Shown piece by piece: positions 1 to 64,000 of a DNA stretch of 64,000 nucleotides (its first letter is position 1; every line of letters starts with the position of its first letter). The notes beneath the pieces are model-generated. The model was given only the letters and a program-made list of their open reading frames with translations. It did not search any database and was not told where the DNA came from. The translations under genes were made by a program, and so were the position numbers. Source of the DNA: Mesorhizobium sp. B2-7-1 (lineage in GTDB: Bacteria; Pseudomonadota; Alphaproteobacteria; Rhizobiales; Rhizobiaceae); assembly GCF_006440735.1 (NCBI RefSeq), contig NZ_VFUA01000012.1:37528-101527 (forward strand), given 5' to 3'.

Positions 1-2060
<2,060 letters not shown>

Positions 2061-2071
2061 AGCGGCCACGG

Positions 2072-2686
2072 TCAGCTGTCGAAGAAGACCGTCTCCTTTT
2101 CGCCCTGCAAATGGACGTCGAAGACGTAAGTATCGCCCTGGCGCTCCGCGATCAGCGTCGGCACGCGCAGGCGATGTTCGATGCGGCCGAGGATCGGATC
2201 CTCGGCATTGGCCTTTTCCTCGTCCGAAAGATAGAGCCGCGTGTGGAGGCCGACATTGATGCCGCGCGCTACGATCCACAGTGTGAAGTGTGGCGCCATC
2301 AGCCGGCCGTCGCGGAACGGCACGCGGCCAGGCTTGATCGTCCGGAACAGGCAGACGCCCGTTTCCATGTCGGTCGGCTGCCGGCCCCAACCCTGGAAGT
2401 TGGGATCGGCCGCGCCGCGCATTTCAGCCGGCGAATTGTAGAGCCCGTTGGCGTCCGCCTGCCAGATCTCGATCAGCGCATCCTTGAGCGGCGTGCCGGT
2501 GCCGTCGAGCACGCGGATGCGGAGATCGATGCGATCCCCCTTGGTCTCACCGTTGAGCATCGCCGAGCCAAGGTCGCTCGCATAGACGCCGCCGATGCCG
2601 CAGAAATTGGGCGTCAGCCCGATATGCACATAGGGGCCGGCGGTCTGCGAAGGCCTTTCCTTCAGCCGGTCGAGCGACTGCGCCAT
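2072..2686 (-). CDS. pcaG: protocatechuate 3,4-dioxygenase, alpha subunit
   Basis: Structural alpha subunit of the intradiol dioxygenase that opens protocatechuate between C3 and C4. The product has 204 residues, the usual length, with the intradiol core (IEIWQADANGLY, then GWGRQPTD and the APHFTLWIVARG strand). It lacks the four iron ligands, as expected for PcaG. The start ATG at 2686 overlaps the pcaH stop (TGATG), which implies coupled translation and equal dosage of the two subunits. Longer in-frame extensions run over pcaH and are not real. Confidence 0.95.
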   Translation of the reverse strand: MAQSLDRLKERPSQTAGPYVHIGLTPNFCGIGGVYASDLGSAMLNGETKGDRIDLRIRVLDGTGTPLKDALIEIWQADANGLYNSPAEMRGAADPNFQGWGRQPTDMETGVCLFRTIKPGRVPFRDGRLMAPHFTLWIVARGINVGLHTRLYLSDEEKANAEDPILGRIEHRLRVPTLIAERQGDTYVFDVHLQGEKETVFFDS

Positions 2687-3438
2687 CAATTGCCCTCCGG
2701 CCTGTTCTCGAACAGCGTCGAGCGCCGCCCGCGCAGCACGATGTCGAACTTGTAGGCAAGCGCGTCCATCGGGATCGTCGAGTGCATGTCGAGCGCCGCG
2801 ATCAGCGCCTCGACCGCCGCCTTGCTCGAAATGCCGCCGACGATCGGGCAGCGCCAGATCAGCGGATCGCCTTCGAAATACATCTGCGTGATCAGCCGCT
2901 GCGCGAAGCCGTGGCCGAACACGGAAAAATGGATATGCGCCGGGCGCCAATCGTTCGGGCCGTTCGGCCACGGATACGGCCCGGGCCTGACGGTGCGAAA
3001 GGCGTAGCTCCCATCCTCGCCGGTGATGGTGCGGCCGCAGCCACCGAAATTCGGATCGAGCGGGGCGAGATAACCGTCTTTCTTGTGGCGGTAGCGTCCG
3101 CCGGCATTGGCCTGCCAGAATTCGAGCAGCACGCCCGGTACGCCACTGCCGCGCTCGTCGAGCACGCGTCCATGCACGATAATGCGCTCGCCGATGGCGC
3201 TCTCGCCGGCTTTGGCGAAATTGTGGATCAGGTCGTTGTCGAGCTCGCCGAGCATCGCGTGTCCGAACACCGGGCCGGTCAGTTCCGACAACGTGTTGTC
3301 GAACGACAAAAGCGCTTTCTGCGGCGAGCGCAGCACCGAGCTCTTGTAGTTCGGCGTGAAGGCCGGCGGATGCCACTGGCGGTCGCGCTGGAAGAAGGCG
3401 CCGGTCTCCGGCGAGCGGTTGGAGCCTCGCTCAGCCAT
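2686..3438 (-). CDS. pcaH: protocatechuate 3,4-dioxygenase, beta (iron-binding) subunit
   Basis: Catalytic beta subunit of the non-haem Fe(III) intradiol dioxygenase. In the 250-residue product the expected ligands are Tyr116 ([11 protein letters not shown]), Tyr155 ([10 protein letters not shown]) and His168/His170 ([11 protein letters not shown]), the canonical Tyr2His2 set. The chosen ATG at 3438 overlaps pcaC by 8 bp and starts [19 protein letters not shown], typical of PcaH; upstream in-frame starts run into pcaC. Together with PcaG it forms the ring-cleaving enzyme of the pathway. Confidence 0.95.
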
Positions 3439-3835
3439 GGGCCGTCTTTGCTCCGTCCATCTGCGCGAACACTTCCTTGGCGATCTTGAAGGCGCGGTTG
3501 GCGGCCGGCACGCCGGCATAGATCGCCACATGCAGGAACGCTTCACAAATGTCGTCACGCGAGGCGCCCGTATTGGCGGTGGCGCGCACATGCATGGCCA
3601 CTTCCTCGTCATGGCCAAGTGCTGCAAGCAGCGCCAGCGTCACGATCGAGCGCTCGCGCTTCGACCAGCCAGGCCGCGCCCAGACCGTTCCCCAGGCGGC
3701 TTCGGTGATCAGCTGCTGGAACGGCCGGTCGAAATCGGTCGCGGCGTCTTCGGCACGGTCGACATGCGGGCTGCCGAGCACGGAACGGCGGACCTCGAGA
3801 CCGGTCCGGTAGCGGTTCTTCGTGACATCATCCAT
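3431..3835 (-). CDS. pcaC: 4-carboxymuconolactone decarboxylase
   Basis: Decarboxylates 4-carboxymuconolactone to 3-oxoadipate enol-lactone. The product has 134 residues, the usual size of stand-alone PcaC, with the carboxymuconolactone decarboxylase (AhpD-like) fold: [22 protein letters not shown], followed by the conserved acid/histidine segment HDEEVAMHV. It overlaps pcaD upstream and pcaH downstream by 8 bp each, an arrangement typical of the rhizobial pcaDCHGB operon. Other bacteria fuse PcaD and PcaC; here they are separate. Confidence 0.95.
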
Positions 3836-4640
3836 GAGCAGGCTTTCCCTCAGGCAACGAGGCGACGAAATCGCGGATCAAAGTGACGAGCGCTTCGGGC
3901 TGCTCGACGCACGGGATATGCGCGCAATTGCGGATCACTTCGAAACGTGCGCCGGGAATCAGTCCGGCCAGCGAGCGGACGAGATCCGGCGGCGTCGAAC
4001 CGTCCTGGTCGCCGACGACGCAAAGCGTCGGCACCGCGATACGCCGCGCGCTGTCGGTGAAATCGGCATCGCGCAGCGCCATGCAGGTACCGATGTAGCC
4101 AGGCAGTGCCTGCCTGGTGAGCATGTTGCGGCAGCCGGCCAGATCCGGCGCGCGCTTGGCATAGAACTCGGGCGTAAACCACACTTTCATGATGCCGTCG
4201 GCGATCACCTCGATGCCGTGGCGCTCGACGGCCGCGATGCGCGTGTTCCAGCTCTCGGCGGTGCCGATCTTATGCGCCGTGTCGCTCAGGATCAGCGCCT
4301 CCACGCATCTGGGGTGGCGGGTATAGAGCCGCTGCGCAATCATGCCGCCGACGGACAGCCCGAAGAGCACGACCTTGTCGAAGCCGAGATGATCGATGAG
4401 GGCGACCAGATCGTCGACATGGTCGTCGATGGAGCGCACGCCGCTGCCGATATCTGACAGCCCATGGCCGCGCTTGTCATAGACGAGCATCGGCATTTCA
4501 CCGGTAAGCCGCGCGACGACGTCGTCCCAGATCCGGAAATCGGTGCCCAGCGAATTGATGAAGATGATCGGGCGCGACGTGCCGGGCGCTTGTATGTAGC
4601 GGTGGTGCAGCGTGACGCCGCCGATGCTGACGAATGGCAC
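3828..4640 (-). CDS. pcaD: 3-oxoadipate enol-lactonase
   Basis: Alpha/beta-hydrolase that opens 3-oxoadipate enol-lactone to 3-oxoadipate. The 270-residue product has the nucleophile elbow GLSVGG (Ser96), an acidic residue in GDQDGS (about 211-213) and His241 in NCAHIP. I chose the GTG at 4640 because GGAGG lies 10 nt upstream; the in-frame ATG at 4664 lies upstream of that Shine-Dalgarno and within the promoter-leader segment shared with the 5688-5756 copy. It is the first gene of pcaDCHGB-pobA and is read divergently from pcaQ. Confidence 0.93.
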   Translation of the reverse strand: MPFVSIGGVTLHHRYIQAPGTSRPIIFINSLGTDFRIWDDVVARLTGEMPMLVYDKRGHGLSDIGSGVRSIDDHVDDLVALIDHLGFDKVVLFGLSVGGMIAQRLYTRHPRCVEALILSDTAHKIGTAESWNTRIAAVERHGIEVIADGIMKVWFTPEFYAKRAPDLAGCRNMLTRQALPGYIGTCMALRDADFTDSARRIAVPTLCVVGDQDGSTPPDLVRSLAGLIPGARFEVIRNCAHIPCVEQPEALVTLIRDFVASLPEGKPAHG

Positions 4641-4646
4641 GATTTC

Positions 4647-4715
4647 GATCCTCCAAAGCCACATTGCACGAGCCGTTTGGTTCGGTAAAATGATATTTTG
4701 CGGCGTTTCATTAAC
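4647..4715 (-). repeat. pcaD promoter-leader segment, copy 1 of an inverted pair
   Basis: This 69-bp segment runs from the end of the PcaQ box to the pcaD Shine-Dalgarno. It matches 5688-5756 read on the other strand at 63 of 69 positions without gaps. Both copies hold a dyad with AAAAT and ATTTTA arms and end in GGAGGATC. Copy 1 is functional as the pcaD leader. Confidence 0.85.
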
Positions 4716-4726
4716 TCTGAGGTTAT
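4711..4726 (-). promoter_or_regulatory. PcaQ-type box between pcaD and pcaQ
   Basis: The minus strand reads ATAACC-TCAG-AGTTAA, 11 of 12 to the PcaQ site ATAACC-N4-GGTTAA reported in Sinorhizobium meliloti (from memory). It lies 70 bp upstream of the pcaD start. Its right edge is 6 bp before the pcaQ ATG, and the GAGGT inside it (4719-4723) is also the only plausible Shine-Dalgarno for pcaQ. Confidence 0.75.
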
Positions 4727-4732
4727 CGAACC

Positions 4733-5650
4733 ATGGCCGAAAGCCGGATTCGCTTCCGCCACCTGCAGGCCTTTCTCGAAGTCGCCCGGCAAGGCAGCGT
4801 CGCGCGCGCGGCCGACTTCCTGCATGTCAGCGCGCCGGCTGTGACCAAGACCTTGCGTGAGTTGGAAGAAGCACTCGGCGTCGCGGTGGTCGAGCGCGAC
4901 GGGCGCGGCATCCGTGTCACGCGCCTCGGCGAAATCTTTCTTGGGCATGCCGGCTCGGCGATCTCCGCATTGAAGCGCGGCGTCGATTCCGTACGCCAGG
5001 ACGGCGCCCTCAATCGCGACCCGATCCGCATCGGCGCGCTGCCGACCGTATCGGCGCGGGTGATGCCGCTCGCCATGAACCTGTTCCTCGAGGAGAACAC
5101 CGGCGCCGCGCTCAAGATCGTGACTGGCGAGAACGCGGTGCTGCTCGAGCAACTGCGGGTCGGCGCGCTAGACCTCGTCGTCGGTCGCCTCGCGGCGCCG
5201 GAGCACATGACCGGCTTTTTCTTCGAGCACCTCTATTCTGAACAGGTGCTGTTCGTCGTGCGGGCCGGGCATCCCTTAGCGGAGCCCGGGGCAGACATTT
5301 TCACGCGGCTCGACGAGTTCCCCGTCCTGATGCCGACGCGGGAATCCGTCATCCGTCCTTTCGTCGACCGGCTCTTCATCACCAACGGCATGACCGCGCC
5401 GGCGACGGAAATCGAAACCGTTTCCGATTCCTTCGGCCGCTCCTTCATGCGCCAGAGCAATGCGGTATGGATCATCTCGGCCGGCGTCGTCGCCAACGAG
5501 ATCGCCAGCGGTGCCTTCGTCGCCCTGCCCGTGGACACTGAAGAGACCAAAGGGCCGGTGGGCTTGACCATGCGCACCGACACCGCGCCCTCGCCCGCCT
5601 TCACCATCCTCCTGCAGACGATCCGCGAAGCGGCGCGGCATCACGCCTGA
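4733..5650 (+). CDS. pcaQ: LysR-family activator of protocatechuate catabolism
   Basis: The 305-residue LysR-type regulator has an N-terminal winged helix-turn-helix (FRHLQAFLEVARQGSVARAA, residues 8-27, then SAPAVTKTLRELE) and a C-terminal ligand-binding domain. Divergent placement against pcaDCHGB and the PcaQ box in between identify it as PcaQ, which in Agrobacterium and Sinorhizobium activates pcaDCHGB with beta-carboxy-cis,cis-muconate or related pathway intermediates as inducers. The ATG at 4733 follows GAGGT, itself part of the box. It probably also controls the transporter operon downstream, whose promoter carries a second box. Confidence 0.92.
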   Translation: MAESRIRFRHLQAFLEVARQGSVARAADFLHVSAPAVTKTLRELEEALGVAVVERDGRGIRVTRLGEIFLGHAGSAISALKRGVDSVRQDGALNRDPIRIGALPTVSARVMPLAMNLFLEENTGAALKIVTGENAVLLEQLRVGALDLVVGRLAAPEHMTGFFFEHLYSEQVLFVVRAGHPLAEPGADIFTRLDEFPVLMPTRESVIRPFVDRLFITNGMTAPATEIETVSDSFGRSFMRQSNAVWIISAGVVANEIASGAFVALPVDTEETKGPVGLTMRTDTAPSPAFTILLQTIREAARHHA

Positions 5651-5676
5651 CGATCGGCCTATCGGTTCGGTATCCA

Positions 5677-5692
5677 CTAACTCAGGGGTTAA
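5677..5692 (+). promoter_or_regulatory. second PcaQ-type box, upstream of the ABC transporter operon
   Basis: CTAACT-CAGG-GGTTAA matches ATAACC-N4-GGTTAA at 10 of 12 positions, with a perfect right half. It stands in the same position relative to copy 2 of the duplicated promoter segment as the first box does to copy 1, but points toward the transporter genes. Confidence 0.65.
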
Positions 5693-5756
5693 TGAAACAC
5701 CGTAAAATATCATTTTACCGAACCAAACCGCTAGTGCAATGTGGCTGCGGAGGATC
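5688..5756 (+). repeat. pcaD promoter-leader segment, copy 2 (inverted) driving the ABC operon
   Basis: Inverted copy of 4647-4715 (63 of 69 identical, no gaps). It contains the clean dyad GTAAAAT-ATC-ATTTTAC at 5702-5718 and ends in the pcaD-like Shine-Dalgarno GGAGGATC at 5749-5756. No start codon follows that site at the matching distance, so it is vestigial; the real gene starts 75 bp further on with its own site. Confidence 0.85.
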
Positions 5757-5830
5757 AAAAGCCGGGCCGTCCGGCTGCAAACGGAAGACCCGTTTGCAGC
5801 CGTATCGAACGGCTACAGAGGGAGGAGCAG

Positions 5831-7147
5831 ATGTCTCGCATTATCGGCAGCAAGCCCGGCATTTCGGGCATTTCACGGCGCCAGTTCATTGCCACTTCGG
5901 TGGCCGGCGGCGCGGCGCTGGCATTCGGCCGCGGCAAGGCCTTCGCGCAAGCCGCCGACACGCTCAAGGTCGGCTTCGTCAGCCCGCGTACCGGCCCGCT
6001 CGCCGGCTTCGGCGAGACCGACGGCTACGTGCTCGACCTCGCCCGTAAGGCTCTGGCCAACGGCATCGAGCTCGGCGGCAAGAAATACAGCGTCGAGATT
6101 GTCGACCAGGACACCCAGTCGGATCCGTCCCGCGCCGGCCAGCTTGCCAAGGACCTGATCAACAATCAGTCCATCGACCTGATGCTCGCGGTGTCCACGC
6201 CGGAGGTCATCAATCCGGTGGCCGACGCCTGCGAGGCGGCCGGCGTGCCTTGCCTCTCCACCGTAATGCCCTGGGAGGCCTGGTATTTCGGCCGAGGCGC
6301 CAAGCCGGGCCAGCCCTCGCCATTCAAATGGACCTATCATTTCGGCTTCGGCGTCGAGGAATTCTTCAAGGCCTATATCTCGCAGTGGAACCTGATCGAG
6401 ACCAACAAGAAGGTCGGCGTCATGTATCCCAACGACGCCGACGGCAACGCCATCCGCGCCCATCTGGCGCCGCTTCTGGCCAAGCAGGGTTTCACCATCG
6501 TCGATCCCGGCGCCTACGAGACTGGCACCACCGACTATTCCTCGCAGATCGCGCTGTTCAAGCAGGAGGGCGTCGAGATCTTCAACTCCTTCCCGATCCC
6601 GCCCGACTTCGCCGCCTTCTGGCGCCAGGCCGCGCAGCAAGGCATGACCCGACAGATCAAGATCGCCCAGGTCGCCAAGACCGGCCTGTTCCCGTCCGAC
6701 ATCGAGGCGCTCGGCGATCTCGGCATGAAGATTTCGAGCGCCGCCTATTGGCACAAGGCCTTCCCCTACAAGTCGTCGCTGACCGGCGTCTCGGGCACAG
6801 AGCTTGCCGATGGCTATGAGGCAGCGAGCGGCAAGCAGTGGACGCAGCAGCTCGGCGCCTCGATGTCGTTGCTCGATGCCGGCTTCGCGGCCCTTAAGAC
6901 AAGCGCCAACGCCAAGGACAAAGCGGCGGTCGCCAAGGCGCTGAGCACGCTCAAGACCGAGACCATGGGCGGCAAGGTCGACTTCACCAGCGGCCCCGTC
7001 CCCAATGTCTCGCCCGGTCCGATCATCGGCACGCAATGGGTCGCCGCCAAGGAAGGCTCGAAATTCCCGCTCGACTATGTCGTGACCGAGAACGCCACCG
7101 ACCCGAACGTGCCGGTCGAGGCCAAGCTGCAGCCTTACAACGGCTGA
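5831..7147 (+). CDS. ABC transporter substrate-binding protein, aromatic/branched-chain amino acid type (PcaM-like)
   Basis: Periplasmic binding protein of the LivJ/Peripla_BP_6 type, 438 residues from the ATG at 5831, which follows GGGAGGAG. The N-terminus carries a twin-arginine motif (SRRQFIA, residues 15-21) and an AFAQA cleavage region near residue 40, so export is probably by Tat. It heads a five-gene LIV-type operon behind a PcaQ box. S. meliloti has a PcaQ-dependent protocatechuate importer (pcaMNVWX), and this is its likely counterpart. The ligand is inferred: protocatechuate or a related lignin acid. Confidence 0.85.
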   Translation: MSRIIGSKPGISGISRRQFIATSVAGGAALAFGRGKAFAQAADTLKVGFVSPRTGPLAGFGETDGYVLDLARKALANGIELGGKKYSVEIVDQDTQSDPSRAGQLAKDLINNQSIDLMLAVSTPEVINPVADACEAAGVPCLSTVMPWEAWYFGRGAKPGQPSPFKWTYHFGFGVEEFFKAYISQWNLIETNKKVGVMYPNDADGNAIRAHLAPLLAKQGFTIVDPGAYETGTTDYSSQIALFKQEGVEIFNSFPIPPDFAAFWRQAAQQGMTRQIKIAQVAKTGLFPSDIEALGDLGMKISSAAYWHKAFPYKSSLTGVSGTELADGYEAASGKQWTQQLGASMSLLDAGFAALKTSANAKDKAAVAKALSTLKTETMGGKVDFTSGPVPNVSPGPIIGTQWVAAKEGSKFPLDYVVTENATDPNVPVEAKLQPYNG

Positions 7148-7165
7148 TCCATCGGGGACCGCATC

Positions 7166-7906
7166 GTGAACGCCATGCCCAACGGTGCGATCCTCAGCGC
7201 CGCCGGCATCCACAAGCGCTTCGGCGCGCTTGTGGTGCTCGACGACATCGACTTCGCCATGGGCGCCGACGAGGCGGTCGGCATCGTCGGCCCGAACGGC
7301 GCCGGCAAGACCACGCTGCTCAGCGTGCTCTCCGGCGCCTATCCGCCGAGCGCCGGAACGATCGCCTTCAAGGGTGGCGACGTGACGGCGCTGCCGGCCA
7401 CGCAACGCTGCCGGCTGGGGCTGGTCCGCACCCATCAGGTGCCGAAACCCTTTGGCGGCATGACCGCTTTCGAGAATGTCTTCGTCGCCGCCTCGCATGG
7501 CGCCGGGCTCAGCCGCGACGAGGCCTATGAGGAAGCGCTTGGATCGCTGAAGCTGTGCGGCATGCTTGGCGTCGCCAACCGGCGCGCCGAAACGCTCGGC
7601 CTGCTCGATCGCAAGCGGCTGGAGCTGGCGCGCGCGCTCGCCGCAAAACCGACGCTGCTTCTGCTCGACGAGATCGGCGGCGGCCTGACCGATGGCGAGG
7701 CCGGCGAGCTCGTCGAGACCATCCGCGAATTGCGCCGCCGCAAGATCGGCATCGTCTGGATCGAGCACATCGTCCATGTCCTGCTGCAGGTGGCCGAGCG
7801 CCTGATCTGCATGGATGCCGGCAAGATCATCGCCGACGGCGAGCCGCAGGCGGTGATGGCCGACCCGCAGGTGATCAGCGCCTATCTCGGTGGAGGCCCG
7901 AAATGA
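7166..7906 (+). CDS. ABC transporter ATP-binding protein (LivG type)
   Basis: First of two ATPases of the aromatic-compound importer, 246 residues. It has Walker A GPNGAGKTT, the signature region replaced by LGLLDRKRLELARAL, Walker B LLLLDEI and a LivG-like IVWIEHIVHVLLQ switch region. The usual LSGGQ is written ETLGLLDRKRLE, a variant common in LivG-type proteins. The start is GTG 7166 (GGGG about 8 nt upstream) or ATG 7175. It overlaps the next gene by ATGA. Confidence 0.9.
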   Translation: MNAMPNGAILSAAGIHKRFGALVVLDDIDFAMGADEAVGIVGPNGAGKTTLLSVLSGAYPPSAGTIAFKGGDVTALPATQRCRLGLVRTHQVPKPFGGMTAFENVFVAASHGAGLSRDEAYEEALGSLKLCGMLGVANRRAETLGLLDRKRLELARALAAKPTLLLLDEIGGGLTDGEAGELVETIRELRRRKIGIVWIEHIVHVLLQVAERLICMDAGKIIADGEPQAVMADPQVISAYLGGGPK

Positions 7907-8631
7907 GCCTGCTGTCGGTCGAGGACCTCGTCGTCCGCCATGGCCTGCTGCAGGCCGTGCGCGGCATCAGCTTCGACGTCGCGCGCGGCGAGACGCTGGC
8001 GCTGATCGGTGCCAACGGCGCCGGCAAGACGACCTTGCTGCGCGCAATCGCCGGCGCGCATCAGGCAGCCTCGGGCCGCGTGGTCTTCGACGGCGCCGAC
8101 CTTTCCGGCGTGCCTTCGCATGAACGCGTCCGCAAGGGCGTCGCCCTGGTGCCCGAGGGCCGGCGGCTCTTCGTGCAGATGACGGTCGAGGAGAACCTCC
8201 TGCTCGGCCGCAGCGCCGGCCGCCTCGGCGACTGGAGTGTGGAGAAGGTGCTCGAAACCTTCCCCAACCTCAAGCCGCGCCGCCATGCCAAGGCCGGACA
8301 TCTTTCGGGCGGCGAGCAGCAGGCGACGGCAATCGGCCGCGCGCTGATGAGCAACCCGGACCTCCTCCTGCTCGACGAAGTCTCGCTCGGCCTGTCGCCG
8401 CTGATCGTCGATCGCGTCTATGCCTCGCTGCAGGGGCTGATCGGCTCCGGCACGACGATCATCCTGGTCGAACAGGATCTCAACCGCGCGCTCTCCGTGT
8501 CCAACAAGGTCATCTGCATGCTGGAGGGCCGGATTGCGCTCGCCGGCGACAGCAAGACCGTCTCTCGCGACGAGGTGACAAAAGCCTATTTCGGCCTGCA
8601 CCGGAAGGCCGCGGGAGGTGTGCCGGCATGA
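7903..8631 (+). CDS. ABC transporter ATP-binding protein (LivF type)
   Basis: Second ATPase of the importer, 242 residues, starting at the ATG that overlaps the previous stop (ATGA). Walker A GANGAGKTT, LivF-type VPEGRRLFVQMTVEENL, signature LSGGEQQ, Walker B LLLLDEVSLGLSP and switch histidine replaced by VEQDLN, all typical of LivF. A longer in-frame extension covers the livG-like gene and is not real. It overlaps the downstream permease by ATGA, so the five transporter genes are one translationally coupled unit. Confidence 0.92.
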   Translation: MSLLSVEDLVVRHGLLQAVRGISFDVARGETLALIGANGAGKTTLLRAIAGAHQAASGRVVFDGADLSGVPSHERVRKGVALVPEGRRLFVQMTVEENLLLGRSAGRLGDWSVEKVLETFPNLKPRRHAKAGHLSGGEQQATAIGRALMSNPDLLLLDEVSLGLSPLIVDRVYASLQGLIGSGTTIILVEQDLNRALSVSNKVICMLEGRIALAGDSKTVSRDEVTKAYFGLHRKAAGGVPA

Positions 8632-9524
8632 TGAACCAGATCGTCCAGGGCATCCTGCTCGGCGGCTATTACGCGCTGATTGCCTGCGGCCTCTCCTTCA
8701 TGTTCTCGGTGATGCGCATCATCAATCTGGCGCATGGCAGCCTCGCCGTGCTGTCGGCCTTCGCGCTGTGGCTGCTCGCCTCGCGCTTCCACATCCCGCC
8801 CTTTTACGGCCTCGCAATCGTGCTGCCGCTGATGGCGGTGATCGGCTGGGCCTTGCAGCGCTTCCTGCTCGAGCGCAGCGCGCGCGGCGGCGCGCTGCTG
8901 CCGATCCTCACCACGTTCGGCCTTGCGATCGTCATCGACAATATGCTGTTCGAACAGTTCGGCGCCGACACGCGCTCGCTGGCGCCTTTCATCGGCAGCC
9001 TGTCCTACGATTCCTGGGAATGGCCGGGCAGCATCTATGTCGGCAAGCTCGCCGTGATCATCTTCGTCGCCGCCGTCGTCCTGCTCGGCGGGCTGCAGCT
9101 GTTCCTCACCCGCACCGGCCTCGGCCGCTCGATCCGCGCCACGTCGGAAGACCCTGATACAGCGGGGCTGGTCGGCGTTGATGCGCGCCGCGCCAACGCT
9201 ATCGCCGCGGCGATCGCCATGGTCACGGTCGGTCTCGCCGGCGCCTTCCTCGGCATGCGCGCCACCTTCGATCCCTATGCCGGCGCGACACAACTTCTGT
9301 TCGCCTTCGAGGCGGCCGTCATCGGCGGCGCCGGCTCGCTCTGGGGCACACTGATCGGCGGCATCGTCCTGGCGCTCGCCCAGACGCTCGGCGCCAAGAT
9401 ACACCCGCAAGGTTTCCTCATCGGCGGCCATGTCGCTTTCCTGGTCGTTTTGTTCATCCGGCTCTACACCTCCGGCCTCGGCCTGCGCGGCCTGCTGCGT
9501 CTCTCCACGGGGAAGGCGTCATGA
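8628..9524 (+). CDS. branched-chain-type ABC transporter permease (LivH type)
   Basis: Inner-membrane permease, 298 residues with about eight hydrophobic segments. It starts MMNQIVQGILLGGYYALIAC, the typical LivH N-terminus, and contains the LivH hallmark FMFSVMRIINLAHGSL near residues 25-40. It pairs with the LivM-type permease next to it. ATGA overlaps on both sides couple it to the ATPase and the second permease. Confidence 0.92.
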   Translation: MMNQIVQGILLGGYYALIACGLSFMFSVMRIINLAHGSLAVLSAFALWLLASRFHIPPFYGLAIVLPLMAVIGWALQRFLLERSARGGALLPILTTFGLAIVIDNMLFEQFGADTRSLAPFIGSLSYDSWEWPGSIYVGKLAVIIFVAAVVLLGGLQLFLTRTGLGRSIRATSEDPDTAGLVGVDARRANAIAAAIAMVTVGLAGAFLGMRATFDPYAGATQLLFAFEAAVIGGAGSLWGTLIGGIVLALAQTLGAKIHPQGFLIGGHVAFLVVLFIRLYTSGLGLRGLLRLSTGKAS

Positions 9525-10582
9525 GCGCCGCCTCCCCCACTATCGAGCGCGGCACCGCCGCCTCGCGCATCGCCGGTGTTGGCGTTTTGGCCATCATCCT
9601 GCTGCTCGCCGTCTCGCCGCAATTCCTCTCGGCCGGCGCCGTCGACCGCATGACGACGCTGTTCATCTATGTGATCCTCGCCGCGATGTGGAACGCGCTT
9701 GCCGGCTTCGGCGGGCTGGTGTCGGTCGGTCAGCAGGTGTTCTTCGGCCTCGGCGCCTATTTCGCCATCCGGCTCGCCAATGCCGGGCTCAATCCATTCG
9801 TCTCGCTGTTCGTCTCGGCGGTGATCGTCGGCGCGGTCTCCTGGCCGATCTCGCTGTTCATGCTTCGCCTGAAGAATGGCGAGTTCGCCATCGGCATGTG
9901 GGTGATTGCCGCGCTTACGCACCTTCTCGTCAATCTCGACCGGCTGATCCAGGGTGAGACAGGCACGTCGCTGATCTCGCTCAACGTCTACGACGCGTCG
10001 ACACGCAGGCTGACGATCTACTGGTTGGCGCTGGCCTCGATGACGGCGCTGCTCGCCATCCTGTTCGGCCTGCTGCGCGGCAGCACGGGCGCCGCGATCC
10101 GCGCCATCCGCGACAATGAGGACGCCGCGGCCTCCGTCGGCGTGCGCGTCACCGGCACCAAACGGCTGCTCTTCGTGCTCGCCGCCTTCGGCATCGGCGT
10201 CGCCGGCGCGCTGTGGCTGGCAACCTCCATCACCTTCCAGCCGAAGACTTATTTCAACGTGCAGTGGACCGCCTACATGATCTTCATGGTGCTGGTCGGC
10301 GGCATCGGCACTTTCGAGGGCGCCATCCTTGGTGCGCTGCTCTTCTTCCTCATCGAGACCTGGTTCGGCGGCACCGGCGTCTGGTACCTGATCGGGCTTG
10401 GCGCCACGGCGCTCGTCTTCTCGTTGCTCCTGCCACGCGGCCTGTGGGGCACGTTGGAAGAGCGCTTCGGCTGGCGGCTGCTGTCGGTCGGCTACCGCGT
10501 CAAGCTTCCCCCCGGCCCGTCAAATCCGACTGGCGAGATTGCCTCGCCGCTGCAGACCACCAATTCTCGGGAGAAGGCATGA
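9521..10582 (+). CDS. branched-chain-type ABC transporter permease (LivM type)
   Basis: Second inner-membrane permease of the LIV-type importer, 353 residues. It has the LivM motif LAGFGGLVSVGQQVFFGLGAY and the EAA-like AIRDNEDAAASVGV segment that contacts the ATPases. It is followed, with an ATGA overlap, by the SDR gene, so transporter and enzymes form one operon. The hydrophilic C-terminus (about 25 residues) is ordinary. Confidence 0.92.
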   Translation: MSAASPTIERGTAASRIAGVGVLAIILLLAVSPQFLSAGAVDRMTTLFIYVILAAMWNALAGFGGLVSVGQQVFFGLGAYFAIRLANAGLNPFVSLFVSAVIVGAVSWPISLFMLRLKNGEFAIGMWVIAALTHLLVNLDRLIQGETGTSLISLNVYDASTRRLTIYWLALASMTALLAILFGLLRGSTGAAIRAIRDNEDAAASVGVRVTGTKRLLFVLAAFGIGVAGALWLATSITFQPKTYFNVQWTAYMIFMVLVGGIGTFEGAILGALLFFLIETWFGGTGVWYLIGLGATALVFSLLLPRGLWGTLEERFGWRLLSVGYRVKLPPGPSNPTGEIASPLQTTNSREKA

Positions 10583-11370
10583 GCATCCTGTTCGGCAAGA
10601 CGATCCTCATCACCGGCGTCGCCTCGGGCATCGGCGCGCGCACCGCGGAACTGGCGGGCCAGCTCGGCGCCGACGTCATCGGCGTCGACCTGCGCGAGCC
10701 TGTCGGGCATCAAGGCGTCTTCGTCCAGGCCGACATCTCGTCCAAAGCCGGCGTCGACGACCTCGTCGCGCGGCTGCCGCAGCGTATGGACGCGCTCTGC
10801 AACGTCGCCGGCCTCTCCGGCAATACGGGCGCCGCGCCGACGCTCGCCGTCAATTTCTACGGCCTGCGCGCGCTCTCGGAAGCGCTGGCGCCAAAACTTC
10901 GCGAAGGCGGCGCCATCGTCAACGTCGCCTCGATCGCCGGCTTCGGCTGGCGCGCCAATCTCAACCGCGCCGCCTCAATGGTCAGCGTCGAGGGCTTTCC
11001 CGATATCGCCAGGGTGATTGCCGACCATGCGGTGAAGAACGAGGAAGGCTATCCGGTCTCGAAGGAGCTTTTGCTTCTGTGGACATTTCGCGCCGCGCAT
11101 CAGGAACTGTTCAAGAGCCGCGGCATCCGCGTCAACGCGGTCAGCCCCGGCCCGGTGGAAACGCCGATCCTGAGGCAGTTCCGCGCGGTCCTCGGCGACG
11201 CCAAGGTCGACAGCGATATTGCCCGCGTCGGCCGCGCCGGGACGTCGGGCGACATCGCGCCGGTCGTGCTGTTCCTGTGCTCGGATGGCGCGCGCTGGAT
11301 CAACGGCGCCAACGTGCCGGTCGACGGCGGCCTGGAAGCATCTATAAACGCCGACGTGCTCGGCTTCTGA
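10579..11370 (+). CDS. coniferyl-alcohol-dehydrogenase-like SDR
   Basis: NAD(P)-dependent short-chain dehydrogenase, 263 residues: TGVASGIG cofactor motif (residues 12-19), NVAG, and catalytic Tyr-x-x-x-Lys in YPVSK. Segments such as ADISSKAGVDDLVARLPQ, LCNVAG, SPGPVETPIL and WINGANVPVDGG resemble, from memory, the Pseudomonas coniferyl alcohol dehydrogenase CalA (ADLSHPEGIDKAISQLP, WINGINIPVDGG). That enzyme oxidises coniferyl alcohol to the aldehyde. Its place between a PcaQ-boxed importer and a vanillin-type ALDH supports a role in lignin-monomer oxidation, but the substrate is inferred. Confidence 0.82.
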   Translation: MSILFGKTILITGVASGIGARTAELAGQLGADVIGVDLREPVGHQGVFVQADISSKAGVDDLVARLPQRMDALCNVAGLSGNTGAAPTLAVNFYGLRALSEALAPKLREGGAIVNVASIAGFGWRANLNRAASMVSVEGFPDIARVIADHAVKNEEGYPVSKELLLLWTFRAAHQELFKSRGIRVNAVSPGPVETPILRQFRAVLGDAKVDSDIARVGRAGTSGDIAPVVLFLCSDGARWINGANVPVDGGLEASINADVLGF

Positions 11371-11410
11371 GACAATCTGCGACGCTCGATCGGGCGCAAA
11401 GGAGAGACCA

Positions 11411-12856
11411 ATGGACATCGGACTTCTGATCGATGGCGACGAGCGGGCAGCGACCGGCAAGGCCTCCTACGAACGCCTGGACCCGTTCACCGGCAAGCTC
11501 GCGACGCGCGCCGCCGCCGCAAGCATCGCCGACGCCAACGCGGCCGCCGACGCGGCAGCCGCTGCTTTCGACGCCTGGTCGAAGACCGGACCCGGCGAGC
11601 GCCGTACCCTGCTTTCCAAGGCAGCCGACCTGATGGCCTCCAAGGTCGGCGAGTTCACCAAGCTGATGATGGAAGAGACCGGCGCCACAGGCCCCTGGGC
11701 CGGCTTCAACGTCATGCTCGCCTCCAACATGCTGCGCGAGGCGGCTGCGATGACCACGCAGATTTCCGGCGAGGTCATTCCGTCCGACAAGCCCGGCACG
11801 CTCGCCATGGCGATCCGCCAGCCGGCTGGTGTGTGCCTCGGCATCGCGCCGTGGAACGCGCCGGTCATCCTCGGTACCCGCGCGCTGGCGATGCCGCTCG
11901 CCTGCGGCAACACGGTGGTGTTGAAGGCCTCCGAAATGTGCCCCGGCACGCATCGCCTGATCGGCCAGGTGCTGGTCGAGGCCGGCCTGCCCAAGGGTGT
12001 CGTGAATGTCGTCACCAATGACCCGAAGGACGCGGCGGCAATCGTCGAGGCGCTGATCGCGCATCCGGCGGTGAAGCGCATCAACTTCACCGGATCGACC
12101 AAGGTCGGCCGCATCATCGCCGAGCTCTCCGGCCGCCACCTCAAGCCCGCCTTGCTCGAGCTCGGCGGCAAGGCGCCACTGGTGGTGCTGGACGACGCCG
12201 ACATCGACGCCGCGGTCAATGCCGCTGTTTTCGGCGCCTTCATGCATCAGGGCCAGATCTGCATGTCGACCGAACGCCTGATCGTTGACGAGAAGATCGC
12301 CGACGAGTTCGTGGCCAAGCTCGCGGCGCGTGCCTCAAAACTTCCGGCCGGCGATCCGCGCGGCCATGTCGTGCTCGGCTCTCTGATCAGCAGCCAGGCC
12401 GCCGACAAGATGGAGGAGCTGATCGCCGACGCGACCGCGAAAGGTGCAAAGCTTGTGGCTGGCGGCAAGCGCAGCGGCACGGTCGTTGAAGCCACGCTCC
12501 TCGATCACGTGACGCCGGCGATGCGCGTCTACGCGGAAGAATCCTTCGGCCCGGTGAAGCCGGTCATTCGCGTGAAAGGCGAGGACGAAGCGGTGCGCGT
12601 TGCCAATGACACCGAATACGGCCTGTCCTCCTCTGTCTTCAGCCGTGACATCCGCCGCGCCATGGCTGTCGCCGCGCGCATCCAGGCCGGCATCTGCCAT
12701 ATCAACGGGCCAACGGTCGGCGATGAGGCGCAAATGCCGTTCGGAGGCGTCAAGGGCTCGGGCTATGGCCGCTTCGGCGGCAAGGCCTCGATTGCCGAAT
12801 TCACCGACCTGCGCTGGGTGACGATCGAGGATCCCGATCAGCACTACCCGTTTTGA
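11411..12856 (+). CDS. NAD-dependent aldehyde dehydrogenase, vanillin/salicylaldehyde dehydrogenase-like
   Basis: The 481-residue ALDH has the general-base ELGGKAP motif and the catalytic Cys in HQGQICMSTERLIV. The MSTERLIV continuation and the C-terminal INGPTVGDEAQMPFGGVKGSGYGRFGG are typical of the vanillin/salicylaldehyde dehydrogenase group. It begins 40 bp after the SDR with AAAGGAGAG before the ATG. A role in turning vanillin, coniferaldehyde or a similar aromatic aldehyde into the acid that enters protocatechuate catabolism fits the context. It converges on the MarR gene, whose stop is 15 bp away. Confidence 0.87.
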   Translation: MDIGLLIDGDERAATGKASYERLDPFTGKLATRAAAASIADANAAADAAAAAFDAWSKTGPGERRTLLSKAADLMASKVGEFTKLMMEETGATGPWAGFNVMLASNMLREAAAMTTQISGEVIPSDKPGTLAMAIRQPAGVCLGIAPWNAPVILGTRALAMPLACGNTVVLKASEMCPGTHRLIGQVLVEAGLPKGVVNVVTNDPKDAAAIVEALIAHPAVKRINFTGSTKVGRIIAELSGRHLKPALLELGGKAPLVVLDDADIDAAVNAAVFGAFMHQGQICMSTERLIVDEKIADEFVAKLAARASKLPAGDPRGHVVLGSLISSQAADKMEELIADATAKGAKLVAGGKRSGTVVEATLLDHVTPAMRVYAEESFGPVKPVIRVKGEDEAVRVANDTEYGLSSSVFSRDIRRAMAVAARIQAGICHINGPTVGDEAQMPFGGVKGSGYGRFGGKASIAEFTDLRWVTIEDPDQHYPF

Positions 12857-12871
12857 CGGAGCTCCCTGGTT

Positions 12872-13369
12872 TCAGGCAGTCGTCAGCACCCGGAACAGCT
12901 TGTCGAGCAGCGTCACCAACTGCTGCTGCTCGTCTCGCGTCAGGTCGACGAACATTTCCTTGTTGAGGGTCCAGGCGAACTCCATGATTTCGGCGTAGAG
13001 CCTGTCGCCCTCCGGCGTCAGCGCGAGATCATTGACGCGGCGGTCCTCGCTGCTCACCGACTTCTCCAGCAGCCCGCGCTCGATCAGCCCGCTGACATAG
13101 CGGCTGAGTTGCCCCTCGTCCTGTTGCGTGGCCCGCGCCACGGCGCGCACCGAGGGCCGGCCGAGATATTTCACCACGGCCAGCGTGCGCCACTCGCCAA
13201 GCGTGATGCCATAGGTGCTGACGAGCACGTTCTGCGCCTGCCGGTCATTGACCCGCGTCAGCAGGGCCAGGCGGTAGGAGAACATGTCGCGGATATCGTT
13301 CGGCCTCTCCCAGGGGGGCGGCGTCGGATTGAGGGCATCGTCGTAAGGCGTCGGTTTATTGATTGACAT
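12872..13369 (-). CDS. MarR-family transcriptional regulator
   Basis: The 165-residue winged-helix regulator carries the MarR core RAVARATQQDEGQLSRYVSGLIERGLLEKSVSSEDRR in its middle, including the wing DRR. The ATG at 13369 is preceded by AAGGA at normal spacing; a 548-codon open frame further upstream is the shadow of the neighbouring transporter genes. It is divergent from the sulfonate/nitrate-type ABC operon and faces two direct repeats that look like its operators, so it probably represses both itself and that operon. Confidence 0.9.
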   Translation of the reverse strand: MSINKPTPYDDALNPTPPPWERPNDIRDMFSYRLALLTRVNDRQAQNVLVSTYGITLGEWRTLAVVKYLGRPSVRAVARATQQDEGQLSRYVSGLIERGLLEKSVSSEDRRVNDLALTPEGDRLYAEIMEFAWTLNKEMFVDLTRDEQQQLVTLLDKLFRVLTTA

Positions 13370-13402
13370 TGTCAGGCAATTCCTTGATAGTGTCAGACAA
13401 TT
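13368..13402. promoter_or_regulatory. direct-repeat operator for the MarR regulator
   Basis: Two copies of TGTCAG(G/A)CAATT begin at 13370 and 13391, 21 bp apart (two helical turns, same face). Each is also a partial palindrome (ATTGnCnGnCAAT in the first). The first covers the marR start codon, the second lies before the transporter genes. Placement and symmetry suggest MarR dimer sites; no promoter hexamers are obvious. Confidence 0.6.
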
Positions 13403-13453
13403 GGGTGCCACGAAACGAGCACCGCGGCAAGCGACAGGTTGGAGGAGAAGAAA

Positions 13454-14440
13454 ATGTCGAAAGCCTTGAGACGCCGGCTCGGGCGCGGCCTCGCCGCGGC
13501 CCTGGTCACAGGACTGGCCGCCTTTGCCTGCGCCACCGGCGCAATGGCGGAAAACACCAAGCTGCGCTTTGCCTATCTGCTTGCCGATTCCGACCTGCCG
13601 ATCTTCGTCGCCCAGAAGAAGGGCGCCTTCCAGGCCGCGGGCCTCGATGTCGAGCTCACCGAAGTGCAGGGCGGGCCGGCGGTCGTCGCCGCGATCGCTT
13701 CGGGCTCGGCGGACGTCGGCTATGCCGCGCCGGTGCCGCCGATCAACGCACGCCTCAACGGCGTGATGGTCAAGATGGTCATGGCGCTCGGCCATGAGGT
13801 CGATCCCGACAAGAAATTCCTGTGGCTGGTCGCCTCGAAGGCATCCGGCGCCAGGGACCTGGGCGGCCTCAAGGGCAAGAAGATCGCGTTCAACGCCAAT
13901 GGGTCGCTGTGTGAATTGGCCTGGCGCGATCATCTCGCCCAGGCCGGCATGAGCATGGACGACGTCCAGGTCGTCATCCTTCCCTTCCCGCAGCAGGAAG
14001 CCGCCCTCGAGCAGGGCGCCATCGACGCCACCTGCACCGTCAATCCCTTCTTCGCCTCGATGTCGAGGAATGCCGAGGTCGGCGCCCAGGTCGTGGCGTC
14101 GGGCGTGCTTGCCGACGAGAGCAAGCCGATCCTCAACGACGTGATCTTTGCCGGCGACGACTACATCGCCGCCAATGCACAAAGCCTGAGGACTTTCGGC
14201 AAGGTGATCTTCGACGCCCGCAAGGAGCTGCTCGCCAACCGTGCCGAACTCGAGGCGGCCGCCGTCGAGTTTCTCGGGCTGACGCCCGAGGCCGCCAAGG
14301 ATTTCAACCTGCCGATCGTACGACCCGAGGTGAGCATCGGCGAGGCCGACGTGCAGCCGCTGCTCGACGCCATGAAGCGCGCCGGCATGTTGACGCAGGA
14401 CATTGCCGCCGGCGACATGGTCGCCAACATGGCGCCGTGA
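13454..14440 (+). CDS. ABC transporter substrate-binding protein, nitrate/sulfonate/taurine type
   Basis: Periplasmic binding protein of the SsuA/TauA/NMT1 class, 328 residues from the ATG at 13454 (GGAGGAGAAGAAA before it). It has a Sec signal peptide (RRRLGRG, hydrophobic stretch, then ATGAMA-E near residue 31). The mature protein has the family pattern ADSDLPIFVAQKKGAFQAAGLDVEL and GGPAVVAAIASGSADVG. It heads an operon of ATPase, two permeases and a sulfatase-like enzyme. The ligand cannot be read from sequence; an organosulfur or organophosphorus ester is plausible from context. Confidence 0.87.
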   Translation: MSKALRRRLGRGLAAALVTGLAAFACATGAMAENTKLRFAYLLADSDLPIFVAQKKGAFQAAGLDVELTEVQGGPAVVAAIASGSADVGYAAPVPPINARLNGVMVKMVMALGHEVDPDKKFLWLVASKASGARDLGGLKGKKIAFNANGSLCELAWRDHLAQAGMSMDDVQVVILPFPQQEAALEQGAIDATCTVNPFFASMSRNAEVGAQVVASGVLADESKPILNDVIFAGDDYIAANAQSLRTFGKVIFDARKELLANRAELEAAAVEFLGLTPEAAKDFNLPIVRPEVSIGEADVQPLLDAMKRAGMLTQDIAAGDMVANMAP

Positions 14441-14483
14441 CATCATCATCGGCAGGGCTGCCCAGGCCTGCCGGGAGGAAGCG

Positions 14484-15284
14484 ATGGACATCGTGTTGAA
14501 AGTCGATGGGCTCACCAAGTCCTATGGCCGCGGCGCCGACGCCGTCCGGGTCCTCGGCGGCATCTCGTTCGAGGTCGAGCAAGGCGAGTTCGTCTCGGTG
14601 GTCGGCCCATCCGGCTGCGGCAAGACCACGCTTCTCTTCGCCATCGCCGGCCTGCATTCGCTGACCTCCGGATCGGTGCGCCTGAAAGGCCAACCGGTGA
14701 CCGCGCCGCCCAAGGGCGTGGCGGTCGTCTTCCAGGATTATTCGCGCTCGCTGTTTCCCTGGAAGAACAGCCGCGACAACGTCGCCTTCGGCATGGCCCG
14801 CATCGGCGGCCGATCGGCGGCCGACAAACGCGCCAAGGCCGAGGCGATGCTGGAGGCCGTCGGCCTTGGCGGCTTCGGCGACAAATATCCCTGGCAGCTT
14901 TCCGGCGGCATGCAGCAGCGCGTCGCCATCGCGCGCGCCCTTGCTTCCGAAAGCGAACTGCTTTTGCTCGACGAACCGCTGGCCGCCGTCGACGCGCAGA
15001 CGCGATCCGACATGCAGGACCTCCTGCTCGACATCGCCATCCGCTTCCGCCAGACCTGCCTGCTCGTCACCCACGATGTCGACGAGGCCGTCTATATGGC
15101 TGACCGCGTCGTGGTGCTGACCAGGCGGCCGACCACGGTCGATCACGAGATCAGGATCGGCCTCGGCAAGAAGCGCGACCAGATCGCGACCCGCGAGAAC
15201 CCGGTCTTCCTCAAGGCCCGCCATGACGTGATGACCTCGATCCGCAATTTTCGCGCCGGCGCGCCGGCGAACGCCCTGGCATGA
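14484..15284 (+). CDS. ABC transporter ATP-binding protein (SsuB/TauB type)
   Basis: ATPase of the importer, 266 residues from the ATG at 14484, which follows GGGAGGAA. Walker A GPSGCGKTT, Q-loop VVFQDYSRSLFPW (the SsuB/TauB/NrtD-type Q-loop), signature LSGGMQQR, Walker B LLLLDEPLAAVD and switch THDVDEAVYMADRV. It overlaps the first permease by ATGA. Confidence 0.93.
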   Translation: MDIVLKVDGLTKSYGRGADAVRVLGGISFEVEQGEFVSVVGPSGCGKTTLLFAIAGLHSLTSGSVRLKGQPVTAPPKGVAVVFQDYSRSLFPWKNSRDNVAFGMARIGGRSAADKRAKAEAMLEAVGLGGFGDKYPWQLSGGMQQRVAIARALASESELLLLDEPLAAVDAQTRSDMQDLLLDIAIRFRQTCLLVTHDVDEAVYMADRVVVLTRRPTTVDHEIRIGLGKKRDQIATRENPVFLKARHDVMTSIRNFRAGAPANALA

Positions 15285-16075
15285 GCGCAGCGTCCCTGAC
15301 GTCCTTCGGGGCCTTGCACCGGCTGAACGCGATCGTTTCCTTTCTCCTCATCGCGGCCGCCTGGCAGCTGGTTGCGGTGTCGGGCGCCGTTCCCGCCAAA
15401 TACTTTCCCGACATTCCAGCGATCGCTTCCGCCTTCTGGTCCATGCTGACGTCGGGCGAATTGCCCGGCGCGGAGTTGAGGACGCTGACACGTGCCCTGA
15501 CGGGGCTGGCGGGAGCATCGATCCTCGGTGTCGGACTGGCGGTGTTGAGCGATCTCTCACCGGTCTTCCGCCGCGGCTTTGCCCCGGTCGCCGCGCTGAT
15601 CCAGCCGATCCCGCCGGCCGCCCTGGTGCCGATGGCGGTCTTCATGCTTGGCCTCGGCCCGAGCCTCTACGCCTTCATCATCATTCTGGTCACGGTCTGG
15701 CCGCCCTATTTCAACGGCGTCGCGGCACTTGCCGGCGTCCTCGGCGAGCAGATCCGCAGCGGCCAGATGATGGCGCTGGGACGATGGCAAATGCTGTGGC
15801 AGATCAAGCTGCCGGCAGCCCTGCCGGAGATCTTCGCCGGCATCCGCTACGCCTCGACGATCAGCCTCATCGCCGTGGTCGTCGCCGAAATGCTCGCCGG
15901 CCATGACGGGCTCGGCTTTCTCCTGATCCGCAAGGCCTTTGCCATCCGCATTCCGGAAGTCTACGCACTGATGTTCGTCTGCGCGCTGAACGGCATCCTG
16001 ATGACCGCGTTGATCGGCCTTCTGCGCTGGCAGCTCACCGGCTGGCACATGCGCATGACGGAGCAGCCGGCATGA
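15281..16075 (+). CDS. ABC transporter permease (SsuC/TauC type), first
   Basis: Inner-membrane permease, 264 residues with about six hydrophobic segments and the BPD_transp_1 EAA loop MALGRWQMLWQIKLPAALPEIFAGIRYASTIS. It is joined by ATGA overlaps to the ATPase and to a second, related permease, so the channel is probably a heterodimer, which is less usual than the single SsuC/TauC. Confidence 0.92.
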   Translation: MSAASLTSFGALHRLNAIVSFLLIAAAWQLVAVSGAVPAKYFPDIPAIASAFWSMLTSGELPGAELRTLTRALTGLAGASILGVGLAVLSDLSPVFRRGFAPVAALIQPIPPAALVPMAVFMLGLGPSLYAFIIILVTVWPPYFNGVAALAGVLGEQIRSGQMMALGRWQMLWQIKLPAALPEIFAGIRYASTISLIAVVVAEMLAGHDGLGFLLIRKAFAIRIPEVYALMFVCALNGILMTALIGLLRWQLTGWHMRMTEQPA

Positions 16076-16845
16076 AGGCCGGACTCGGCAAAGGCGCCGC
16101 GTCGGGGCTGATCGTGCCTGTGGCGATCCTGCTCGCCTGGCAGGCGCTCGCCTGGCGCGCCGGCACGCCGCTCTTTCCCGGCCCGTGGCAGGTGGCGCTT
16201 TCCATCTGGAAGCTCTGGCCGGTGATCGTCGGCCAGATCGGCTACACACTGATGCGGGCATTCGCAGGCTTCGTGGTGGCAGCGGTCCTGATGATCCCGC
16301 TCGGTATCCTGCTCGGACGCTTGAAGACGGTCGGCCGGCTGGTCGAGCCGATGATGGATATGCTCGCCACCTTGCCGCCGCCTGCCGTGGTGCCGATCGT
16401 CATGCTGTTCGCCGGCACCGGCGACATCGCCAAGATCGTCATCATCGCCTATGCGGCGGCCGTGCCGTTGATCATGAACACTTATGAGGCATCGAAGGGC
16501 CTGCATGTGATGGCGAACCAGGTGGCGCGGTCGCTGCGGCTGACGCGCCTCGAGACCATGCTGCACATCGACCTGCCGGCCTCGCTGCCGATGATCGCCA
16601 CGGGCCTGAGGCTGGCAATCGCCTCGGCGCTGCTGGTCAGCGTCACCTCCGAAATGCTCCTGGCCACCAACGGCATCGGCGTCTTCATCCAGCGCCAGCA
16701 GGAAAACTTCCAGATCGCCGGCGGCCTCGCCGCCATCGCCTTCATCTCGGTCATCGGGCTGATCATCAACAACCTCGTCTTCCAGTTGGAAAAGCGCTGG
16801 TTGTTCTGGCATTACCGCTCGTCCGAGAGCCATTCAGACGGATAG
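16072..16845 (+). CDS. ABC transporter permease (SsuC/TauC type), second
   Basis: Second permease of the importer, 257 residues, with the EAA loop RSLRLTRLETMLHIDLPASLPMIATGLRLAIASA. It is similar in length and layout to the first permease but not nearly identical in sequence. Only 2 bp separate its stop from the ATG of the sulfatase-like gene, so transport and hydrolysis are linked in one operon. Confidence 0.92.
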   Translation: MKAGLGKGAASGLIVPVAILLAWQALAWRAGTPLFPGPWQVALSIWKLWPVIVGQIGYTLMRAFAGFVVAAVLMIPLGILLGRLKTVGRLVEPMMDMLATLPPPAVVPIVMLFAGTGDIAKIVIIAYAAAVPLIMNTYEASKGLHVMANQVARSLRLTRLETMLHIDLPASLPMIATGLRLAIASALLVSVTSEMLLATNGIGVFIQRQQENFQIAGGLAAIAFISVIGLIINNLVFQLEKRWLFWHYRSSESHSDG

Positions 16846-16847
16846 CA

Positions 16848-18509
16848 ATGACTTCAAAGCGCAACGTCCTTTTCATCATGTGCGACCAGCTGCGGTTCGA
16901 CTATCTCAGCTGCGCGGGGCACAAGACCCTGAAGACGCCGAACATCGACCGGCTCGCCAGCCGCGGCGTGCGCTTCACCAACGCCTATGTGCAGTCGACG
17001 GTATGCGGCCCCTCGCGCATGAGCGCCTATACCGGCCGTTATGTCCGCTCGCACGGCTCGACGCATAATGGCGTGCCGCTCAGGGTCGGCGAGCCGACGC
17101 TGGGCGATCATCTGCGCGAGGTCGGCGTGCGCGCCGCGCTAATCGGCAAGACGCATATGACCGCGGACGAGGAAGGCATGGAGCGCCTTGGCATCGCCAA
17201 AGACTCCGTCATCGGCGTGCGCGTCGCCGAATGCGGCTTCGAGCCGTTCGAGCGTGACGACGGCCTGCACCCCTCGACCAGCTACGACCCCGATCCGGCC
17301 TACGATACCTATCTGCGCGAGCACGGCTTCGACGCCGAAAATCCCTGGGAGCATTGGGCGAATTCCGGCGAGGGCGAGAACGGCGAGAATCTCAACGGCT
17401 GGCTGCTCGTCCACGCCGACAAGGCGGCGCGCATCCCGGAGGAGCATTCAGAGACGCCCTACATGACGCGACGCGCCATGCGCTTCATCGAGGAGGCTGA
17501 GGCCAAGGGTGAAGCCTGGTGCGCGCATCTTTCCTACATCAAGCCGCACTGGCCCTATATCGTGCCGGCGCCCTATCACGACATGTATGGCAGCGCCGAC
17601 ATCCAGCCTCCGATCCGCAGCGAAGCGGAGCGCATCTCGCCAAACCCGATCTTCGAGGCCTTCCAGCAGGAGCGCTACTCGAGGAATTTCTCGCGCGACG
17701 AAGTCCGCGAGACGGTCATCCCCTGCTACATGGGTCTCATCAAGCAGATCGACGACCAGCTCGGCCATCTGTTCGACTTCATGGAGAAGCGCGGCCTGTT
17801 CGAGAACACGCTGGTCGTGTTCACCTCGGACCATGGCGACTATCTCGGCGACCATTGGCTTGGCGAGAAATACCTCTTCCACGACGTGGCAGTGAAGGTG
17901 CCGATGATCGTCTACGATCCGCGCCCCGAAGCCGACGCCACGCGCGGAACGGCTTCCGCTGCGCTGGTCGAGATGATCGATCTCGCGCCAACCTTCCTCG
18001 ACTATTTCGGCGGCAAGGCCAAGCCGCATATCCTCGAGGGCCGCTCGCTGCTGCCGCTTACATCCGGCGAACGCAAAAACCTGCGCAACCATGCCGTCAG
18101 CGAGTACGACTACAGCGGCGATGCCGCGCGGCTGAAACTCGCCATGCCGGTCTCGGACTGCAAGCTCTACATGATCACCGACGGCCGCTTCAAACTCGTC
18201 CATGGCGAAGGCGTGGAGCCGATGTTCTTCGACCTCGAAAACGATCCGGGCGAGTTGCGCGACCTCGGCCGCGAGCCGTCGGCGGCCGCCGGCATCGAAA
18301 GGCTGCGCAAAGCGCTGATGCGCTGGCTGGCGCTGCCCAACAACCGCATCACCGTTCCCGACGAATGGCTGACCGAGATCGACGACAAGATCGGGCACTT
18401 CGATCCGATCGTCGGCTCGGGCGTGCTCATCGGCTATTGGGACGAGGCCGAGCTTGCCGAACAGCAGGAGGCGCGCCGCCAATGGCTGGCGCGCCGGGTC
18501 AGCAAGTAG
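16848..18509 (+). CDS. sulfatase-superfamily hydrolase (arylsulfatase or phosphonate monoester hydrolase-like)
   Basis: The 553-residue protein of the alkaline phosphatase/sulfatase superfamily starts with metal-binding NVLFIMCDQLRFD and has Cys53-Gly-Pro-Ser-Arg57 followed by YTGR, the formylglycine CxPSR motif. A further metal site is TSDHGDYLGDH (Asp328, His329), and the protein ends near a C-terminal GRFKLVH/MFFDLENDPGE region. Its layout recalls rhizobial phosphonate monoester hydrolases as well as choline/aryl sulfatases. There is no signal peptide, so it should act in the cytoplasm on the imported ligand. Conversion of Cys53 to formylglycine needs a modifying enzyme that is not in the window. 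Confidence 0.85.
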   Translation: MTSKRNVLFIMCDQLRFDYLSCAGHKTLKTPNIDRLASRGVRFTNAYVQSTVCGPSRMSAYTGRYVRSHGSTHNGVPLRVGEPTLGDHLREVGVRAALIGKTHMTADEEGMERLGIAKDSVIGVRVAECGFEPFERDDGLHPSTSYDPDPAYDTYLREHGFDAENPWEHWANSGEGENGENLNGWLLVHADKAARIPEEHSETPYMTRRAMRFIEEAEAKGEAWCAHLSYIKPHWPYIVPAPYHDMYGSADIQPPIRSEAERISPNPIFEAFQQERYSRNFSRDEVRETVIPCYMGLIKQIDDQLGHLFDFMEKRGLFENTLVVFTSDHGDYLGDHWLGEKYLFHDVAVKVPMIVYDPRPEADATRGTASAALVEMIDLAPTFLDYFGGKAKPHILEGRSLLPLTSGERKNLRNHAVSEYDYSGDAARLKLAMPVSDCKLYMITDGRFKLVHGEGVEPMFFDLENDPGELRDLGREPSAAAGIERLRKALMRWLALPNNRITVPDEWLTEIDDKIGHFDPIVGSGVLIGYWDEAELAEQQEARRQWLARRVSK

Positions 18510-18513
18510 CTTC

Positions 18514-19368
18514 TTAACCGAGCGTCAGCCCGGCCTTCCTCGCCTCCTCGCGCAGGAACGGCAGGCCGACCTCGATCACATCGCGCGGGTCCTCGGCCAC
18601 GGGGCGCCACACTGCCAGCCCGCCGGCAATGTCGACATCGACATGGTTCATGCTTTCCAGCGTGATCGCGCCCTGATAGCCGATGTCGGCGATCGCCTTC
18701 ATGCAGGCGGCCCAGTTCAGCATGCCGCGCCCCGGCACGCCGCGATTGGCTTCAGACACATGCACATAGCCGAGATAGGGCGCCGCCGCCTCGAAACCGG
18801 ACGCGAAACTCTCCTCCTCGATATGCATGTGGTAGGTGTCGAGATGGATGAAGATGTTGTCGGCGCCGACGCGCTCGATGATGCGCGCCGCATCGATGCC
18901 GCGATTGATCAGATGCGTCTCGTAGCGATTGCAGGGTTCGATGCCGAGCTTGAGGCTGCGCGACTTCGCCGACTTCGCCGCGCGTTCGAGGAAGCGGCAC
19001 ATGCCGTCGATCTCTCGCTGTGTCGGCGCCCGCCCGGTGGTCTTGCCGATCGTGCCGTAGGTGACGCCGCCAAGCGCCTCGGCGCCCACCTCGTTGCAGA
19101 CCTTGAAGGCGGGCTGCAGGAAATCGAGCGCCTCGTCCGGCCGCTCGACCACGTCGAGCGCGCGCGGCAGGCCGAGCGACGGGATAAGCTGGACACCGTA
19201 GTGATTGGCAAAGCCGCGCGTGCGCTTGGTATCGATCTCCTCGGGGCGCAGCAGCGGGATCTCCATCAGGCCGATGCCGAGCTCCTTCAGCCGGTCCATC
19301 TGCGGCTCGATGCGGGCAAGGTCCCAGACCGGAGCGATGGCGAAAGTGTGCAGTCCGAAGGTGTTCAT
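18514..19368 (-). CDS. sugar phosphate isomerase/epimerase (TIM barrel, D-psicose 3-epimerase-like)
   Basis: The 284-residue xylose-isomerase-like TIM-barrel protein (AP endonuclease 2 family) has the metal/substrate segments LGIEPCNRYETHLINR (Glu ligand), FIHLDTYHMHIEE (Asp/His ligands), YVHVSEANRGVPGRG and ITLESMN, all as in ketose 3-epimerases. The ATG at 19368 has GAGG upstream and directly follows the ATPase gene of the CUT2 transporter. The pairing with an AlsB/RbsB-like importer suggests a rare sugar or polyol such as allose or psicose, by inference. It converges with the sulfatase gene across 4 bp. Confidence 0.85.
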   Translation of the reverse strand: MNTFGLHTFAIAPVWDLARIEPQMDRLKELGIGLMEIPLLRPEEIDTKRTRGFANHYGVQLIPSLGLPRALDVVERPDEALDFLQPAFKVCNEVGAEALGGVTYGTIGKTTGRAPTQREIDGMCRFLERAAKSAKSRSLKLGIEPCNRYETHLINRGIDAARIIERVGADNIFIHLDTYHMHIEEESFASGFEAAAPYLGYVHVSEANRGVPGRGMLNWAACMKAIADIGYQGAITLESMNHVDVDIAGGLAVWRPVAEDPRDVIEVGLPFLREEARKAGLTLG

Positions 19369-19369
19369 G

Positions 19370-20146
19370 TCAGCCTCGTTCTTCATGCGCCGCCGCTGCG
19401 GCCGTATCGCCGCCGCCGACAATGCGGCTGACGACTTCGTTCATATTGGTGTTGGCGGTGACGAGATCGGCATCCGCCCTGCCGTGACGTAGCACGACGA
19501 TGCGGTCGGTGACCGACAGCACGTCGTTCAGCCGGTGCGAGATCAGGATGACGGCGATACCTTCCGACCTGAGCCGCCGGATGAGGTCGAGCACGCTCTG
19601 CACCTCGCGCACCGCAAGCGCCGCCGTCGGCTCGTCCATGATGACGAGCTTCGGGTTGAAGGTCAGCGCACGCGCGATCGCGACCGTCTGCTGCTGGCCG
19701 CCGGAGAACGAACCGACCGACCGGTTTATCGACGGCAGGTGCGCGCCCAGCCGCTCGATCATCCTGGCGGCCTGGCGGTCCATCTCGCCTTTGTCGACGA
19801 AGCCGGGGAACAGGCCGAACAGCCGCTTCGTCGGCTCGCGTCCGAGGAAGATGTTGGAGGCCACGTCCTGCTGCTTGGCCAAAGACAGATCCTGGTAGAT
19901 CATCTCGATGCCAAGGCGCCGACGTTGGCCTGGATCCAGTGCCAGGATGTCCTTGCCGTCGAATTCGATCGAGCCGGTGTCGGCCCGGTAGATGCCGGTG
20001 ATGGTCTTCATCAGCGTCGACTTGCCGGCGCCATTGTCGCCGACCAGCCCCACCACCTCGCCGGCCGCCACAGACAGATCGACGCCATGCAAAACGTCGA
20101 CCGCGCCGAAGCTTTTGCGAATGCCACGAAGCGAAAGCAAGGTCAT
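19370..20146 (-). CDS. sugar ABC transporter ATP-binding protein, half-size CUT2 type
   Basis: ATPase of 258 residues with Walker A GDNGAGKSTL, signature FSGGQQQ, Walker B LVIMDEPTAALAV and LISHRLNDV switch. Classical CUT2 ATPases (RbsA, about 500 residues) have two nucleotide-binding domains; this one has one and presumably dimerises. The start ATG overlaps the permease stop (ATGA). Confidence 0.92.
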   Translation of the reverse strand: MTLLSLRGIRKSFGAVDVLHGVDLSVAAGEVVGLVGDNGAGKSTLMKTITGIYRADTGSIEFDGKDILALDPGQRRRLGIEMIYQDLSLAKQQDVASNIFLGREPTKRLFGLFPGFVDKGEMDRQAARMIERLGAHLPSINRSVGSFSGGQQQTVAIARALTFNPKLVIMDEPTAALAVREVQSVLDLIRRLRSEGIAVILISHRLNDVLSVTDRIVVLRHGRADADLVTANTNMNEVVSRIVGGGDTAAAAAHEERG

Positions 20147-21135
20147 ACGCGCGACTCCTTCCGCACCTGGTACTGGTCGATAAAGACCGCGAGGATCAGC
20201 ACCGCGCCGATTGCCATCTGCTGGTAATAGGACTGCACCGCAAGCAGCGTCAGCCCGTTCTGCAGGACGCCCATGATCAGCGCGCCGATCATCGTGCCGA
20301 GGATCGAGGCGCGGCCGCCGAAGAGGTTGGTGCCGCCGATGATCGCCGCCGTGATGGCGGTGAGCTCGTAGTTGATGCCGGCGGTCGGATCGCCGGCGTT
20401 GACCCGGGCGGTAAAGAGCAGGCCCGCGAGCCCGGCCAACGCGCCGGAGAGCGTGTAGATAATACGGCGGTGATGCTCGACGCGGATGCCGGCCGCGCGC
20501 GCCGCACCCTCGCTGTCGCCCAGCGCCAGCGTGTGGCGGCCGAAGCGCGTATAGGCAAGCACCGCATGCGCGACGATCGCGGTGACCACGAGTATGATGA
20601 CCGGCATCGGAATGCCGAATGGCCTGCCCTGGCCGATATAGACGATCTCAGGCGGCAGGCCGTAGATCGCCCTGCCCTGCGAGATGACCAGCGCCAACCC
20701 GCGCGCCAGGCCCAGCATGCCGAGCGTGACGATGAAGGCCGGCACGAAGGCGCGGGTGACCAGCTGCCCGTTGATGTTGCCGGCGATCCCACCGGCCAGG
20801 ATGCAGGCGATCACCGCCAGCACTGACGGCCAACCGAGATTGACCGCGACGAAGGCGCCGGCCACGCCGGCAAGGCCCATCACCGAACCGAGCGACAGAT
20901 CGAGCCCGCCCGAGCCGATGACGAAAGTTGCGGCTATCGCCAGCACGCCGATCGTCGAGGTCGCGAGCAGGATGTTGAGGAAATTGCTGAGCGACAGGAA
21001 ATAGGGCGACAGGAGCGCCATCGCCGTGCTCAGCGCCAGAAGCACCACCAGCGACTCCAGCCTGATGTGGAGCCTTTCGACGGATGCGCGCTGCACCCGA
21101 GCCCAGAAGCCGGGCTGCGTCGTTTCGGAAGCCAT
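20143..21135 (-). CDS. sugar ABC transporter permease (RbsC/AlsC type)
   Basis: CUT2 permease, 330 residues from the ATG at 21135 (GGGTGG upstream). It has several hydrophobic segments and the family signatures GSGGLDLSLGSVMGLAGVAGA and GGTNLFGGRASILGTMIGALIMGVLQNGL. The open frame continues upstream into a GA-rich inverted repeat and should not be extended there. That repeat separates it from the binding-protein gene of the same operon. Confidence 0.92.
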   Translation of the reverse strand: MASETTQPGFWARVQRASVERLHIRLESLVVLLALSTAMALLSPYFLSLSNFLNILLATSTIGVLAIAATFVIGSGGLDLSLGSVMGLAGVAGAFVAVNLGWPSVLAVIACILAGGIAGNINGQLVTRAFVPAFIVTLGMLGLARGLALVISQGRAIYGLPPEIVYIGQGRPFGIPMPVIILVVTAIVAHAVLAYTRFGRHTLALGDSEGAARAAGIRVEHHRRIIYTLSGALAGLAGLLFTARVNAGDPTAGINYELTAITAAIIGGTNLFGGRASILGTMIGALIMGVLQNGLTLLAVQSYYQQMAIGAVLILAVFIDQYQVRKESRV

Positions 21136-21159
21136 TTTTCCACCCTTCGGGTAGGGGAA

Positions 21160-21269
21160 TAGGGGAGTAAGGCAGTAGGGGAGTAGGGAAGGCAAGGAAG
21201 GTGGGGGAGACCGGTTGGAGAAGCGCAAACCATCATTTCTCCCTACTCCCCTACTGCCTTACTCCCCTA
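21160..21269. repeat. 30-bp inverted repeat between binding-protein and permease genes
   Basis: The arms at 21160-21189 and 21240-21269 are perfect complements over 30 bp, separated by 50 bp. The left arm is built of AGGGGAGTA-type units around AAGGCAGT, the right arm of CCCCTACT units. Further imperfect copies of the unit flank both arms. In RNA it could form a long hairpin between the binding-protein gene and the permease gene. The purine-rich strand also has four runs of three or four G. Confidence 0.85.
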
Positions 21270-21282
21270 CTCCCTTCCTTCC

Positions 21283-22272
21283 TCACTTCACATATTGCAG
21301 CATCGGTTCCTTGCCGGCATCGATCACGTCCTTGGTCAGCACCAAAGTCGGCACGGCGATGCTGTCCTCGACCTTCTCGCCGGCCAGCGCCTTCTTGACG
21401 TTCTCGACCGCCTGCTTGCCGACCAGATAGGGAAGCTGCGCCACCGAGGCGTTGAGGCGGCCTTCCTTGATCGACTTCACCGCGTCCGAATTGCCGTCGA
21501 CGCCGATGATCGTCACCTGCGGACCTTTGCCGGCCGCGTAGACCGATTCCACCGCGCCGAGCGCCATGCCGTCATTGGCGCAGAAGATGGCGACGAGATC
21601 TGGATGCGCGGTCAGCGTATCGGTGGCGATCGAGGCGGCCTTGCCGCGATCCCAGTCGCCGGGCAGCGAGGCGACGATTTCGAGCCCCGGCGCCAGTTCC
21701 TTCAGCTTGTCGGCGAAGCCCTTGGCGCGCTTCTCGCCGGTGATGTTGCCCGAAAGGCCCTCGATCACCAGCACCGGACCCTTGGCGTCCTTGCCGAGCT
21801 TGTTGGCGAGATATTCCGCGCCCTGCGCGCCGGCGGCGATGTTGTCGGAGCCGATATGGAAGGTCACCTTGACGCCTTCCTTGTCGAGCACCGCCTGGTC
21901 GAGATTGTTGTCGAGGTCGACGATCTTGATGCCGGCGTCCTGCGCCGACTTCAGGCATGGCAGGAGGTTCGTCGAGTTGATGGCGGCGGTGATCATCGCC
22001 ACCGGCTTGCGCTCGAGCATGGTGTTGCACAGGTTGAGCTGCGGCTCGGCCGCCTGGTCGCTCTCTGCCGCCTGCTGGAAATACTTGACGCCAGCTTCTT
22101 TGGCGCCGTCCGCGACGCCCTGCGCCATCGCGCCCCAGAACGGATTGGCCAGCGTCTTCATCAGCACACCATATTCGCCGTCCTCGGCCTTGGCGGCGCC
22201 GACGGCGGAAAACGCGAGCACGGCGCCCACGGCCAGGGTAAATCGATTTATCTTCAGGAAATGCGATGTCAT
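21283..22272 (-). CDS. sugar ABC transporter substrate-binding protein (AlsB/RbsB-like)
   Basis: Periplasmic sugar-binding protein (Peripla_BP_4), 329 residues, with a Sec signal peptide (hydrophobic residues about 10-25, AAKA-E cleavage near 29). The mature start EYGVLMKTLANPFWGAMAQGV recalls D-allose-binding proteins (YAVVLKTLSNPFWVDMKKG in AlsB, from memory). AGGAT lies just before the ATG. A LacI-like operator lies inside its signal-peptide codons. It is read after lacI on the same strand. Confidence 0.9.
   Translation of the reverse strand: MTSHFLKINRFTLAVGAVLAFSAVGAAKAEDGEYGVLMKTLANPFWGAMAQGVADGAKEAGVKYFQQAAESDQAAEPQLNLCNTMLERKPVAMITAAINSTNLLPCLKSAQDAGIKIVDLDNNLDQAVLDKEGVKVTFHIGSDNIAAGAQGAEYLANKLGKDAKGPVLVIEGLSGNITGEKRAKGFADKLKELAPGLEIVASLPGDWDRGKAASIATDTLTAHPDLVAIFCANDGMALGAVESVYAAGKGPQVTIIGVDGNSDAVKSIKEGRLNASVAQLPYLVGKQAVENVKKALAGEKVEDSIAVPTLVLTKDVIDAGKEPMLQYVK
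22239..22250. promoter_or_regulatory. LacI-type operator inside the binding-protein gene
   Basis: TAAATCGATTTA is a perfect 12-bp palindrome overlapping codons for Lys-Ile-Asn-Arg-Phe (about residues 7-12) of the binding protein. The same core, TAAATCG(A/T)TT, occurs twice in the lacI upstream region, which marks it as a site for this LacI rather than a chance codon run. Confidence 0.6.
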
Positions 22273-22334
22273 TCGATCCTCCGTTTGATCCTTGGGCGCC
22301 GGATGCCTCGGCCAGGGCCGGCGCTAACTTTCGT

Positions 22335-23411
22335 TCACGACAATGGGGGCTGTTGTCGGTCTCCTCCCCCGGAATGCGGGCCGCTGCCTGGCGAGCCAAC
22401 GGATTCCCGCATCAACACCTGGCAGGGCTCGAGCCGCGCCGTGGGTGGTCCCACGGCGCCCTCGACCCTGCGAAACAAGAGGTTCATCGCCTCGCTGGCG
22501 ATGTGGCGCACCGGCTGCACCACGGCCGCGATCGCCGGCCACGTCACCTGCATCCATTCGGCATCGTCGAAGCCGACCAGCGAGATGTCGTTCGGGCAAT
22601 GCCAGCCACGCCGGCGAAACTCCGACAGCGCGACGAGCGTGCCCTTCAAAAGCAGTGAATAGACGGCGGTCGGCCGCTCGCCCCTGGCAAAGTAATCGCG
22701 CAGCGAAGCCCTGAGCGGCTCGACGCTGACTTCCGAAGTGATGACGTCGATGCGCGCTGATGGATCGAGCGCCAGCGCCTGGGCGCGAAAGCCCTCCAGG
22801 CGGGCGCGCACTGTCGCCGCCTGCTCGGCAAGGCCGATGACCAGGATATGGCTGTGCCCCTTGCCGACCAGCATCCGCGCCACCTCGGCGCTGGCGGCCG
22901 CGCTGTCGGCCGATACCGTATCGAAAGCGTCGTCCGAGAGCACGCGGTCGATCAGCACGCCGGTCATGCCGTTGGCTTTCATGAAGGCAGCGGCCGGCCC
23001 GTGCTCGTTGCGCACCGGCGCAAGCACCACGCCCGCAACGCGCCAGTCATGCATGCGGGCGAGGATCTCCTTCTCGCGCGCTTCGGATTCACGGCTCGAG
23101 GCGGCGACAAGTGTGTAGCCGCGCTGCTCGGCAAGGCCTTCCAACTCGGTGACCATCTGCCCGAAGAACTCGCTTTCGAATTCCGGCATGATGGCGCCGA
23201 TGATGCGGCGCTTTGCCCTGCGCATGTCGGAGGCAAGGGGATCGACGCGGTAGCCCAGACGCTCGACGGCATCGAGGACGCGCTGCGCGTTTTCAGGCTT
23301 CACGGTTGTGACGCCGGCCAGCACCTTTGAGACGGTGGCCGCGGACACGCCGGCATGGCTTGCCACGTCGTGTATCGACGGACGCCGCTGTCGGGCTTCC
23401 TGTTGCGTCAT
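22335..23411 (-). CDS. LacI-family transcriptional regulator
   Basis: The 358-residue LacI/GalR repressor has the N-terminal helix-turn-helix and hinge IHDVASHAGVSAATVSKVLAG (residues 13-33) and a periplasmic-binding-protein-like sensor domain. A hydrophilic Pro/Gly/Gln-rich tail of about 20 residues ends it. It is first in a minus-strand operon with the CUT2 transporter and epimerase and is divergent from the 2-hydroxyacid dehydrogenase. Three candidate operators flank or follow it, so it likely represses both directions until a sugar-derived inducer binds. Confidence 0.92.
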   Translation of the reverse strand: MTQQEARQRRPSIHDVASHAGVSAATVSKVLAGVTTVKPENAQRVLDAVERLGYRVDPLASDMRRAKRRIIGAIMPEFESEFFGQMVTELEGLAEQRGYTLVAASSRESEAREKEILARMHDWRVAGVVLAPVRNEHGPAAAFMKANGMTGVLIDRVLSDDAFDTVSADSAAASAEVARMLVGKGHSHILVIGLAEQAATVRARLEGFRAQALALDPSARIDVITSEVSVEPLRASLRDYFARGERPTAVYSLLLKGTLVALSEFRRRGWHCPNDISLVGFDDAEWMQVTWPAIAAVVQPVRHIASEAMNLLFRRVEGAVGPPTARLEPCQVLMRESVGSPGSGPHSGGGDRQQPPLS

Positions 23412-23462
23412 TGACCTCCTCCCGAGGACTGGCAGCCGCGTGCTGCCTCACTAATGTAACGG

Positions 23463-23495
23463 TAAATCGATTTTTCGTAGTTGTAAATCGTTTCA
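23463..23495. promoter_or_regulatory. paired LacI-type operators in the divergent promoter
   Basis: TAAATCGATTTT (23463-23474) and TAAATCGTTTCA (23484-23495) start 21 bp apart, two helical turns, between lacI and the dehydrogenase gene. Both match the perfect palindrome at 22239-22250. Confidence 0.65.
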
Positions 23496-23554
23496 TCGGG
23501 AGTAAGACTTGAATATGTAATTGACGCGATCCAATCGCGCCCGGGAGGAACAAC

Positions 23555-24586
23555 ATGTCCGACAAAACCTTGCCGCTGGTGATCAGCGCGCCTGAACCGC
23601 GCACGCTGGACCTGATCTTCACGCCGCCGCAGCTGGCGCTGTTTCGCAAAAAATATCGCATCGTCGAGACAACGCCTGAAGGCGTGGCGGAGTTGCCGCC
23701 GAATGTGCTGGCTGAAGCGCGCTACATCGTCGGCCAGCCGCCGATATCGCCTGAGACGCTGGAAAAGCTGAAGGCGCTGCGCTGCGTCTTCAACGTCGAG
23801 ACCAACCTCCTCAACAACATGCCTTATGAGACATTGTTCGCGCGCGGCATCCATGTCGTCACCACCGGCCTTGTTTTTGCCGAGCCGGTAGCGGAGCTCG
23901 GCCTCGCCATGGCGCTGAACCTCGCGCGTAACATCGTCGACGCCGACCTCGCGTTCCGCCAAGGCGAGGAATTGTGGGGCGGTGACGGCAACCAGTCCGC
24001 GCGGCTTCTCTCCGGCGCCGATGTCGGCATCATCGGCTTCGGCGATCTCGGCCGCGCGCTCAACCGGTTGCTGGCCGGCTTTCGCACCCGCACCAAGGTC
24101 TATGATCCGTGGCTGCCGCCGTCGATCCTGATCGACAATGGCGTCGAGCCGGCCTCGCTGAACGAGGTGCTGTCGCAAAGCGATTTCGTCTTCGTGGTCG
24201 CTTCGGTCACCAGCGAGAACCAGGGTTTTCTCGGCGCGGACTCCTTTGCCAAGATGCGCAAGGGCGCCGCCTTCATCCTGCTCAGCCGCGCCGGCGTCGT
24301 CGATTTTCCGGCGTTGATGGCGGCCGTGAAGAGTGGCCACATCGTTGCCGCCAGCGACGTTTTCCCGGAGGAGCCGCTCGCGCCGGACCATCCCGTCCGC
24401 GCCCTCCCCGGCTTCCTGCGTTCGGCGCATCGCGCCGGCGCGCTCGACCTCGCCTTCAAGCGGATGGGCGACATGGTGCTGGAGGATATGGACCTTATCG
24501 ATCGCGGGCTGCCGCCGCTGCGCTCCAAGCGGGCGGAGCGTGAGACGGTGTCGCGCATGCGCTCCAAGCCGGTCGACAGGAACTGA
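23555..24586 (+). CDS. D-isomer-specific 2-hydroxyacid dehydrogenase
   Basis: NAD-dependent dehydrogenase, 343 residues. The Rossmann motif is GIIGFGDLGRAL (near residue 160) and the substrate/NAD segment is LLSRAGVVDFPAL. The usual catalytic loop carries DVFPEEPL and the C-terminal catalytic histidine lies in RSAHRAGA. GGGAGGAAC precedes the ATG. It is divergent from the LacI/CUT2 operon and shares its operator region, so it probably oxidises or reduces an intermediate of the same sugar or polyol pathway; the substrate is unknown. Confidence 0.87.
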   Translation: MSDKTLPLVISAPEPRTLDLIFTPPQLALFRKKYRIVETTPEGVAELPPNVLAEARYIVGQPPISPETLEKLKALRCVFNVETNLLNNMPYETLFARGIHVVTTGLVFAEPVAELGLAMALNLARNIVDADLAFRQGEELWGGDGNQSARLLSGADVGIIGFGDLGRALNRLLAGFRTRTKVYDPWLPPSILIDNGVEPASLNEVLSQSDFVFVVASVTSENQGFLGADSFAKMRKGAAFILLSRAGVVDFPALMAAVKSGHIVAASDVFPEEPLAPDHPVRALPGFLRSAHRAGALDLAFKRMGDMVLEDMDLIDRGLPPLRSKRAERETVSRMRSKPVDRN

Positions 24587-24596
24587 GGACAGCCGC

Positions 24597-25274
24597 CTAA
24601 AGCGACCCCAACCGAAGCGCGTGGCGCGCGATTTGCCAGGCGGTCTCCACATGCCGCCGGGCCGCCGCCTCGGCCGCCTCCGGCTTGCGCGAGCGGATCG
24701 CATCCATGATCGCGTGCATTTCGGCGATCGCCGGCTCGCGGCGGTTCTGCGACAGGATCGTCATCGAACGCAGCTGGTTGATGCGGACATTGAGACCGGT
24801 GACGATCTCCCAGGCGATGCGCTTGTCGGCGGCCTCGAACAGCACCTCGTAGAAGCTCGCCGTCGCCCGCATCACCTCGGCCGGCACGCCAGACGCCCAC
24901 GCCTCGAGCAGCTTTGTCAGCGCCGCATCGAGCAAGGCGATCTGATCGTCGGTGGCCGAGGTGGCGCAGGCCCTCGCCGCGATGCCTTCCAGCAGCGCGC
25001 GCAGCTCGTAGATCTCGTCGGTCCGGCCGAGATCGGGCTTCGCTACGGCCGGCCCATGCCCGGGTATCATCTGCACCAGGCCTTCGGTCTCAAGCTGCCG
25101 CAATACCTCGCGCACGACCGAACGGCTGACCCCGAGCTGATCGCATAGCGGCCGCTCGACCAGCCTTTCGCCGGGCTGGAAATGGAAATCCATGATCGCC
25201 TCGCGCATGCGCTCCAGCGCCAGCGTCCTCAACGTCTTGGCGGAGCGGTCGATACGAAGCGTGTCGTCAGCCAT
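24597..25274 (-). CDS. GntR-family regulator, FadR subfamily
   Basis: The 225-residue regulator has an N-terminal winged helix (LERPLCDQLGVSRSVVREVLRQLETEGLV pattern, residues about 40-65) and a C-terminal FCD effector domain with metal-ligand histidines in AEMHAIMDAI and ARRHVE. I chose ATG 25274 because AGGGAAAA precedes it; in-frame ATGs at 25316 and 25361 would reach into or through the promoter and operator. It is divergent from the Rut-like operon, whose promoter carries a GntR-type palindrome. Confidence 0.9.
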   Translation of the reverse strand: MADDTLRIDRSAKTLRTLALERMREAIMDFHFQPGERLVERPLCDQLGVSRSVVREVLRQLETEGLVQMIPGHGPAVAKPDLGRTDEIYELRALLEGIAARACATSATDDQIALLDAALTKLLEAWASGVPAEVMRATASFYEVLFEAADKRIAWEIVTGLNVRINQLRSMTILSQNRREPAIAEMHAIMDAIRSRKPEAAEAAARRHVETAWQIARHALRLGSL

Positions 25275-25322
25275 TTTTCCCTGAATCCCTGGCCTCGTCA
25301 CAAAAACAGATTCCATGACCGG

Positions 25323-25361
25323 TTGACAAGGCACTTGGCACTCCATAGCATGGTATACCAT
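25323..25361 (+). promoter_or_regulatory. promoter with overlapping FadR-type operator
   Basis: TTGACA at 25323-25328 and TAGCAT at 25346-25351 are spaced 17 bp and point toward the gene at 25415. The perfect 12-bp palindrome ATGGTATACCAT (25350-25361) overlaps the end of the -10 and matches the TGGTATACCA style of FadR-subfamily operators. Binding there would block RNA polymerase. Confidence 0.7.
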
Positions 25362-25414
25362 AAGACGATATAGAAATCGATGCGGTCGCGAGCGGCTTCA
25401 TCCCGAGGAATTCC

Positions 25415-26002
25415 ATGCAGCCGGCCATTCGCAAGATCGTGACCTATACCGAGAACACGCTGATCGAAGGCGGCAGGGCAGCGCCCAGGCCATTGCGCCT
25501 GATCGGCGTCGCCGCGGTGCTCACCAACCCATGGGCCGGCCGCGGCTTCATCGAGGATCTCTCTCCCGAAATCCGCGCCTTCGCGCCGGTACTTGGCGAA
25601 ACGCTGACCAACGAGATCATCGGTATCGCGGGCTCCGGCGAAGCCATCGAAGGCTATGGCAAGGCGGCCATCTGCGGCACGTCGGGCGAGGTCGAGCATG
25701 CGTCGGCGCTGATCCACACGCTGCATTTCGGCAACCATTATCGCCGCGCCGTCGGCGCCAAGACCTACCTCGCCTTCACCAATCTGCGCGGCGGTCCGAA
25801 CACCCCGATCATGATCCCGTTGATGGACAAGAACGACGAAGGCCGCCGCTCGCATTACCTGACCGTGCATTTCCAGATCGGCGACGCCCCTGCGCCCGAC
25901 GAGCTGGTGGTGGCGCTCGGCGCTTCGATCGGCGGCCGCCCGCATCACCGCATCGGCGACCGCTACCAGGATCTGAAGCAGTTCGGAGACCTGCATGGCT
26001 GA
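25415..26002 (+). CDS. amino acid synthesis family protein (DUF1185, PF06684)
   Basis: The 195-residue protein belongs to the DUF1185/AA_synth family (RKIVTYTENTLIEGG near the start, AAVLTNPWAGRG, then YGKAAICGTSGEVEHASALIHT and GNHYRRAVGAKTYLAFTN). Structures of this family were described, as I recall, as a variant of the Bacillus chorismate-mutase fold, related to the YjgF/RutC fold. GAGGAA lies before the ATG. It overlaps the next gene by 8 bp and leads the operon. Function is unproven. Confidence 0.87.
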   Translation: MQPAIRKIVTYTENTLIEGGRAAPRPLRLIGVAAVLTNPWAGRGFIEDLSPEIRAFAPVLGETLTNEIIGIAGSGEAIEGYGKAAICGTSGEVEHASALIHTLHFGNHYRRAVGAKTYLAFTNLRGGPNTPIMIPLMDKNDEGRRSHYLTVHFQIGDAPAPDELVVALGASIGGRPHHRIGDRYQDLKQFGDLHG

Positions 26003-27821
26003 CGCCACGATGATCCGCAGCAAGGCTCCCGACGGCACCGGGTTCATCCGCGCCGGTTCGGGCGCGCCGGTGCTGCTCATCCACGGCGTCGGCATGGACG
26101 CCGCGATCTGGCAGCCGCAGATCGCCGCCATGCAGGACCGCTTCGACGTCATCGCCATTGACATGCTCGGCCACGGCGCTTCGCCTTTGCCTCCGGAGGA
26201 CGCCGACCTCTCCGACTTCGCCGGTCAGGCGATCCGCCTGCTTGATCATCTTGGCCTGGATCGCGTCGCCCTCATCGGCCACTCGATGGGTGCGCTGGTT
26301 GCGCAGGAAATCGCGCTTCGCGCGCCCGCTCGCGTCGGCGCCGTCGTATGCCTCAACGCCGTCTTCCGGCGTCCGCCCGAGCTCGCGCAAGCGGTGCGCG
26401 AACGGGCGGCGGCGCTCGGCGGCCCTGGCGATCCGGCGGCCATCGCCGCGACGATCGCACGCTGGTTCGGCAATCCGATTCCGCCGGCTCTTTCGGATGC
26501 GGCCGCGACGGCCCGCGCGGCGCTCGAAAGCGTCGACGCCGAGGGCTATGCCCGCACCTATCGCCTCTTTGCCAGCGCCGATACCGCGCACGCCGATCAC
26601 CTCGCCGACCTCGTGGCACCGGCACTGTTCATGACCGGCTCGGAAGATCGCAACTCGACCCCCGCCATGTCGGCGGCGATGGCGCGGCTCGCGCCGACCG
26701 GGCAATGCCTGGTGCTCGCCGGCGAAAAGCACATGATGACAATCGCTTCGCCGCAAAAGGTGACTCAGCGCATCACGGCCTTTCTCGACCAGGTCGCGGC
26801 TGTTCAGCCTCAGGCGGCGAAAGTCGATCCCTCATCCGACGCCCCCGCATTCGACGCCATGGAGTTCCGGCGCGCGCTGGGCTCCTTCCTGACCGGCGTC
26901 ACCATCGTCACCACGATCGACGAGACCGGCGATGCGCGCGGCTTCACCGCCAACTCCTTCACCTCGGTCTCGCTCGATCCGCCGCTGGTGCTGGTCTGCA
27001 TCGCCAAGAAGGCGCTGGGGCATCAGGCCTTCTCGACCTCGAGAGGCTTCGCCATCAACATCCTGGCGGAAGCCCAGAAAGCGGCGTCCGGCATCTTCGC
27101 CTCAAAGGCCGCCGACAAGTTCGCCTCCGTGGCTTGGCAGTCCGGACAGACCGGCAATCCGCTGATCGACGGGTCGGTCGCGGTGTTCGATTGCGGCATG
27201 GAGCAACTGGTCGACGCCGGCGACCATTCGATCCTCATCGGCCGTGTCCATGACTTCAGCCACAATGGAGCGCAGCCACTCGGCTACTGCCGCGGCGCCT
27301 ATGTCACGCCGGGTCTGAGCCAGGAGGCACTCGCGGCGGCCGCCCCGCCCGGCACCGAGGTCGGCGCGATCCTCGAGAACGAAGGTCGCGTGCTCTTCTT
27401 CGAAACCGCCGAGGGGTCCTACCAATTGCCGGCCGGCCGGGGCCTCGGTGCAGCGAGCGATGCCAGCAGCCTCAGGGGGAAACTCGCCGCCAGGGCGATC
27501 GAGGCCGATCTCGGCTTCCTCTACGCGGTTTGGGACGACGCGTCGGATGCCGCGCGCACCCACGTCTATTATCGCGGGACGGTGGATGCCCCTGTCTCCG
27601 GCGACGGCCAGATCCGCTTTGTCGAGATCGAACGCATTGCCGAACTGAAGATCGCCGACCCGGCAGTGCGTTCGATGCTCACCCGCTACGCGCGCGAGCG
27701 CGCCGAGGACACGTTCGGCGTCTATGTCGGCAACGAGGTCGAAGGCGAGGTCCGGCCGCTCGCCAGGCCGGCGCCGTCGTCGCCAATCCATTCCGACCCA
27801 ATCCATTCCGGCCAGCGGTGA
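25995..27821 (+). CDS. alpha/beta hydrolase - flavin reductase fusion with degenerate Nudix-like tail
   Basis: A 608-residue protein of three parts. Residues 1-265 are an alpha/beta hydrolase with nucleophile GHSMGA (Ser97), acid near 217-218 (SED) and His246 (GEKHMM). Residues about 285-440 are a flavin reductase (HpaC/RutF type: FRRALGSFLTGVTIVTT, GFTANSFTSVSLDPPLVLVCI, GRVHDF). Residues about 455-575 resemble a Nudix fold (VGAILENEGRVLFFE, YQLPAGRGLG) but lack the glutamates of the Nudix box. In the Rut pathway RutD and RutF are separate proteins of the first two kinds. A 13-bp unit repeats with a 15-bp period at the 3' end (PIHSD PIHSG). Confidence 0.85.
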   Translation: MADATMIRSKAPDGTGFIRAGSGAPVLLIHGVGMDAAIWQPQIAAMQDRFDVIAIDMLGHGASPLPPEDADLSDFAGQAIRLLDHLGLDRVALIGHSMGALVAQEIALRAPARVGAVVCLNAVFRRPPELAQAVRERAAALGGPGDPAAIAATIARWFGNPIPPALSDAAATARAALESVDAEGYARTYRLFASADTAHADHLADLVAPALFMTGSEDRNSTPAMSAAMARLAPTGQCLVLAGEKHMMTIASPQKVTQRITAFLDQVAAVQPQAAKVDPSSDAPAFDAMEFRRALGSFLTGVTIVTTIDETGDARGFTANSFTSVSLDPPLVLVCIAKKALGHQAFSTSRGFAINILAEAQKAASGIFASKAADKFASVAWQSGQTGNPLIDGSVAVFDCGMEQLVDAGDHSILIGRVHDFSHNGAQPLGYCRGAYVTPGLSQEALAAAAPPGTEVGAILENEGRVLFFETAEGSYQLPAGRGLGAASDASSLRGKLAARAIEADLGFLYAVWDDASDAARTHVYYRGTVDAPVSGDGQIRFVEIERIAELKIADPAVRSMLTRYARERAEDTFGVYVGNEVEGEVRPLARPAPSSPIHSDPIHSGQR

Positions 27822-27828
27822 GAGACTG

Positions 27829-28881
27829 ATGAAGTTTTCGCTTTTCGTCCATATGGAGCGCTCGGATCTCGCCAAGCCGCATTCCGAATTGGTGGCGGAA
27901 CTGGAAGAACTCGTGCTGCTGGCGGAAGCGGCAGATTTCGAGACGGCCTGGATCGGCGAGCATCACGGGATGGAATTCACCATCTCGCCGAACCCGTTCA
28001 TCAACATCGCCTATCTCGCCGCGAAGACGAAAACCATCCGGCTCGGCACCGGCACGATCATCGCGCCCTTCTGGCATCCGATCAAACTCGCCGGCGAAGC
28101 GGCGATGGCCGATGTCATCACCGGCGGCAGGCTGGACCTGGGCATCGCGCGCGGCGCCTACAGCTATGAGTATCAGCGTGTCTTTCCGGGGCTTGATGCC
28201 TGGGGCGCCGGCCAGCGCATGCGCGAGATCATCCCGGCCATCCGTGGCCTCTGGGACGGCGACTACGAGCACACTGGCGAATTCTGGCAATTCCCGCCGA
28301 CCACATCCTCGCCGAAGCCTTCGCAAAAACCCTACCCGCCGATCTGGGTGGCCGCGCGCGATCCGAACTCGCACGATTTCGCGGTCGCCAACAAATGCCA
28401 GGTGCAGGTGACGCCGCTTGCCTCCGGCGATGGCGAAGTGGCGAGCCTGATGGAGCGCTTCAACGCCGCCTGCCAGGCCCATCCGGACATCGCGCGGCCG
28501 GAAATCATGCTCTTGATGCACACCTTCGTCGCAGAGGACGCCGCCGACGCCGAACGGCTGACGCAGGACCTGTCGCAATTCTACTGCCAGTTCGGCGCCT
28601 GGTTCCAGAACAAGAAGCCTGTGCGCCAGGGCGTGCTTGAGCCACTGACCGAGAACGAGATCGCGGCGATGCCGCAATACGCGCCCGACAAGATCCGGCA
28701 GAACCTCGTCATCGGCGAGGCCGACGAGGTGATCGCCAGGCTGAAGACCTACGAGGCGCAGGGCTACGACCAGTACTCGATCTGGATCGACAGCGGTCTC
28801 TCGCATGAGCGCAAGAAGAAATCGCTGCAGCTGTTCATCGATAAGGTGATGCCGGCCTTCCAGGAGGCAGGGTCGCGATGA
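27829..28881 (+). CDS. LLM-class flavin-dependent monooxygenase
   Basis: The 350-residue luciferase-like monooxygenase (F420/FMN family) has GEHHGMEFTISPNP, LGTGTIIAPFWHPIKLAGE, LDLGIARGAYSYEYQRVF and IWVAARDPNSHDFAV, typical LLM segments. The ATG at 27829 is 7 bp after the fusion gene; an earlier in-frame start lies inside that gene. It probably receives reduced flavin from the fused reductase. By analogy with RutA it may cleave a C-N or similar bond in a heterocycle, but the substrate is unknown. It overlaps the ALDH by ATGA. Confidence 0.9.
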   Translation: MKFSLFVHMERSDLAKPHSELVAELEELVLLAEAADFETAWIGEHHGMEFTISPNPFINIAYLAAKTKTIRLGTGTIIAPFWHPIKLAGEAAMADVITGGRLDLGIARGAYSYEYQRVFPGLDAWGAGQRMREIIPAIRGLWDGDYEHTGEFWQFPPTTSSPKPSQKPYPPIWVAARDPNSHDFAVANKCQVQVTPLASGDGEVASLMERFNAACQAHPDIARPEIMLLMHTFVAEDAADAERLTQDLSQFYCQFGAWFQNKKPVRQGVLEPLTENEIAAMPQYAPDKIRQNLVIGEADEVIARLKTYEAQGYDQYSIWIDSGLSHERKKKSLQLFIDKVMPAFQEAGSR

Positions 28882-30353
28882 GCAGCACCGCCTTCAGAAA
28901 CTACATAGACGGCCAGTTCACTGAGCCCACTTCCACCTTCGACAGTATCGATCCGTCGACAGGCTTGCCCTGGGCGGCGATGCCGGCCGCGTCCATTGCC
29001 GATACCGACCGCGCCGTGGAGGCCGCGCACCGGGCGCTGCGTTCCGGCCCCTGGGCCGCGATGACCGCGACCGCGCGCGGAAAACTGCTGGTGAAGCTTG
29101 GCGATCTCGTCGCCGCCAATGCCGGCCGGCTGGCCGAATTGGAAACGCGCGACACCGGCAAGATCATCCGCGAGACGCGCGCCCAGATCGCCTATGTCGG
29201 CGACTATTACCGCTATTATGGCGGGCTGGCCGACAAGCACGAAGGCGCCTTCATCCCGATCGACAAGCCCGACATGGAAGTGACGGTACGGCCCGAGCCG
29301 ATCGGCGTCGTCGCCGCCGTCGTGCCGTGGAACTCGCAGCTCTTCCTGTCGGCGGTCAAGCTCGGTCCGGCGCTGGCCGCCGGCTGCACCGTCGTGCTCA
29401 AGGCGTCCGAGGATGGCCCGGCGCCGCTGCTCGCTTTCGCCGAGTTGGTTAGCGAAGCCGGCTTTCCAGCCGGCAGCGTCAACATCATTACCGGCTTCGG
29501 CCATGATTGCGGGCATCGCCTGACCAGCCATCCGCTGGTCGCCCGCGTCGCCTTCACCGGCGGTCCGGCGACCGCCCGGCGGATCGTGGCCAACACGGCC
29601 GAGAACCTCGCCTACACGACGCTCGAGCTCGGCGGCAAAAGCCCGGTCGTCGTCTTCGCCGACGCCGATCTCGACAGCGCCGCCAACGCCGTTGTCGCCG
29701 GCATCTTCGCGGCGACCGGCCAGAGCTGCGTCGCCGGCTCGCGGCTTTTGGTCGAGCGTTCGGTCAAGGACGATTTCCTTGCGCGGCTGAAACGCAAGGC
29801 CGAGGCCATCGTCATCGGCGACCCGCAGGACCCGGCGACCGAGATGGGCCCGCTGGCGACGGCGCGCCAGCGCGAAAGGATCGAGGCGATCGTCGCGCAA
29901 AGCCTGGCGACGGGTGGGCGGCTGGTCACCGGCGGCGCGCGGCCTAAGGACAAGGCAAACGGATACTACTACGCGCCGACGATCATCGAGGCGCGGGATC
30001 AGACGCTCGCCTGCGTGCGCGAAGAGCTGTTCGGACCGGTGCTGAGCGCAATCGCCTTCGGCAGCGAGGCCGAGGCGCTGGCTTTGGCTAACGACACGCA
30101 ATTCGGGCTCGCTTCCGGCGTCTTCACCTTGAATCTCGCCAAGGCGCATCGCATGGCGCGCGGCATCCATGCGGGCGTCGTCTGGGTCAACACCTACCGC
30201 GCCGTCTCGCCGCTGGTTCCCTTCGGCGGCTATGGCCTTTCCGGTCTCGGCCGCGAAGGCGGCCTCGATGCGATCCGCGACTACACGCGCTCGAAATCGG
30301 TGTGGATCCGCACCTCGGACGACCCGATCCCCGATCCCTTCGTCATGCGCTGA
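28878..30353 (+). CDS. aldehyde dehydrogenase
   Basis: NAD(P)-dependent aldehyde dehydrogenase, 491 residues, with the general base in LELGGKSPVVVFADAD, the catalytic Cys in FAATGQSCVAGSRLLVE and a C-terminal PFGGYGLSGLGREGG motif. It overlaps the monooxygenase by ATGA. In Rut a malonic-semialdehyde reductase (RutE) handles the end product; here an oxidising enzyme appears to take that place. The exact aldehyde cannot be read from sequence. Confidence 0.9.
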   Translation: MSSTAFRNYIDGQFTEPTSTFDSIDPSTGLPWAAMPAASIADTDRAVEAAHRALRSGPWAAMTATARGKLLVKLGDLVAANAGRLAELETRDTGKIIRETRAQIAYVGDYYRYYGGLADKHEGAFIPIDKPDMEVTVRPEPIGVVAAVVPWNSQLFLSAVKLGPALAAGCTVVLKASEDGPAPLLAFAELVSEAGFPAGSVNIITGFGHDCGHRLTSHPLVARVAFTGGPATARRIVANTAENLAYTTLELGGKSPVVVFADADLDSAANAVVAGIFAATGQSCVAGSRLLVERSVKDDFLARLKRKAEAIVIGDPQDPATEMGPLATARQRERIEAIVAQSLATGGRLVTGGARPKDKANGYYYAPTIIEARDQTLACVREELFGPVLSAIAFGSEAEALALANDTQFGLASGVFTLNLAKAHRMARGIHAGVVWVNTYRAVSPLVPFGGYGLSGLGREGGLDAIRDYTRSKSVWIRTSDDPIPDPFVMR

Positions 30354-30418
30354 AACGGCGTGGCGAAGGTTGGACTGACAAGAACAAGAAACGGAACAAC
30401 CAATCAGAGGAGAATGAC

Positions 30419-31423
30419 ATGAAACTGATTTTCGCCGGCATCCTTGCCGGGTTGATGGCGACCACCGCCGCCAAGGCCGACGAGATGGTGTTCACCAGCT
30501 GGGGTGGAACGACGCAGGAGGCCCAGACCAAGTCCTGGGCTGAGCCGTTCTCCGCCTCGTCGGGCATCAAGGTGCTGCAGGACGGTCCGACCGATTACGG
30601 CAAGCTGAAAGCCATGGTCGACGCCAAGAACGTCACCTGGGACGTCGTCGACGTCGAGATGGACTTCGCCATCAAGGCGGCCAAGGACGGCCTGCTCGAG
30701 CCGATCGACTTCGCCGTCGTGCCGAAGGACGATCTCGACCCGCGCTTCTCGAACGAGAATGCCGTCGGCAGCTTCTATTATTCCTTCGTGCTCGCCTGGA
30801 ACAAAAGCGCCGTCTCCGGCGAGCCGGCAAGCTGGGCCGACATGTTCGACACCAAGAAATTTCCCGGAAAGCGCACCTTCTACAAATGGTCGGCGCCGGG
30901 TGTGATCGAGATCGCGCTGCTCGCCGACGGCGTGCCGGCCGACAAGCTCTATCCGCTTGATCTCGACCGCGCCTTCAAGAAGCTCGACACCATCAAGTCC
31001 GACATCGTCTGGTGGGGTGGCGGTGCGGAGTCGCAGCAGCTGATCGCTTCCGGCGAGGCCGCCTTCGGCCAGCTCTGGAACGGCCGCGTCTTCGCGCTGG
31101 AGAAGGACGGCGCCGATGTCGGCGTCTCCTGGAACCAGAACTTGACCGCCGCCGACGTGCTTGTCGTGCCGAAGGGCGCCAAGAACAAGGACGCCGCCAT
31201 GAAATTCCTCGCCGCGGCGACCAGCCCGACCGGTCAGGCGAAATTCGCCGAGGCGAGCGGCTACGCGCCGATCAACACCAAGGCCAAGGCCGAGATGCCG
31301 GCCGATGTGGTCAAGGGCCTGCCCGACGCTCATGTCGACAGCCAGATCAATCTCGATATGAACTACTGGGCCGAGCATCGCGACGAGATCGCCACGCGCT
31401 GGTACGCCTGGCAGGCGAAGTGA
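30419..31423 (+). CDS. ABC transporter substrate-binding protein, polyamine/opine type
   Basis: Periplasmic binding protein of the PotD/SBP_bac_8 class, 334 residues from the ATG at 30419 (AGAGGAGA before it). The signal peptide is short (MKLIFAGILAGLMATTAAKA-DE, cleavage near residue 20). The mature start MVFTSWGGTTQEAQTKSWAEPF is typical of polyamine-type importers. It is the first of four transporter genes in the Rut-like operon and presumably delivers a nitrogenous substrate to it. Confidence 0.9.
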   Translation: MKLIFAGILAGLMATTAAKADEMVFTSWGGTTQEAQTKSWAEPFSASSGIKVLQDGPTDYGKLKAMVDAKNVTWDVVDVEMDFAIKAAKDGLLEPIDFAVVPKDDLDPRFSNENAVGSFYYSFVLAWNKSAVSGEPASWADMFDTKKFPGKRTFYKWSAPGVIEIALLADGVPADKLYPLDLDRAFKKLDTIKSDIVWWGGGAESQQLIASGEAAFGQLWNGRVFALEKDGADVGVSWNQNLTAADVLVVPKGAKNKDAAMKFLAAATSPTGQAKFAEASGYAPINTKAKAEMPADVVKGLPDAHVDSQINLDMNYWAEHRDEIATRWYAWQAK

Positions 31424-31447
31424 CGCCCTTTCTTTCATGACAAAACT

Positions 31448-31469
31448 CGGAACGGCGCTGGCCGTCCCG
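31448..31469 (+). other. hairpin between binding-protein and permease genes
   Basis: CGGAACGGC and GCCGTCCCG pair around a GCTG loop with one mismatch. No T-run follows. Its place just after the binding-protein gene suits a transcript-stabilising stem that keeps more binding protein than permease mRNA. Confidence 0.4.
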
Positions 31470-31491
31470 ATCCGCAATCCGGGATACCGCC

Positions 31492-32352
31492 ATGTCGGTG
31501 GAAGCACAGCAAGGAATCGCAACCCCGCGAATACCGGCAGGCCTCGGCGGCCTGCTTCCGGCGTTGATCCTGATCGGACTGTTTTTCGTCGTGCCGGTAC
31601 TGGCGCTGTTGCTGCGCAGCGTCACCGACCCCGCTCCGGGCCTGCAGAATTATGCGGCGCTGCTGGGCGACGGCACATATGCGCGGGTGTTCTTCAACAC
31701 TTTTCTGGTCGCCGCCGTCGTCACCATCGTCACCGTGCTCGTCGCCTTCCCGGTCGCCTGGATGCTGGCGATCATGCCGCCCGTACTGGCCTCGATCCTG
31801 TTCGGCATCATCATCCTGTCGATGTGGACGAACCTGTTGACCCGCACCTATGCCTGGATGGTGCTCCTGCAGCGCACCGGCGTCATCAACCGGGCGCTGA
31901 TGGGCGCCGGCATCATCGACCAGCCGCTGCCACTCATCAACAACCTCACCGGCGTCACCATCGGCATGGTCTACATCATGCTGCCCTTCATGATCCTGCC
32001 GCTGGTCGGCACCTTGCGCGCGATCGATCCGATGACCTTGCGCGCCGCCGCGCTCTGTGGTGCCAGCCCGCTGGCAGCATTCCGCCGCATCCTTTTGCCG
32101 CTCTCGCTGCCCGGCATCGCCGCCGGCGGGTTGATGGTCTTCGTCATGTCGCTCGGTTATTTCGTCACGCCCGCCTTGCTCGGCGGCACGTCGAACATGA
32201 TGCTCGCCGAAATGATCGCGCAGATGATCCAGTCGCTGCTCAACTGGGGTCTGGGCAGCGCAGCCGCCTTCATCCTGCTCGTCGTCACCATGGCGCTCTA
32301 TGCGCTGCAGCTGCGCCTTGTCGGCGCCAGACGCACGACGGGAGGCGCCTGA
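31492..32352 (+). CDS. ABC transporter permease (PotB type)
   Basis: Inner-membrane permease, 286 residues with about six hydrophobic segments and the EAA loop AAALCGASPLAAFRRILLPLSLPGIAAGG. It is the PotB-like partner of the permease next to it. The stop is immediately followed by the next start region (ATG at 32354), so translation is likely coupled. Confidence 0.92.
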   Translation: MSVEAQQGIATPRIPAGLGGLLPALILIGLFFVVPVLALLLRSVTDPAPGLQNYAALLGDGTYARVFFNTFLVAAVVTIVTVLVAFPVAWMLAIMPPVLASILFGIIILSMWTNLLTRTYAWMVLLQRTGVINRALMGAGIIDQPLPLINNLTGVTIGMVYIMLPFMILPLVGTLRAIDPMTLRAAALCGASPLAAFRRILLPLSLPGIAAGGLMVFVMSLGYFVTPALLGGTSNMMLAEMIAQMIQSLLNWGLGSAAAFILLVVTMALYALQLRLVGARRTTGGA

Positions 32353-32353
32353 G

Positions 32354-33154
32354 ATGCTGCTCGACTATGACCGCCTCGGCTGGCTGAAGGCAGCACTGCT
32401 CGCCTTCACCGCACTGGTCGCCGCCTTCCTGCTGCTGCCCGTGGTCTTCATCGTGCTGCTCTCCTTCGGCTCGTCGCGCTGGCTGGCCTTCCCGCCGCCC
32501 GGCTGGACGCTGAAATGGTACCAAGAGCTGTTTGCCGATCCGTCCTGGATTGAGGCCGCGCTGACCAGCGCCCGCATCGCCACGATGACGGCGATCCTCG
32601 CCGTCACCATCGGCCTGCTCGCTTCCTTCGCGCTGGTGCGCGGCCAGTTCCGAGGCCGCGAGATCCTGCGCGGACTGCTGCTCACGCCGATGGTGCTGCC
32701 GGTGGTCGTCTTCGCCATCGCCATTTACGCCTTTTTCTTGAGACTTGGCCTCGGCGGCACCACGATCGGTTTCGTCGTCGCTCACACCGTGCTTGCGCTG
32801 CCCTTCGCCATCATCCCGATGGCCACCGCGCTCGAAGGCTTCGACAAGTCGATCGAGGATGCGGCCATCGTCTGCGGCGCGAGCCCGCTCCAGGCCAAGC
32901 TTCGCATCACTCTGCCGTCGATCCGCATCGGCATCTTCTCCGCCGCGATCTTTTCCTTCCTGGCCTCCTGGGACGAGGTGGTGGTGGCGATCTTCATGGC
33001 GAGCCCCACCTTGCAGACCTTGCCGGTCAAGATCTGGGGCAGCCTCCGCTCGGACCTCACGCCTGTGATCGCCGCCGCCTCCAGCCTGCTGGTCGCGCTC
33101 ACGCTGGCCCTGATGATCGTGACGGCACTCTTGCGCCGAAAGCTCCAGACATGA
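32354..33154 (+). CDS. ABC transporter permease (PotC type)
   Basis: Second permease, 266 residues, with the EAA loop DAAIVCGASPLQAKLRITLPSIRIGIFSA. The ATG at 32354 lies 2 bp after the first permease; longer frames intrude into it. It overlaps the ATPase by ATGA. Confidence 0.92.
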   Translation: MLLDYDRLGWLKAALLAFTALVAAFLLLPVVFIVLLSFGSSRWLAFPPPGWTLKWYQELFADPSWIEAALTSARIATMTAILAVTIGLLASFALVRGQFRGREILRGLLLTPMVLPVVVFAIAIYAFFLRLGLGGTTIGFVVAHTVLALPFAIIPMATALEGFDKSIEDAAIVCGASPLQAKLRITLPSIRIGIFSAAIFSFLASWDEVVVAIFMASPTLQTLPVKIWGSLRSDLTPVIAAASSLLVALTLALMIVTALLRRKLQT

Positions 33155-34227
33155 CCCAGCCCTTTCTCTCGATCCGCAAATTGCGCAAGGCGTTCGGCGC
33201 CTTCACCGCCGTTCACGATGTGACGCTGGATATTCCGAAGGGCGAGTTCCTGACCTTCCTCGGACCGTCCGGCTCGGGTAAATCGACCACGCTCTACGCC
33301 ATCGCCGGCTTCCAGGACCCGACGTCGGGCGATGTCTTGCTGCAGGACAAATCGCTGCTGTCGGTGCCCTCGCACAAGCGCAACATCGGCATGGTCTTCC
33401 AGCGCTACACGCTGTTCCCGCATCTGAGCGTCGCCGAAAACGTCGCCTTCCCGCTCCGCGTTCGCCGCCGGCCCGAGGCCGAGGTCAAGCGCAAGGTCGC
33501 CGACATGCTCGCCCTGGTGCGGCTGGAGAACTTCGCCGAGCGTCTGCCCGCCGCGCTCTCGGGCGGCCAGCAGCAGCGCGTCGCGCTTGCCCGGGCGCTT
33601 GCCTACGATCCACCGATCCTTTTGATGGACGAGCCGCTCTCGGCGCTCGACAAGAAGCTGCGCGAGGAGATCCAGGCCGAGATCCGTCGCATCCATCGCG
33701 AGACCGGCGTCACCATCCTTTACGTCACCCACGACCAGGAAGAAGCGCTGCATCTGTCGGACCGCATCGCGCTCTTCCGCGATGGCCGTATCGAGCAGAT
33801 CGGCACCGGCGAGGACCTTTACCTGAGGCCCACCACCGATTTCGTCGCAGGCTTCATCGGCAACTCGAATTTCCTCGCCGCCGAGCATCTGGAAACCGTG
33901 GGCGGCGCTTCCACCATCCGCCTCGCCGACGGCGCGCTTGTCTCCGGCATTAATGCCAATGGCAGCTTCGCCCCCGGGCAGAAAACCAGGCTGATGATCA
34001 GGCCGGAAGCGTTCCGCCTGGAGCGCTCGCCGAACAATGCGGAACTTTCGGTCGAGATCGTCGATGTCGCCTTCTACGGCGAGCGCCGCCGCATTGTGGC
34101 GCGCACGAGCGCCGGACAGGAAATCGACATCCGGCCGACCTCCGCAGCGCTTGCCGCGCAGGATGTTGCATCGTCTCATCGCCCGGTGTTTTTCGATCCG
34201 GGCGCGGCGTTCCTGTTTCCCGCCTGA
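33151..34227 (+). CDS. ABC transporter ATP-binding protein (PotA type)
   Basis: ATPase of the polyamine-type importer, 358 residues: Walker A GPSGSGKSTT, Q-loop VFQRYTLFPHL, signature LSGGQQQR, Walker B LLMDEPLSALD, switch THDQEEAL, followed by a C-terminal TOBE domain (about residues 270-355) that may sense substrate or regulate the complex. It is the last gene of the operon that starts at 25415; about 230 bp without a gene follow. Confidence 0.93.
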   Translation: MTQPFLSIRKLRKAFGAFTAVHDVTLDIPKGEFLTFLGPSGSGKSTTLYAIAGFQDPTSGDVLLQDKSLLSVPSHKRNIGMVFQRYTLFPHLSVAENVAFPLRVRRRPEAEVKRKVADMLALVRLENFAERLPAALSGGQQQRVALARALAYDPPILLMDEPLSALDKKLREEIQAEIRRIHRETGVTILYVTHDQEEALHLSDRIALFRDGRIEQIGTGEDLYLRPTTDFVAGFIGNSNFLAAEHLETVGGASTIRLADGALVSGINANGSFAPGQKTRLMIRPEAFRLERSPNNAELSVEIVDVAFYGERRRIVARTSAGQEIDIRPTSAALAAQDVASSHRPVFFDPGAAFLFPA

Positions 34228-34461
34228 GCAATTGATTGTCGCTCCGGTTCGGGCCCGGGCTATGAACAAATTTTGATTTTGCCGCGATGGTACGGTCAAG
34301 ACGGCCTCACGCAACCTTGAATGCCGCAGCGCAACATGACCGATCTGTAAGCTGACAGCGCAGCGCCGGCAGGACTACTGTCGCGCCAATCGACGAGGTC
34401 GATCCCAACCTCCAACCATCCTGAAACGGCTAGATATTCTGGCCCGCAGATGGACGGCACC

Positions 34462-35673
34462 ATGAGCATTTCATCAACACGACAACCCGTTCGCAACCGG
34501 CCGAAGCGCTCTCGCAGCATCGTGCTTTTGGCCGCGCTCATCCTGCTTGGCGGCGGCTATGGCCTGTGGCGCAACCATGCCCAGGCAAAGGCAGCGGCGA
34601 CCGCTGCGTCGGCGCAGCCCGCGCCCAAGGTCCCGGTCACCGTCGCCACCGTGCGGAAGGCCGATTTCCCCCTTTACCTCTACGGGCTCGGCACGGTGAC
34701 GCCGTTGAACAGCGTCAGCATCTCCAGCCGTGTCGCCGGCGTCGTCGACCAGGTTCCGGTCGACCAGGGGCAGATGGTCAAGCAGGGCGACCTGCTCGCC
34801 GAGATCGACCCTCGCCCCTATCAGGCGGTGCTCGATCAGGCGAAAGCCAAGCAGGCTGAGGACGAAGCGACATTGAAGAACGCGCAAGTCGTGCTCAATC
34901 GCCTTTCCACGCTGCTCAAAAAGACCTTCGAAACCCAGCAGGACGTCGATAATCAGCAGGCGGTGGTCACGACCACTGCCGCAACGATAGAGGGCGACAA
35001 GGCCGCCATTGAGGCGGCGCAACTCAATCTCGATTTCACCAGGATCATCGCGCCGCTGGCCGGCAAGACGAGCTTCCGCACCATCGATCCGGGCAACATC
35101 GTGCAGGCCGGCCAGAGTCCCGGGCTTTTCACGGTCGTGCAGCTTCAGCCCATCTACGTTTCGTTCACGCAGCCGCAGGACGAAGTCGCAACCATCAACA
35201 AGGTGTTCGCGGCCGGCGCCGTGCCGATCGACACGCTTGGCGCGGACATGAAGACCGTGCTGGCCAGCGGCAAGCTGGAAGCGGTCCAGAACCAGGTCGA
35301 TCAGGCCTCCGGCACAATTTCGCTCAAGGCGACATTCGCGAACCAGGACAATGCATTGTGGCCGGGTCTTTCCGTCAGCACGCGCATACGCATCGGCACG
35401 ATGTCCGGCGCGATCGTGGTGCCGGACGAAGCCGTCCAGCATGGTCCTGACGGGCTCTTCACCTATGTCGTCGGCGACGACGGCAAGGTCCATCGGCAGA
35501 CCGTCAAGACAGGCCCTTCGGACGGCGGCGAGACGGTCGTCACCGACGGCTTGAATCCTGGGCAGCGGGTGGTGGTTGCCGGTCAATACCGGGTGGTCGA
35601 TGGCGCAAGCGTCGACGCCACCACGGCTTCCGCCGCCGGACAGACGCAAGGCAATTCCGGAGGTGCAAGCTGA
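34462..35673 (+). CDS. efflux RND transporter periplasmic adaptor subunit
   Basis: Membrane fusion protein of the HlyD/AcrA class, about 403 residues. It has an N-terminal transmembrane anchor (SIVLLAALILLGGGYGLW), no lipobox, a barrel-sandwich domain (VSISSRVAGVVDQVPVDQGQMVKQGDLLAEIDPRPY), a short coiled coil and beta-barrel domains. The ATG at 34462 has GGACGG upstream; another ATG at 34450 would add four residues. It overlaps the pump gene by one base. The 230 bp before it hold no gene and no clear promoter that I could identify, and no regulator is adjacent. Confidence 0.9.
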   Translation: MSISSTRQPVRNRPKRSRSIVLLAALILLGGGYGLWRNHAQAKAAATAASAQPAPKVPVTVATVRKADFPLYLYGLGTVTPLNSVSISSRVAGVVDQVPVDQGQMVKQGDLLAEIDPRPYQAVLDQAKAKQAEDEATLKNAQVVLNRLSTLLKKTFETQQDVDNQQAVVTTTAATIEGDKAAIEAAQLNLDFTRIIAPLAGKTSFRTIDPGNIVQAGQSPGLFTVVQLQPIYVSFTQPQDEVATINKVFAAGAVPIDTLGADMKTVLASGKLEAVQNQVDQASGTISLKATFANQDNALWPGLSVSTRIRIGTMSGAIVVPDEAVQHGPDGLFTYVVGDDGKVHRQTVKTGPSDGGETVVTDGLNPGQRVVVAGQYRVVDGASVDATTASAAGQTQGNSGGAS

Positions 35674-38600
35674 TGGCTGCGATCGGTGTTTCCACGCCTT
35701 TCATCCGCTACCCGGTCGCCACCTCGCTGTTGATGATCGGCGTGTTGTTCGTCGGCGTGGTCGCTTATCTCAACCTGCCGGTCGCACCGATGCCCAACGT
35801 CGACTTCCCGACGATCCAGGTGTCCACCAGCCTGCCGGGCGCCGACCCGATCACCATAGCGTCGTCGGTGACCCAGCCGCTCGAGACGCAGTTCGCGCAG
35901 ATCCCCGGCATCGCCGAGATGACGTCGAGCAGCCTGTCCGGTTCCAGCCAGATCACCCTGCAATTCGCTCTCGACGTCGACATCGCCGCGGCCGCCGGGC
36001 TGGTGCAGTCGGCCATCAATGCCGCCGGCGGGCAATTGCCAAAGAACCTGCCCAATCCCCCGACCTACAGGGAGGTCAATCCGACGGATTCGCCGATCAT
36101 GCTGATCGGCGCGAGCTCGACCGACCTGCCGCTGACGACGCTGAGCGACGACGTCTACACCAAGCTTGCGCAGGTGATCAGCCATGTCGACGGCGTCGGC
36201 CAGGTCCTGGTCGGCGGCCAGCAGACGCCGTCGATCCGCGTCCAGCTCGATCCGGCCAAATTAGCGGCAAGGGGCCTGTCGCTGGAGGCGGTACGCACGC
36301 CGCTCTCGATCGGCACCGTGGACCTGCCCAAGGGCAACATTCAGGGCGAAGTGCGCTCCTTCACCATCTTCTCCAACGACCAGATGACCGCCGCCGACGA
36401 CTGGAACAACGCCATCATCGCCTATCGCGACGGTGCGCCGGTGCGGGTCAAGGATGTCGGCCGGGCGGTGCTCGACGCGCAGGACTACACCCAGGCCGGC
36501 TGGGCCGACACGACGCGCGGCGTCGTGCTTGTCATCTTCAAGGAGCCGGGCGCCAACATCATCGACACGGTCGACAAGATCAAGGCCGAGCTGCCGATGC
36601 TGACCGCCTCGATGCCGGCGTCGCTCAAGCTGCAGGTTCTTTCCGACCGCACCCAGACCATCCGCGCTTCGGTGGCGGACGTGCAGTTCACGCTGCTGCT
36701 CACCATCGGGCTGGTCGTGATGGTGATCTTCCTGTTTCTGCGCAATGTCTGGGCAACGGCCATCCCCGCCTTCACCGTGCCGCTGGCACTGCTTGGCACC
36801 TGCGGCCTGATGTGGTCCGCCGGCTATTCGATCGACAATCTGTCGCTGATGGCCTTGACGATTTCCATCGGCTTCGTCGTCGACGACGCCATCGTCATGC
36901 TGGAAAACATCGTCCGCTACATCGAGCACGGCGAGAAGCCGATGCAGGCCGCGATCCGCGGCGCTAGCGAGATCGGCTTCACCATCATGTCGATCTCGAT
37001 TTCGCTGGTGGCGGTGCTGATCCCGCTGCTCCTGATGAGCGGCATCATCGGCCGCCTGTTCAAGGAGTTCGCCGTCACGCTGGCGATGACAATCCTGGTC
37101 TCGGCCTGCGTTTCGCTGACCCTGACCCCGATGCTCGCCTCGCGCTTCATCAAGCCGGCGGCCGAGGAGCATCACGGCAGGCTCTACCGCTGGAGCGAAA
37201 GCGTCTTCGATGGCATGCTGCGCGCCTATGAGCGCGGCCTCGACCGGGCGCTCAGGCATCGCTTCATCACGCTTCTGGCGTTCCTGACCTGCGTCGGGCT
37301 GACCGGCTATTTCTTCACCCTCGTCCCGAGCGGGTTCTTCCCGCAGCAGGACACCGGCCTGATCTTCGGCCAGGTGATCGCCGGCCAGGATGTCTCCACC
37401 GGCCAGATGCAGTCCTACATGGCGCAGTTCGCCGGGATCGTCTCCAAGGATCCGGCGGTGGCGCATTTCGCGGCATCGACCGGCGGCAGCGGCAACACGC
37501 AGAACACCGGCCGCATGTTCATCCAGCTGAAGCCGCGCGACGAGCGCGACGCTTCGGCCGACCAGATCATCCGGCGATTGCAGCCGAAGCTGTCGGCCGT
37601 CCAGGGCGCGCGCCTGTTCATGCAGGCTTCGCAGGACGTGCGCGTCGGCGGCAAGCTCTCCGCCTCGCAATACCAGTATGTGCTGGAGAGCAGCGATCTG
37701 GACTCGCTGGATGGCTGGGCACCCAAGCTGTTGACGGCTTTGCAGCGCCTGCGCGAATTGCGGGACGTCTCGACCGACCAGATGAGTTCCGGCACGACGC
37801 TCACATTGCAGGTCGACCGCGACCAGGCGGCCCGCTATGGCCTGACGGCGAACGACGTCGACAACACGCTCAACGACGCCTTCGGCCAGCGCCAGATCGC
37901 ACAATACTTCACGCAGCTTTCAACCTATGACGTGATCCTCGAGGTGCTGCCGTCGCTGCGCGGAAACCTCAGGGCGCTCGACCAGATCTATCTGACCACG
38001 TCGAGCGGTTCGCAGGTGCCGCTTTCGGCCATCGCCAAATGGACGACGAAGCCGGTGCAGCCGCTGGTCATCAACCATGAAGGCCAGTTCCCGTCGGTGA
38101 CGATCAGCTTCAACCTGGCGCCCGGCGTGGCGCTCGGCCAAGCCACTGCCGCGATCGACCGGACCGCTGCTCAGATGGGGTTGCCCGCGACCATCCAGAC
38201 CAATTACACCGGAACGGCGCAGGCCTTCCAGCAGTCGCTGTCATCGGTGCCGGTGCTCATCCTCGGCGCCTTGGTCGTGGTCTATTTGATCCTCGGCATC
38301 CTCTACGAAAGCTACATTCACCCGCTGACCATTCTGTCCACCCTGCCCTCGGCCGGGCTTGGCGCGCTCGGCACGCTGCTGGTCTTCCACATGGAGTTCA
38401 ACCTGATCGGCCTGATCGGCGTCATCCTGCTCATCGGCATCGTGAAGAAGAACGGCATCATGATGGTCGACTTCGCCATCGCGGCCGAACGGGACCAGCA
38501 TCTGAGTTCCCTGGAATCGATCCGCCAGGCCTGCCTGCTCAGGTTCCGGCCCATCATGATGACCACCATGGTCTCGATGCTCGGCGCACTGCCGCTGATG

Positions 38601-38831
38601 CTGGAGAACGGCACCGGGGCGGAGATCCGCCAGCCGCTCGGCTACACGATGTTCGGCGGACTGCTCGTCAGCCAGGCGCTGACGCTCTTCACCACGCCGG
38701 TGATCTATCTCTACCTCGACGGTCTTTCGCATTGGCTGAGCTCGTTCCGTGGACACGGAGAAGGCCATGACGAGCCGGAGCTCCCGCTGGACGAGGTCAG
38801 CCTTGCCCGACGCAAGCTGGCGGCCGAGTAG
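35673..38831 (+). CDS. efflux RND transporter permease subunit (MdtB/MdtC-like HAE1 family)
   Basis: Proton-driven inner-membrane pump, 1052 residues. TM4 carries the Asp pair of the proton relay in GFVVDDAIVMLEN (Asp404, Asp405), and the later TM region has GIVKKNGIMMVDFA (Lys925/926), both canonical. The GLIGVILLIGIVKKN segment recalls MdtB/MdtC. It is probably a multidrug or toxic-compound exporter with the adaptor before it; no outer-membrane channel gene is in the window. About 200 bp without a gene follow before the ROK regulator. Confidence 0.94.
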   Translation: MAAIGVSTPFIRYPVATSLLMIGVLFVGVVAYLNLPVAPMPNVDFPTIQVSTSLPGADPITIASSVTQPLETQFAQIPGIAEMTSSSLSGSSQITLQFALDVDIAAAAGLVQSAINAAGGQLPKNLPNPPTYREVNPTDSPIMLIGASSTDLPLTTLSDDVYTKLAQVISHVDGVGQVLVGGQQTPSIRVQLDPAKLAARGLSLEAVRTPLSIGTVDLPKGNIQGEVRSFTIFSNDQMTAADDWNNAIIAYRDGAPVRVKDVGRAVLDAQDYTQAGWADTTRGVVLVIFKEPGANIIDTVDKIKAELPMLTASMPASLKLQVLSDRTQTIRASVADVQFTLLLTIGLVVMVIFLFLRNVWATAIPAFTVPLALLGTCGLMWSAGYSIDNLSLMALTISIGFVVDDAIVMLENIVRYIEHGEKPMQAAIRGASEIGFTIMSISISLVAVLIPLLLMSGIIGRLFKEFAVTLAMTILVSACVSLTLTPMLASRFIKPAAEEHHGRLYRWSESVFDGMLRAYERGLDRALRHRFITLLAFLTCVGLTGYFFTLVPSGFFPQQDTGLIFGQVIAGQDVSTGQMQSYMAQFAGIVSKDPAVAHFAASTGGSGNTQNTGRMFIQLKPRDERDASADQIIRRLQPKLSAVQGARLFMQASQDVRVGGKLSASQYQYVLESSDLDSLDGWAPKLLTALQRLRELRDVSTDQMSSGTTLTLQVDRDQAARYGLTANDVDNTLNDAFGQRQIAQYFTQLSTYDVILEVLPSLRGNLRALDQIYLTTSSGSQVPLSAIAKWTTKPVQPLVINHEGQFPSVTISFNLAPGVALGQATAAIDRTAAQMGLPATIQTNYTGTAQAFQQSLSSVPVLILGALVVVYLILGILYESYIHPLTILSTLPSAGLGALGTLLVFHMEFNLIGLIGVILLIGIVKKNGIMMVDFAIAAERDQHLSSLESIRQACLLRFRPIMMTTMVSMLGALPLMLENGTGAEIRQPLGYTMFGGLLVSQALTLFTTPVIYLYLDGLSHWLSSFRGHGEGHDEPELPLDEVSLARRKLAAE

Positions 38832-39039
38832 CTGCCGAGGCGGCGGGCACTCCGTTCTAAAAGCCAGGATTCTTTCGTAAGCCATTGATCATGATGGCGG
38901 TTATCTGGCTGAATTGCCGCCGGAATTCTGTCGGCATCCGCCGTACGGTCGTTGTTCCCAAGCGCTACAACGAGGCCGTTGACAAGCGAATGCTTGAATA
39001 ATAAGTTCGGTTACAGAACGAATTAATCCGAGGCCCGCC

Positions 39040-40254
39040 GTGAGCGATCTGCCGCGTATTTCCCGACAGTTCTCGCAACGCTCCGTCATGGAGGCGATCG
39101 TCCAGGGCGGCCCCATATCGCGGGCCTCGATCTCCAAGCTCACCGGCCTCTCGAAGCAGACGATCTCGGAAATCGTGCGCGGCCTCGAGCAGGAAGGCTG
39201 GGTGCAGGAGACCGGACGCACCAGCGGCCATGTCGGACGCACCGCCGTCACTTACGAGCTCGTCCATGACGCCGCCTACATCATTGCCGTTGACCTCGGC
39301 GGCACCAAGGTGCGGGTCGCGCTGACCGATCTTGCCTGCCAGATCTTCGCCGAAGCGGCGACCCCGACCGACCCCCGTGGCGGGCAGTTCGTGGTCGACC
39401 AGATTGCCGCACTCGCTTTCCAAGCGGCGACCAAGCAGCGCATCCCACGCAAGAAGATCCGTCTTGCCGTCATCGGCGCGCCGGGTGCGCCGGACCCAGC
39501 GACCGGCCGCATCCTGCTTGCGCCGAATATCGCCGGCTTCGACGCCATGAATGTGCTCGACGCGTTTGAGAAGGCGCTCGGCGTCGCGGTGATGATCGAG
39601 AACGACGTCAATCTCGCCGTGCTCGGCGAGAATTGGCTGGGTCAGGGCCAGGGCATCGACAATCTCGCCTATATCGCGCTTGGCACCGGCGTCGGCAGCG
39701 GCCTGATGCTGGGCGGCCATCTGGTACGCGGCGCCACCCATGCGGCAGGGGAGATCGGTTTCATGCCGATCGGCGCCGATCCGTTCGCGGCGGAATCGCT
39801 GCACACCGGCGCGTTCGAGCGGGCGGTGGCGACGCATGCGATGACGGAGCGCTACAAGTCGCATACCGGCAAACAAATCGACGTTCCGGCGATCTTCGAG
39901 AAGGCGGTGGAGGGCGACAAGAACGCAATCGCCGTGCTCGATCAGACCGCCCGTTATCTGGCGCAGGGCATCGCGGCGATCGCAGCGGTCGCGAACCCAG
40001 AAAAAATCATTCTGGGCGGCTCGATCGGCCTGAGACCCGAGATCCTGTCCCGCGTACAAAATCTAATGCCGCACTGCTTCCCCTACCCTGTTACCGTCGA
40101 GGCCAGCGAGTTGGGTGCGCGCGCCGCGCTCATCGGCGCCGCCGCGATCGGCCTCGGCCAGTTGCACAACACGCTGTTCGGCGTCGACGCACCCGACGGC
40201 CGCATTTCGTTGCCGCCGGCCCAGGCCGCCGCTTTGAAGGAGGTCGCGCTGTGA
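39040..40254 (+). CDS. ROK-family transcriptional regulator without zinc motif
   Basis: The 404-residue protein has an N-terminal winged helix (SRASISKLTGLSKQTISEIVRGLEQEG) and a ROK domain with the DLGGTKVRVALTD phosphate loop. The ROK zinc motif CxCGxxGCxE is absent: after AAGEIGFMPIG comes ADPFAAESLHTGAFERA without cysteines. The start is GTG 39040 after CCGAGG. TTGACA lies at 38979-38984, and the dyad GTTCGGTTACAGAAC (39005-39019) is a possible operator. It overlaps the M20 hydrolase by GTGA and so probably controls the operon that it heads. Confidence 0.88.
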   Translation: MSDLPRISRQFSQRSVMEAIVQGGPISRASISKLTGLSKQTISEIVRGLEQEGWVQETGRTSGHVGRTAVTYELVHDAAYIIAVDLGGTKVRVALTDLACQIFAEAATPTDPRGGQFVVDQIAALAFQAATKQRIPRKKIRLAVIGAPGAPDPATGRILLAPNIAGFDAMNVLDAFEKALGVAVMIENDVNLAVLGENWLGQGQGIDNLAYIALGTGVGSGLMLGGHLVRGATHAAGEIGFMPIGADPFAAESLHTGAFERAVATHAMTERYKSHTGKQIDVPAIFEKAVEGDKNAIAVLDQTARYLAQGIAAIAAVANPEKIILGGSIGLRPEILSRVQNLMPHCFPYPVTVEASELGARAALIGAAAIGLGQLHNTLFGVDAPDGRISLPPAQAAALKEVAL

Positions 40255-41504
40255 CCAGCGATATCGTCACCCGTTTGCAGGCGGCCCTTGATAGGGATCA
40301 GGCGTTGGCGCTGTTCCGCGGCGCCATCGGTCGCGAAAGCATCACCGGCAACGAGGCGAATTTCGTCGACTTCCTCGAAGCTAAAATGCGCGAGCTGGGA
40401 CTGGGCGGCCTGAGCCGCGCGGATTTCCTGCCCGGCAGGCCGAACATCTGGGGCGAGCGCAAGGGTGCCGGCAATGGTAAGCGCCTGCTCTTCATCGGCC
40501 ATACCGACACTGTTCATGTCGACGGCTGGAGCGAGCATTGGGCCGGCACCGAGCGCGAGGACCCGTTCGGTGCGCCCATAATCGACGGGGCGGTCTGGGG
40601 CCGCGGCTCGGGCGATCTCAAGGCGGGCATCACCGCTTCGCTGGCGGCGCTCGCGCTGCTCGACAAGGCCGGCATCCGCCTCAAGGGCGACGTCGCCTTC
40701 GCCTTTGTCGGCGATGAGGAAAGCGGCCAGCCCGGCACCGGCGTCTCCGCCGGCATCCAGCATTTCGTCAGCCGCATCGAAACCGGCGAGGTCGCGGCGC
40801 CCGATTTCACGGTCTATGTCGAGCCGACGCTGCTTGCCGTCTACGCCGCGCAGATCGGCTTCTTCATCACCGACATCACGATCACCGGCAAGTCGGCCTA
40901 TTTCGGCGTGCCCGAGCTTGGCAAGGACGCGCTACGCGCCGCGCATGCCGCCATGACGGCGCTGTGGAAGCACTCGGATGACGTGGCGGCCCGCGCCGAG
41001 CACAAGCTGATCGGGCGCGGCTTCCTTTTGATCACCGGCCTTACCGGCGGCGGCTATATCGCCGTGCCGGAACGGTGCACGCTGTCTCTGATCCGCAAGC
41101 TCCTGCCGGGCGAGGACCTCGACACGGCGGCCGCCGAGATCGAGGCCGCGGTGCGCGGCGCCATCACCGACCCCGAGATCACCGTGGAGTTCGCCTATCC
41201 GGCCGGGCGCGACCACAGGCTGGGCGGCACCGCCGCCGAGATCGACGAGACGCGCGCCGAGGTCGCCATGCTTTCGCAATCGATGGCGGGTGCCATGGGC
41301 GGGCGCGGCGTGATCGAGGGCGCGCCCTTCTGGTCGGAATCGTCCTTCTTCGTCAACCGGCTCGGCATTCCCGCCATCTATTGCGCCCCGGGCGACATCC
41401 GCAACTGCCACACTTTCGAGGAGCACGTCGATGTCGAGGAATACCTCGCCGGCATCGTCGGCTTCGCAGCCTTCATGGCCCGCTACTGCGGCGTGGCCGA
41501 CTGA
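40251..41504 (+). CDS. M20-family metallohydrolase (ArgE/carboxypeptidase-like)
   Basis: Zinc-dependent amidohydrolase, 417 residues from a GTG that overlaps the ROK stop (GTGA). The dimetal site looks complete: His84 and Asp86 (GHTDTVHVD), Asp122 (RGSGDLKAG), Glu156/Glu157 (GDEESG), an acidic ligand in YVEPT and a C-terminal His in NCHTFEEHVDVEEY. Between these lies a dimerisation domain that begins near residue 200 (AQIGFFITDITITGKSAYFG). It probably removes an acyl group or cleaves a peptide-like bond in the ligand taken up by the operon's transporter. The substrate is unknown. Confidence 0.88.
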   Translation: MTSDIVTRLQAALDRDQALALFRGAIGRESITGNEANFVDFLEAKMRELGLGGLSRADFLPGRPNIWGERKGAGNGKRLLFIGHTDTVHVDGWSEHWAGTEREDPFGAPIIDGAVWGRGSGDLKAGITASLAALALLDKAGIRLKGDVAFAFVGDEESGQPGTGVSAGIQHFVSRIETGEVAAPDFTVYVEPTLLAVYAAQIGFFITDITITGKSAYFGVPELGKDALRAAHAAMTALWKHSDDVAARAEHKLIGRGFLLITGLTGGGYIAVPERCTLSLIRKLLPGEDLDTAAAEIEAAVRGAITDPEITVEFAYPAGRDHRLGGTAAEIDETRAEVAMLSQSMAGAMGGRGVIEGAPFWSESSFFVNRLGIPAIYCAPGDIRNCHTFEEHVDVEEYLAGIVGFAAFMARYCGVAD

Positions 41505-41536
41505 ACCACCAACGCAGCAAAAATGGGAGAACTAGG

Positions 41537-42598
41537 ATGCTGATGAAGAAACTGCTTGCCGCCGCCTTTGCCGGTGGATTGATGCTTGCCGCCTACCCGG
41601 CCTTTGCGCAGACGGTCGGCCCGCAGGGCGAAGCCGCCACGCCGAGCGCCGATCTGAAGCTGAGCGACGCCGACATCGCCGCGCTGAAGGACAAGGGCTA
41701 CAAGGCGGCTCTGCTCTGGCACACCTCGTCCGACTTCACCAACGCGGTGACCGCGGGCGCCACCGACGAGTTCGCCCGCGCCGGCATCTCGATCGCGGTC
41801 AAGACCGACGCGCAGTTCGACGCCGCCCGCCAGCGCAGCGACATCGAGACCGCGCTCGCCGCCAAGCCAAACGTCATCCTGGCGCTGCCGCTCGACCCTG
41901 TCACCTCCGCCGAAGCCTTCCGCCAGGCGGTCAAGGACGGCGTCAAGCTGGTGTTCCTGTCCAACCTGCCCAAGGACTACAAGCAAGGCACCGACTACGC
42001 CTCGATCGTCACCGACGATCTCTACCAGATGGGCAAGCAGGCGGCCGACGCGATGGCCAAGGCCATCGGCGGCAAGGGCAAGGTCGGCTATATCTTCCAC
42101 GACGCCAATTACTACGTCACCAACCAGCGCGATCAGTCCTTCAAGAAGACCATCGAAAAGGACTATCCCGACATCAAGATCGTCGCCGAGCAGGGCATCT
42201 CCGATCCGGCCCGGGCCGAGGAACTGGCCAATGCCATGCTGCTGCAGCATACCGACCTCGACGGCATCTACGTGACCTGGGCCGAGCCGGCCGACGGCGT
42301 GCTCTCGGCGCTGCGTGGTGCCGGCAACACGCACACCAAGATCGTCACGCTCGACCTTGCCGAGCCGGTCGCGCTCGACATGGTCAAGGGCGGCAATGTC
42401 GCGGCGCTCGTCGCCGACAAGGCCTATGAGCTCGGCCGCGCCATGGCCGCCTCCGGCATGAAGTCGCTGCTTGCCCAGCAGACGCCCGCTTTCGTCGTCG
42501 CGCCGGCGCTGACCGTGACCAAGGAGAATGTCTCCCAGGGCTGGAAGGATTCGCTCAACCGCGACGCGCCGCAGTCGGTGCTCGACGCGGCGAAGTGA
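41537..42598 (+). CDS. CUT2-type substrate-binding protein, first of a tandem pair
   Basis: Periplasmic binding protein (Peripla_BP_4), 353 residues from ATG 41537. Signal peptide with AAYPAFAQ cleavage near residue 24. It starts TVGPQGEAATPSADLKLSDADI and has YKAALLWHTSSDFTNAVTAGA. The next gene encodes a paralogue of the same length sharing long runs such as GKGKVGYIFHDA and GNTHTKIVTLDL. A strong hairpin separates the two. Both probably dock on the single permease downstream. Confidence 0.9.
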   Translation: MLMKKLLAAAFAGGLMLAAYPAFAQTVGPQGEAATPSADLKLSDADIAALKDKGYKAALLWHTSSDFTNAVTAGATDEFARAGISIAVKTDAQFDAARQRSDIETALAAKPNVILALPLDPVTSAEAFRQAVKDGVKLVFLSNLPKDYKQGTDYASIVTDDLYQMGKQAADAMAKAIGGKGKVGYIFHDANYYVTNQRDQSFKKTIEKDYPDIKIVAEQGISDPARAEELANAMLLQHTDLDGIYVTWAEPADGVLSALRGAGNTHTKIVTLDLAEPVALDMVKGGNVAALVADKAYELGRAMAASGMKSLLAQQTPAFVVAPALTVTKENVSQGWKDSLNRDAPQSVLDAAK

Positions 42599-42605
42599 AG
42601 CCGAC

Positions 42606-42638
42606 GCTCCGGCCCGGCTGCCGGGCCGGAGCTTTCTT
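42606..42638 (+). terminator. terminator-like hairpin between the paired binding-protein genes
   Basis: A perfect 12-bp stem (GCTCCGGCCCGG with its complement) and a 3-nt loop at 42606-42632 are followed by TTTCTT. It could end part of the transcription or act as a barrier that protects the upstream mRNA. Confidence 0.7.
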
Positions 42639-42661
42639 CCTGAACAAGAAGGGGAACCGAC

Positions 42662-43723
42662 ATGCGCAAAGCACTGAGCACCATGACCGTAGTGGCGAGC
42701 CTGTTCGCCGCTCACGCCTTCGCCGCCGAAGGTGTCACCACCGGCCCTAACGGCGAGAAGCCGGTTCCGGCGGCCTCGCTGACGCTGACGGCGGCGCAGG
42801 AGCAGCAGATCAAGGACGGCAAGTTCACCGCGGCCCTCGTCTGGCACGAGATGAGCGAGTACACCAACGCCGTCAACGCCGGCGCGCGCGACGAGTTCAA
42901 GCGTCTCGGCATCGAGGTGGTGGCGCAGACCGACGCCGGCTTCGACGCCGCGCGCCAGAAGGCGGATGTCGAGACGGTGATGGCCAAGAAGCCCTCGATC
43001 ATCCTGTCGCTTCCGGTCGATCCGGCGACCGCGGCCTCCGTCTACGATCCGGCTCGCCAGGCCGGCGTGAAGCTCGGCTTCGTCGACAATTGCCCGGCCG
43101 GATACAAGCAGGGTACCGATTACGTCACCATCGTTTCCGACGACCTCTTCCAGATGGGCAACAAGGCCGGCATCGCCATGGCCGAGGCGCTCGGCAAGAA
43201 GGGCAAGGTCGGCTACATCTTCCACGACGCCGATTTCTACGTCACCAACCAGCGCGACGGCGCCTTCAAGAAGACCATCGAGCAGGACTATCCCGACATG
43301 AAGATCGCCGCCGAGGCCGGCATGGCCGACCCGGCGCGCTCAGAGGACATCGCGCAGGCGATGATCACCCAGCATCCGGACCTCGACGGCATCTATGTCA
43401 CCTGGGCCGAGCCGGCTCTCAGCGTGCTCTCCGCGTTGCGCGCCGCCGGCAACACGCACACCAAGATCGTCACGCTCGACCTCAACGAACCCGCCGCGCT
43501 CGACATGGTCAAAGGCGGTAACGTCGCGGCTCTTGTCGCCGACGAGGCCTACTCGATCGGCGTGACGCTGGCGCGTGCCTCCGCAGGCTCGCTGATCGGC
43601 CTGAAGGCGGAGCCTTTCTACGCCGTCGATTCCATCGCCGTCACCAAGGAGACGGTGAAGGAAGGCTGGAAGAAGTCGCTCAACAGGGATGTGCCCGCGA
43701 CCATCGCGGACGCCATCAAGTAG
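42662..43723 (+). CDS. CUT2-type substrate-binding protein, second of a tandem pair
   Basis: Paralogue of the preceding binding protein, also 353 residues, with signal peptide (ASLFAAHAFA-AEG, cleavage near residue 21). The mature start GVTTGPNGEKPVPAASLTLTAAQ parallels the first copy. The two share long runs (VTNQRD, HPDLDGIYVTWAEPA / HTDLDGIYVTWAEPA) but differ near GYKQGTDY and in the C-terminal third. AAGGGG precedes the ATG. Divergence of this size after tandem duplication suggests different ligands. Confidence 0.9.
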   Translation: MRKALSTMTVVASLFAAHAFAAEGVTTGPNGEKPVPAASLTLTAAQEQQIKDGKFTAALVWHEMSEYTNAVNAGARDEFKRLGIEVVAQTDAGFDAARQKADVETVMAKKPSIILSLPVDPATAASVYDPARQAGVKLGFVDNCPAGYKQGTDYVTIVSDDLFQMGNKAGIAMAEALGKKGKVGYIFHDADFYVTNQRDGAFKKTIEQDYPDMKIAAEAGMADPARSEDIAQAMITQHPDLDGIYVTWAEPALSVLSALRAAGNTHTKIVTLDLNEPAALDMVKGGNVAALVADEAYSIGVTLARASAGSLIGLKAEPFYAVDSIAVTKETVKEGWKKSLNRDVPATIADAIK

Positions 43724-43766
43724 ACGGCGTGGCAGGCTGCGAAGCACCCACCATCGGAGATCGAAC

Positions 43767-44738
43767 ATGACCAGCGCCAACACCGATACCGAGGTGGGCA
43801 GCTTCGCCAGCCGCTTCAATCTGCAGCAATATGTCGTCTACCTCGGCTTCCTGGCGATCTTCCTGTTCTTCGCCTTCATGCTGAGGGACAGCGGCTTCCT
43901 CACCGTCCGCAACCTCTCCAACATCGTGCTGCAGACGGCGCCGGTGACGATCATGGCGATCGGCCTGGTCTTCGTCATGTCGGCCGGCGAGATCGACCTT
44001 TCGATCGGCTCGATCGTGGCGGTAGCAGCGCTCGCCGCCGCCGTCACCATTGCTTCCTATGGCATGGCGGCGGGCATCGTCGTCGGCCTGGGCGCCGGTA
44101 TCCTGATCGGCCTCATCAATGGCGCGCTGGTTGCCTACGTGAAACTGCCGTCCTTCCTGGTGACGCTGGCGACGATGGGCCTGTTCGCCGGCGTCTCGCG
44201 CTCGATGACCGATCTGCGTTCGATTTCGGTCACCAATGAGACCTTCACCGGCTTCTTCGGCTCGGGCTCGCTGCTTAGCGTGCCGTCGCTGATCTGGTGG
44301 ACGGTCATTGCCATCGCCATCGGCCACCTCGTCTACCGTGAGACGCGTTTCGGCGCGCATGTGCTGGCGACCGGCGACAATGCCCGCGCCGCCAGCGTCT
44401 CGGGCATCAGCGTTCCCAAGATCCGGCTCGCCGTGCTTACCATCAGCGGCGGGCTCGCGGGGCTTGCCGGACTGCTCTACGCAGGCCGCCTGCAGGCGGC
44501 GAAATACACGCTTGGCGAAACGGATCTGATGACGGTCATCGCCGCCGTCATCGTCGGCGGCACGCTGCTCAACGGCGGCAAGGGCTCGATCGTCGGCGCT
44601 CTGGTCGGCTCGCTGATGATGGGCATGCTGAACAACGGGCTGATCCTGATGGGCCTTTCGGTCTCCGACCAGATGATCGTGCGCGGCCTGATCATCCTCA
44701 CCGCCGTCGCCGTGTCGCTGCGCGACAAATCCCGCTGA
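43767..44738 (+). CDS. CUT2-type ABC transporter permease
   Basis: Inner-membrane permease of the RbsC class, 323 residues from ATG 43767 (CGGAGA upstream). It has the signature FVMSAGEIDLSIGSIVAVAALAAA and GGTLLNGGKGSIVGALVGSLMMGMLNNGL. It is the only permease of the operon and is shared by two binding proteins. The next gene begins 12 bp further on. Confidence 0.92.
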   Translation: MTSANTDTEVGSFASRFNLQQYVVYLGFLAIFLFFAFMLRDSGFLTVRNLSNIVLQTAPVTIMAIGLVFVMSAGEIDLSIGSIVAVAALAAAVTIASYGMAAGIVVGLGAGILIGLINGALVAYVKLPSFLVTLATMGLFAGVSRSMTDLRSISVTNETFTGFFGSGSLLSVPSLIWWTVIAIAIGHLVYRETRFGAHVLATGDNARAASVSGISVPKIRLAVLTISGGLAGLAGLLYAGRLQAAKYTLGETDLMTVIAAVIVGGTLLNGGKGSIVGALVGSLMMGMLNNGLILMGLSVSDQMIVRGLIILTAVAVSLRDKSR

Positions 44739-44750
44739 AGGAATTCTTCC

Positions 44751-45950
44751 ATGTTTCTCGACGTTCTGCGCCGCCGCAACCCCGCCTTCATCGAAGCGGC
44801 GATCGGCCTTCATCAGCAGGGCAAGCTGCCGGCCAACGCCTATGTGCTCGATCTCGACACGGTCGAGCGCAATGCGGCGATCTTGAAGCGGGAAGCCGAA
44901 CGGCTCGGCCTGAAGATATTAGCCATGACCAAGCAGGTCGGCCGCTCGAGCTCATTCTGCAAGGCGGTGATGCGCGGCGGCATCGAACGCGCGGTCGCCG
45001 TCGACATGGCCTGCGCGCGCGCCACGCATAAGGCCGGCATGAAGCTCGGCCATCTCGGCCATCTGCAGCAGATTGCGAAATTCGAAGCGGATGCGGCGGC
45101 AAGGACGTTCAAGCCGGACTATTGGACAGTCTTCAACGACATCAAGGCCGAGGAAGCCGGCAAGGGCGCCAAGGCCGCCGGCTATGTCCAAGGCCTGCTC
45201 GCCCGCATCGCGGCCGAAGGCGACATTTTCTACCGCGGCCATGAAGGCGGCTTCGACGCCGGCGAGGTTGTCGCCGTCGCCGACCGGCTCGATGCCGTTC
45301 CCGGCGGCCGCTTTGCCGGCATCACCACCTTCCCTGCCCTGCTCTTCGACCATGCCGCGCGAAAAGTGTTGCCCACGCCCAATCTGGCGACACTGGGCAA
45401 GGCCGCCGAGGCGCTCGCCAAGGCCGGCCGCAGGGAGATCGAAATCAACGCGCCGGGCACCACGTCGAGCGTCATGCTGGCCGCGCTGGCGGAAGCCGGC
45501 GCCACGCAATGCGAACCCGGCAACGGCCTGCATGGCACCACGGCGCTGCATGTCATGGAAGACCTGCCGGAATTGCCCGCCGTGCTCTACCTCACCGAGG
45601 TCTCGCATCTTTCGGGCGGCAAGGCCTACTGCTTCGGCGGCGGCTTCTATATCGACCCGATCTTCCCGGACTACGACGTCAAGGCGATCGTCTCGGCCGA
45701 GCCGACAGCGGCCGCGACGGCGCTCAGAAGCGTCGAGGTGCCACCGCCTTCGGCGATCGACTACTACGCCATGATCGATGCCTCCGGCGCCAGCGCGCCG
45801 AAGTCCGGCGACAGCGCCGTCTTCGGTTTCCGCGGCCAGGCCTTCGTAACCCGAGCCTATGTCGTCGGCGTCTCTGGCATCTCGAAGGGCAAGCCAGTGG
45901 TCGAGACGATCGAGAACGGCTTCGGCGAGCCCTATGCCTGGCCTGTCTAG
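44751..45950 (+). CDS. YhfX-like fold-III PLP-dependent enzyme (alanine racemase-like)
   Basis: The 399-residue protein has the alanine-racemase/DSD N-terminal barrel: YVLDLDTVERN, then ILAMTKQVGR with the likely PLP lysine Lys61, and a C-terminal domain with GGGFYID and YYAMIDASGA. It resembles E. coli YhfX, an uncharacterised PLP enzyme. Its position inside a sugar-type ABC operon with an M20 hydrolase hints that the imported compound carries an amino acid or amine. The reaction (racemisation, dehydration or decarboxylation) is unknown. Confidence 0.8.
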   Translation: MFLDVLRRRNPAFIEAAIGLHQQGKLPANAYVLDLDTVERNAAILKREAERLGLKILAMTKQVGRSSSFCKAVMRGGIERAVAVDMACARATHKAGMKLGHLGHLQQIAKFEADAAARTFKPDYWTVFNDIKAEEAGKGAKAAGYVQGLLARIAAEGDIFYRGHEGGFDAGEVVAVADRLDAVPGGRFAGITTFPALLFDHAARKVLPTPNLATLGKAAEALAKAGRREIEINAPGTTSSVMLAALAEAGATQCEPGNGLHGTTALHVMEDLPELPAVLYLTEVSHLSGGKAYCFGGGFYIDPIFPDYDVKAIVSAEPTAAATALRSVEVPPPSAIDYYAMIDASGASAPKSGDSAVFGFRGQAFVTRAYVVGVSGISKGKPVVETIENGFGEPYAWPV

Positions 45951-46019
45951 AGCATGATCCCGAACCGAAGGACCGCGTCAGCGAAAAGTGGGAACCGGTT
46001 TTCGGACAAGATCATGCTC
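45950..46019. repeat. rhizobial RIME-like palindromic element, copy 1
   Basis: Arms GAGCATGATC and GATCATGCTC end an element with the inner conserved segment CGAAAAGTGGGAACCGGTTT. It matches the rhizobial intergenic mosaic element (RIME1) pattern, with an extra 20-bp insertion near the left arm. It sits between the YhfX-like and ATPase genes; an mRNA hairpin is possible. Confidence 0.75.
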
Positions 46020-46036
46020 CAACGAAGGAGAATGCG

Positions 46037-46774
46037 ATGAACGCGCCCATCCTGCAGCTTCAGGACATTCGCAAGAATTTCGGCGGCATCACCGCTATCG
46101 AGAATTTCTCGCTCGAGGTTTTCCCGGGCGAGATCGTGGCACTCGTCGGCGACAACGGCGCCGGCAAGTCGACGCTGGTCAAGATCGTCTCGGGCGTGCA
46201 TCCGCCTTCCTCCGGCACGATCGCCATCGAGGGCAGGCCGGTGATGATGTCGAACGCCACCATGGGCCGCGCGCATGGCATCGAGGTGGTCTATCAGGAC
46301 CTCGCGCTGGCCGACCAGCAGACGGTCTACATGAACATGTTCCTCGGCCGCGAGCCGCTGAACCGCTTCGGCCTGCTCGACCGTCGCCGCATGATCGCCG
46401 AGACGGAAAAGCTGGTAAAGGAGCTCGACGTGCGCATTCCGTCCGCGCACGCCACCATCCGCGACCTCTCCGGCGGCCAGCGGCAGGGCGTCGCGATCGC
46501 CAGGGCGACGCATTGGGCGAGCAAGCTGATCCTGCTCGACGAGCCGACGGCAGCGCTCGGCGTTGCCGAGACGGCGAAAGTGGAAGAAATCGTTCTGTCG
46601 CTGAAGCAGCGCAATGTCGGCATCCTGATCATCACCCACAGCCTCGATCAGGTGTTCAAGCTGTCCGACCGCATCTGCGTCCTGAGGCGCGGCAAACAGA
46701 TCGGCGTGCGCGAGACGAAGAAGACCGACAAGAACGAGATCATCGCCATGATCACGGGCTTGCAGCAGCAATAG
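46037..46774 (+). CDS. sugar-type ABC transporter ATP-binding protein, half-size CUT2
   Basis: Single-domain ATPase, 245 residues from ATG 46037 (AAGGAG upstream): Walker A GDNGAGKSTL, signature LSGGQRQ, Walker B LILLDEPTAALGV, switch THSLDQVF. Like the other CUT2 ATPase in this window it has only one nucleotide-binding domain. It is the last gene of the ROK-M20 operon, separated from the previous gene by a RIME-like element. Confidence 0.92.
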   Translation: MNAPILQLQDIRKNFGGITAIENFSLEVFPGEIVALVGDNGAGKSTLVKIVSGVHPPSSGTIAIEGRPVMMSNATMGRAHGIEVVYQDLALADQQTVYMNMFLGREPLNRFGLLDRRRMIAETEKLVKELDVRIPSAHATIRDLSGGQRQGVAIARATHWASKLILLDEPTAALGVAETAKVEEIVLSLKQRNVGILIITHSLDQVFKLSDRICVLRRGKQIGVRETKKTDKNEIIAMITGLQQQ

Positions 46775-46793
46775 TTGGCTGGCGCTTGCCGGC

Positions 46794-47573
46794 CTAGGCG
46801 ACGAGGTCGCTGCTGGGTGTTTGTGCGGCAGGGACGAAATTGGCCTCCAGCCAGGCGATCGCGCCGGCTACATCTTCGATGGCGAAACGCGCCGCCGTCT
46901 CGCCTTGCGGCTTGACGCGGATCGATATCCCACCCGCGGCATTGACCGTGTCGAATCCGTTCTCATCGGACGTGTCGTCGCCAAGGAACACCGGACGCCT
47001 GCCGGTGAACGGATCGAGTTGCATGAAACGCCGGATCGCGGCGCCCTTGGCGGCTTCGAGCGGCATCAGTTCGACGCCGGCATTGCCGGCGATCACGCGG
47101 TAGCCCTGCGGCAAGCGCGCGAGCGCTGCTTCGACCAACTCCGTCGCCCGCGCCAGAAGCTGCGGCGCGGCTCTCGTGTGGATGGCGAGCACCGGCCCCT
47201 TGCGCTCGACATAGACGGCCTTACTCGCCAGCTCCAGTTCGATCTCGTCGGCAAGCGCCGCCATATCCGCCGGCTCGTCGGCGGCTTCGATCCGCCCATC
47301 CGGTAGAAGCCTGTGCTCCAGCCCGTAGAGGCCGGCGATCCGCAGCTTCAACGGGTCGAACAGATGGTCGACGGCCGCGATCGAACGGCCGGTGATGAAG
47401 GCGAGAGCGCCGTCGAGCCGCCGCTCGATCCTTTGCAGGAGAACGCGCAACTCCTCGCTGACCGAGACGGCGTCGGGATGCGCCGCGTGCTCCAGCAAGG
47501 TCCCGTCGATGTCGAGGAAAAGCGCCCACCGTCCCGCGGGAAGCGGTGGGGTAAGGTCTACCTGACTGTTCAT
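46794..47573 (-). CDS. otsB: trehalose-6-phosphate phosphatase
   Basis: HAD-superfamily phosphatase, 259 residues. Nucleophile motif FLDIDGTLLEHAAHP (Asp21, Asp23), motif II FITGRS and the C-terminal FLGDDTSDENGF motif are all present. It removes phosphate from trehalose-6-phosphate made by OtsA, whose gene overlaps it by ATGA. It is the last gene of the minus-strand sugar/stress group. Confidence 0.95.
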   Translation of the reverse strand: MNSQVDLTPPLPAGRWALFLDIDGTLLEHAAHPDAVSVSEELRVLLQRIERRLDGALAFITGRSIAAVDHLFDPLKLRIAGLYGLEHRLLPDGRIEAADEPADMAALADEIELELASKAVYVERKGPVLAIHTRAAPQLLARATELVEAALARLPQGYRVIAGNAGVELMPLEAAKGAAIRRFMQLDPFTGRRPVFLGDDTSDENGFDTVNAAGGISIRVKPQGETAARFAIEDVAGAIAWLEANFVPAAQTPSSDLVA

Positions 47574-49360
47574 CTAAATCCCACTGCCTGTTTGCGTTCG
47601 AACATGGAGACGACATTGTCGCCGGTGGGGCCTGCCGGCCGGTCGTATAAGGCGGTGACCCGGTCGAGGTCGCCGCGCTTTCTCAGCCGCGCCGCGTCGA
47701 GCAACATGCTGCCGGCCCAGCGATAGACATTGTTGTCGCGCACGATGTCGCGCATGCGCCGCATGCGCTCATGCTGCTCGTCCGGCCCCATGGTCAGCGC
47801 CTGCAGCATCGCCTCGCTCATCATCGCCGCGTCGTAAGGATTGATGATCAGCGCCTCCAGCAGCTCGCGCGAGGCGCCGGCGAAGGTGCTGAGCAAAAGC
47901 ACGCCCTGCTCGTCGTCACGCGACGCGACGAACTCCTTGGCGACGAGGTTCATGCCGTCATGCAGGCTGGTGACCAGGCAGATGTCGGCGGCGCGATAGA
48001 GTTCATAGACCGCCGCTTGCGAATGATGCTCGGCCACCATGACGACCGGCCGGTAGGAGTCGCTGCCATAGCGCTGATTGATCTCCTCGGCACAGCGCAG
48101 GCATTCCTCATGCAGATGCTTGTAGGCCGGCAGCGTGCCGCGGCTCGGCGCCGCGATCTGCAGGAACACGACATTGCCCACCATTTCGGGATGGCGAATG
48201 AACAACTCCTCCAGCGCGTGGAAGCGATCGAGGATACCCTTGGTGTAGTCGAGACGCTCGACGCCGACGCACAGCTTGGCGCCGGCTGGAATCCTGAACC
48301 GCTTGCGAACGCGCACCCGGCATTCCTCGACGCTGGGCAGGGCTTTCAGGAGATCGACTGGCCATTCGATCGATATCGGATAGGAATGCACCAGCGTCAC
48401 CTGGCCGCCGTAGGAAATGGCGGCATCGGCACGCTCGATGCGGCTTTCCATGAAGCGGTCGACGCTCTCGGTGAAGTTGTTGGCGTGGAACTGGGTGTGG
48501 AAGCCCACGATCGAGCTGCCGAGCAGGCCGTCGAGGATGCGCTCGCGCCACGGACAGATGCTGAACACCTCAGAATTCGGCCAGGGGATGTGCCAGAAGG
48601 TGATCACGATCGCCTCGGGCAGACGCTCGCGGATCATGCGCGGCAAAAGCGCGAAGTGATAGTCCTGGACTAGCACGATCGGCCGCTCGTTGCGAGCCTC
48701 GGCAACCACGGTGTCAGCGAATTTGCGGTTGACGGCTTCATAGGCCTCCCAGTCCGACTCGCGAAAGATCGGCCGCGTGAAGGCGATATGGCAGAGCGGC
48801 CACAGGCCTTCATTGGCGAATCCGAGATAATAACCTTGATACTCGTCGTCACTGAGCCAGACCCGGCGCAGCGTGTAGGAGGGATGCCCAGGCGGCACTT
48901 GCACGCGGTCGTTTCCGTCGACCACCGTCCGGTCGGCGGTGCCGCCGCCATAGGCGATCCAAGTGCCGGCGCAGGCGCGTGTGATCGGCTCCAGCGCCGA
49001 GACCAGTCCGCTCGCTGGCACGACAAGCTCGACGCCGCCATCCGTCTCGTTATGAATATAGGGCTCGCGATTGGAGACGACGATCACCTGCGCTTCCGGC
49101 AGCTCGTCGGCGAGGATCTTGCGCAGCGTGTCCGGCGACCATGTCACAAGAGCCGCGTCGACCGACTGCCCGTTCTTCTCGAATTCGCGCAGCACCTTTC
49201 GCGCCGCCTCGGCGGCAAAGTCGTCCCCGGAACCCGGCATGGCCGATGCCCTCGGGTGATTGCGACGGTACCGGGATATCGAAATGAAAATCGCTAGTGC
49301 GGAAAGTCCGAGGCTTGCGAGAATAAGGACCAATAACAGGTCGACGCCATATTGTGTCAT
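47570..49360 (-). CDS. otsA: alpha,alpha-trehalose-phosphate synthase with N-terminal membrane anchor
   Basis: GT20 synthase that joins UDP-glucose and glucose-6-phosphate. At 596 residues it is about 120 longer than E. coli OtsA. The extra N-terminus has one transmembrane helix (about residues 7-29, [20 protein letters not shown]) then RYRRNHPR, so the enzyme domain should face the cytoplasm. Catalytic-domain motifs are [22 protein letters not shown] (the usual HDYH is QDYH), [28 protein letters not shown] and [13 protein letters not shown] candidate EcfG promoter lies about 80 bp upstream. It is coupled to otsB by ATGA. Confidence 0.92.
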
Positions 49361-49442
49361 TGAAACGCCAGGTTGCCTCCGGCCGTCCGTTCATTGTTTT
49401 CGTTCTTGCCGGCCGCAGACGGGCAAGCCGGGTTAGGTTGGG

Positions 49443-49467
49443 AACGCGCAAACCGGCGATCAGTTCC
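49443..49467 (-). promoter_or_regulatory. candidate sigma-EcfG (general stress) promoter for otsA
   Basis: On the minus strand GGAAC (49467-49463) and CGTT (49446-49443) are spaced 16 bp, which fits the alphaproteobacterial EcfG/RpoE2 pattern GGAAC-N16-17-CGTT. The element lies about 80 bp before the otsA ATG and trehalose synthesis is a known part of this regulon. Confidence 0.6.
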
Positions 49468-49508
49468 GATATTTTTCGATTGTTGAACGCAGGGTTGCAG
49501 CGCTTTGT

Positions 49509-51671
49509 TTACGTGCGCACAATGAGCGGCACCTGTCCCTCATGCCGGTCCGACAGGAAGGCGGCGACGCGGTCGCCAACCCGTTGGAAGGTAAGATCGA
49601 TCGCCCTATCGCCGACCGTGAGATGCCTGATGGTGAGGGTATCGATGCCGATTGGCAGCCTCGGTCGCGTGACGTGCAATTCGCCCTCCCAGCCATCGAT
49701 CTCCAGGCCAAGGCACGCCTGCATCAGCATGAAGGTGGAGCCGGCCGACCAGGCCTGTGGCAGGCAGGCGACGGGATAGGCGATCGGCGCCTCGCCGGGC
49801 GCCCGGGCGAAGCCGCAGAACAGCTCCGGCAGCCGCATGTTGAAATGCACAGCCGACTCGAAAGTGCCACTCATCAGCCGCACCACGCTGTCGCGCTCGC
49901 CGTAGCGTGCGAGGCCGACGCCGCATAGCGCCGTATCATGTGGCCAGATCGAGCCGTTATGGTAGGACATCGGGTTGAAAAACACCGCATCGTCGGCGAG
50001 CGTCCTCAGCCCCCAACCGGAATGGAAGGAGGCCGACAGCAACTGGTCGGCGACCAGGTTGGCGCGCTCGGGCTGCGGCAACCCGACGAAAAGCAGGTGC
50101 CCCGCATTCGATGTGCGCACCTTGCAGGGCTGGCCCTCGCCATCGATGGCCAAGGCGTAGAAATTCATGTCGTCCAGCCAGAAGTCGCGTTCCACGGCGA
50201 CCCGCATTTCCTCGGCGCGGCCCTCCCAATGCTCGGCATCCGCGAATTCGCCGCGGCGGCGTGCGAGCGCCGCCATGCCGCGGAAGGCGGCAAAGACATA
50301 GCCCTGCACCTCGACCAGCGCGATCGGTCCCTTGGGGATACGGCCGTCGGCATGGAAGACCGAATCGAAGCTGTCCTTCCAGCCCTGGTTGGCAAGGCCC
50401 GACTCGGCGGCACGCTGGTAAGTGACGAAACCGGTGGCGCGGCTCGCCTCATCCGTCCATTCGGCGGCGGCTTTCAGCGAAGGCCAGAGCTTGTCGATGA
50501 AGGCCATGTCGCCGGTGCGGTCGGCATAGGCGGAAGCCAGATGGATATAGAGCGGCGTGGTGTCGACGCCACCATAGTAGCGCCCGAAGGGAAGCTCGCG
50601 CAGCGCCGCCATCTCGCCCTTGCGCGTCTCATGCATGATCTTGCCGGGCTGGGAATCCCAAAAAGGCGACGTTTCGGTCGCCTGGTGCTCGGCCAGAAAA
50701 GCAAGCACCCCGCGCGCCAGGCCGGGATTGAGCCAAAGCATCTGCAGGCTCGAGATCACGCCGTCGCGGCCGAATGCCGTCGAGAACCACGGGATGCCGG
50801 CATAGGGATAGGGTCCCGTCGGAAGCTCCGTGGTTAGCAGCGCCACATCGGCGCGGGCGCGCTCGACCCAATCGTTGAAGACGCGGCCCGAGGTGTGCAC
50901 CGTGGCGCCATGCCTGCGCTTGGCGCGCATGCCGAAGCGGGCGCGTGCCGCCGCGGCGCGGAAACGGTCGCGATCGGGCGGATCGGCGACCTCGGGACCA
51001 ACCTCGATATAGAGCACTTTTTGACTGCGCTTGGTCACCGCGATGAGGAAATCGGCGCGATTGTCGCTCAACTGGTCGGGCGCCTGCGAAAAGGAGATTG
51101 CGGAAAGCCTCGGCAGACCGTCGAGGCCGTCATAGCCGAGCAGCACGGAGGTCTTGTCGGTCTTGGCGACATGCGTCGTGCCGCGCTTCACCCGCGTCGA
51201 GCCGCGCACCTCGAACATGTCGCGAAAGTCGGCGGAAAAATGCAGCGAGGCGGTGATGGTCGAATGCTCGCGGCTGTAGTTGGAAAGTGTGATCCGCTCA
51301 AACAGCCTGTCCTGCCAGATGAGCCTGACGCGTTCGATGTGGATTGCACCCTGCGGGATATCGCGGCCTGCGGCACTCTGGATCGGCAGGTTGGTGAGGT
51401 TGGACGTGAACAGCACATTGTCCTGGCTGAGCGAAGCGCCGAGCAGCGACATCTGCCTGCCGCCGATGGTCAGCCGGAATTCGGAAAGCACGCGGGTGTC
51501 GTCGCGGAAGAAGCCGTCACCCGATCCTCTGATGTCGCCATAGGCGTCGGCGACAGCGAAGCAGTCGCCCTGCTTGAGGGCAAAAAGCCGGTGCGGTTCC
51601 CGCGGCGCCGTTTCGTCGAGCGTGGAAAGCGCCACGGCGGGATCGAGCTTGCGCTCGTCGAGCTCCGTCAT
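49509..51671 (-). CDS. glycogen debranching enzyme (amylo-alpha-1,6-glucosidase)
   Basis: The 720-residue protein has an N-terminal glycogen-debranching domain (FALKQGDCFAVADAYGDIRGSGDGFFRDDTR pattern, about residues 29-60) and a C-terminal (alpha/alpha)6-barrel with PWFSTAFGRDG, GKIMHETRKGEM, GGVDTTPLYI and SYHNGSIWPHDTAL. It cleaves alpha-1,6 branches, giving glucose that can feed the trehalose genes downstream. The 148 bp between it and otsA hold the candidate EcfG promoter. Both strands are open here, but the motifs settle the minus strand. Confidence 0.92.
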   Translation of the reverse strand: MTELDERKLDPAVALSTLDETAPREPHRLFALKQGDCFAVADAYGDIRGSGDGFFRDDTRVLSEFRLTIGGRQMSLLGASLSQDNVLFTSNLTNLPIQSAAGRDIPQGAIHIERVRLIWQDRLFERITLSNYSREHSTITASLHFSADFRDMFEVRGSTRVKRGTTHVAKTDKTSVLLGYDGLDGLPRLSAISFSQAPDQLSDNRADFLIAVTKRSQKVLYIEVGPEVADPPDRDRFRAAAARARFGMRAKRRHGATVHTSGRVFNDWVERARADVALLTTELPTGPYPYAGIPWFSTAFGRDGVISSLQMLWLNPGLARGVLAFLAEHQATETSPFWDSQPGKIMHETRKGEMAALRELPFGRYYGGVDTTPLYIHLASAYADRTGDMAFIDKLWPSLKAAAEWTDEASRATGFVTYQRAAESGLANQGWKDSFDSVFHADGRIPKGPIALVEVQGYVFAAFRGMAALARRRGEFADAEHWEGRAEEMRVAVERDFWLDDMNFYALAIDGEGQPCKVRTSNAGHLLFVGLPQPERANLVADQLLSASFHSGWGLRTLADDAVFFNPMSYHNGSIWPHDTALCGVGLARYGERDSVVRLMSGTFESAVHFNMRLPELFCGFARAPGEAPIAYPVACLPQAWSAGSTFMLMQACLGLEIDGWEGELHVTRPRLPIGIDTLTIRHLTVGDRAIDLTFQRVGDRVAAFLSDRHEGQVPLIVRT

Positions 51672-51702
51672 TCGTCACCTCTTCGTTTGCCCCGCCCTGG
51701 AG

Positions 51703-51748
51703 GATGATGCCGAAAAGTGTGAAGCGGTTTTCGGACAACATCATGCTC
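51703..51748. repeat. rhizobial RIME-like palindromic element, copy 2
   Basis: GATGATG at the left and CATCATGCTC at the right flank GAAAAGTGTGAAGCGGTTTT, which matches copy 1 at 45950-46019 but without its 20-bp insertion. It stands between the glycosyltransferase and debranching-enzyme genes. Confidence 0.75.
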
Positions 51749-51774
51749 TATCTCGTAGATTAGCGCTATGAAGG

Positions 51775-52833
51775 TCAGGAGGCCTTGGCCTCCGGCATGC
51801 CGGTCAGACGCATATAGGCAGCAAGATAGTCGCGTGCCATTCTTGTCGCCGAGAACCTCTTCTCGAAGACAGCCCTCACCTGCCGCCGATCCAGATCGAG
51901 AAGCGCGGGCATCGACGCGACCGCACCGTCCACGCTGTCCACGACGAAGCCGGTGACGCCATTGTCGACGATCTCCGGCAGAGCGCCCTGGTCCCAGGCA
52001 ATCACCGGCGTGCCGCAGGCCATGGCCTCGATCGCGACGAGGCCGAACGGCTCCGGCCAGTCGATGGGGAACAAAAGGCCCGCCGCATTGCCGAGAAACC
52101 CGGCCTTCTCGTCTTCCGTGATCTCGCCGACATAGTCGATGCGGTCGCCGTCGATGAGCGCCTCGATGTTGTCGCGGAAATAGGCGCGGTCATCGTCGCC
52201 GATCTTCGCCGCCAGCTTCAGCTTCAACCCGGACCGTCGCGCGATCTCGATGGCGCGGTCCGGCCGCTTGTCGCGCGACAGGCGTCCGAGGAAGGCGAGA
52301 TATGGTTCTTCCGCCTGCGGATCATAAGTCGGTTGGTAGGCGTCGAGCGGCAGTCCGTGATGGATGGTGGCCAGCCAGTTCGCGTCGGGCAAGCCGCGCT
52401 TCTGGCTGTGCGAAATCGAAATCATCGGGAAACGCGGGAAGCGTTTGTAGGCCGGCGCCAGGTCGACATAGTCGAGCCGGCCATGCGGCGTCGTCACCGT
52501 CCGCTCCGCGATCTCTGCGAAGAACGGAAAATGCAGGAAGTGGCTGAGATGGAAATGGATGACGTCGAACTCCCCGGCGCGCTCGCGCACATCGGCAAGC
52601 ATCGCCAGATGCGCGGCGATCTCCGATTTCTTCGGCCGCGGGTCCAGGCGGATCGCCTGGTCGCGCCCGGCCACCAGCCTGGCCGACGTCTCGCTGTCAC
52701 CGCTCGCAAAAAGCGTCACGTCGTGCCCGAGCTCGATCAGTGCTTGCGTGATGTAGAAGACGATCCGCTCGGTGCCGCCATAAAGCTTCGGCGGCACGGA
52801 TTCATAGAGCGGCGCGACATGGGCTATGCGCAT
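51775..52833 (-). CDS. glycosyltransferase family 4 protein
   Basis: The 352-residue GT-B glycosyltransferase starts MRIAHVAPLYESVPPKLYGGTER (ATG 52833 with GAGGG upstream; the 45-residue extension to 52968 lacks a ribosome site). It has FDVIHFHLSHFLHFP, YLAFLGRLSRDKRPDRAIEIA and the C-terminal PEPFGLVAIEAMACGTPVIAWDQGALPEIV nucleotide-sugar motif. It sits beside a debranching enzyme and trehalose genes, so a role in storage or compatible-solute glucan metabolism is plausible. The product is unknown. Confidence 0.87.
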   Translation of the reverse strand: MRIAHVAPLYESVPPKLYGGTERIVFYITQALIELGHDVTLFASGDSETSARLVAGRDQAIRLDPRPKKSEIAAHLAMLADVRERAGEFDVIHFHLSHFLHFPFFAEIAERTVTTPHGRLDYVDLAPAYKRFPRFPMISISHSQKRGLPDANWLATIHHGLPLDAYQPTYDPQAEEPYLAFLGRLSRDKRPDRAIEIARRSGLKLKLAAKIGDDDRAYFRDNIEALIDGDRIDYVGEITEDEKAGFLGNAAGLLFPIDWPEPFGLVAIEAMACGTPVIAWDQGALPEIVDNGVTGFVVDSVDGAVASMPALLDLDRRQVRAVFEKRFSATRMARDYLAAYMRLTGMPEAKAS

Positions 52834-52862
52834 CGGATCCCTCGGCTGTTGACGCGAGGCAA

Positions 52863-52887
52863 AATGCGTCAGCCGCGAGATCGTTCC
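52863..52887 (-). promoter_or_regulatory. weak EcfG/RpoE2-like promoter for the glycosyltransferase gene
   Basis: On the minus strand GGAAC (52887-52883) is followed after 18 bp by TT, fitting the looser RpoE2 pattern GGAAC-N18-19-TT. The element lies 30-54 bp before the start codon. The -10 is less good than at otsA. Confidence 0.3.
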
Positions 52888-52975
52888 TGACCAATTGGTC
52901 GCGGACACAATTGAGATCCGCTCGAGAGCTTTCAACCTCGCCGCGTTATAAGATGGTGGCGAGCGCAAAATAATT

Positions 52976-52990
52976 AAATCAACTTGATTT
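52976..52990. promoter_or_regulatory. palindromic operator upstream of second ROK regulator
   Basis: AAATCAA-C-TTGATTT is a perfect 7-bp dyad about one central base, in an AT-rich stretch 44 bp before the ROK start. It is a plausible autoregulatory site. Confidence 0.55.
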
Positions 52991-53033
52991 TCTAAAGCGG
53001 CTATCTACAGTTTCCGTGATTGGTACCTACCTG

Positions 53034-54239
53034 ATGACCCCCAAGAAAGCCATCTCCGGCACAAATCTCGAGCAGGCGAAATCGCACAACCGCCGCGTGG
53101 TGATCGAAGCGATCCGCACCAACGGCGCGTTGTCGCGGGCGGCGATTGCAAGGCTGACGGCGCTGTCGTCGCAGACCATTTCCAACATCGTCGAGGAATT
53201 GGAAGCGGCCGGTCTGCTGCGCCCGGAAGCAACGCTGAAAGGCGCGCGCGGCCAACCTGCCGTCCCCTACTCCATCAATCCCGACGGAGGCTATTCGATC
53301 GGCCTGCAGCTCGACCACCAGCTTGCCGTCGGCGTCGTCACCGATCTCTCCGGCACGATGCGCGCGCGTATCGAGAGGAGTGTCGACCGGCCAACGCCCG
53401 CAGAGGCCATGCCGCTGCTTGCCGCGATCTCGGATGACCTGATCGCAACCTCTCGACTGGCACGGACAAGGCTGCTCGGCATAGGGATGGCGATGCCGGG
53501 ACCGTTCGACGTCGAAGGCATGACGTCGGTCGGTCCGACGGCCCTTCCCGGCTGGCAGGATTTTCCGGTGGCTGACGAGCTGCAACGGCTGACCGGTATC
53601 GCCGTCACCGTCGAGAACGACGCCACCGCGGCGGCAATAGGCGAGCGGCTATATGGCGTTGCCCGCAAGCTCGACAGCTTCGTCTACCTCTTCATCGGGA
53701 CGGGCCTGGGCGCCGGCCTCTTCCTCAACGGCCATCTCTACAAGGGCTCTCGCCACAATGCCGGCGAGATCGGCCATGTCATCGTGCGGCCGGGCGGCCT
53801 GCCCTGCGGCTGCGGCAAGCGCGGCTGCCTGGAGCGCTACGTCTCGCTGCGCGCGGCCTATGACAGGCTCGATTTGCCGGACCCCGACCACGCCTCGCCT
53901 GAGCTGCTTGAGAAGCTGTTGGCCAATGGCGACAGTCGTTTCGAGGCCTGGCTCGCCGAGGCGGTCGATCCGTTGCGGCAAGCGATCGACGTCCTGGAAA
54001 TGGCGCTCGATCCCGAGACCGTCGTGCTCGGCGGCTTCATGCCGCTGCCGGTGATCGAGGCTTTGGCCAGCCGGCTCGAACCGCTCCACCTCTCCGTGAG
54101 CGCGACCAGCGCCCGCATGACGCCGCGGGTCCTGGTCGGCGCCGCGGGCAGGGACACCTCCGTCCTTGGCGCCGCGGCCTTGCCGATCTTCTCGGAAACC
54201 AACCCGCAATTCGACGTGCTGCAGAAGCCGGTGGGCTGA
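53034..54239 (+). CDS. ROK-family transcriptional regulator
   Basis: About 401 residues with an N-terminal winged helix (SRAAIARLTALSSQTISNIVEELEAAG) and a complete ROK domain: GHVIVRPGGLPCGCGKRGCLERYVS contains the zinc motif CxCGxxGCxE. The phosphate loop, IGLQLDHQLAVGVVTD, lacks the usual DxGGT and suggests no kinase activity. ATG 53034 or GTG 53016 could be the start; neither has a strong Shine-Dalgarno. The perfect dyad at 52976-52990 is a likely operator. The deformylase-like gene begins 3 bp after its stop. Confidence 0.88.
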   Translation: MTPKKAISGTNLEQAKSHNRRVVIEAIRTNGALSRAAIARLTALSSQTISNIVEELEAAGLLRPEATLKGARGQPAVPYSINPDGGYSIGLQLDHQLAVGVVTDLSGTMRARIERSVDRPTPAEAMPLLAAISDDLIATSRLARTRLLGIGMAMPGPFDVEGMTSVGPTALPGWQDFPVADELQRLTGIAVTVENDATAAAIGERLYGVARKLDSFVYLFIGTGLGAGLFLNGHLYKGSRHNAGEIGHVIVRPGGLPCGCGKRGCLERYVSLRAAYDRLDLPDPDHASPELLEKLLANGDSRFEAWLAEAVDPLRQAIDVLEMALDPETVVLGGFMPLPVIEALASRLEPLHLSVSATSARMTPRVLVGAAGRDTSVLGAAALPIFSETNPQFDVLQKPVG

Positions 54240-54242
54240 CAC

Positions 54243-54740
54243 ATGGCAGTCCGCCCTATCATAAAGTTCCCTGATCCCCTGCTGCGCGCCGTCGCGGAAC
54301 CCGTCGAACGGTTCGACGTCGAGCTGTTCCGTCTCGCCAGTGATCTTCTCGACACCATGTACGCGGCGCCCGGGATCGGCATCACCGCCCCGCATATCGG
54401 GGTTTTGAAACGTGTGGTGGCGATTGAACTGCCTTCGACCTCCAAGCCCGGGATCTTTGTAAATCCGTCGATTGTCGAAGCGTCGAGCGAAATGATCCGT
54501 CATACGGAAGGCAGCGTTTCGATGCCTGGTGTGACGGAGGATGTCGAGCGGCACGCCCGCGTCCGGGTTCGTTATCAGGATCTCGAAGGCAAGGAGCAAT
54601 TCGAGGACGCCGAAGGTCTGCTGGCGGTCTGCCACCAGCATGAGATCGACCAGCTCGACGGGGTCTTCTGGATACACAGGCTGTCGCGCTTGAAGCGCGA
54701 GCGCTTGATCAAACGCTACGGCAAACTGCGGGCATCCTAG
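54243..54740 (+). CDS. peptide deformylase-like protein with altered active site
   Basis: The 165-residue protein has the peptide deformylase fold pattern but all three active-site motifs are changed. Motif 1 GxGLAAxQ reads GIGITAPH (44-51, Gln to His). Motif 2 EGCLS reads EGSVS (89-93), so the metal-ligand Cys is Ser. Motif 3 HExDH reads HEIDQ (133-137), so the second metal-ligand His is Gln. The fold-related segments LPSTSKPGIFVNPSIV and QLDGVFWIHRL are kept. It probably does not deformylate nascent proteins. It follows the ROK gene by 3 bp and may share its mRNA. Confidence 0.85.
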   Translation: MAVRPIIKFPDPLLRAVAEPVERFDVELFRLASDLLDTMYAAPGIGITAPHIGVLKRVVAIELPSTSKPGIFVNPSIVEASSEMIRHTEGSVSMPGVTEDVERHARVRVRYQDLEGKEQFEDAEGLLAVCHQHEIDQLDGVFWIHRLSRLKRERLIKRYGKLRAS

Positions 54741-54750
54741 ATCGGCGAGG

Positions 54751-55548
54751 TCACGACCTCGTCTGGCGACCGGTGACGCGTTCGAGCCCAAGCAGCAGGA
54801 TGAGCGTCACGGCGACGAGCACCATGGTCAGCGCCGCGCCCGCGAAGACATCGCCGCGATCGGTCAGGCTGAAGATCGATACCGGCAGCGTCACCCAGCC
54901 CGGCGGATAGACCATGACGGTGGCGCCAAGCTCGCCCATCGACAGAGCGAAGCTTAGGCCGAAGGCGGCGACCAGATAGGGCGTAAGCAAGGGCAGCGTG
55001 ACATGCCAAAGCCTATAGGCGGGGCGCGCGCCGAGGCTCGACGCCACCTGCTCGAAATCGGGCGAGAGCCGCGCCAGCCCGGCCGAGACATTGCCGAAAG
55101 TGAAGGCCGAGATCAGCACGAAATGCGCGACCATGACGATGGCGATGGTGCCGTTGAGCAGCAGCGGCGGGTGACTGAAGGCCACCAGCAGGCCAAGGCC
55201 GACGGACACGGAAGGCACCGCGCTGGGGATGAAGAACAGCACGCCAAGCAACCTGGCCAGCGTGGCGTCCTGGATACGCAGCGCGAGCGCCGCCCAGGTG
55301 CCGCTGACCAGCGCCAGCGCGCTGGCCAGGAATCCGGTGACCAGGCTCGCCTTGACCGCCTTCCATGCCGCCCCTTGCGCGACATCGGTGTAGTGCTCGA
55401 CCGTGAACCCGCTCGGCAGCACGCCGTTCCACTGGTCGGCCAGGCTGGAAAGCAGGATGACGGCGAGCGGGGCGAGGAACAGCACGCCGAACAGCAGCGA
55501 GAAGACCAACCAGATCAGCATGCGGCCGGGGCGCGACCAGACCAGCAT
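54751..55548 (-). CDS. phnV: 2-aminoethylphosphonate-type ABC transporter permease, second
   Basis: Permease, 265 residues from ATG 55548; the frame continues far upstream, but that part is a shadow of the other permease. EAA loop VASSLGARPAYRLWHVTLPLLTPYLVAAFGLSFALSMGELG. Order (binding protein, ATPase, permease, permease) and its neighbours match the Salmonella phnSTUV system. It is the last gene of the minus-strand operon and converges with the deformylase-like gene. Confidence 0.8.
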   Translation of the reverse strand: MLVWSRPGRMLIWLVFSLLFGVLFLAPLAVILLSSLADQWNGVLPSGFTVEHYTDVAQGAAWKAVKASLVTGFLASALALVSGTWAALALRIQDATLARLLGVLFFIPSAVPSVSVGLGLLVAFSHPPLLLNGTIAIVMVAHFVLISAFTFGNVSAGLARLSPDFEQVASSLGARPAYRLWHVTLPLLTPYLVAAFGLSFALSMGELGATVMVYPPGWVTLPVSIFSLTDRGDVFAGAALTMVLVAVTLILLLGLERVTGRQTRS

Positions 55549-55550
55549 CT

Positions 55551-56411
55551 CTATGCTCCCAGCCGGCCGGCTGCGAAGCGGTAGAGGCCGAACAGCCCCA
55601 GCGACAGCGCGATGTTGATGACGGCGATGATGCAGGCGACCTGATAGGCCGATTCCTGGATCGCCTTGCTGTAGATCAGCAGCGGCAGCGTGATGACGCC
55701 CTTGGCGCCGATGAACAGCACGATGCCGAACTCGTTGACCGTCAACAGCAGGCAAAGGCTGCCGCCGGCGATCAGCGCAGGCACGGCCGCCGGCAGGATC
55801 ACCTGGCGCACGATGCGGAATGGCCGGGCTCCGAGCACGCTCGCCGCTTCGATCTGGCCACGGTCGACCAGTGAAAATGCGGCGAGCAGCGGGCGCAGCA
55901 CGAAGGGCGAGTAGACGGTGACCTCGGCCAGCACCACGCCCCAGGTCGAGTAGAGGAAGTTGACCGGCGGCGCCTGCAGCGAGAACACCTCCATCAATCC
56001 GGCATTGAGCATGCCGGCTGAGCCGTAGAGGAAGGTGAAGGCGAGCGTCACCAGGAAGGTCGGCAAGGCGATGAAGGTGTCGATCAGCCGGGCGATGACG
56101 CCGCTGCCGGGAAACGGCACGAAGGCGAGGATCAGCCCCAGCACCAGCCCGACGACCAGGCAGCCGGCCGTCGCCGCGACCGAAATGGTGATGGTGTTGA
56201 TGAGCGCGTTGAGGAAGAAGCGCGCATGCAGCACCCGCGCGAATTCGGCGACATTGGCCATGCCGCTGTCGTCGGTGAAAGCCTGCTGGACGATCAGCGC
56301 CAGCGGATAGAAGAACAGCAGCGCCAGCAGCGCCGCCGGCGGCACGATCCAGAACCGGCCGGGCATTCTTCTCGCTGCCGGTGTGGCGGAAAGGACGGCG
56401 GTGTCAGCCAC
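55551..56411 (-). CDS. phnU: 2-aminoethylphosphonate-type ABC transporter permease, first
   Basis: Permease, 286 residues with about six hydrophobic segments and the EAA loop AASVLGARPFRIVRQVILPAAVPALIAGGSLCLLLTVNEFG. Its start overlaps the ATPase gene end by 8 bp. The permease pair and the phosphonate enzymes upstream support a phosphonate import role. Confidence 0.8.
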   Translation of the reverse strand: MADTAVLSATPAARRMPGRFWIVPPAALLALLFFYPLALIVQQAFTDDSGMANVAEFARVLHARFFLNALINTITISVAATAGCLVVGLVLGLILAFVPFPGSGVIARLIDTFIALPTFLVTLAFTFLYGSAGMLNAGLMEVFSLQAPPVNFLYSTWGVVLAEVTVYSPFVLRPLLAAFSLVDRGQIEAASVLGARPFRIVRQVILPAAVPALIAGGSLCLLLTVNEFGIVLFIGAKGVITLPLLIYSKAIQESAYQVACIIAVINIALSLGLFGLYRFAAGRLGA

Positions 56412-57552
56412 GGACGTCTTCCGGAACGAGCGAGGTGTCGCCGGGCGTGAAGAACAGCGGCATGGCCGAGCCGCGCTCCGGCAGGCTCATCGGCAGCCTG
56501 GTCGCCGAGACGCGCACCGGCGTGCCGTCGACATCGAGCACCAGATGCGTGAGCTCGCCCTGCCAGTGCACTTCCTTCAGCGTGCCGACGATCCTGTTGG
56601 TATGTTCCGCGTCGCCGGTGAGGCTGAGATGCTGCGGCCTGATGCACAGAAGGGTCTTGTCGCCGGGCTTCTCGCTGCGTCCCGCGCCGGCAAGCACGGC
56701 ATCGCCGAGCCTGGCCTTGGCGAGCCCCTTCGGCCCGTCGGCGCCTTCCGCGACCGTGACCGGCAGAAGGTTGGCGCGCCCAAGGAACTCGGCCGTAAAA
56801 CGGTTGGGCGGCCGGCGGTAGAGCTCGATCGTCGGGCCGTGCGAGGACACCCTTCCGTCGCGCATGATGGCGATCTTGTCGGCAAGCGTCAGCGCTTCGG
56901 TCTGGTCGTGGGTGACATAGAGGATCGTCAGGCCCGGCAGGTCGCGATGCAGCTTGGCGATCTCCTCGACCATGTTGCGCCTGATCTGCGCGTCGAGCGC
57001 CGAAAGCGGCTCGTCGAGTAGAAGCACGCGCGGCCTGACCGCAAGCGCCCGCGCGATGGCGACACGCTGCTGCTGGCCGCCGGAAAGCTCGCGCGGATAG
57101 CGCTTGGCAAAGCCCGACATGCCGACGGTCGCGAGCGAGTCCTTGACGCGCTCGCCGATCAGCGACTTGTCGGCGCCTTGCGCCCTGAGCCCGAAGGCGA
57201 CGTTGTCCTCGACCCGCATATGCGGGAACAGCGCGTAGTTCTGCACCACCATGCCGAGCCCACGCTCATAGGGCGGGAGATCGGTCACGTCGGTGGCGCC
57301 GATGCGGATGCGGCCACTTGCCGGCCGAACGAAACCGGCGACCGCCCTGAGCGCCGTCGTCTTGCCGGAGCCGGAGGGCCCGATCATCGCCAGGATCTCG
57401 CCAGGCGCGATGTCGAGCGTCAGCGGATGCAGCACGACATGCGCGCCATAGGCAACGCTGACCTTGTCGAAGTGGACATTGGAGCCGGCGCCGCGAATTT
57501 TCGCGGCGTCGACGTCCATGACATTGCTTCCCGTGAAAGCGGGCACCGACAT
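56404..57552 (-). CDS. phnT: 2-aminoethylphosphonate-type ABC transporter ATP-binding protein
   Basis: ATPase, 382 residues from ATG 57552, which follows GGAGGAGCAGCC. Walker A GPSGSGKTT, Q-loop VVQNYALFPHM, signature LSGGQQQR, Walker B LLLDEPLSALD, switch THDQTEAL, and a C-terminal TOBE domain. ATPases of phosphonate importers of the PhnT type have this length. It lies 31 bp after the binding-protein gene and overlaps the first permease by 8 bp. Confidence 0.85.
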   Translation of the reverse strand: MSVPAFTGSNVMDVDAAKIRGAGSNVHFDKVSVAYGAHVVLHPLTLDIAPGEILAMIGPSGSGKTTALRAVAGFVRPASGRIRIGATDVTDLPPYERGLGMVVQNYALFPHMRVEDNVAFGLRAQGADKSLIGERVKDSLATVGMSGFAKRYPRELSGGQQQRVAIARALAVRPRVLLLDEPLSALDAQIRRNMVEEIAKLHRDLPGLTILYVTHDQTEALTLADKIAIMRDGRVSSHGPTIELYRRPPNRFTAEFLGRANLLPVTVAEGADGPKGLAKARLGDAVLAGAGRSEKPGDKTLLCIRPQHLSLTGDAEHTNRIVGTLKEVHWQGELTHLVLDVDGTPVRVSATRLPMSLPERGSAMPLFFTPGDTSLVPEDVRG

Positions 57553-57583
57553 GGCTGCTCCTCCGGATTTGCTCACCAGGAGA

Positions 57584-58615
57584 TCAACTTCCCGTCGCTT
57601 CGTTCCACTTCTTGACGTAGTCGGGCAACTTGGTCAGCGCATCGTCCCAGTTCGGCGCCCAGATCGTCACGCCCTTCATTGCCTCCTGCGCCTTGGCGAA
57701 ATTAGCGTCGTCCGGCTTCACGTCCTTGCGGGCCGGCAGGCCGAGCGCCACCGAGCTTACCGTCGACTGTGCTTCCTTGGCGAGCAGGAACTCGATCAGC
57801 TTCTTGCCGTTGTCGCTGTTGGGCGCACCGGTGACCAGGCCGATCTCATAGGGCAGCGCGAAGGTGGAGCGGGCGCCGTCCGGACCCGCGGGCCAGAACA
57901 CCTTGATGTTCGGATTGTCGGCCATCTGCGACATGTTCATTTGCAGGTCGCCATTGGCGACGTGCAGCTCGCCCTTGTTGACCAGCGCGGTCAGCTTGCC
58001 GGTCGAGGCGGACGGGCCGACATTGTTGTCCTGCAGCTTCTTCATGAATTCGAAGCCCGCGTCCTCGCCACCGAAGGCGTGGATGATCTCAAGCATGACG
58101 GCGGTGCCGTCGCCGGCCTGGCCGGGCGTCGAATACTGGATCTTGCCCTTGAATTTCGGATCGAGCAGGTCGTTGTAGCTCTTCGGCGCTTCCGACAGCA
58201 CGGAGGCGTTGTAGATGAAGTTCATGTAGTTGTTGACCAGGGGCCGGTACTTGTCGGTGCCGCCATCGATCTGGTCGGAACCCTCGGGCTTGAAATCCTG
58301 CAACAGGCCGTCGGCGGCGGCGCGCTGGATGAAGGGCGGCAGCGTGACGAGAACGTCGGCCTGCGGGTTCGACTTCTCCTTGGCGACGCGTTCGACGACC
58401 CCGCCCGAACCGCCTTCGATATACTGCACGGTGATGCCGGTGGCCTTGGTGAAGGCGGCGAACTCGGTCTCGTACCAGCTGCCGTTGCCGTCATGCAGGC
58501 CGTCGGCCGAATAGATGGTGACGACGCCGTCGGCAAACGCCGGCGCGACGAGTGCCGATGAGCCCAGCAGCGCAGCGGCGAAGGTCATAGCCACGGTAAG
58601 ATTTCGCGATTTCAT
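57584..58615 (-). CDS. phnS: 2-aminoethylphosphonate-type ABC transporter substrate-binding protein
   Basis: Periplasmic binding protein, 343 residues from ATG 58615 (GGGGAA upstream), with a Sec signal peptide ([18 protein letters not shown], cleavage near residue 28). The mature start [44 protein letters not shown] is the PhnS pattern. A near-perfect 24-bp palindrome lies about 155-180 bp before the start. It is the first gene of the transporter part of the phosphonate cluster. Confidence 0.87.
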
Positions 58616-58770
58616 GATCAGTTCCCCTTTATTTATTGAAGGCACAATTTGCGACGCACTCGTAATCGCGTTCCTGGCCCGCTATTGCCTGAGTAGCGCT
58701 GGTGCATGTCGTCGTTGTGTCAACTTTGGGGGCACCCAATCGATAAGTAAAATCTATTTATTTTATGATA

Positions 58771-58794
58771 GACAAATCTCAGCTGATATTTGTC
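58771..58794. promoter_or_regulatory. 24-bp near-perfect palindrome upstream of the phosphonate transporter
   Basis: Arms GACAAAT(C)TCAG and CTGA(T)ATTTGTC pair over 24 bp with one mismatched pair. The site lies in an AT-rich region between phnS and the hydroxyacid dehydrogenase, both on the minus strand. It looks like a dimeric operator of an unlinked regulator, since no regulator gene is adjacent in the window. Confidence 0.6.
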
Positions 58795-58872
58795 ATGGAA
58801 CTGTCGCACGGGCGTTGCAGGCGCGTTCTCCTACACGCCTGGTTGCGATACCCCGCGGAAATGACGGATTCT

Positions 58873-59883
58873 TCAGCGGAATTCGACGCCCGTGGTCTGC
58901 GCGCGCAAGCGCGGGTCGCGCGAGCGGATCGTCACAGGCCGACCTTCGAGCACCTCGAAACAGCGAGCAAGCGTATCGTCGACGAGCCGGCGCATCGCCT
59001 CATGCGTGAAGAAGGTGAGGTGCGGAAACAGGATCACATTGTCGCGATCGAAAAGCGCGCTCATCGGATGGCCGGATTTGGTCAGCGGCTCCAGCGAATA
59101 GACGTCGAGCCCGGCTCCGGCGATGCGCCCTGCAACGATCGTCTCGACAAGTGCGGCCTCGTCGATCAGCGCTCCGCGAGACACGTTGATGAGGATCGCC
59201 GAAGGCTTCATGCAGACAAGTTCTCGGCCGCCGATCAGGCCGCGCGTCTCATCGTTCAACACGCAGTGGATCGAGACGAAATCGCAGGCGCCGAGCATCG
59301 CTTGCAGATCGTCCGCCTTATCGATCCCCGCATCTCTCATCGTCGCGGCATCAACGCCGGGATCGAAGCCGAGCACCCGCGCCCGGAACCCCAGCCCTGC
59401 CATGCGCGCCATGCTGCGGCCGATCTTGCCGCAGCCGACCAGCCCAAGCGTCGACCCTGAAATGTCACGCCCCAGCCAGCGCTGCTCCGGCCAGATCCAG
59501 CCGTCGCGCGAAACCGCCGCGGTGATCGCCGGCAGCCGCTTCGCCAGCGCGATCATCAGCGCGAAAGCACCCTCGGCAACCGTCTCCTCGGCATATTCAG
59601 GAACGTTGACGACCGGAATGCCGCGCCGCATTGCCGCCTGGATATCGATGGCATCGATGCCGACGCCGTATTTGACGATGCCCTTGAGTTTCCGCGCGGC
59701 CTCGATGACACGCCCGGTGATCGGCGTGTAGCACATCAAGATGAGATCGGCATCGGCAACCGCCGCCATGAGCTCGGCTTCCGGAATGCCGTCCGGCAGC
59801 GTCACGAGTTCGACACCGCGCGCCCTCAAGCCGGCGTCTATGCCCGGGCATTCGAGCTCGCGATCGGTGCGGACCGCCTTCAC
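58873..59883 (-). CDS. D-isomer-specific 2-hydroxyacid dehydrogenase
   Basis: The 336-residue protein has the Rossmann motif GLVGCGKIGRSMARM, the substrate-binding NVSRGALIDEAAL, the catalytic Arg region DYVSIHC-like DFVSIHCVLNDETRGLI and a C-terminal His in HLTFFTHEA. The start is GTG 59883, 5 bp after the PbfA stop, with a weak ribosome site. It belongs to the phosphonate operon; a hydroxy-phosphonate such as phosphonolactate could be the substrate, but this is inference. Confidence 0.85.
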   Translation of the reverse strand: MKAVRTDRELECPGIDAGLRARGVELVTLPDGIPEAELMAAVADADLILMCYTPITGRVIEAARKLKGIVKYGVGIDAIDIQAAMRRGIPVVNVPEYAEETVAEGAFALMIALAKRLPAITAAVSRDGWIWPEQRWLGRDISGSTLGLVGCGKIGRSMARMAGLGFRARVLGFDPGVDAATMRDAGIDKADDLQAMLGACDFVSIHCVLNDETRGLIGGRELVCMKPSAILINVSRGALIDEAALVETIVAGRIAGAGLDVYSLEPLTKSGHPMSALFDRDNVILFPHLTFFTHEAMRRLVDDTLARCFEVLEGRPVTIRSRDPRLRAQTTGVEFR

Positions 59884-59888
59884 CGGAC

Positions 59889-61235
59889 TCAGGCCGCCAG
59901 CACGGCGGCCTCGACGATGTCGAGCGCCCGGTCGAGATCGGCGCGCGCGATCACCAGCGGCGGCGAAAGGGTCAGCACGTTGCCCTGGCTGATCTTGAAG
60001 CTCAGCCCCTGGTCGAGGCAGCGATAGTAGATCTTCTCGGCAAGCGCCCGCGCCGGCGCGCGGCTCGCCTTGTCCTCGACCATCTCGACGCCGAACATCA
60101 GTCCCCTGCCCCTGACGTCACCGACGAAAGGCGAGCGCTGCATGAGATCCTGCATGCGACCGAGCGCATGGGCGCCAAGCTCGGCCGACCGCTCGACGAG
60201 ACCGTCGTCGCGGATGATGGCGATGGTGGTCAACGCGGCGCGCGTGGTGACGGGATTCTTCTCATGCGTATAGTGGCCGATCGCATAGTCGCCGGCGACG
60301 TCGAGGTCGCGCCGCGCGATCACCGAAGCGATCGGCAGGATGCCACCGCCGAGCGATTTGCCGAGCACGATGATGTCGGGCGTCACCCCATCATGCTCGG
60401 AGGCGAAGAATTTTCCGGTCTTGCCAAGACCGGTCGGGATTTCGTCGAAGATCAGCAGCGTGCCATGCCGGTCGCAGGCTTCGCGCACTGCTTTCCAGAA
60501 GCCCGGCGCCGGCACCAGCGGCGTCGCGCGCATCGGCTCGGCGATAAAGGCGGCGAAGTCGCCTTCGCGTCCCAGCACATACGAGATCATGTTGGCGCAG
60601 GCGCGTGCCGACTCCTCCAGCGAGTTGGTGCCATACGGGCAATTGTGCGGCGCCCAGGGCGCGACATGCTCGGTGCCGGGCAGCAGCGGCCCGGCGATGC
60701 CGGAGCGGAACGTCGCCTCGCCGCCGACGCTGGAAGCGCCGAAGCCGGCGCCGTGGAACGCATCCCAGAAAGACAGCGTCTTGAACCGGCCAGTGGCGGC
60801 GCGCGCCAATTTCAGTGACACCTCGATCGCGTCGGACCCGCCGGTCGTGAACAGCACCTTGCCGAGGTCGCCCGGCGCCAGCGCGCGAAGTGTCTCGGCC
60901 AGCTCGACCGCCGGCTCGCAGGTGAAGCGGCGCGGCGAGAACGGCAGCTCGTCCATCTGCTTGGCGATGGCTTCCTTGAGCCGCGGATGCCCATAGCCGA
61001 TATGGTGGACGCTGTTGCCGTGGAAATCCATATAACGGCGTCCGGCCGTGTCCTCGATCCAGATGCCTTCGGCCTTGGCGATGGCCGACACGCAGGGGCT
61101 GGAAAGGCTCTGGTGCAGGAAGGCCTCGGCGTCGCGGCGCAAGAGCTCTTGCGACGGCGCGTGACTCTGCTTGGCGCTCCATTCCTGTCGCGCCGCGGCC
61201 TTGTTGGATTCGCCTTCGGTATGGACGAGCGTCAT
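59889..61235 (-). CDS. pbfA: (R)-1-hydroxy-2-aminoethylphosphonate ammonia-lyase-like PLP enzyme (PbfA)
   Basis: Class-III aminotransferase-fold PLP protein, 448 residues. The PLP-binding lysine is in IIVLGKSLGGGILPIAS, and the cofactor/binding segments TTGGSDAIEVSLKLARAATG and FIAEPMRA are present. In phosphonate clusters members of this group are PbfA, which converts (R)-1-hydroxy-2-aminoethylphosphonate to phosphonoacetaldehyde and ammonia. The neighbours PbfD and PhnY support that assignment over an ordinary aminotransferase. It overlaps pbfD by ATGA. Confidence 0.8.
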   Translation of the reverse strand: MTLVHTEGESNKAAARQEWSAKQSHAPSQELLRRDAEAFLHQSLSSPCVSAIAKAEGIWIEDTAGRRYMDFHGNSVHHIGYGHPRLKEAIAKQMDELPFSPRRFTCEPAVELAETLRALAPGDLGKVLFTTGGSDAIEVSLKLARAATGRFKTLSFWDAFHGAGFGASSVGGEATFRSGIAGPLLPGTEHVAPWAPHNCPYGTNSLEESARACANMISYVLGREGDFAAFIAEPMRATPLVPAPGFWKAVREACDRHGTLLIFDEIPTGLGKTGKFFASEHDGVTPDIIVLGKSLGGGILPIASVIARRDLDVAGDYAIGHYTHEKNPVTTRAALTTIAIIRDDGLVERSAELGAHALGRMQDLMQRSPFVGDVRGRGLMFGVEMVEDKASRAPARALAEKIYYRCLDQGLSFKISQGNVLTLSPPLVIARADLDRALDIVEAAVLAA

Positions 61236-62350
61236 TGGCCGAACAACTCCGTTATGGTCTCCTCGCCAAGCCCAAATCCGGTGCTGGCGCCGGTGCCGCT
61301 GGTGACGATCACCAGCCGCACGCCTTCGTGCGGGGCGTCGCGCAGCACCGCATTCTTGGCCGAAGCGTAATATCCCGTCCAGCGTGCAAGAACGTTCGGC
61401 ACCTTGCCGAACAATGTCTTGAACTCATCGAGGATCAATTGGTCGACGGCTTCCGATCCGAACGGATCGAGCGTGAGCCCATAATGATGGGAATCGCCGA
61501 CGACCAGCGAACCGTCCGCGCTCTGCACGACGATCAGGTGAACGCCGTTGGCCAATGCGGCCCCGCGTTCCTCGCTCAATTTCGCCCGCAACGCGCCGGC
61601 TTCCGGCAATGCGGCGAAGCCGCCATAGCGTAACAGGCTGAGGTCGGACATAAGCGCCGACTGGAGCCGGAAGCCCGGGTCGGCGAGGCGCAGCATCTGC
61701 AGCTTGCAGCGCTGCACGCCGTGCCTGCCGATCAGTTCCGGATAAAGCGAGCTGAAATCGTCGCCGGGACAGACGACGATCTTTGAAGCGTGAACACGCC
61801 CCGCGCTGGTTTCGACGAAGGGCGGCGCGATCTCCGTCACCGACACGCCGGTGCGGAACACGACGCCATGCTTCTCAGCCAGGAACGATGCCAGCCGCGG
61901 CAGCACTTCGCGCGACTCCACGCGCAACTCGAACGGGCTGTGGAGCCCGCCGATGATTGCTTTCCCGTCGAGCCCGGCCTGATGCGCGAGCGCCTCACGC
62001 GCGGTCAGGAGTTTGCACTCGGCGCCGTGCTCGCCGGATTTGAAGGTCTCGAGCAGCGCAAGCGCTTCCGGCCGCTGCGCCGCGATCAGCTTGCCGCGAT
62101 GCAGGATTTCGATCCCCGCCTCGTTCGCGAGTTCGAGCCAGATTTCCCGGCTGCGTTCCGCCAGCCGGCGCGACTGGCCCGGCTCCTGTCCGGTGACGAC
62201 GACGAGGCCGAAATTGCGGATCGAGGCGCCGTTGGCTTTCTGATCGCGATCGATGACGACGACGCGCAGGCCGCGACGCGCGGCTGCCAGCGCATGAGCC
62301 AGCCCGATAATGCCGGAGCCGACAATTGCAAGGTCAAAGCTGTCCGTCAC
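61232..62350 (-). CDS. pbfD: FAD-dependent oxidoreductase of phosphonate clusters (PbfD, TIGR03364 type)
   Basis: DAO-fold flavoprotein, 372 residues. N-terminal FAD motif IVGSGIIGLAHALAAA (residues 9-24) and VVVIDRDQKANGASIRNFG. In phosphonate operons this family (TIGR03364, later PbfD) oxidises aminoethylphosphonate or N-methyl derivatives to phosphonoacetaldehyde. Here it would replace the transaminase PhnW, which is not in the window. It overlaps pbfA by ATGA and starts 5 bp after phnY. Confidence 0.82.
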   Translation of the reverse strand: MTDSFDLAIVGSGIIGLAHALAAARRGLRVVVIDRDQKANGASIRNFGLVVVTGQEPGQSRRLAERSREIWLELANEAGIEILHRGKLIAAQRPEALALLETFKSGEHGAECKLLTAREALAHQAGLDGKAIIGGLHSPFELRVESREVLPRLASFLAEKHGVVFRTGVSVTEIAPPFVETSAGRVHASKIVVCPGDDFSSLYPELIGRHGVQRCKLQMLRLADPGFRLQSALMSDLSLLRYGGFAALPEAGALRAKLSEERGAALANGVHLIVVQSADGSLVVGDSHHYGLTLDPFGSEAVDQLILDEFKTLFGKVPNVLARWTGYYASAKNAVLRDAPHEGVRLVIVTSGTGASTGFGLGEETITELFGQ

Positions 62351-62355
62351 GGCAC

Positions 62356-63810
62356 TTACCAGGGCAGGGAGAAGGTCTTGACGTTGGTGTAGCTCTTCAT
62401 CGCCTCGATGACGCCTTCCTTGTAGCCGTTGCCCGAATCCTTGATACCGCCGAAGGGGCTCATCTCGATGCGGTATCCCGGCACTTCCCAGATGTTGACG
62501 GTGCCGACCTTGAGGCCGGTTATGTATTTCTGCATGCGGCGGAAGTCGTTGGTGCAGACGCCCGACGACAGGCCGAACGCCGTCGAATTCGAAAGCGCGA
62601 TCAACGCCTCGTCATCGTCGGGCGCGCGCACGATCGGCACGATCGGACCGAAAGTCTCTTCCATCACCAGCTCGGATTGATGCGGCACGCGATCGACGAC
62701 GATCGGCGGCAGCAACGCGCCCTTGCGGCCGGGATTGTAAAGCACCTCGGCGCCCTGCTCGGCCGCCATGTGGACACGGCTTTCGAACAGCGCCGCGGCC
62801 TTCTCGTGTACCACCGTGCCGAGCTGCGTGGCCGGATCGCGCGGGTCGCCGAATTTGATGGCCTTTGTCCGCTCCAGCACCATCGGCACGAAGCGGTCGG
62901 CGACCTTTTCCTGCACCAGGATGCGTTTCACCGCCGTGCAGCGCTGGCCGGAATTCTTGGTAGCGCCGGCCACCGCAAGGTCGGCCGCCTTCGCCAGATC
63001 CTCGTCCGATAGATCGTTGAGGATGATCAGCGGATCGTTGCCGCCAAGCTCCAGCACCTGGCGCTTGTAGCCGGCCTTGGATGCGATCATCTTGCCGACC
63101 GGCACGCCACCGGTGAAGGTGATCAGGTCGATGTTGGGATTGGTGATCATCTCGTCGCCGATATCGGCCGGCCATCCGGTGACGACCGACAGCATTTCCG
63201 GCGGCAGGCCGGCCTCGTAGAGGATGTCGGCCAGCATCAGCGCCGTGATCGGCGTCAGTTCCGTCGGCTTGACCACGACGCAATTGTTGGTGGCGATCGC
63301 CGGCGCCACCTTGTGCGACACCATGTTGAGCGGATGGTTGAACGGCGTGATCGCCGAGATCGCGCTGAGCGGCTCGCGAAGGGTGAAGATCTTGCGCTGC
63401 TTGCCGTGCGGGGTGAGATCGCAGGAGAATATCTGCCCGTCGTCCTGGATCGCCAACTGACCGCTAAGGGTAAACACGTCGAAGGCACGTCCCACCTCGT
63501 AGAGCGAGTCCTGCTTGGAGATGCCGAGCTCCAGCGTGATGAGATCCGACAGCTCGTCCTTGCGGGCACTTAGCAGCTCGGCGGTCTTGAGCAGGATACG
63601 CTGCCGCTCGTAGCGCGTCAGCTTCGGCTGGTAGGCGGCCGCAATCTCGAAGGCGCGCCGCGCATGCTCCGCCCCGCCCGCCGGCACGGTGCCGATGACG
63701 GTGTCGTTCCAGGGGAAGCGCACCTCCAGCCTTTGATCGGCGTCGACCTTCTGGCCGGCGATGCGCATCGGCTCGTGGCGGACTTTGATGGCGGGATCGA
63801 GTTGGGTCAT
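62356..63810 (-). CDS. phnY: phosphonoacetaldehyde dehydrogenase
   Basis: ALDH-superfamily protein, 484 residues from ATG 63810 (GGAA upstream; another ATG is at 63822). It has [11 protein letters not shown] with the general base and the catalytic Cys in [18 protein letters not shown]. It is close in length and motifs to S. meliloti PhnY, which oxidises phosphonoacetaldehyde to phosphonoacetate. It follows a gene-free stretch that reaches the window edge and is the first gene of the catabolic operon here. The phosphonoacetate hydrolase PhnA is not in the window. Confidence 0.87.
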
Positions 63811-63819
63811 GGTTAGTTC

Positions 63820-64000
63820 CATTATTGGACACGTCGCGGGGATCGACCCCCACTCCGGCCCTGCGGGCCACCTCTCCTCCGATCGACGGGGGAGAGGAAA
63901 TCTTGCGGGGCCAGCGCCCCGTCGTTCTAATTCAACGGCACGGCATTTCGAGCCAAAGACGCTGCCGAATCGACCAAGCGCCTTTCATCTCTCCCGACGA
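63820..64000. repeat. promoter-proximal intergenic repeat at window end
   Basis: The gene-free 190 bp before phnY contain the common Mesorhizobium-type intergenic repeat pattern (ACTCCGGCCCTGCGGGCCACC then CTCTCC). An imperfect 10-bp stem is formed by 63871-63880 and 63888-63897 (CCTCTCC and GGAGAGG arms). Promoter elements are not obvious, and the region may continue beyond the window. Confidence 0.5.

What the first reader, a model, noticed from the sequence alone, without database searches (positions are those of the whole stretch)
25415..34227. A re-assembled Rut-like system: DUF1185, fused hydrolase/flavin reductase, LLM monooxygenase, ALDH and its own importer
The Rut pyrimidine pathway uses RutA (LLM), RutF (flavin reductase), RutD (alpha/beta hydrolase), RutC (YjgF-type fold) and RutE. 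Here an LLM enzyme, a single protein joining hydrolase and reductase, and a DUF1185 protein (a chorismate-mutase-like fold related to YjgF) form one operon, with an aldehyde dehydrogenase in place of RutE, a polyamine-type ABC importer, and a FadR-type repressor. This looks like an analogous oxidative ring or C-N cleavage pathway for a nitrogenous substrate that is taken up by ABC transport. I know of no characterised pathway with this composition.
Basis: inference. Interest (0 to 1): 0.75.

Follow-up and report, generated by a model that had tools for sequence, protein, structure and literature searches.

The report
Trigonelline-degradation operon with fused enzymes
This stretch of the genome of a soil bacterium, probably a Mesorhizobium, carries the gene set known from the breakdown of trigonelline (a plant compound made from vitamin B3), with two of the enzymes joined into one protein and an importer whose receptor belongs to the same family as two well-studied GABA-binding proteins, so those proteins may in nature serve mainly to take up trigonelline.

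Summary
The operon is real (24597-34227) but is not an unknown Rut-like pathway. It matches the trigonelline (N-methylnicotinate, tgn) operon gene for gene: an Acinetobacter plasmid has the same order GntR / DUF1185 / hydrolase / tgnA / tgnB / tgnC, LLM 61% identical to annotated tgnB. Of 80 related genome loci, 66 keep DUF1185-hydrolase-reductase-LLM-ALDH collinear. The hydrolase-reductase fusion (TgnD::TgnA plus a Nudix-like third domain) occurs in 29 of 80, with at least four gains or losses. A palindrome, TGGTATACCA (or variant), precedes DUF1185 in 61 of 80 loci. The unexpected result is the importer: its receptor belongs to the family of the GABA-binding proteins Atu4243 and Pf622 (the latter the binding domain of the sensor iGABASnFR). 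Searched from Atu4243 alone, 60 of 65 loci lie in a full tgn set, 4 (Pf622 type) in a diverged tgn-like set, 1 in neither. In the locus nearest Atu4243 a GntR/FCD regulator lies exactly 11 genes from the receptor, the spacing of the published repressor Atu4232, whose mode of derepression was reported unknown. Trigonelline as ligand and inducer is predicted, not tested; so is growth of this host on it.

The parts
24597..25274 (-). GntR/FCD regulator, likely the tgn repressor (listed ORF runs to 25361)
   Evidence: Pfam FCD 3e-25 and GntR 3.4e-16; a relative lies within 6.5 kb of the LLM gene in 70 of 80 genome loci. Start at 25274 is inferred
25350..25361 (.). Palindrome ATGGTATACCAT, likely operator
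   Evidence: 10-mer TGGTATACCA (60) or a variant (1) upstream of DUF1185 in 61 of 80 loci, against 45 of 4400 random 250-mers. The 12-mer occurs once in the 7.03-Mb genome, but so does its reversed control
25415..26002 (+). DUF1185/AA_synth protein, TgnF-like
   Evidence: Pfam 223.2 bits; 63% to the PK01 protein in the same place; cavity residues E92/H95 in 81 of 81 rows
25995..27821 (+). Fused TgnD (alpha/beta hydrolase, about 1-268) and TgnA (flavin reductase, about 281-440) with a Nudix-like C-terminal domain (about 441-592)
   Evidence: triad S97/D218/H246 in 81 of 81 rows
27829..28881 (+). LLM monooxygenase, TgnB
   Evidence: 61% to annotated tgnB of Acinetobacter sp. PK01; the other four matches in this genome are partial and at most 40% identical
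28878..30353 (+). Aldehyde dehydrogenase, TgnC
   Evidence: 65% to annotated tgnC of PK01 and 34% to the SSADH of that locus; N152/E250/C284 in 87 of 87 rows
30419..31423 (+). Solute-binding protein of the Atu4243/Pf622 family
   Evidence: 4eq7 E 3.7e-144, 68.7% identity; GABA-contact positions kept
31492..32352 (+). ABC permease, PotB/PotH-like
32354..33154 (+). ABC permease, PotC-like (listed ORF starts at 32300; start inferred)
33151..34227 (+). ABC ATPase, PotA-like

Best explanation
This operon is predicted to degrade trigonelline: it holds the tgn gene set with the hydrolase TgnD and the flavin reductase TgnA joined in one protein, and it would likely import trigonelline through its ABC transporter and open the ring with the LLM enzyme TgnB, fed with reduced FMN by the fused reductase. 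Predicted steps: the Atu4243-type receptor and the Pot-like transporter bring trigonelline in. TgnA reduces FMN; TgnB uses FMNH2 and O2 to open the N-methylpyridinium ring to an N-methylformamido hydroxybutyrolactone; TgnC (the ALDH) oxidises it to the N-methylformamido-methylene succinate; the hydrolase domain (TgnD) splits that into succinate semialdehyde, formate, CO2 and methylamine. A succinate-semialdehyde dehydrogenase and the N-methylglutamate (methylamine) pathway, whose genes lie elsewhere in this genome, would finish carbon and nitrogen use. DUF1185 (TgnF) is a constant partner of unknown chemistry. The GntR/FCD protein would repress from the palindrome at 25350-25361 until trigonelline or an intermediate appears. 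Shown here: gene content, order, homology, conserved catalytic residues, the fusion, the conserved motif, and the link of this receptor family to tgn clusters. Inferred: every enzymatic step in this organism, the ligand and the inducer. The step chemistry is recalled from the Acinetobacter work, apart from the names and passages in PMC8269262 and PMC7913881.
For: Same gene order in Acinetobacter sp. PK01 with annotated tgnA, tgnB, tgnC (identities to window: DUF1185 63, hydrolase 40, reductase 56, LLM 61, ALDH 65%). Five of the 120 listed LLM homologues are named trigonelline monooxygenase, oxygenase component. 66 of 80 genome loci are collinear. S. meliloti pSymA carries the cluster, unfused, and only the strain with pSymA grew on trigonelline (PMC4207669, passage). 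The hydrolase domain matches alpha-(N-acetylaminomethylene)succinate hydrolase 3kxp (E 8.6e-18), whose substrate is close to the expected one; it is not the best hydrolase match. Methylamine genes: full mgs/gmaS/mgd set in this genome (GMAS 674 bits, cut-off 469.6), mgs/gmaS beside the cluster in 6 of 80 loci, and directly upstream on the same strand in L133 and L135. SSADH: 57% homologue in this genome, beside the cluster in 11 of 80.
Against: No growth or enzyme data for this organism. The PK01 names are annotation, and the primary trigonelline paper was not held. Only five of the 120 listed LLM homologues bear the trigonelline name. The hydrolase domain is only 40% identical to the PK01 one. 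Methylamine and SSADH genes are not beside the cluster here and only in a minority of relatives. No NCBIfam model for TgnB was matched above cut-off (best 25 of 28 shown). A related substrate is not excluded.
Confidence: 0.9

Rival explanations
1. The same chemistry on a related pyridine carboxylate (homarine or another N-substituted nicotinate) rather than trigonelline.
For: Diverged clusters with DUF1185, LLM (37-43% to the window), ALDH and hydrolase exist (L014, L145, L146), and Pseudomonas-type sets with LLM 52-54% (L228-L231), so the module seems to serve more than one substrate.
Against: The window LLM is 61% to annotated tgnB and 43% to the M. loti NZP2037 one. PMC8269262 (passage) argues that TgnAB is unlikely to act on homarine and that Ruegeria pomeroyi grew less well on homarine than on trigonelline.
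Confidence: 0.07
2. The importer is a GABA (or polyamine) importer that merely shares the operon; trigonelline enters by another route.
For: Atu4243 is reported as highly specific for GABA (PMC3907764 and PMC6829864, passages); all eight GABA-contact positions are kept in the window protein; PA0222, only 33% identical to Atu4243, binds GABA (PMC6829864). Acinetobacter clusters carry a cytosine-type permease instead.
Against: Receptors of this family lie in a full tgn set in 60 of 65 loci found from Atu4243 alone, which a GABA importer would not explain by itself.
Confidence: 0.3
3. One reading: a new Rut-like pathway assembled from analogous parts.
For: LLM, flavin reductase, alpha/beta hydrolase and a chorismate-mutase-like fold together resemble Rut in outline.
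Against: RutF and RutD models far below cut-off; RutA barely matched; no RidA-type (RutC) or nitroreductase (RutE) family among the ten proteins scanned; full match to the tgn order.
Confidence: 0.02

Closest known systems
Trigonelline pathway tgnABCDEF of Acinetobacter (Perchat et al. 2018, not seen, cited in PMC8269262 and PMC7913881); annotated copy in Acinetobacter sp. PK01, NZ_CP094644
   Same: Regulator, DUF1185, hydrolase, reductase, LLM and ALDH in the same order and orientation; 40-65% identity
   Different: Here hydrolase and reductase are one protein; an ABC importer replaces the cytosine-type permease; no SSADH in the operon
S. meliloti pSymA cluster and SMa0793 (PDB 3rh7)
   Same: Same genes and importer; 3rh7 covers the reductase and Nudix-like domains (E 6.5e-65)
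   Different: Not fused; has NIPSNAP and SSADH genes in the cluster; no TGGTATACCA site
Atu4243 of Agrobacterium fabrum and Pf622 of Pseudomonas fluorescens, GABA-binding proteins
   Same: 68.7% identity to Atu4243; the eight GABA-contact positions kept; same genomic setting in relatives
   Different: Ligand here untested; the cluster around Pf622-type receptors is more diverged (LLM 52-54%)
Rut pyrimidine pathway
   Same: LLM plus flavin reductase plus alpha/beta hydrolase logic
   Different: Other subfamilies; no RutC- or RutE-type protein among those scanned

Membership tests
Trigonelline (tgn) operon | LLM close to TgnB with a flavin reductase (TgnA) | tested here: met
   61% and 56% to the annotated PK01 proteins
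Trigonelline (tgn) operon | TgnC-type ALDH and TgnD-type hydrolase in the same operon | tested here: met
   ALDH 65% to PK01 tgnC; hydrolase domain 40% to the PK01 hydrolase in the tgnD place, triad intact
Trigonelline (tgn) operon | DUF1185 (TgnF) partner | tested here: met
   near the LLM gene in 73 of 80 loci, in 4 more beyond the importer
Trigonelline (tgn) operon | SSADH (TgnE) in the cluster | tested here: not met
   None in the window operon; 57% homologue elsewhere in the genome; also absent from the fetched stretch in most relatives (11 of 80 have it), so not treated as defining
Trigonelline (tgn) operon | Growth on, and turnover of, trigonelline | not testable with these tools
   Needs the bench
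Rut pathway | RutF and RutD equivalogs | tested here: not met
   95.0 of 254.75 and 83.9 of 238.5 bits
Rut pathway | RutC (RidA family) and RutE (nitroreductase) present | tested here: not met
   Neither family among the ten proteins scanned
Atu4243/Pf622 receptor family | High sequence identity to Atu4243 | tested here: met
   68.7% over 313 residues
Atu4243/Pf622 receptor family | GABA-contact residues of Pf622 (W9, T13, F100, F/Y102, W202, R205, D228, Y264; PMC12999171) | tested here: met
   W28, T32, F119, Y121, W220, R223, D246, Y282 in the window protein
Atu4243/Pf622 receptor family | Binding of GABA | not testable with these tools
   Needs binding assays
Nudix hydrolases (C-terminal domain) | Nudix fold | tested here: met
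Nudix hydrolases (C-terminal domain) | Nudix box REUXEEXGU (recalled) | tested here: not met
   Not seen by eye in the window sequence; no Pfam match in six copies. Filed as Nudix-like fold only

The most novel reading that the evidence does not exclude
The receptors known as the GABA-binding proteins Atu4243 and Pf622 (the latter the binding domain of the neuroscience sensor iGABASnFR) are by origin receptors for trigonelline or a close pyridine relative. GABA would be a look-alike ligand, as nicotinate-ring compounds such as nipecotic acid and guvacine are for animal GABA transporters (recalled). The repressor Atu4232 would be the tgn regulator, with trigonelline or an intermediate as its missing inducer, and trigonelline could drive GABA sensors.
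Probability: 0.5. Interest if true: 0.68.

Novelty: new variant of a known kind. Interest (0 to 1): 0.52.

Why it matters
The pathway is known. What is new to me is that a receptor family with solved GABA complexes is, in the genomes sampled, nearly always encoded inside trigonelline operons. A 2014 review (PMC3907764, passage) says that atu4243 is totally repressed by the Atu4232 protein and that derepression is unexplained; the synteny found here suggests an answer that one binding assay can test. It also points to a possible unrecognised ligand of GABA sensors. The recurrent TgnD-TgnA fusion and the conserved palindrome give markers for trigonelline users among plant-associated bacteria, where trigonelline is a reported activator of NodD2 (PMC11771551, passage).

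Tried and rejected
Rut-like pathway: rejected on model scores and composition. Homarine genes: one search found nothing, so that rival is judged from PMC8269262 alone. The primary trigonelline paper was not held. Methylamine genes beside the cluster are supportive, not general: mgs/gmaS in 6 of 80 LLM-anchored loci and in 4 of 60 receptor-anchored stretches; in the L175 genome they lie just outside that stretch, in L237. One origin of the fusion: rejected on the LLM tree (least 4 changes, AU p 1e-6; 5 changes in the quick tree of 89 rows). Caveats: it is the LLM gene's tree; fusion was called from stop-to-stop ORFs; the joints of L059, L052 and L103 hold an internal Met, so those may be made as two proteins. 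One search used 59 of 89 rows: I dropped 11 rows of unknown state, L014, L009, L010 and 16 Mesorhizobium near-copies. The palindrome is absent from 19 of 80 loci, among them S. meliloti pSymA and both Agrobacterium loci, and no GTATAC core lies in L175, L236 or L237, so that lineage must use another site. The single 12-mer in the genome is not in itself remarkable: its reversed control also occurs once. The two identity groups of LLM plasmid hits (58% and up, 44% and down, in the 60 rows) are bridged by the 52-54% copies of L228-L231. Receptor locus L144 has no tgn set. Atu4243's own genome was not met; the nearest held one is 95% identical at the receptor. The receptor-anchored loci are partly the same genomes as the LLM-anchored ones (judging from equal contig lengths, L138 is L102 and L217 is L043) and are related to one another, so counts are not independent events. 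On print: Atu4243 occurs in six held papers; I saw passages of four and searched 'trigonelline' inside two (PMC12999171, PMC11113362: none). The one paper was not opened. Absence of the link from print is therefore not shown.
Full report

WHAT IT IS. A paper on a DUF1185 protein (PMC7913881, passages) names TgnF of the trigonelline pathway as a homologue; this lead gave the answer. A plasmid of Acinetobacter sp. PK01 carries GntR / DUF1185 / hydrolase / tgnA / tgnB / tgnC in the same order; window identities are 63, 40, 56, 61 and 65% for DUF1185, hydrolase, reductase, LLM and ALDH. Five of the 120 listed LLM homologues (4034 found among 7997 scored) are named trigonelline monooxygenase, oxygenase component; the rest have generic names or none. 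S. meliloti pSymA has the cluster, unfused, and PMC4207669 (passage) used growth on trigonelline to tell wild type from a strain without pSymA. The host is probably a Mesorhizobium: its LLM is 97% identical to that of Mesorhizobium sp. GbtcB19, within a well-supported Mesorhizobium clade.

CONSERVATION. Sixty-nine of 80 have DUF1185, hydrolase, reductase, LLM and ALDH within 6.5 kb; 66 of 80 have them collinear on one strand (no identity floor; in L056, L078 and L089 the reductase is a distant one elsewhere). DUF1185 is near in 73 of 80; four more (L047, L058, L062, L074) have it beyond the importer; the other three (L031, L077, L094) are cut by contig ends, judging from their ranges. The importer genes are near in 63-64 of 80, a NIPSNAP gene in 44, an SSADH gene in 11 and mgs/gmaS genes in 6. 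Catalytic residues are kept in all rows aligned (hydrolase triad 81 of 81, ALDH 87 of 87; rows were first filtered by identity).

FUSION. Hydrolase and reductase are one ORF in 29 of 80 genome loci: 21 Mesorhizobium, 5 in an Ancylobacter/Xanthobacteraceae/Acidisphaera group, and one each in Trinickia, Taklimakanibacter and Paracoccus. The LLM tree needs at least 4 changes (59 rows, 14 fused; one clade rejected, AU p 1e-6), and linkers differ in length. The tool cannot tell gain from loss. The two joined activities are not consecutive in the pathway, so loss of the stop codon between overlapping neighbours is the likely route (inference).

REGULATION. TGGTATACCA (60 loci) or a variant (L102) lies upstream of DUF1185 in 61 of 80 loci with a DUF1185 gene (7 plasmid and 73 genome loci; L014 left out), against 45 of 4400 random 250-mers of the same loci. 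It is present from Acinetobacter to Mesorhizobium and absent in 19, among them S. meliloti pSymA and Agrobacterium. The 12-mer occurs once in the 7.03-Mb genome, at this operon; its reversed control also occurs once.

THE IMPORTER. The binding protein is 68.7% identical to Atu4243; tgn-linked receptors of Agrobacterium rosae (L092) and S. meliloti (L008) are 88.5 and 85% identical to it. PMC12999171 (passages) lists eight GABA contacts of the Pf622 domain. In 70 aligned rows (window, Atu4243, Pf622, 67 tgn-linked receptors) seven are invariant, one partial row's gaps apart, and position 102 is Tyr except in Pf622, where it is Phe. To avoid anchoring on tgn I searched with Atu4243 alone: 18 of 397 order genomes and 48 of 394 family genomes matched at E 1e-100, and 13 of 398 phylum genomes at E 1e-60; the draws overlap. 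At E 1e-100, without the window's own genome, these are 65 distinct loci. Sixty hold a full tgn set in the fetched stretch (DUF1185, LLM and ALDH at 55% or more, reductase 40%, hydrolase 30%; 59 of 60, and L227). Four (L228-L231, receptor 84-96% to Pf622) hold a diverged set: LLM 52-54%, ALDH 53-56%, and DUF1185 57-59% in three, the stretch of L229 ending before it. Their LLM is 49-51% to PK01 tgnB, so their substrate may differ. One (L144) has only distant LLM proteins and a reductase. As a control, none of the four receptors 38-41% identical to Atu4243 lies near an LLM gene (L232-L235).

ATU4232. PMC3907764 (2014 review, passage) says that atu4243 is totally repressed by the atu4232 product and that derepression is unexplained. 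In the genome whose receptor is nearest to Atu4243 (95%; L175, L237), minus-strand genes run mgsA, mgsB, mgsC, gmaS, one ORF, GntR/FCD, then a 286-aa ORF, permease, ATPase, Fe-ADH, DUF1185, hydrolase, reductase, LLM, ALDH, NIPSNAP and receptor. The receptor is the eleventh gene after GntR, as 4243 is from 4232. I did not see the C58 record, and genes under 80-90 aa were not listed, so this is an inference from numbering and synteny.

CONFIDENCE. Trigonelline degradation: high. Trigonelline as importer ligand and as inducer: even odds. The GABA contacts are kept, and PA0222, 33% identical to Atu4243, binds GABA (PMC6829864, passage), so GABA binding by the window protein is likely too; which ligand matters is open. 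DUF1185: role unknown. PMC7913881 reports that TgnF stimulates TgnE-dependent oxidation and that attempts to see such an effect with HcdD failed. Both pathways pass a lactone, so lactone handling is a guess.

Noticed in passing
L014, L145, L146: Diverged clusters with DUF1185, LLM (37-43% to the window), ALDH and alpha/beta hydrolase, in L014 and L145 with a flavin reductase and an amino-acid-type ABC importer: probably a sister ring-opening pathway for another substrate.
   Followed up: partly
L228-L231: Pf622-type receptors (84-96% to the iGABASnFR domain) lie beside a diverged tgn-like set (LLM 52-54%) in all four such genomes met.
   Followed up: partly
L015:10513-10842 and 44 of 80 genome loci: A NIPSNAP-family gene lies near the ALDH gene in 44 of 80 tgn loci but is missing in the window's operon; its role is unknown.
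   Followed up: partly
L050, L051: Two Caballeronia genomes have two tgn-like sets back to back on opposite strands.
   Followed up: no
L056, L064, L065, L076, L078, L089, L098: These loci have no TgnA-type reductase between hydrolase and LLM; the reductase may be supplied from elsewhere.
   Followed up: no
L104:6990-7628 (own genome, contig C164): A second DUF1185 gene (34% to the first) beside a molybdopterin-type dehydrogenase, a MarR regulator and a hydantoinase-B-type protein: another context for DUF1185.
   Followed up: partly
L237:5979-6716 and L175:8709-9719: GntR/FCD gene and Atu4243-like receptor gene exactly eleven genes apart, matching the atu4232/atu4243 numbering; mgsABC-gmaS lie just upstream.
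   Followed up: yes
window 19370-24586 and 34450-38831: Neighbours look unrelated: a sugar-type ABC importer with a LacI regulator and a 2-hydroxyacid dehydrogenase on one side, an HlyD/AcrB-type efflux pump on the other.
   Followed up: no
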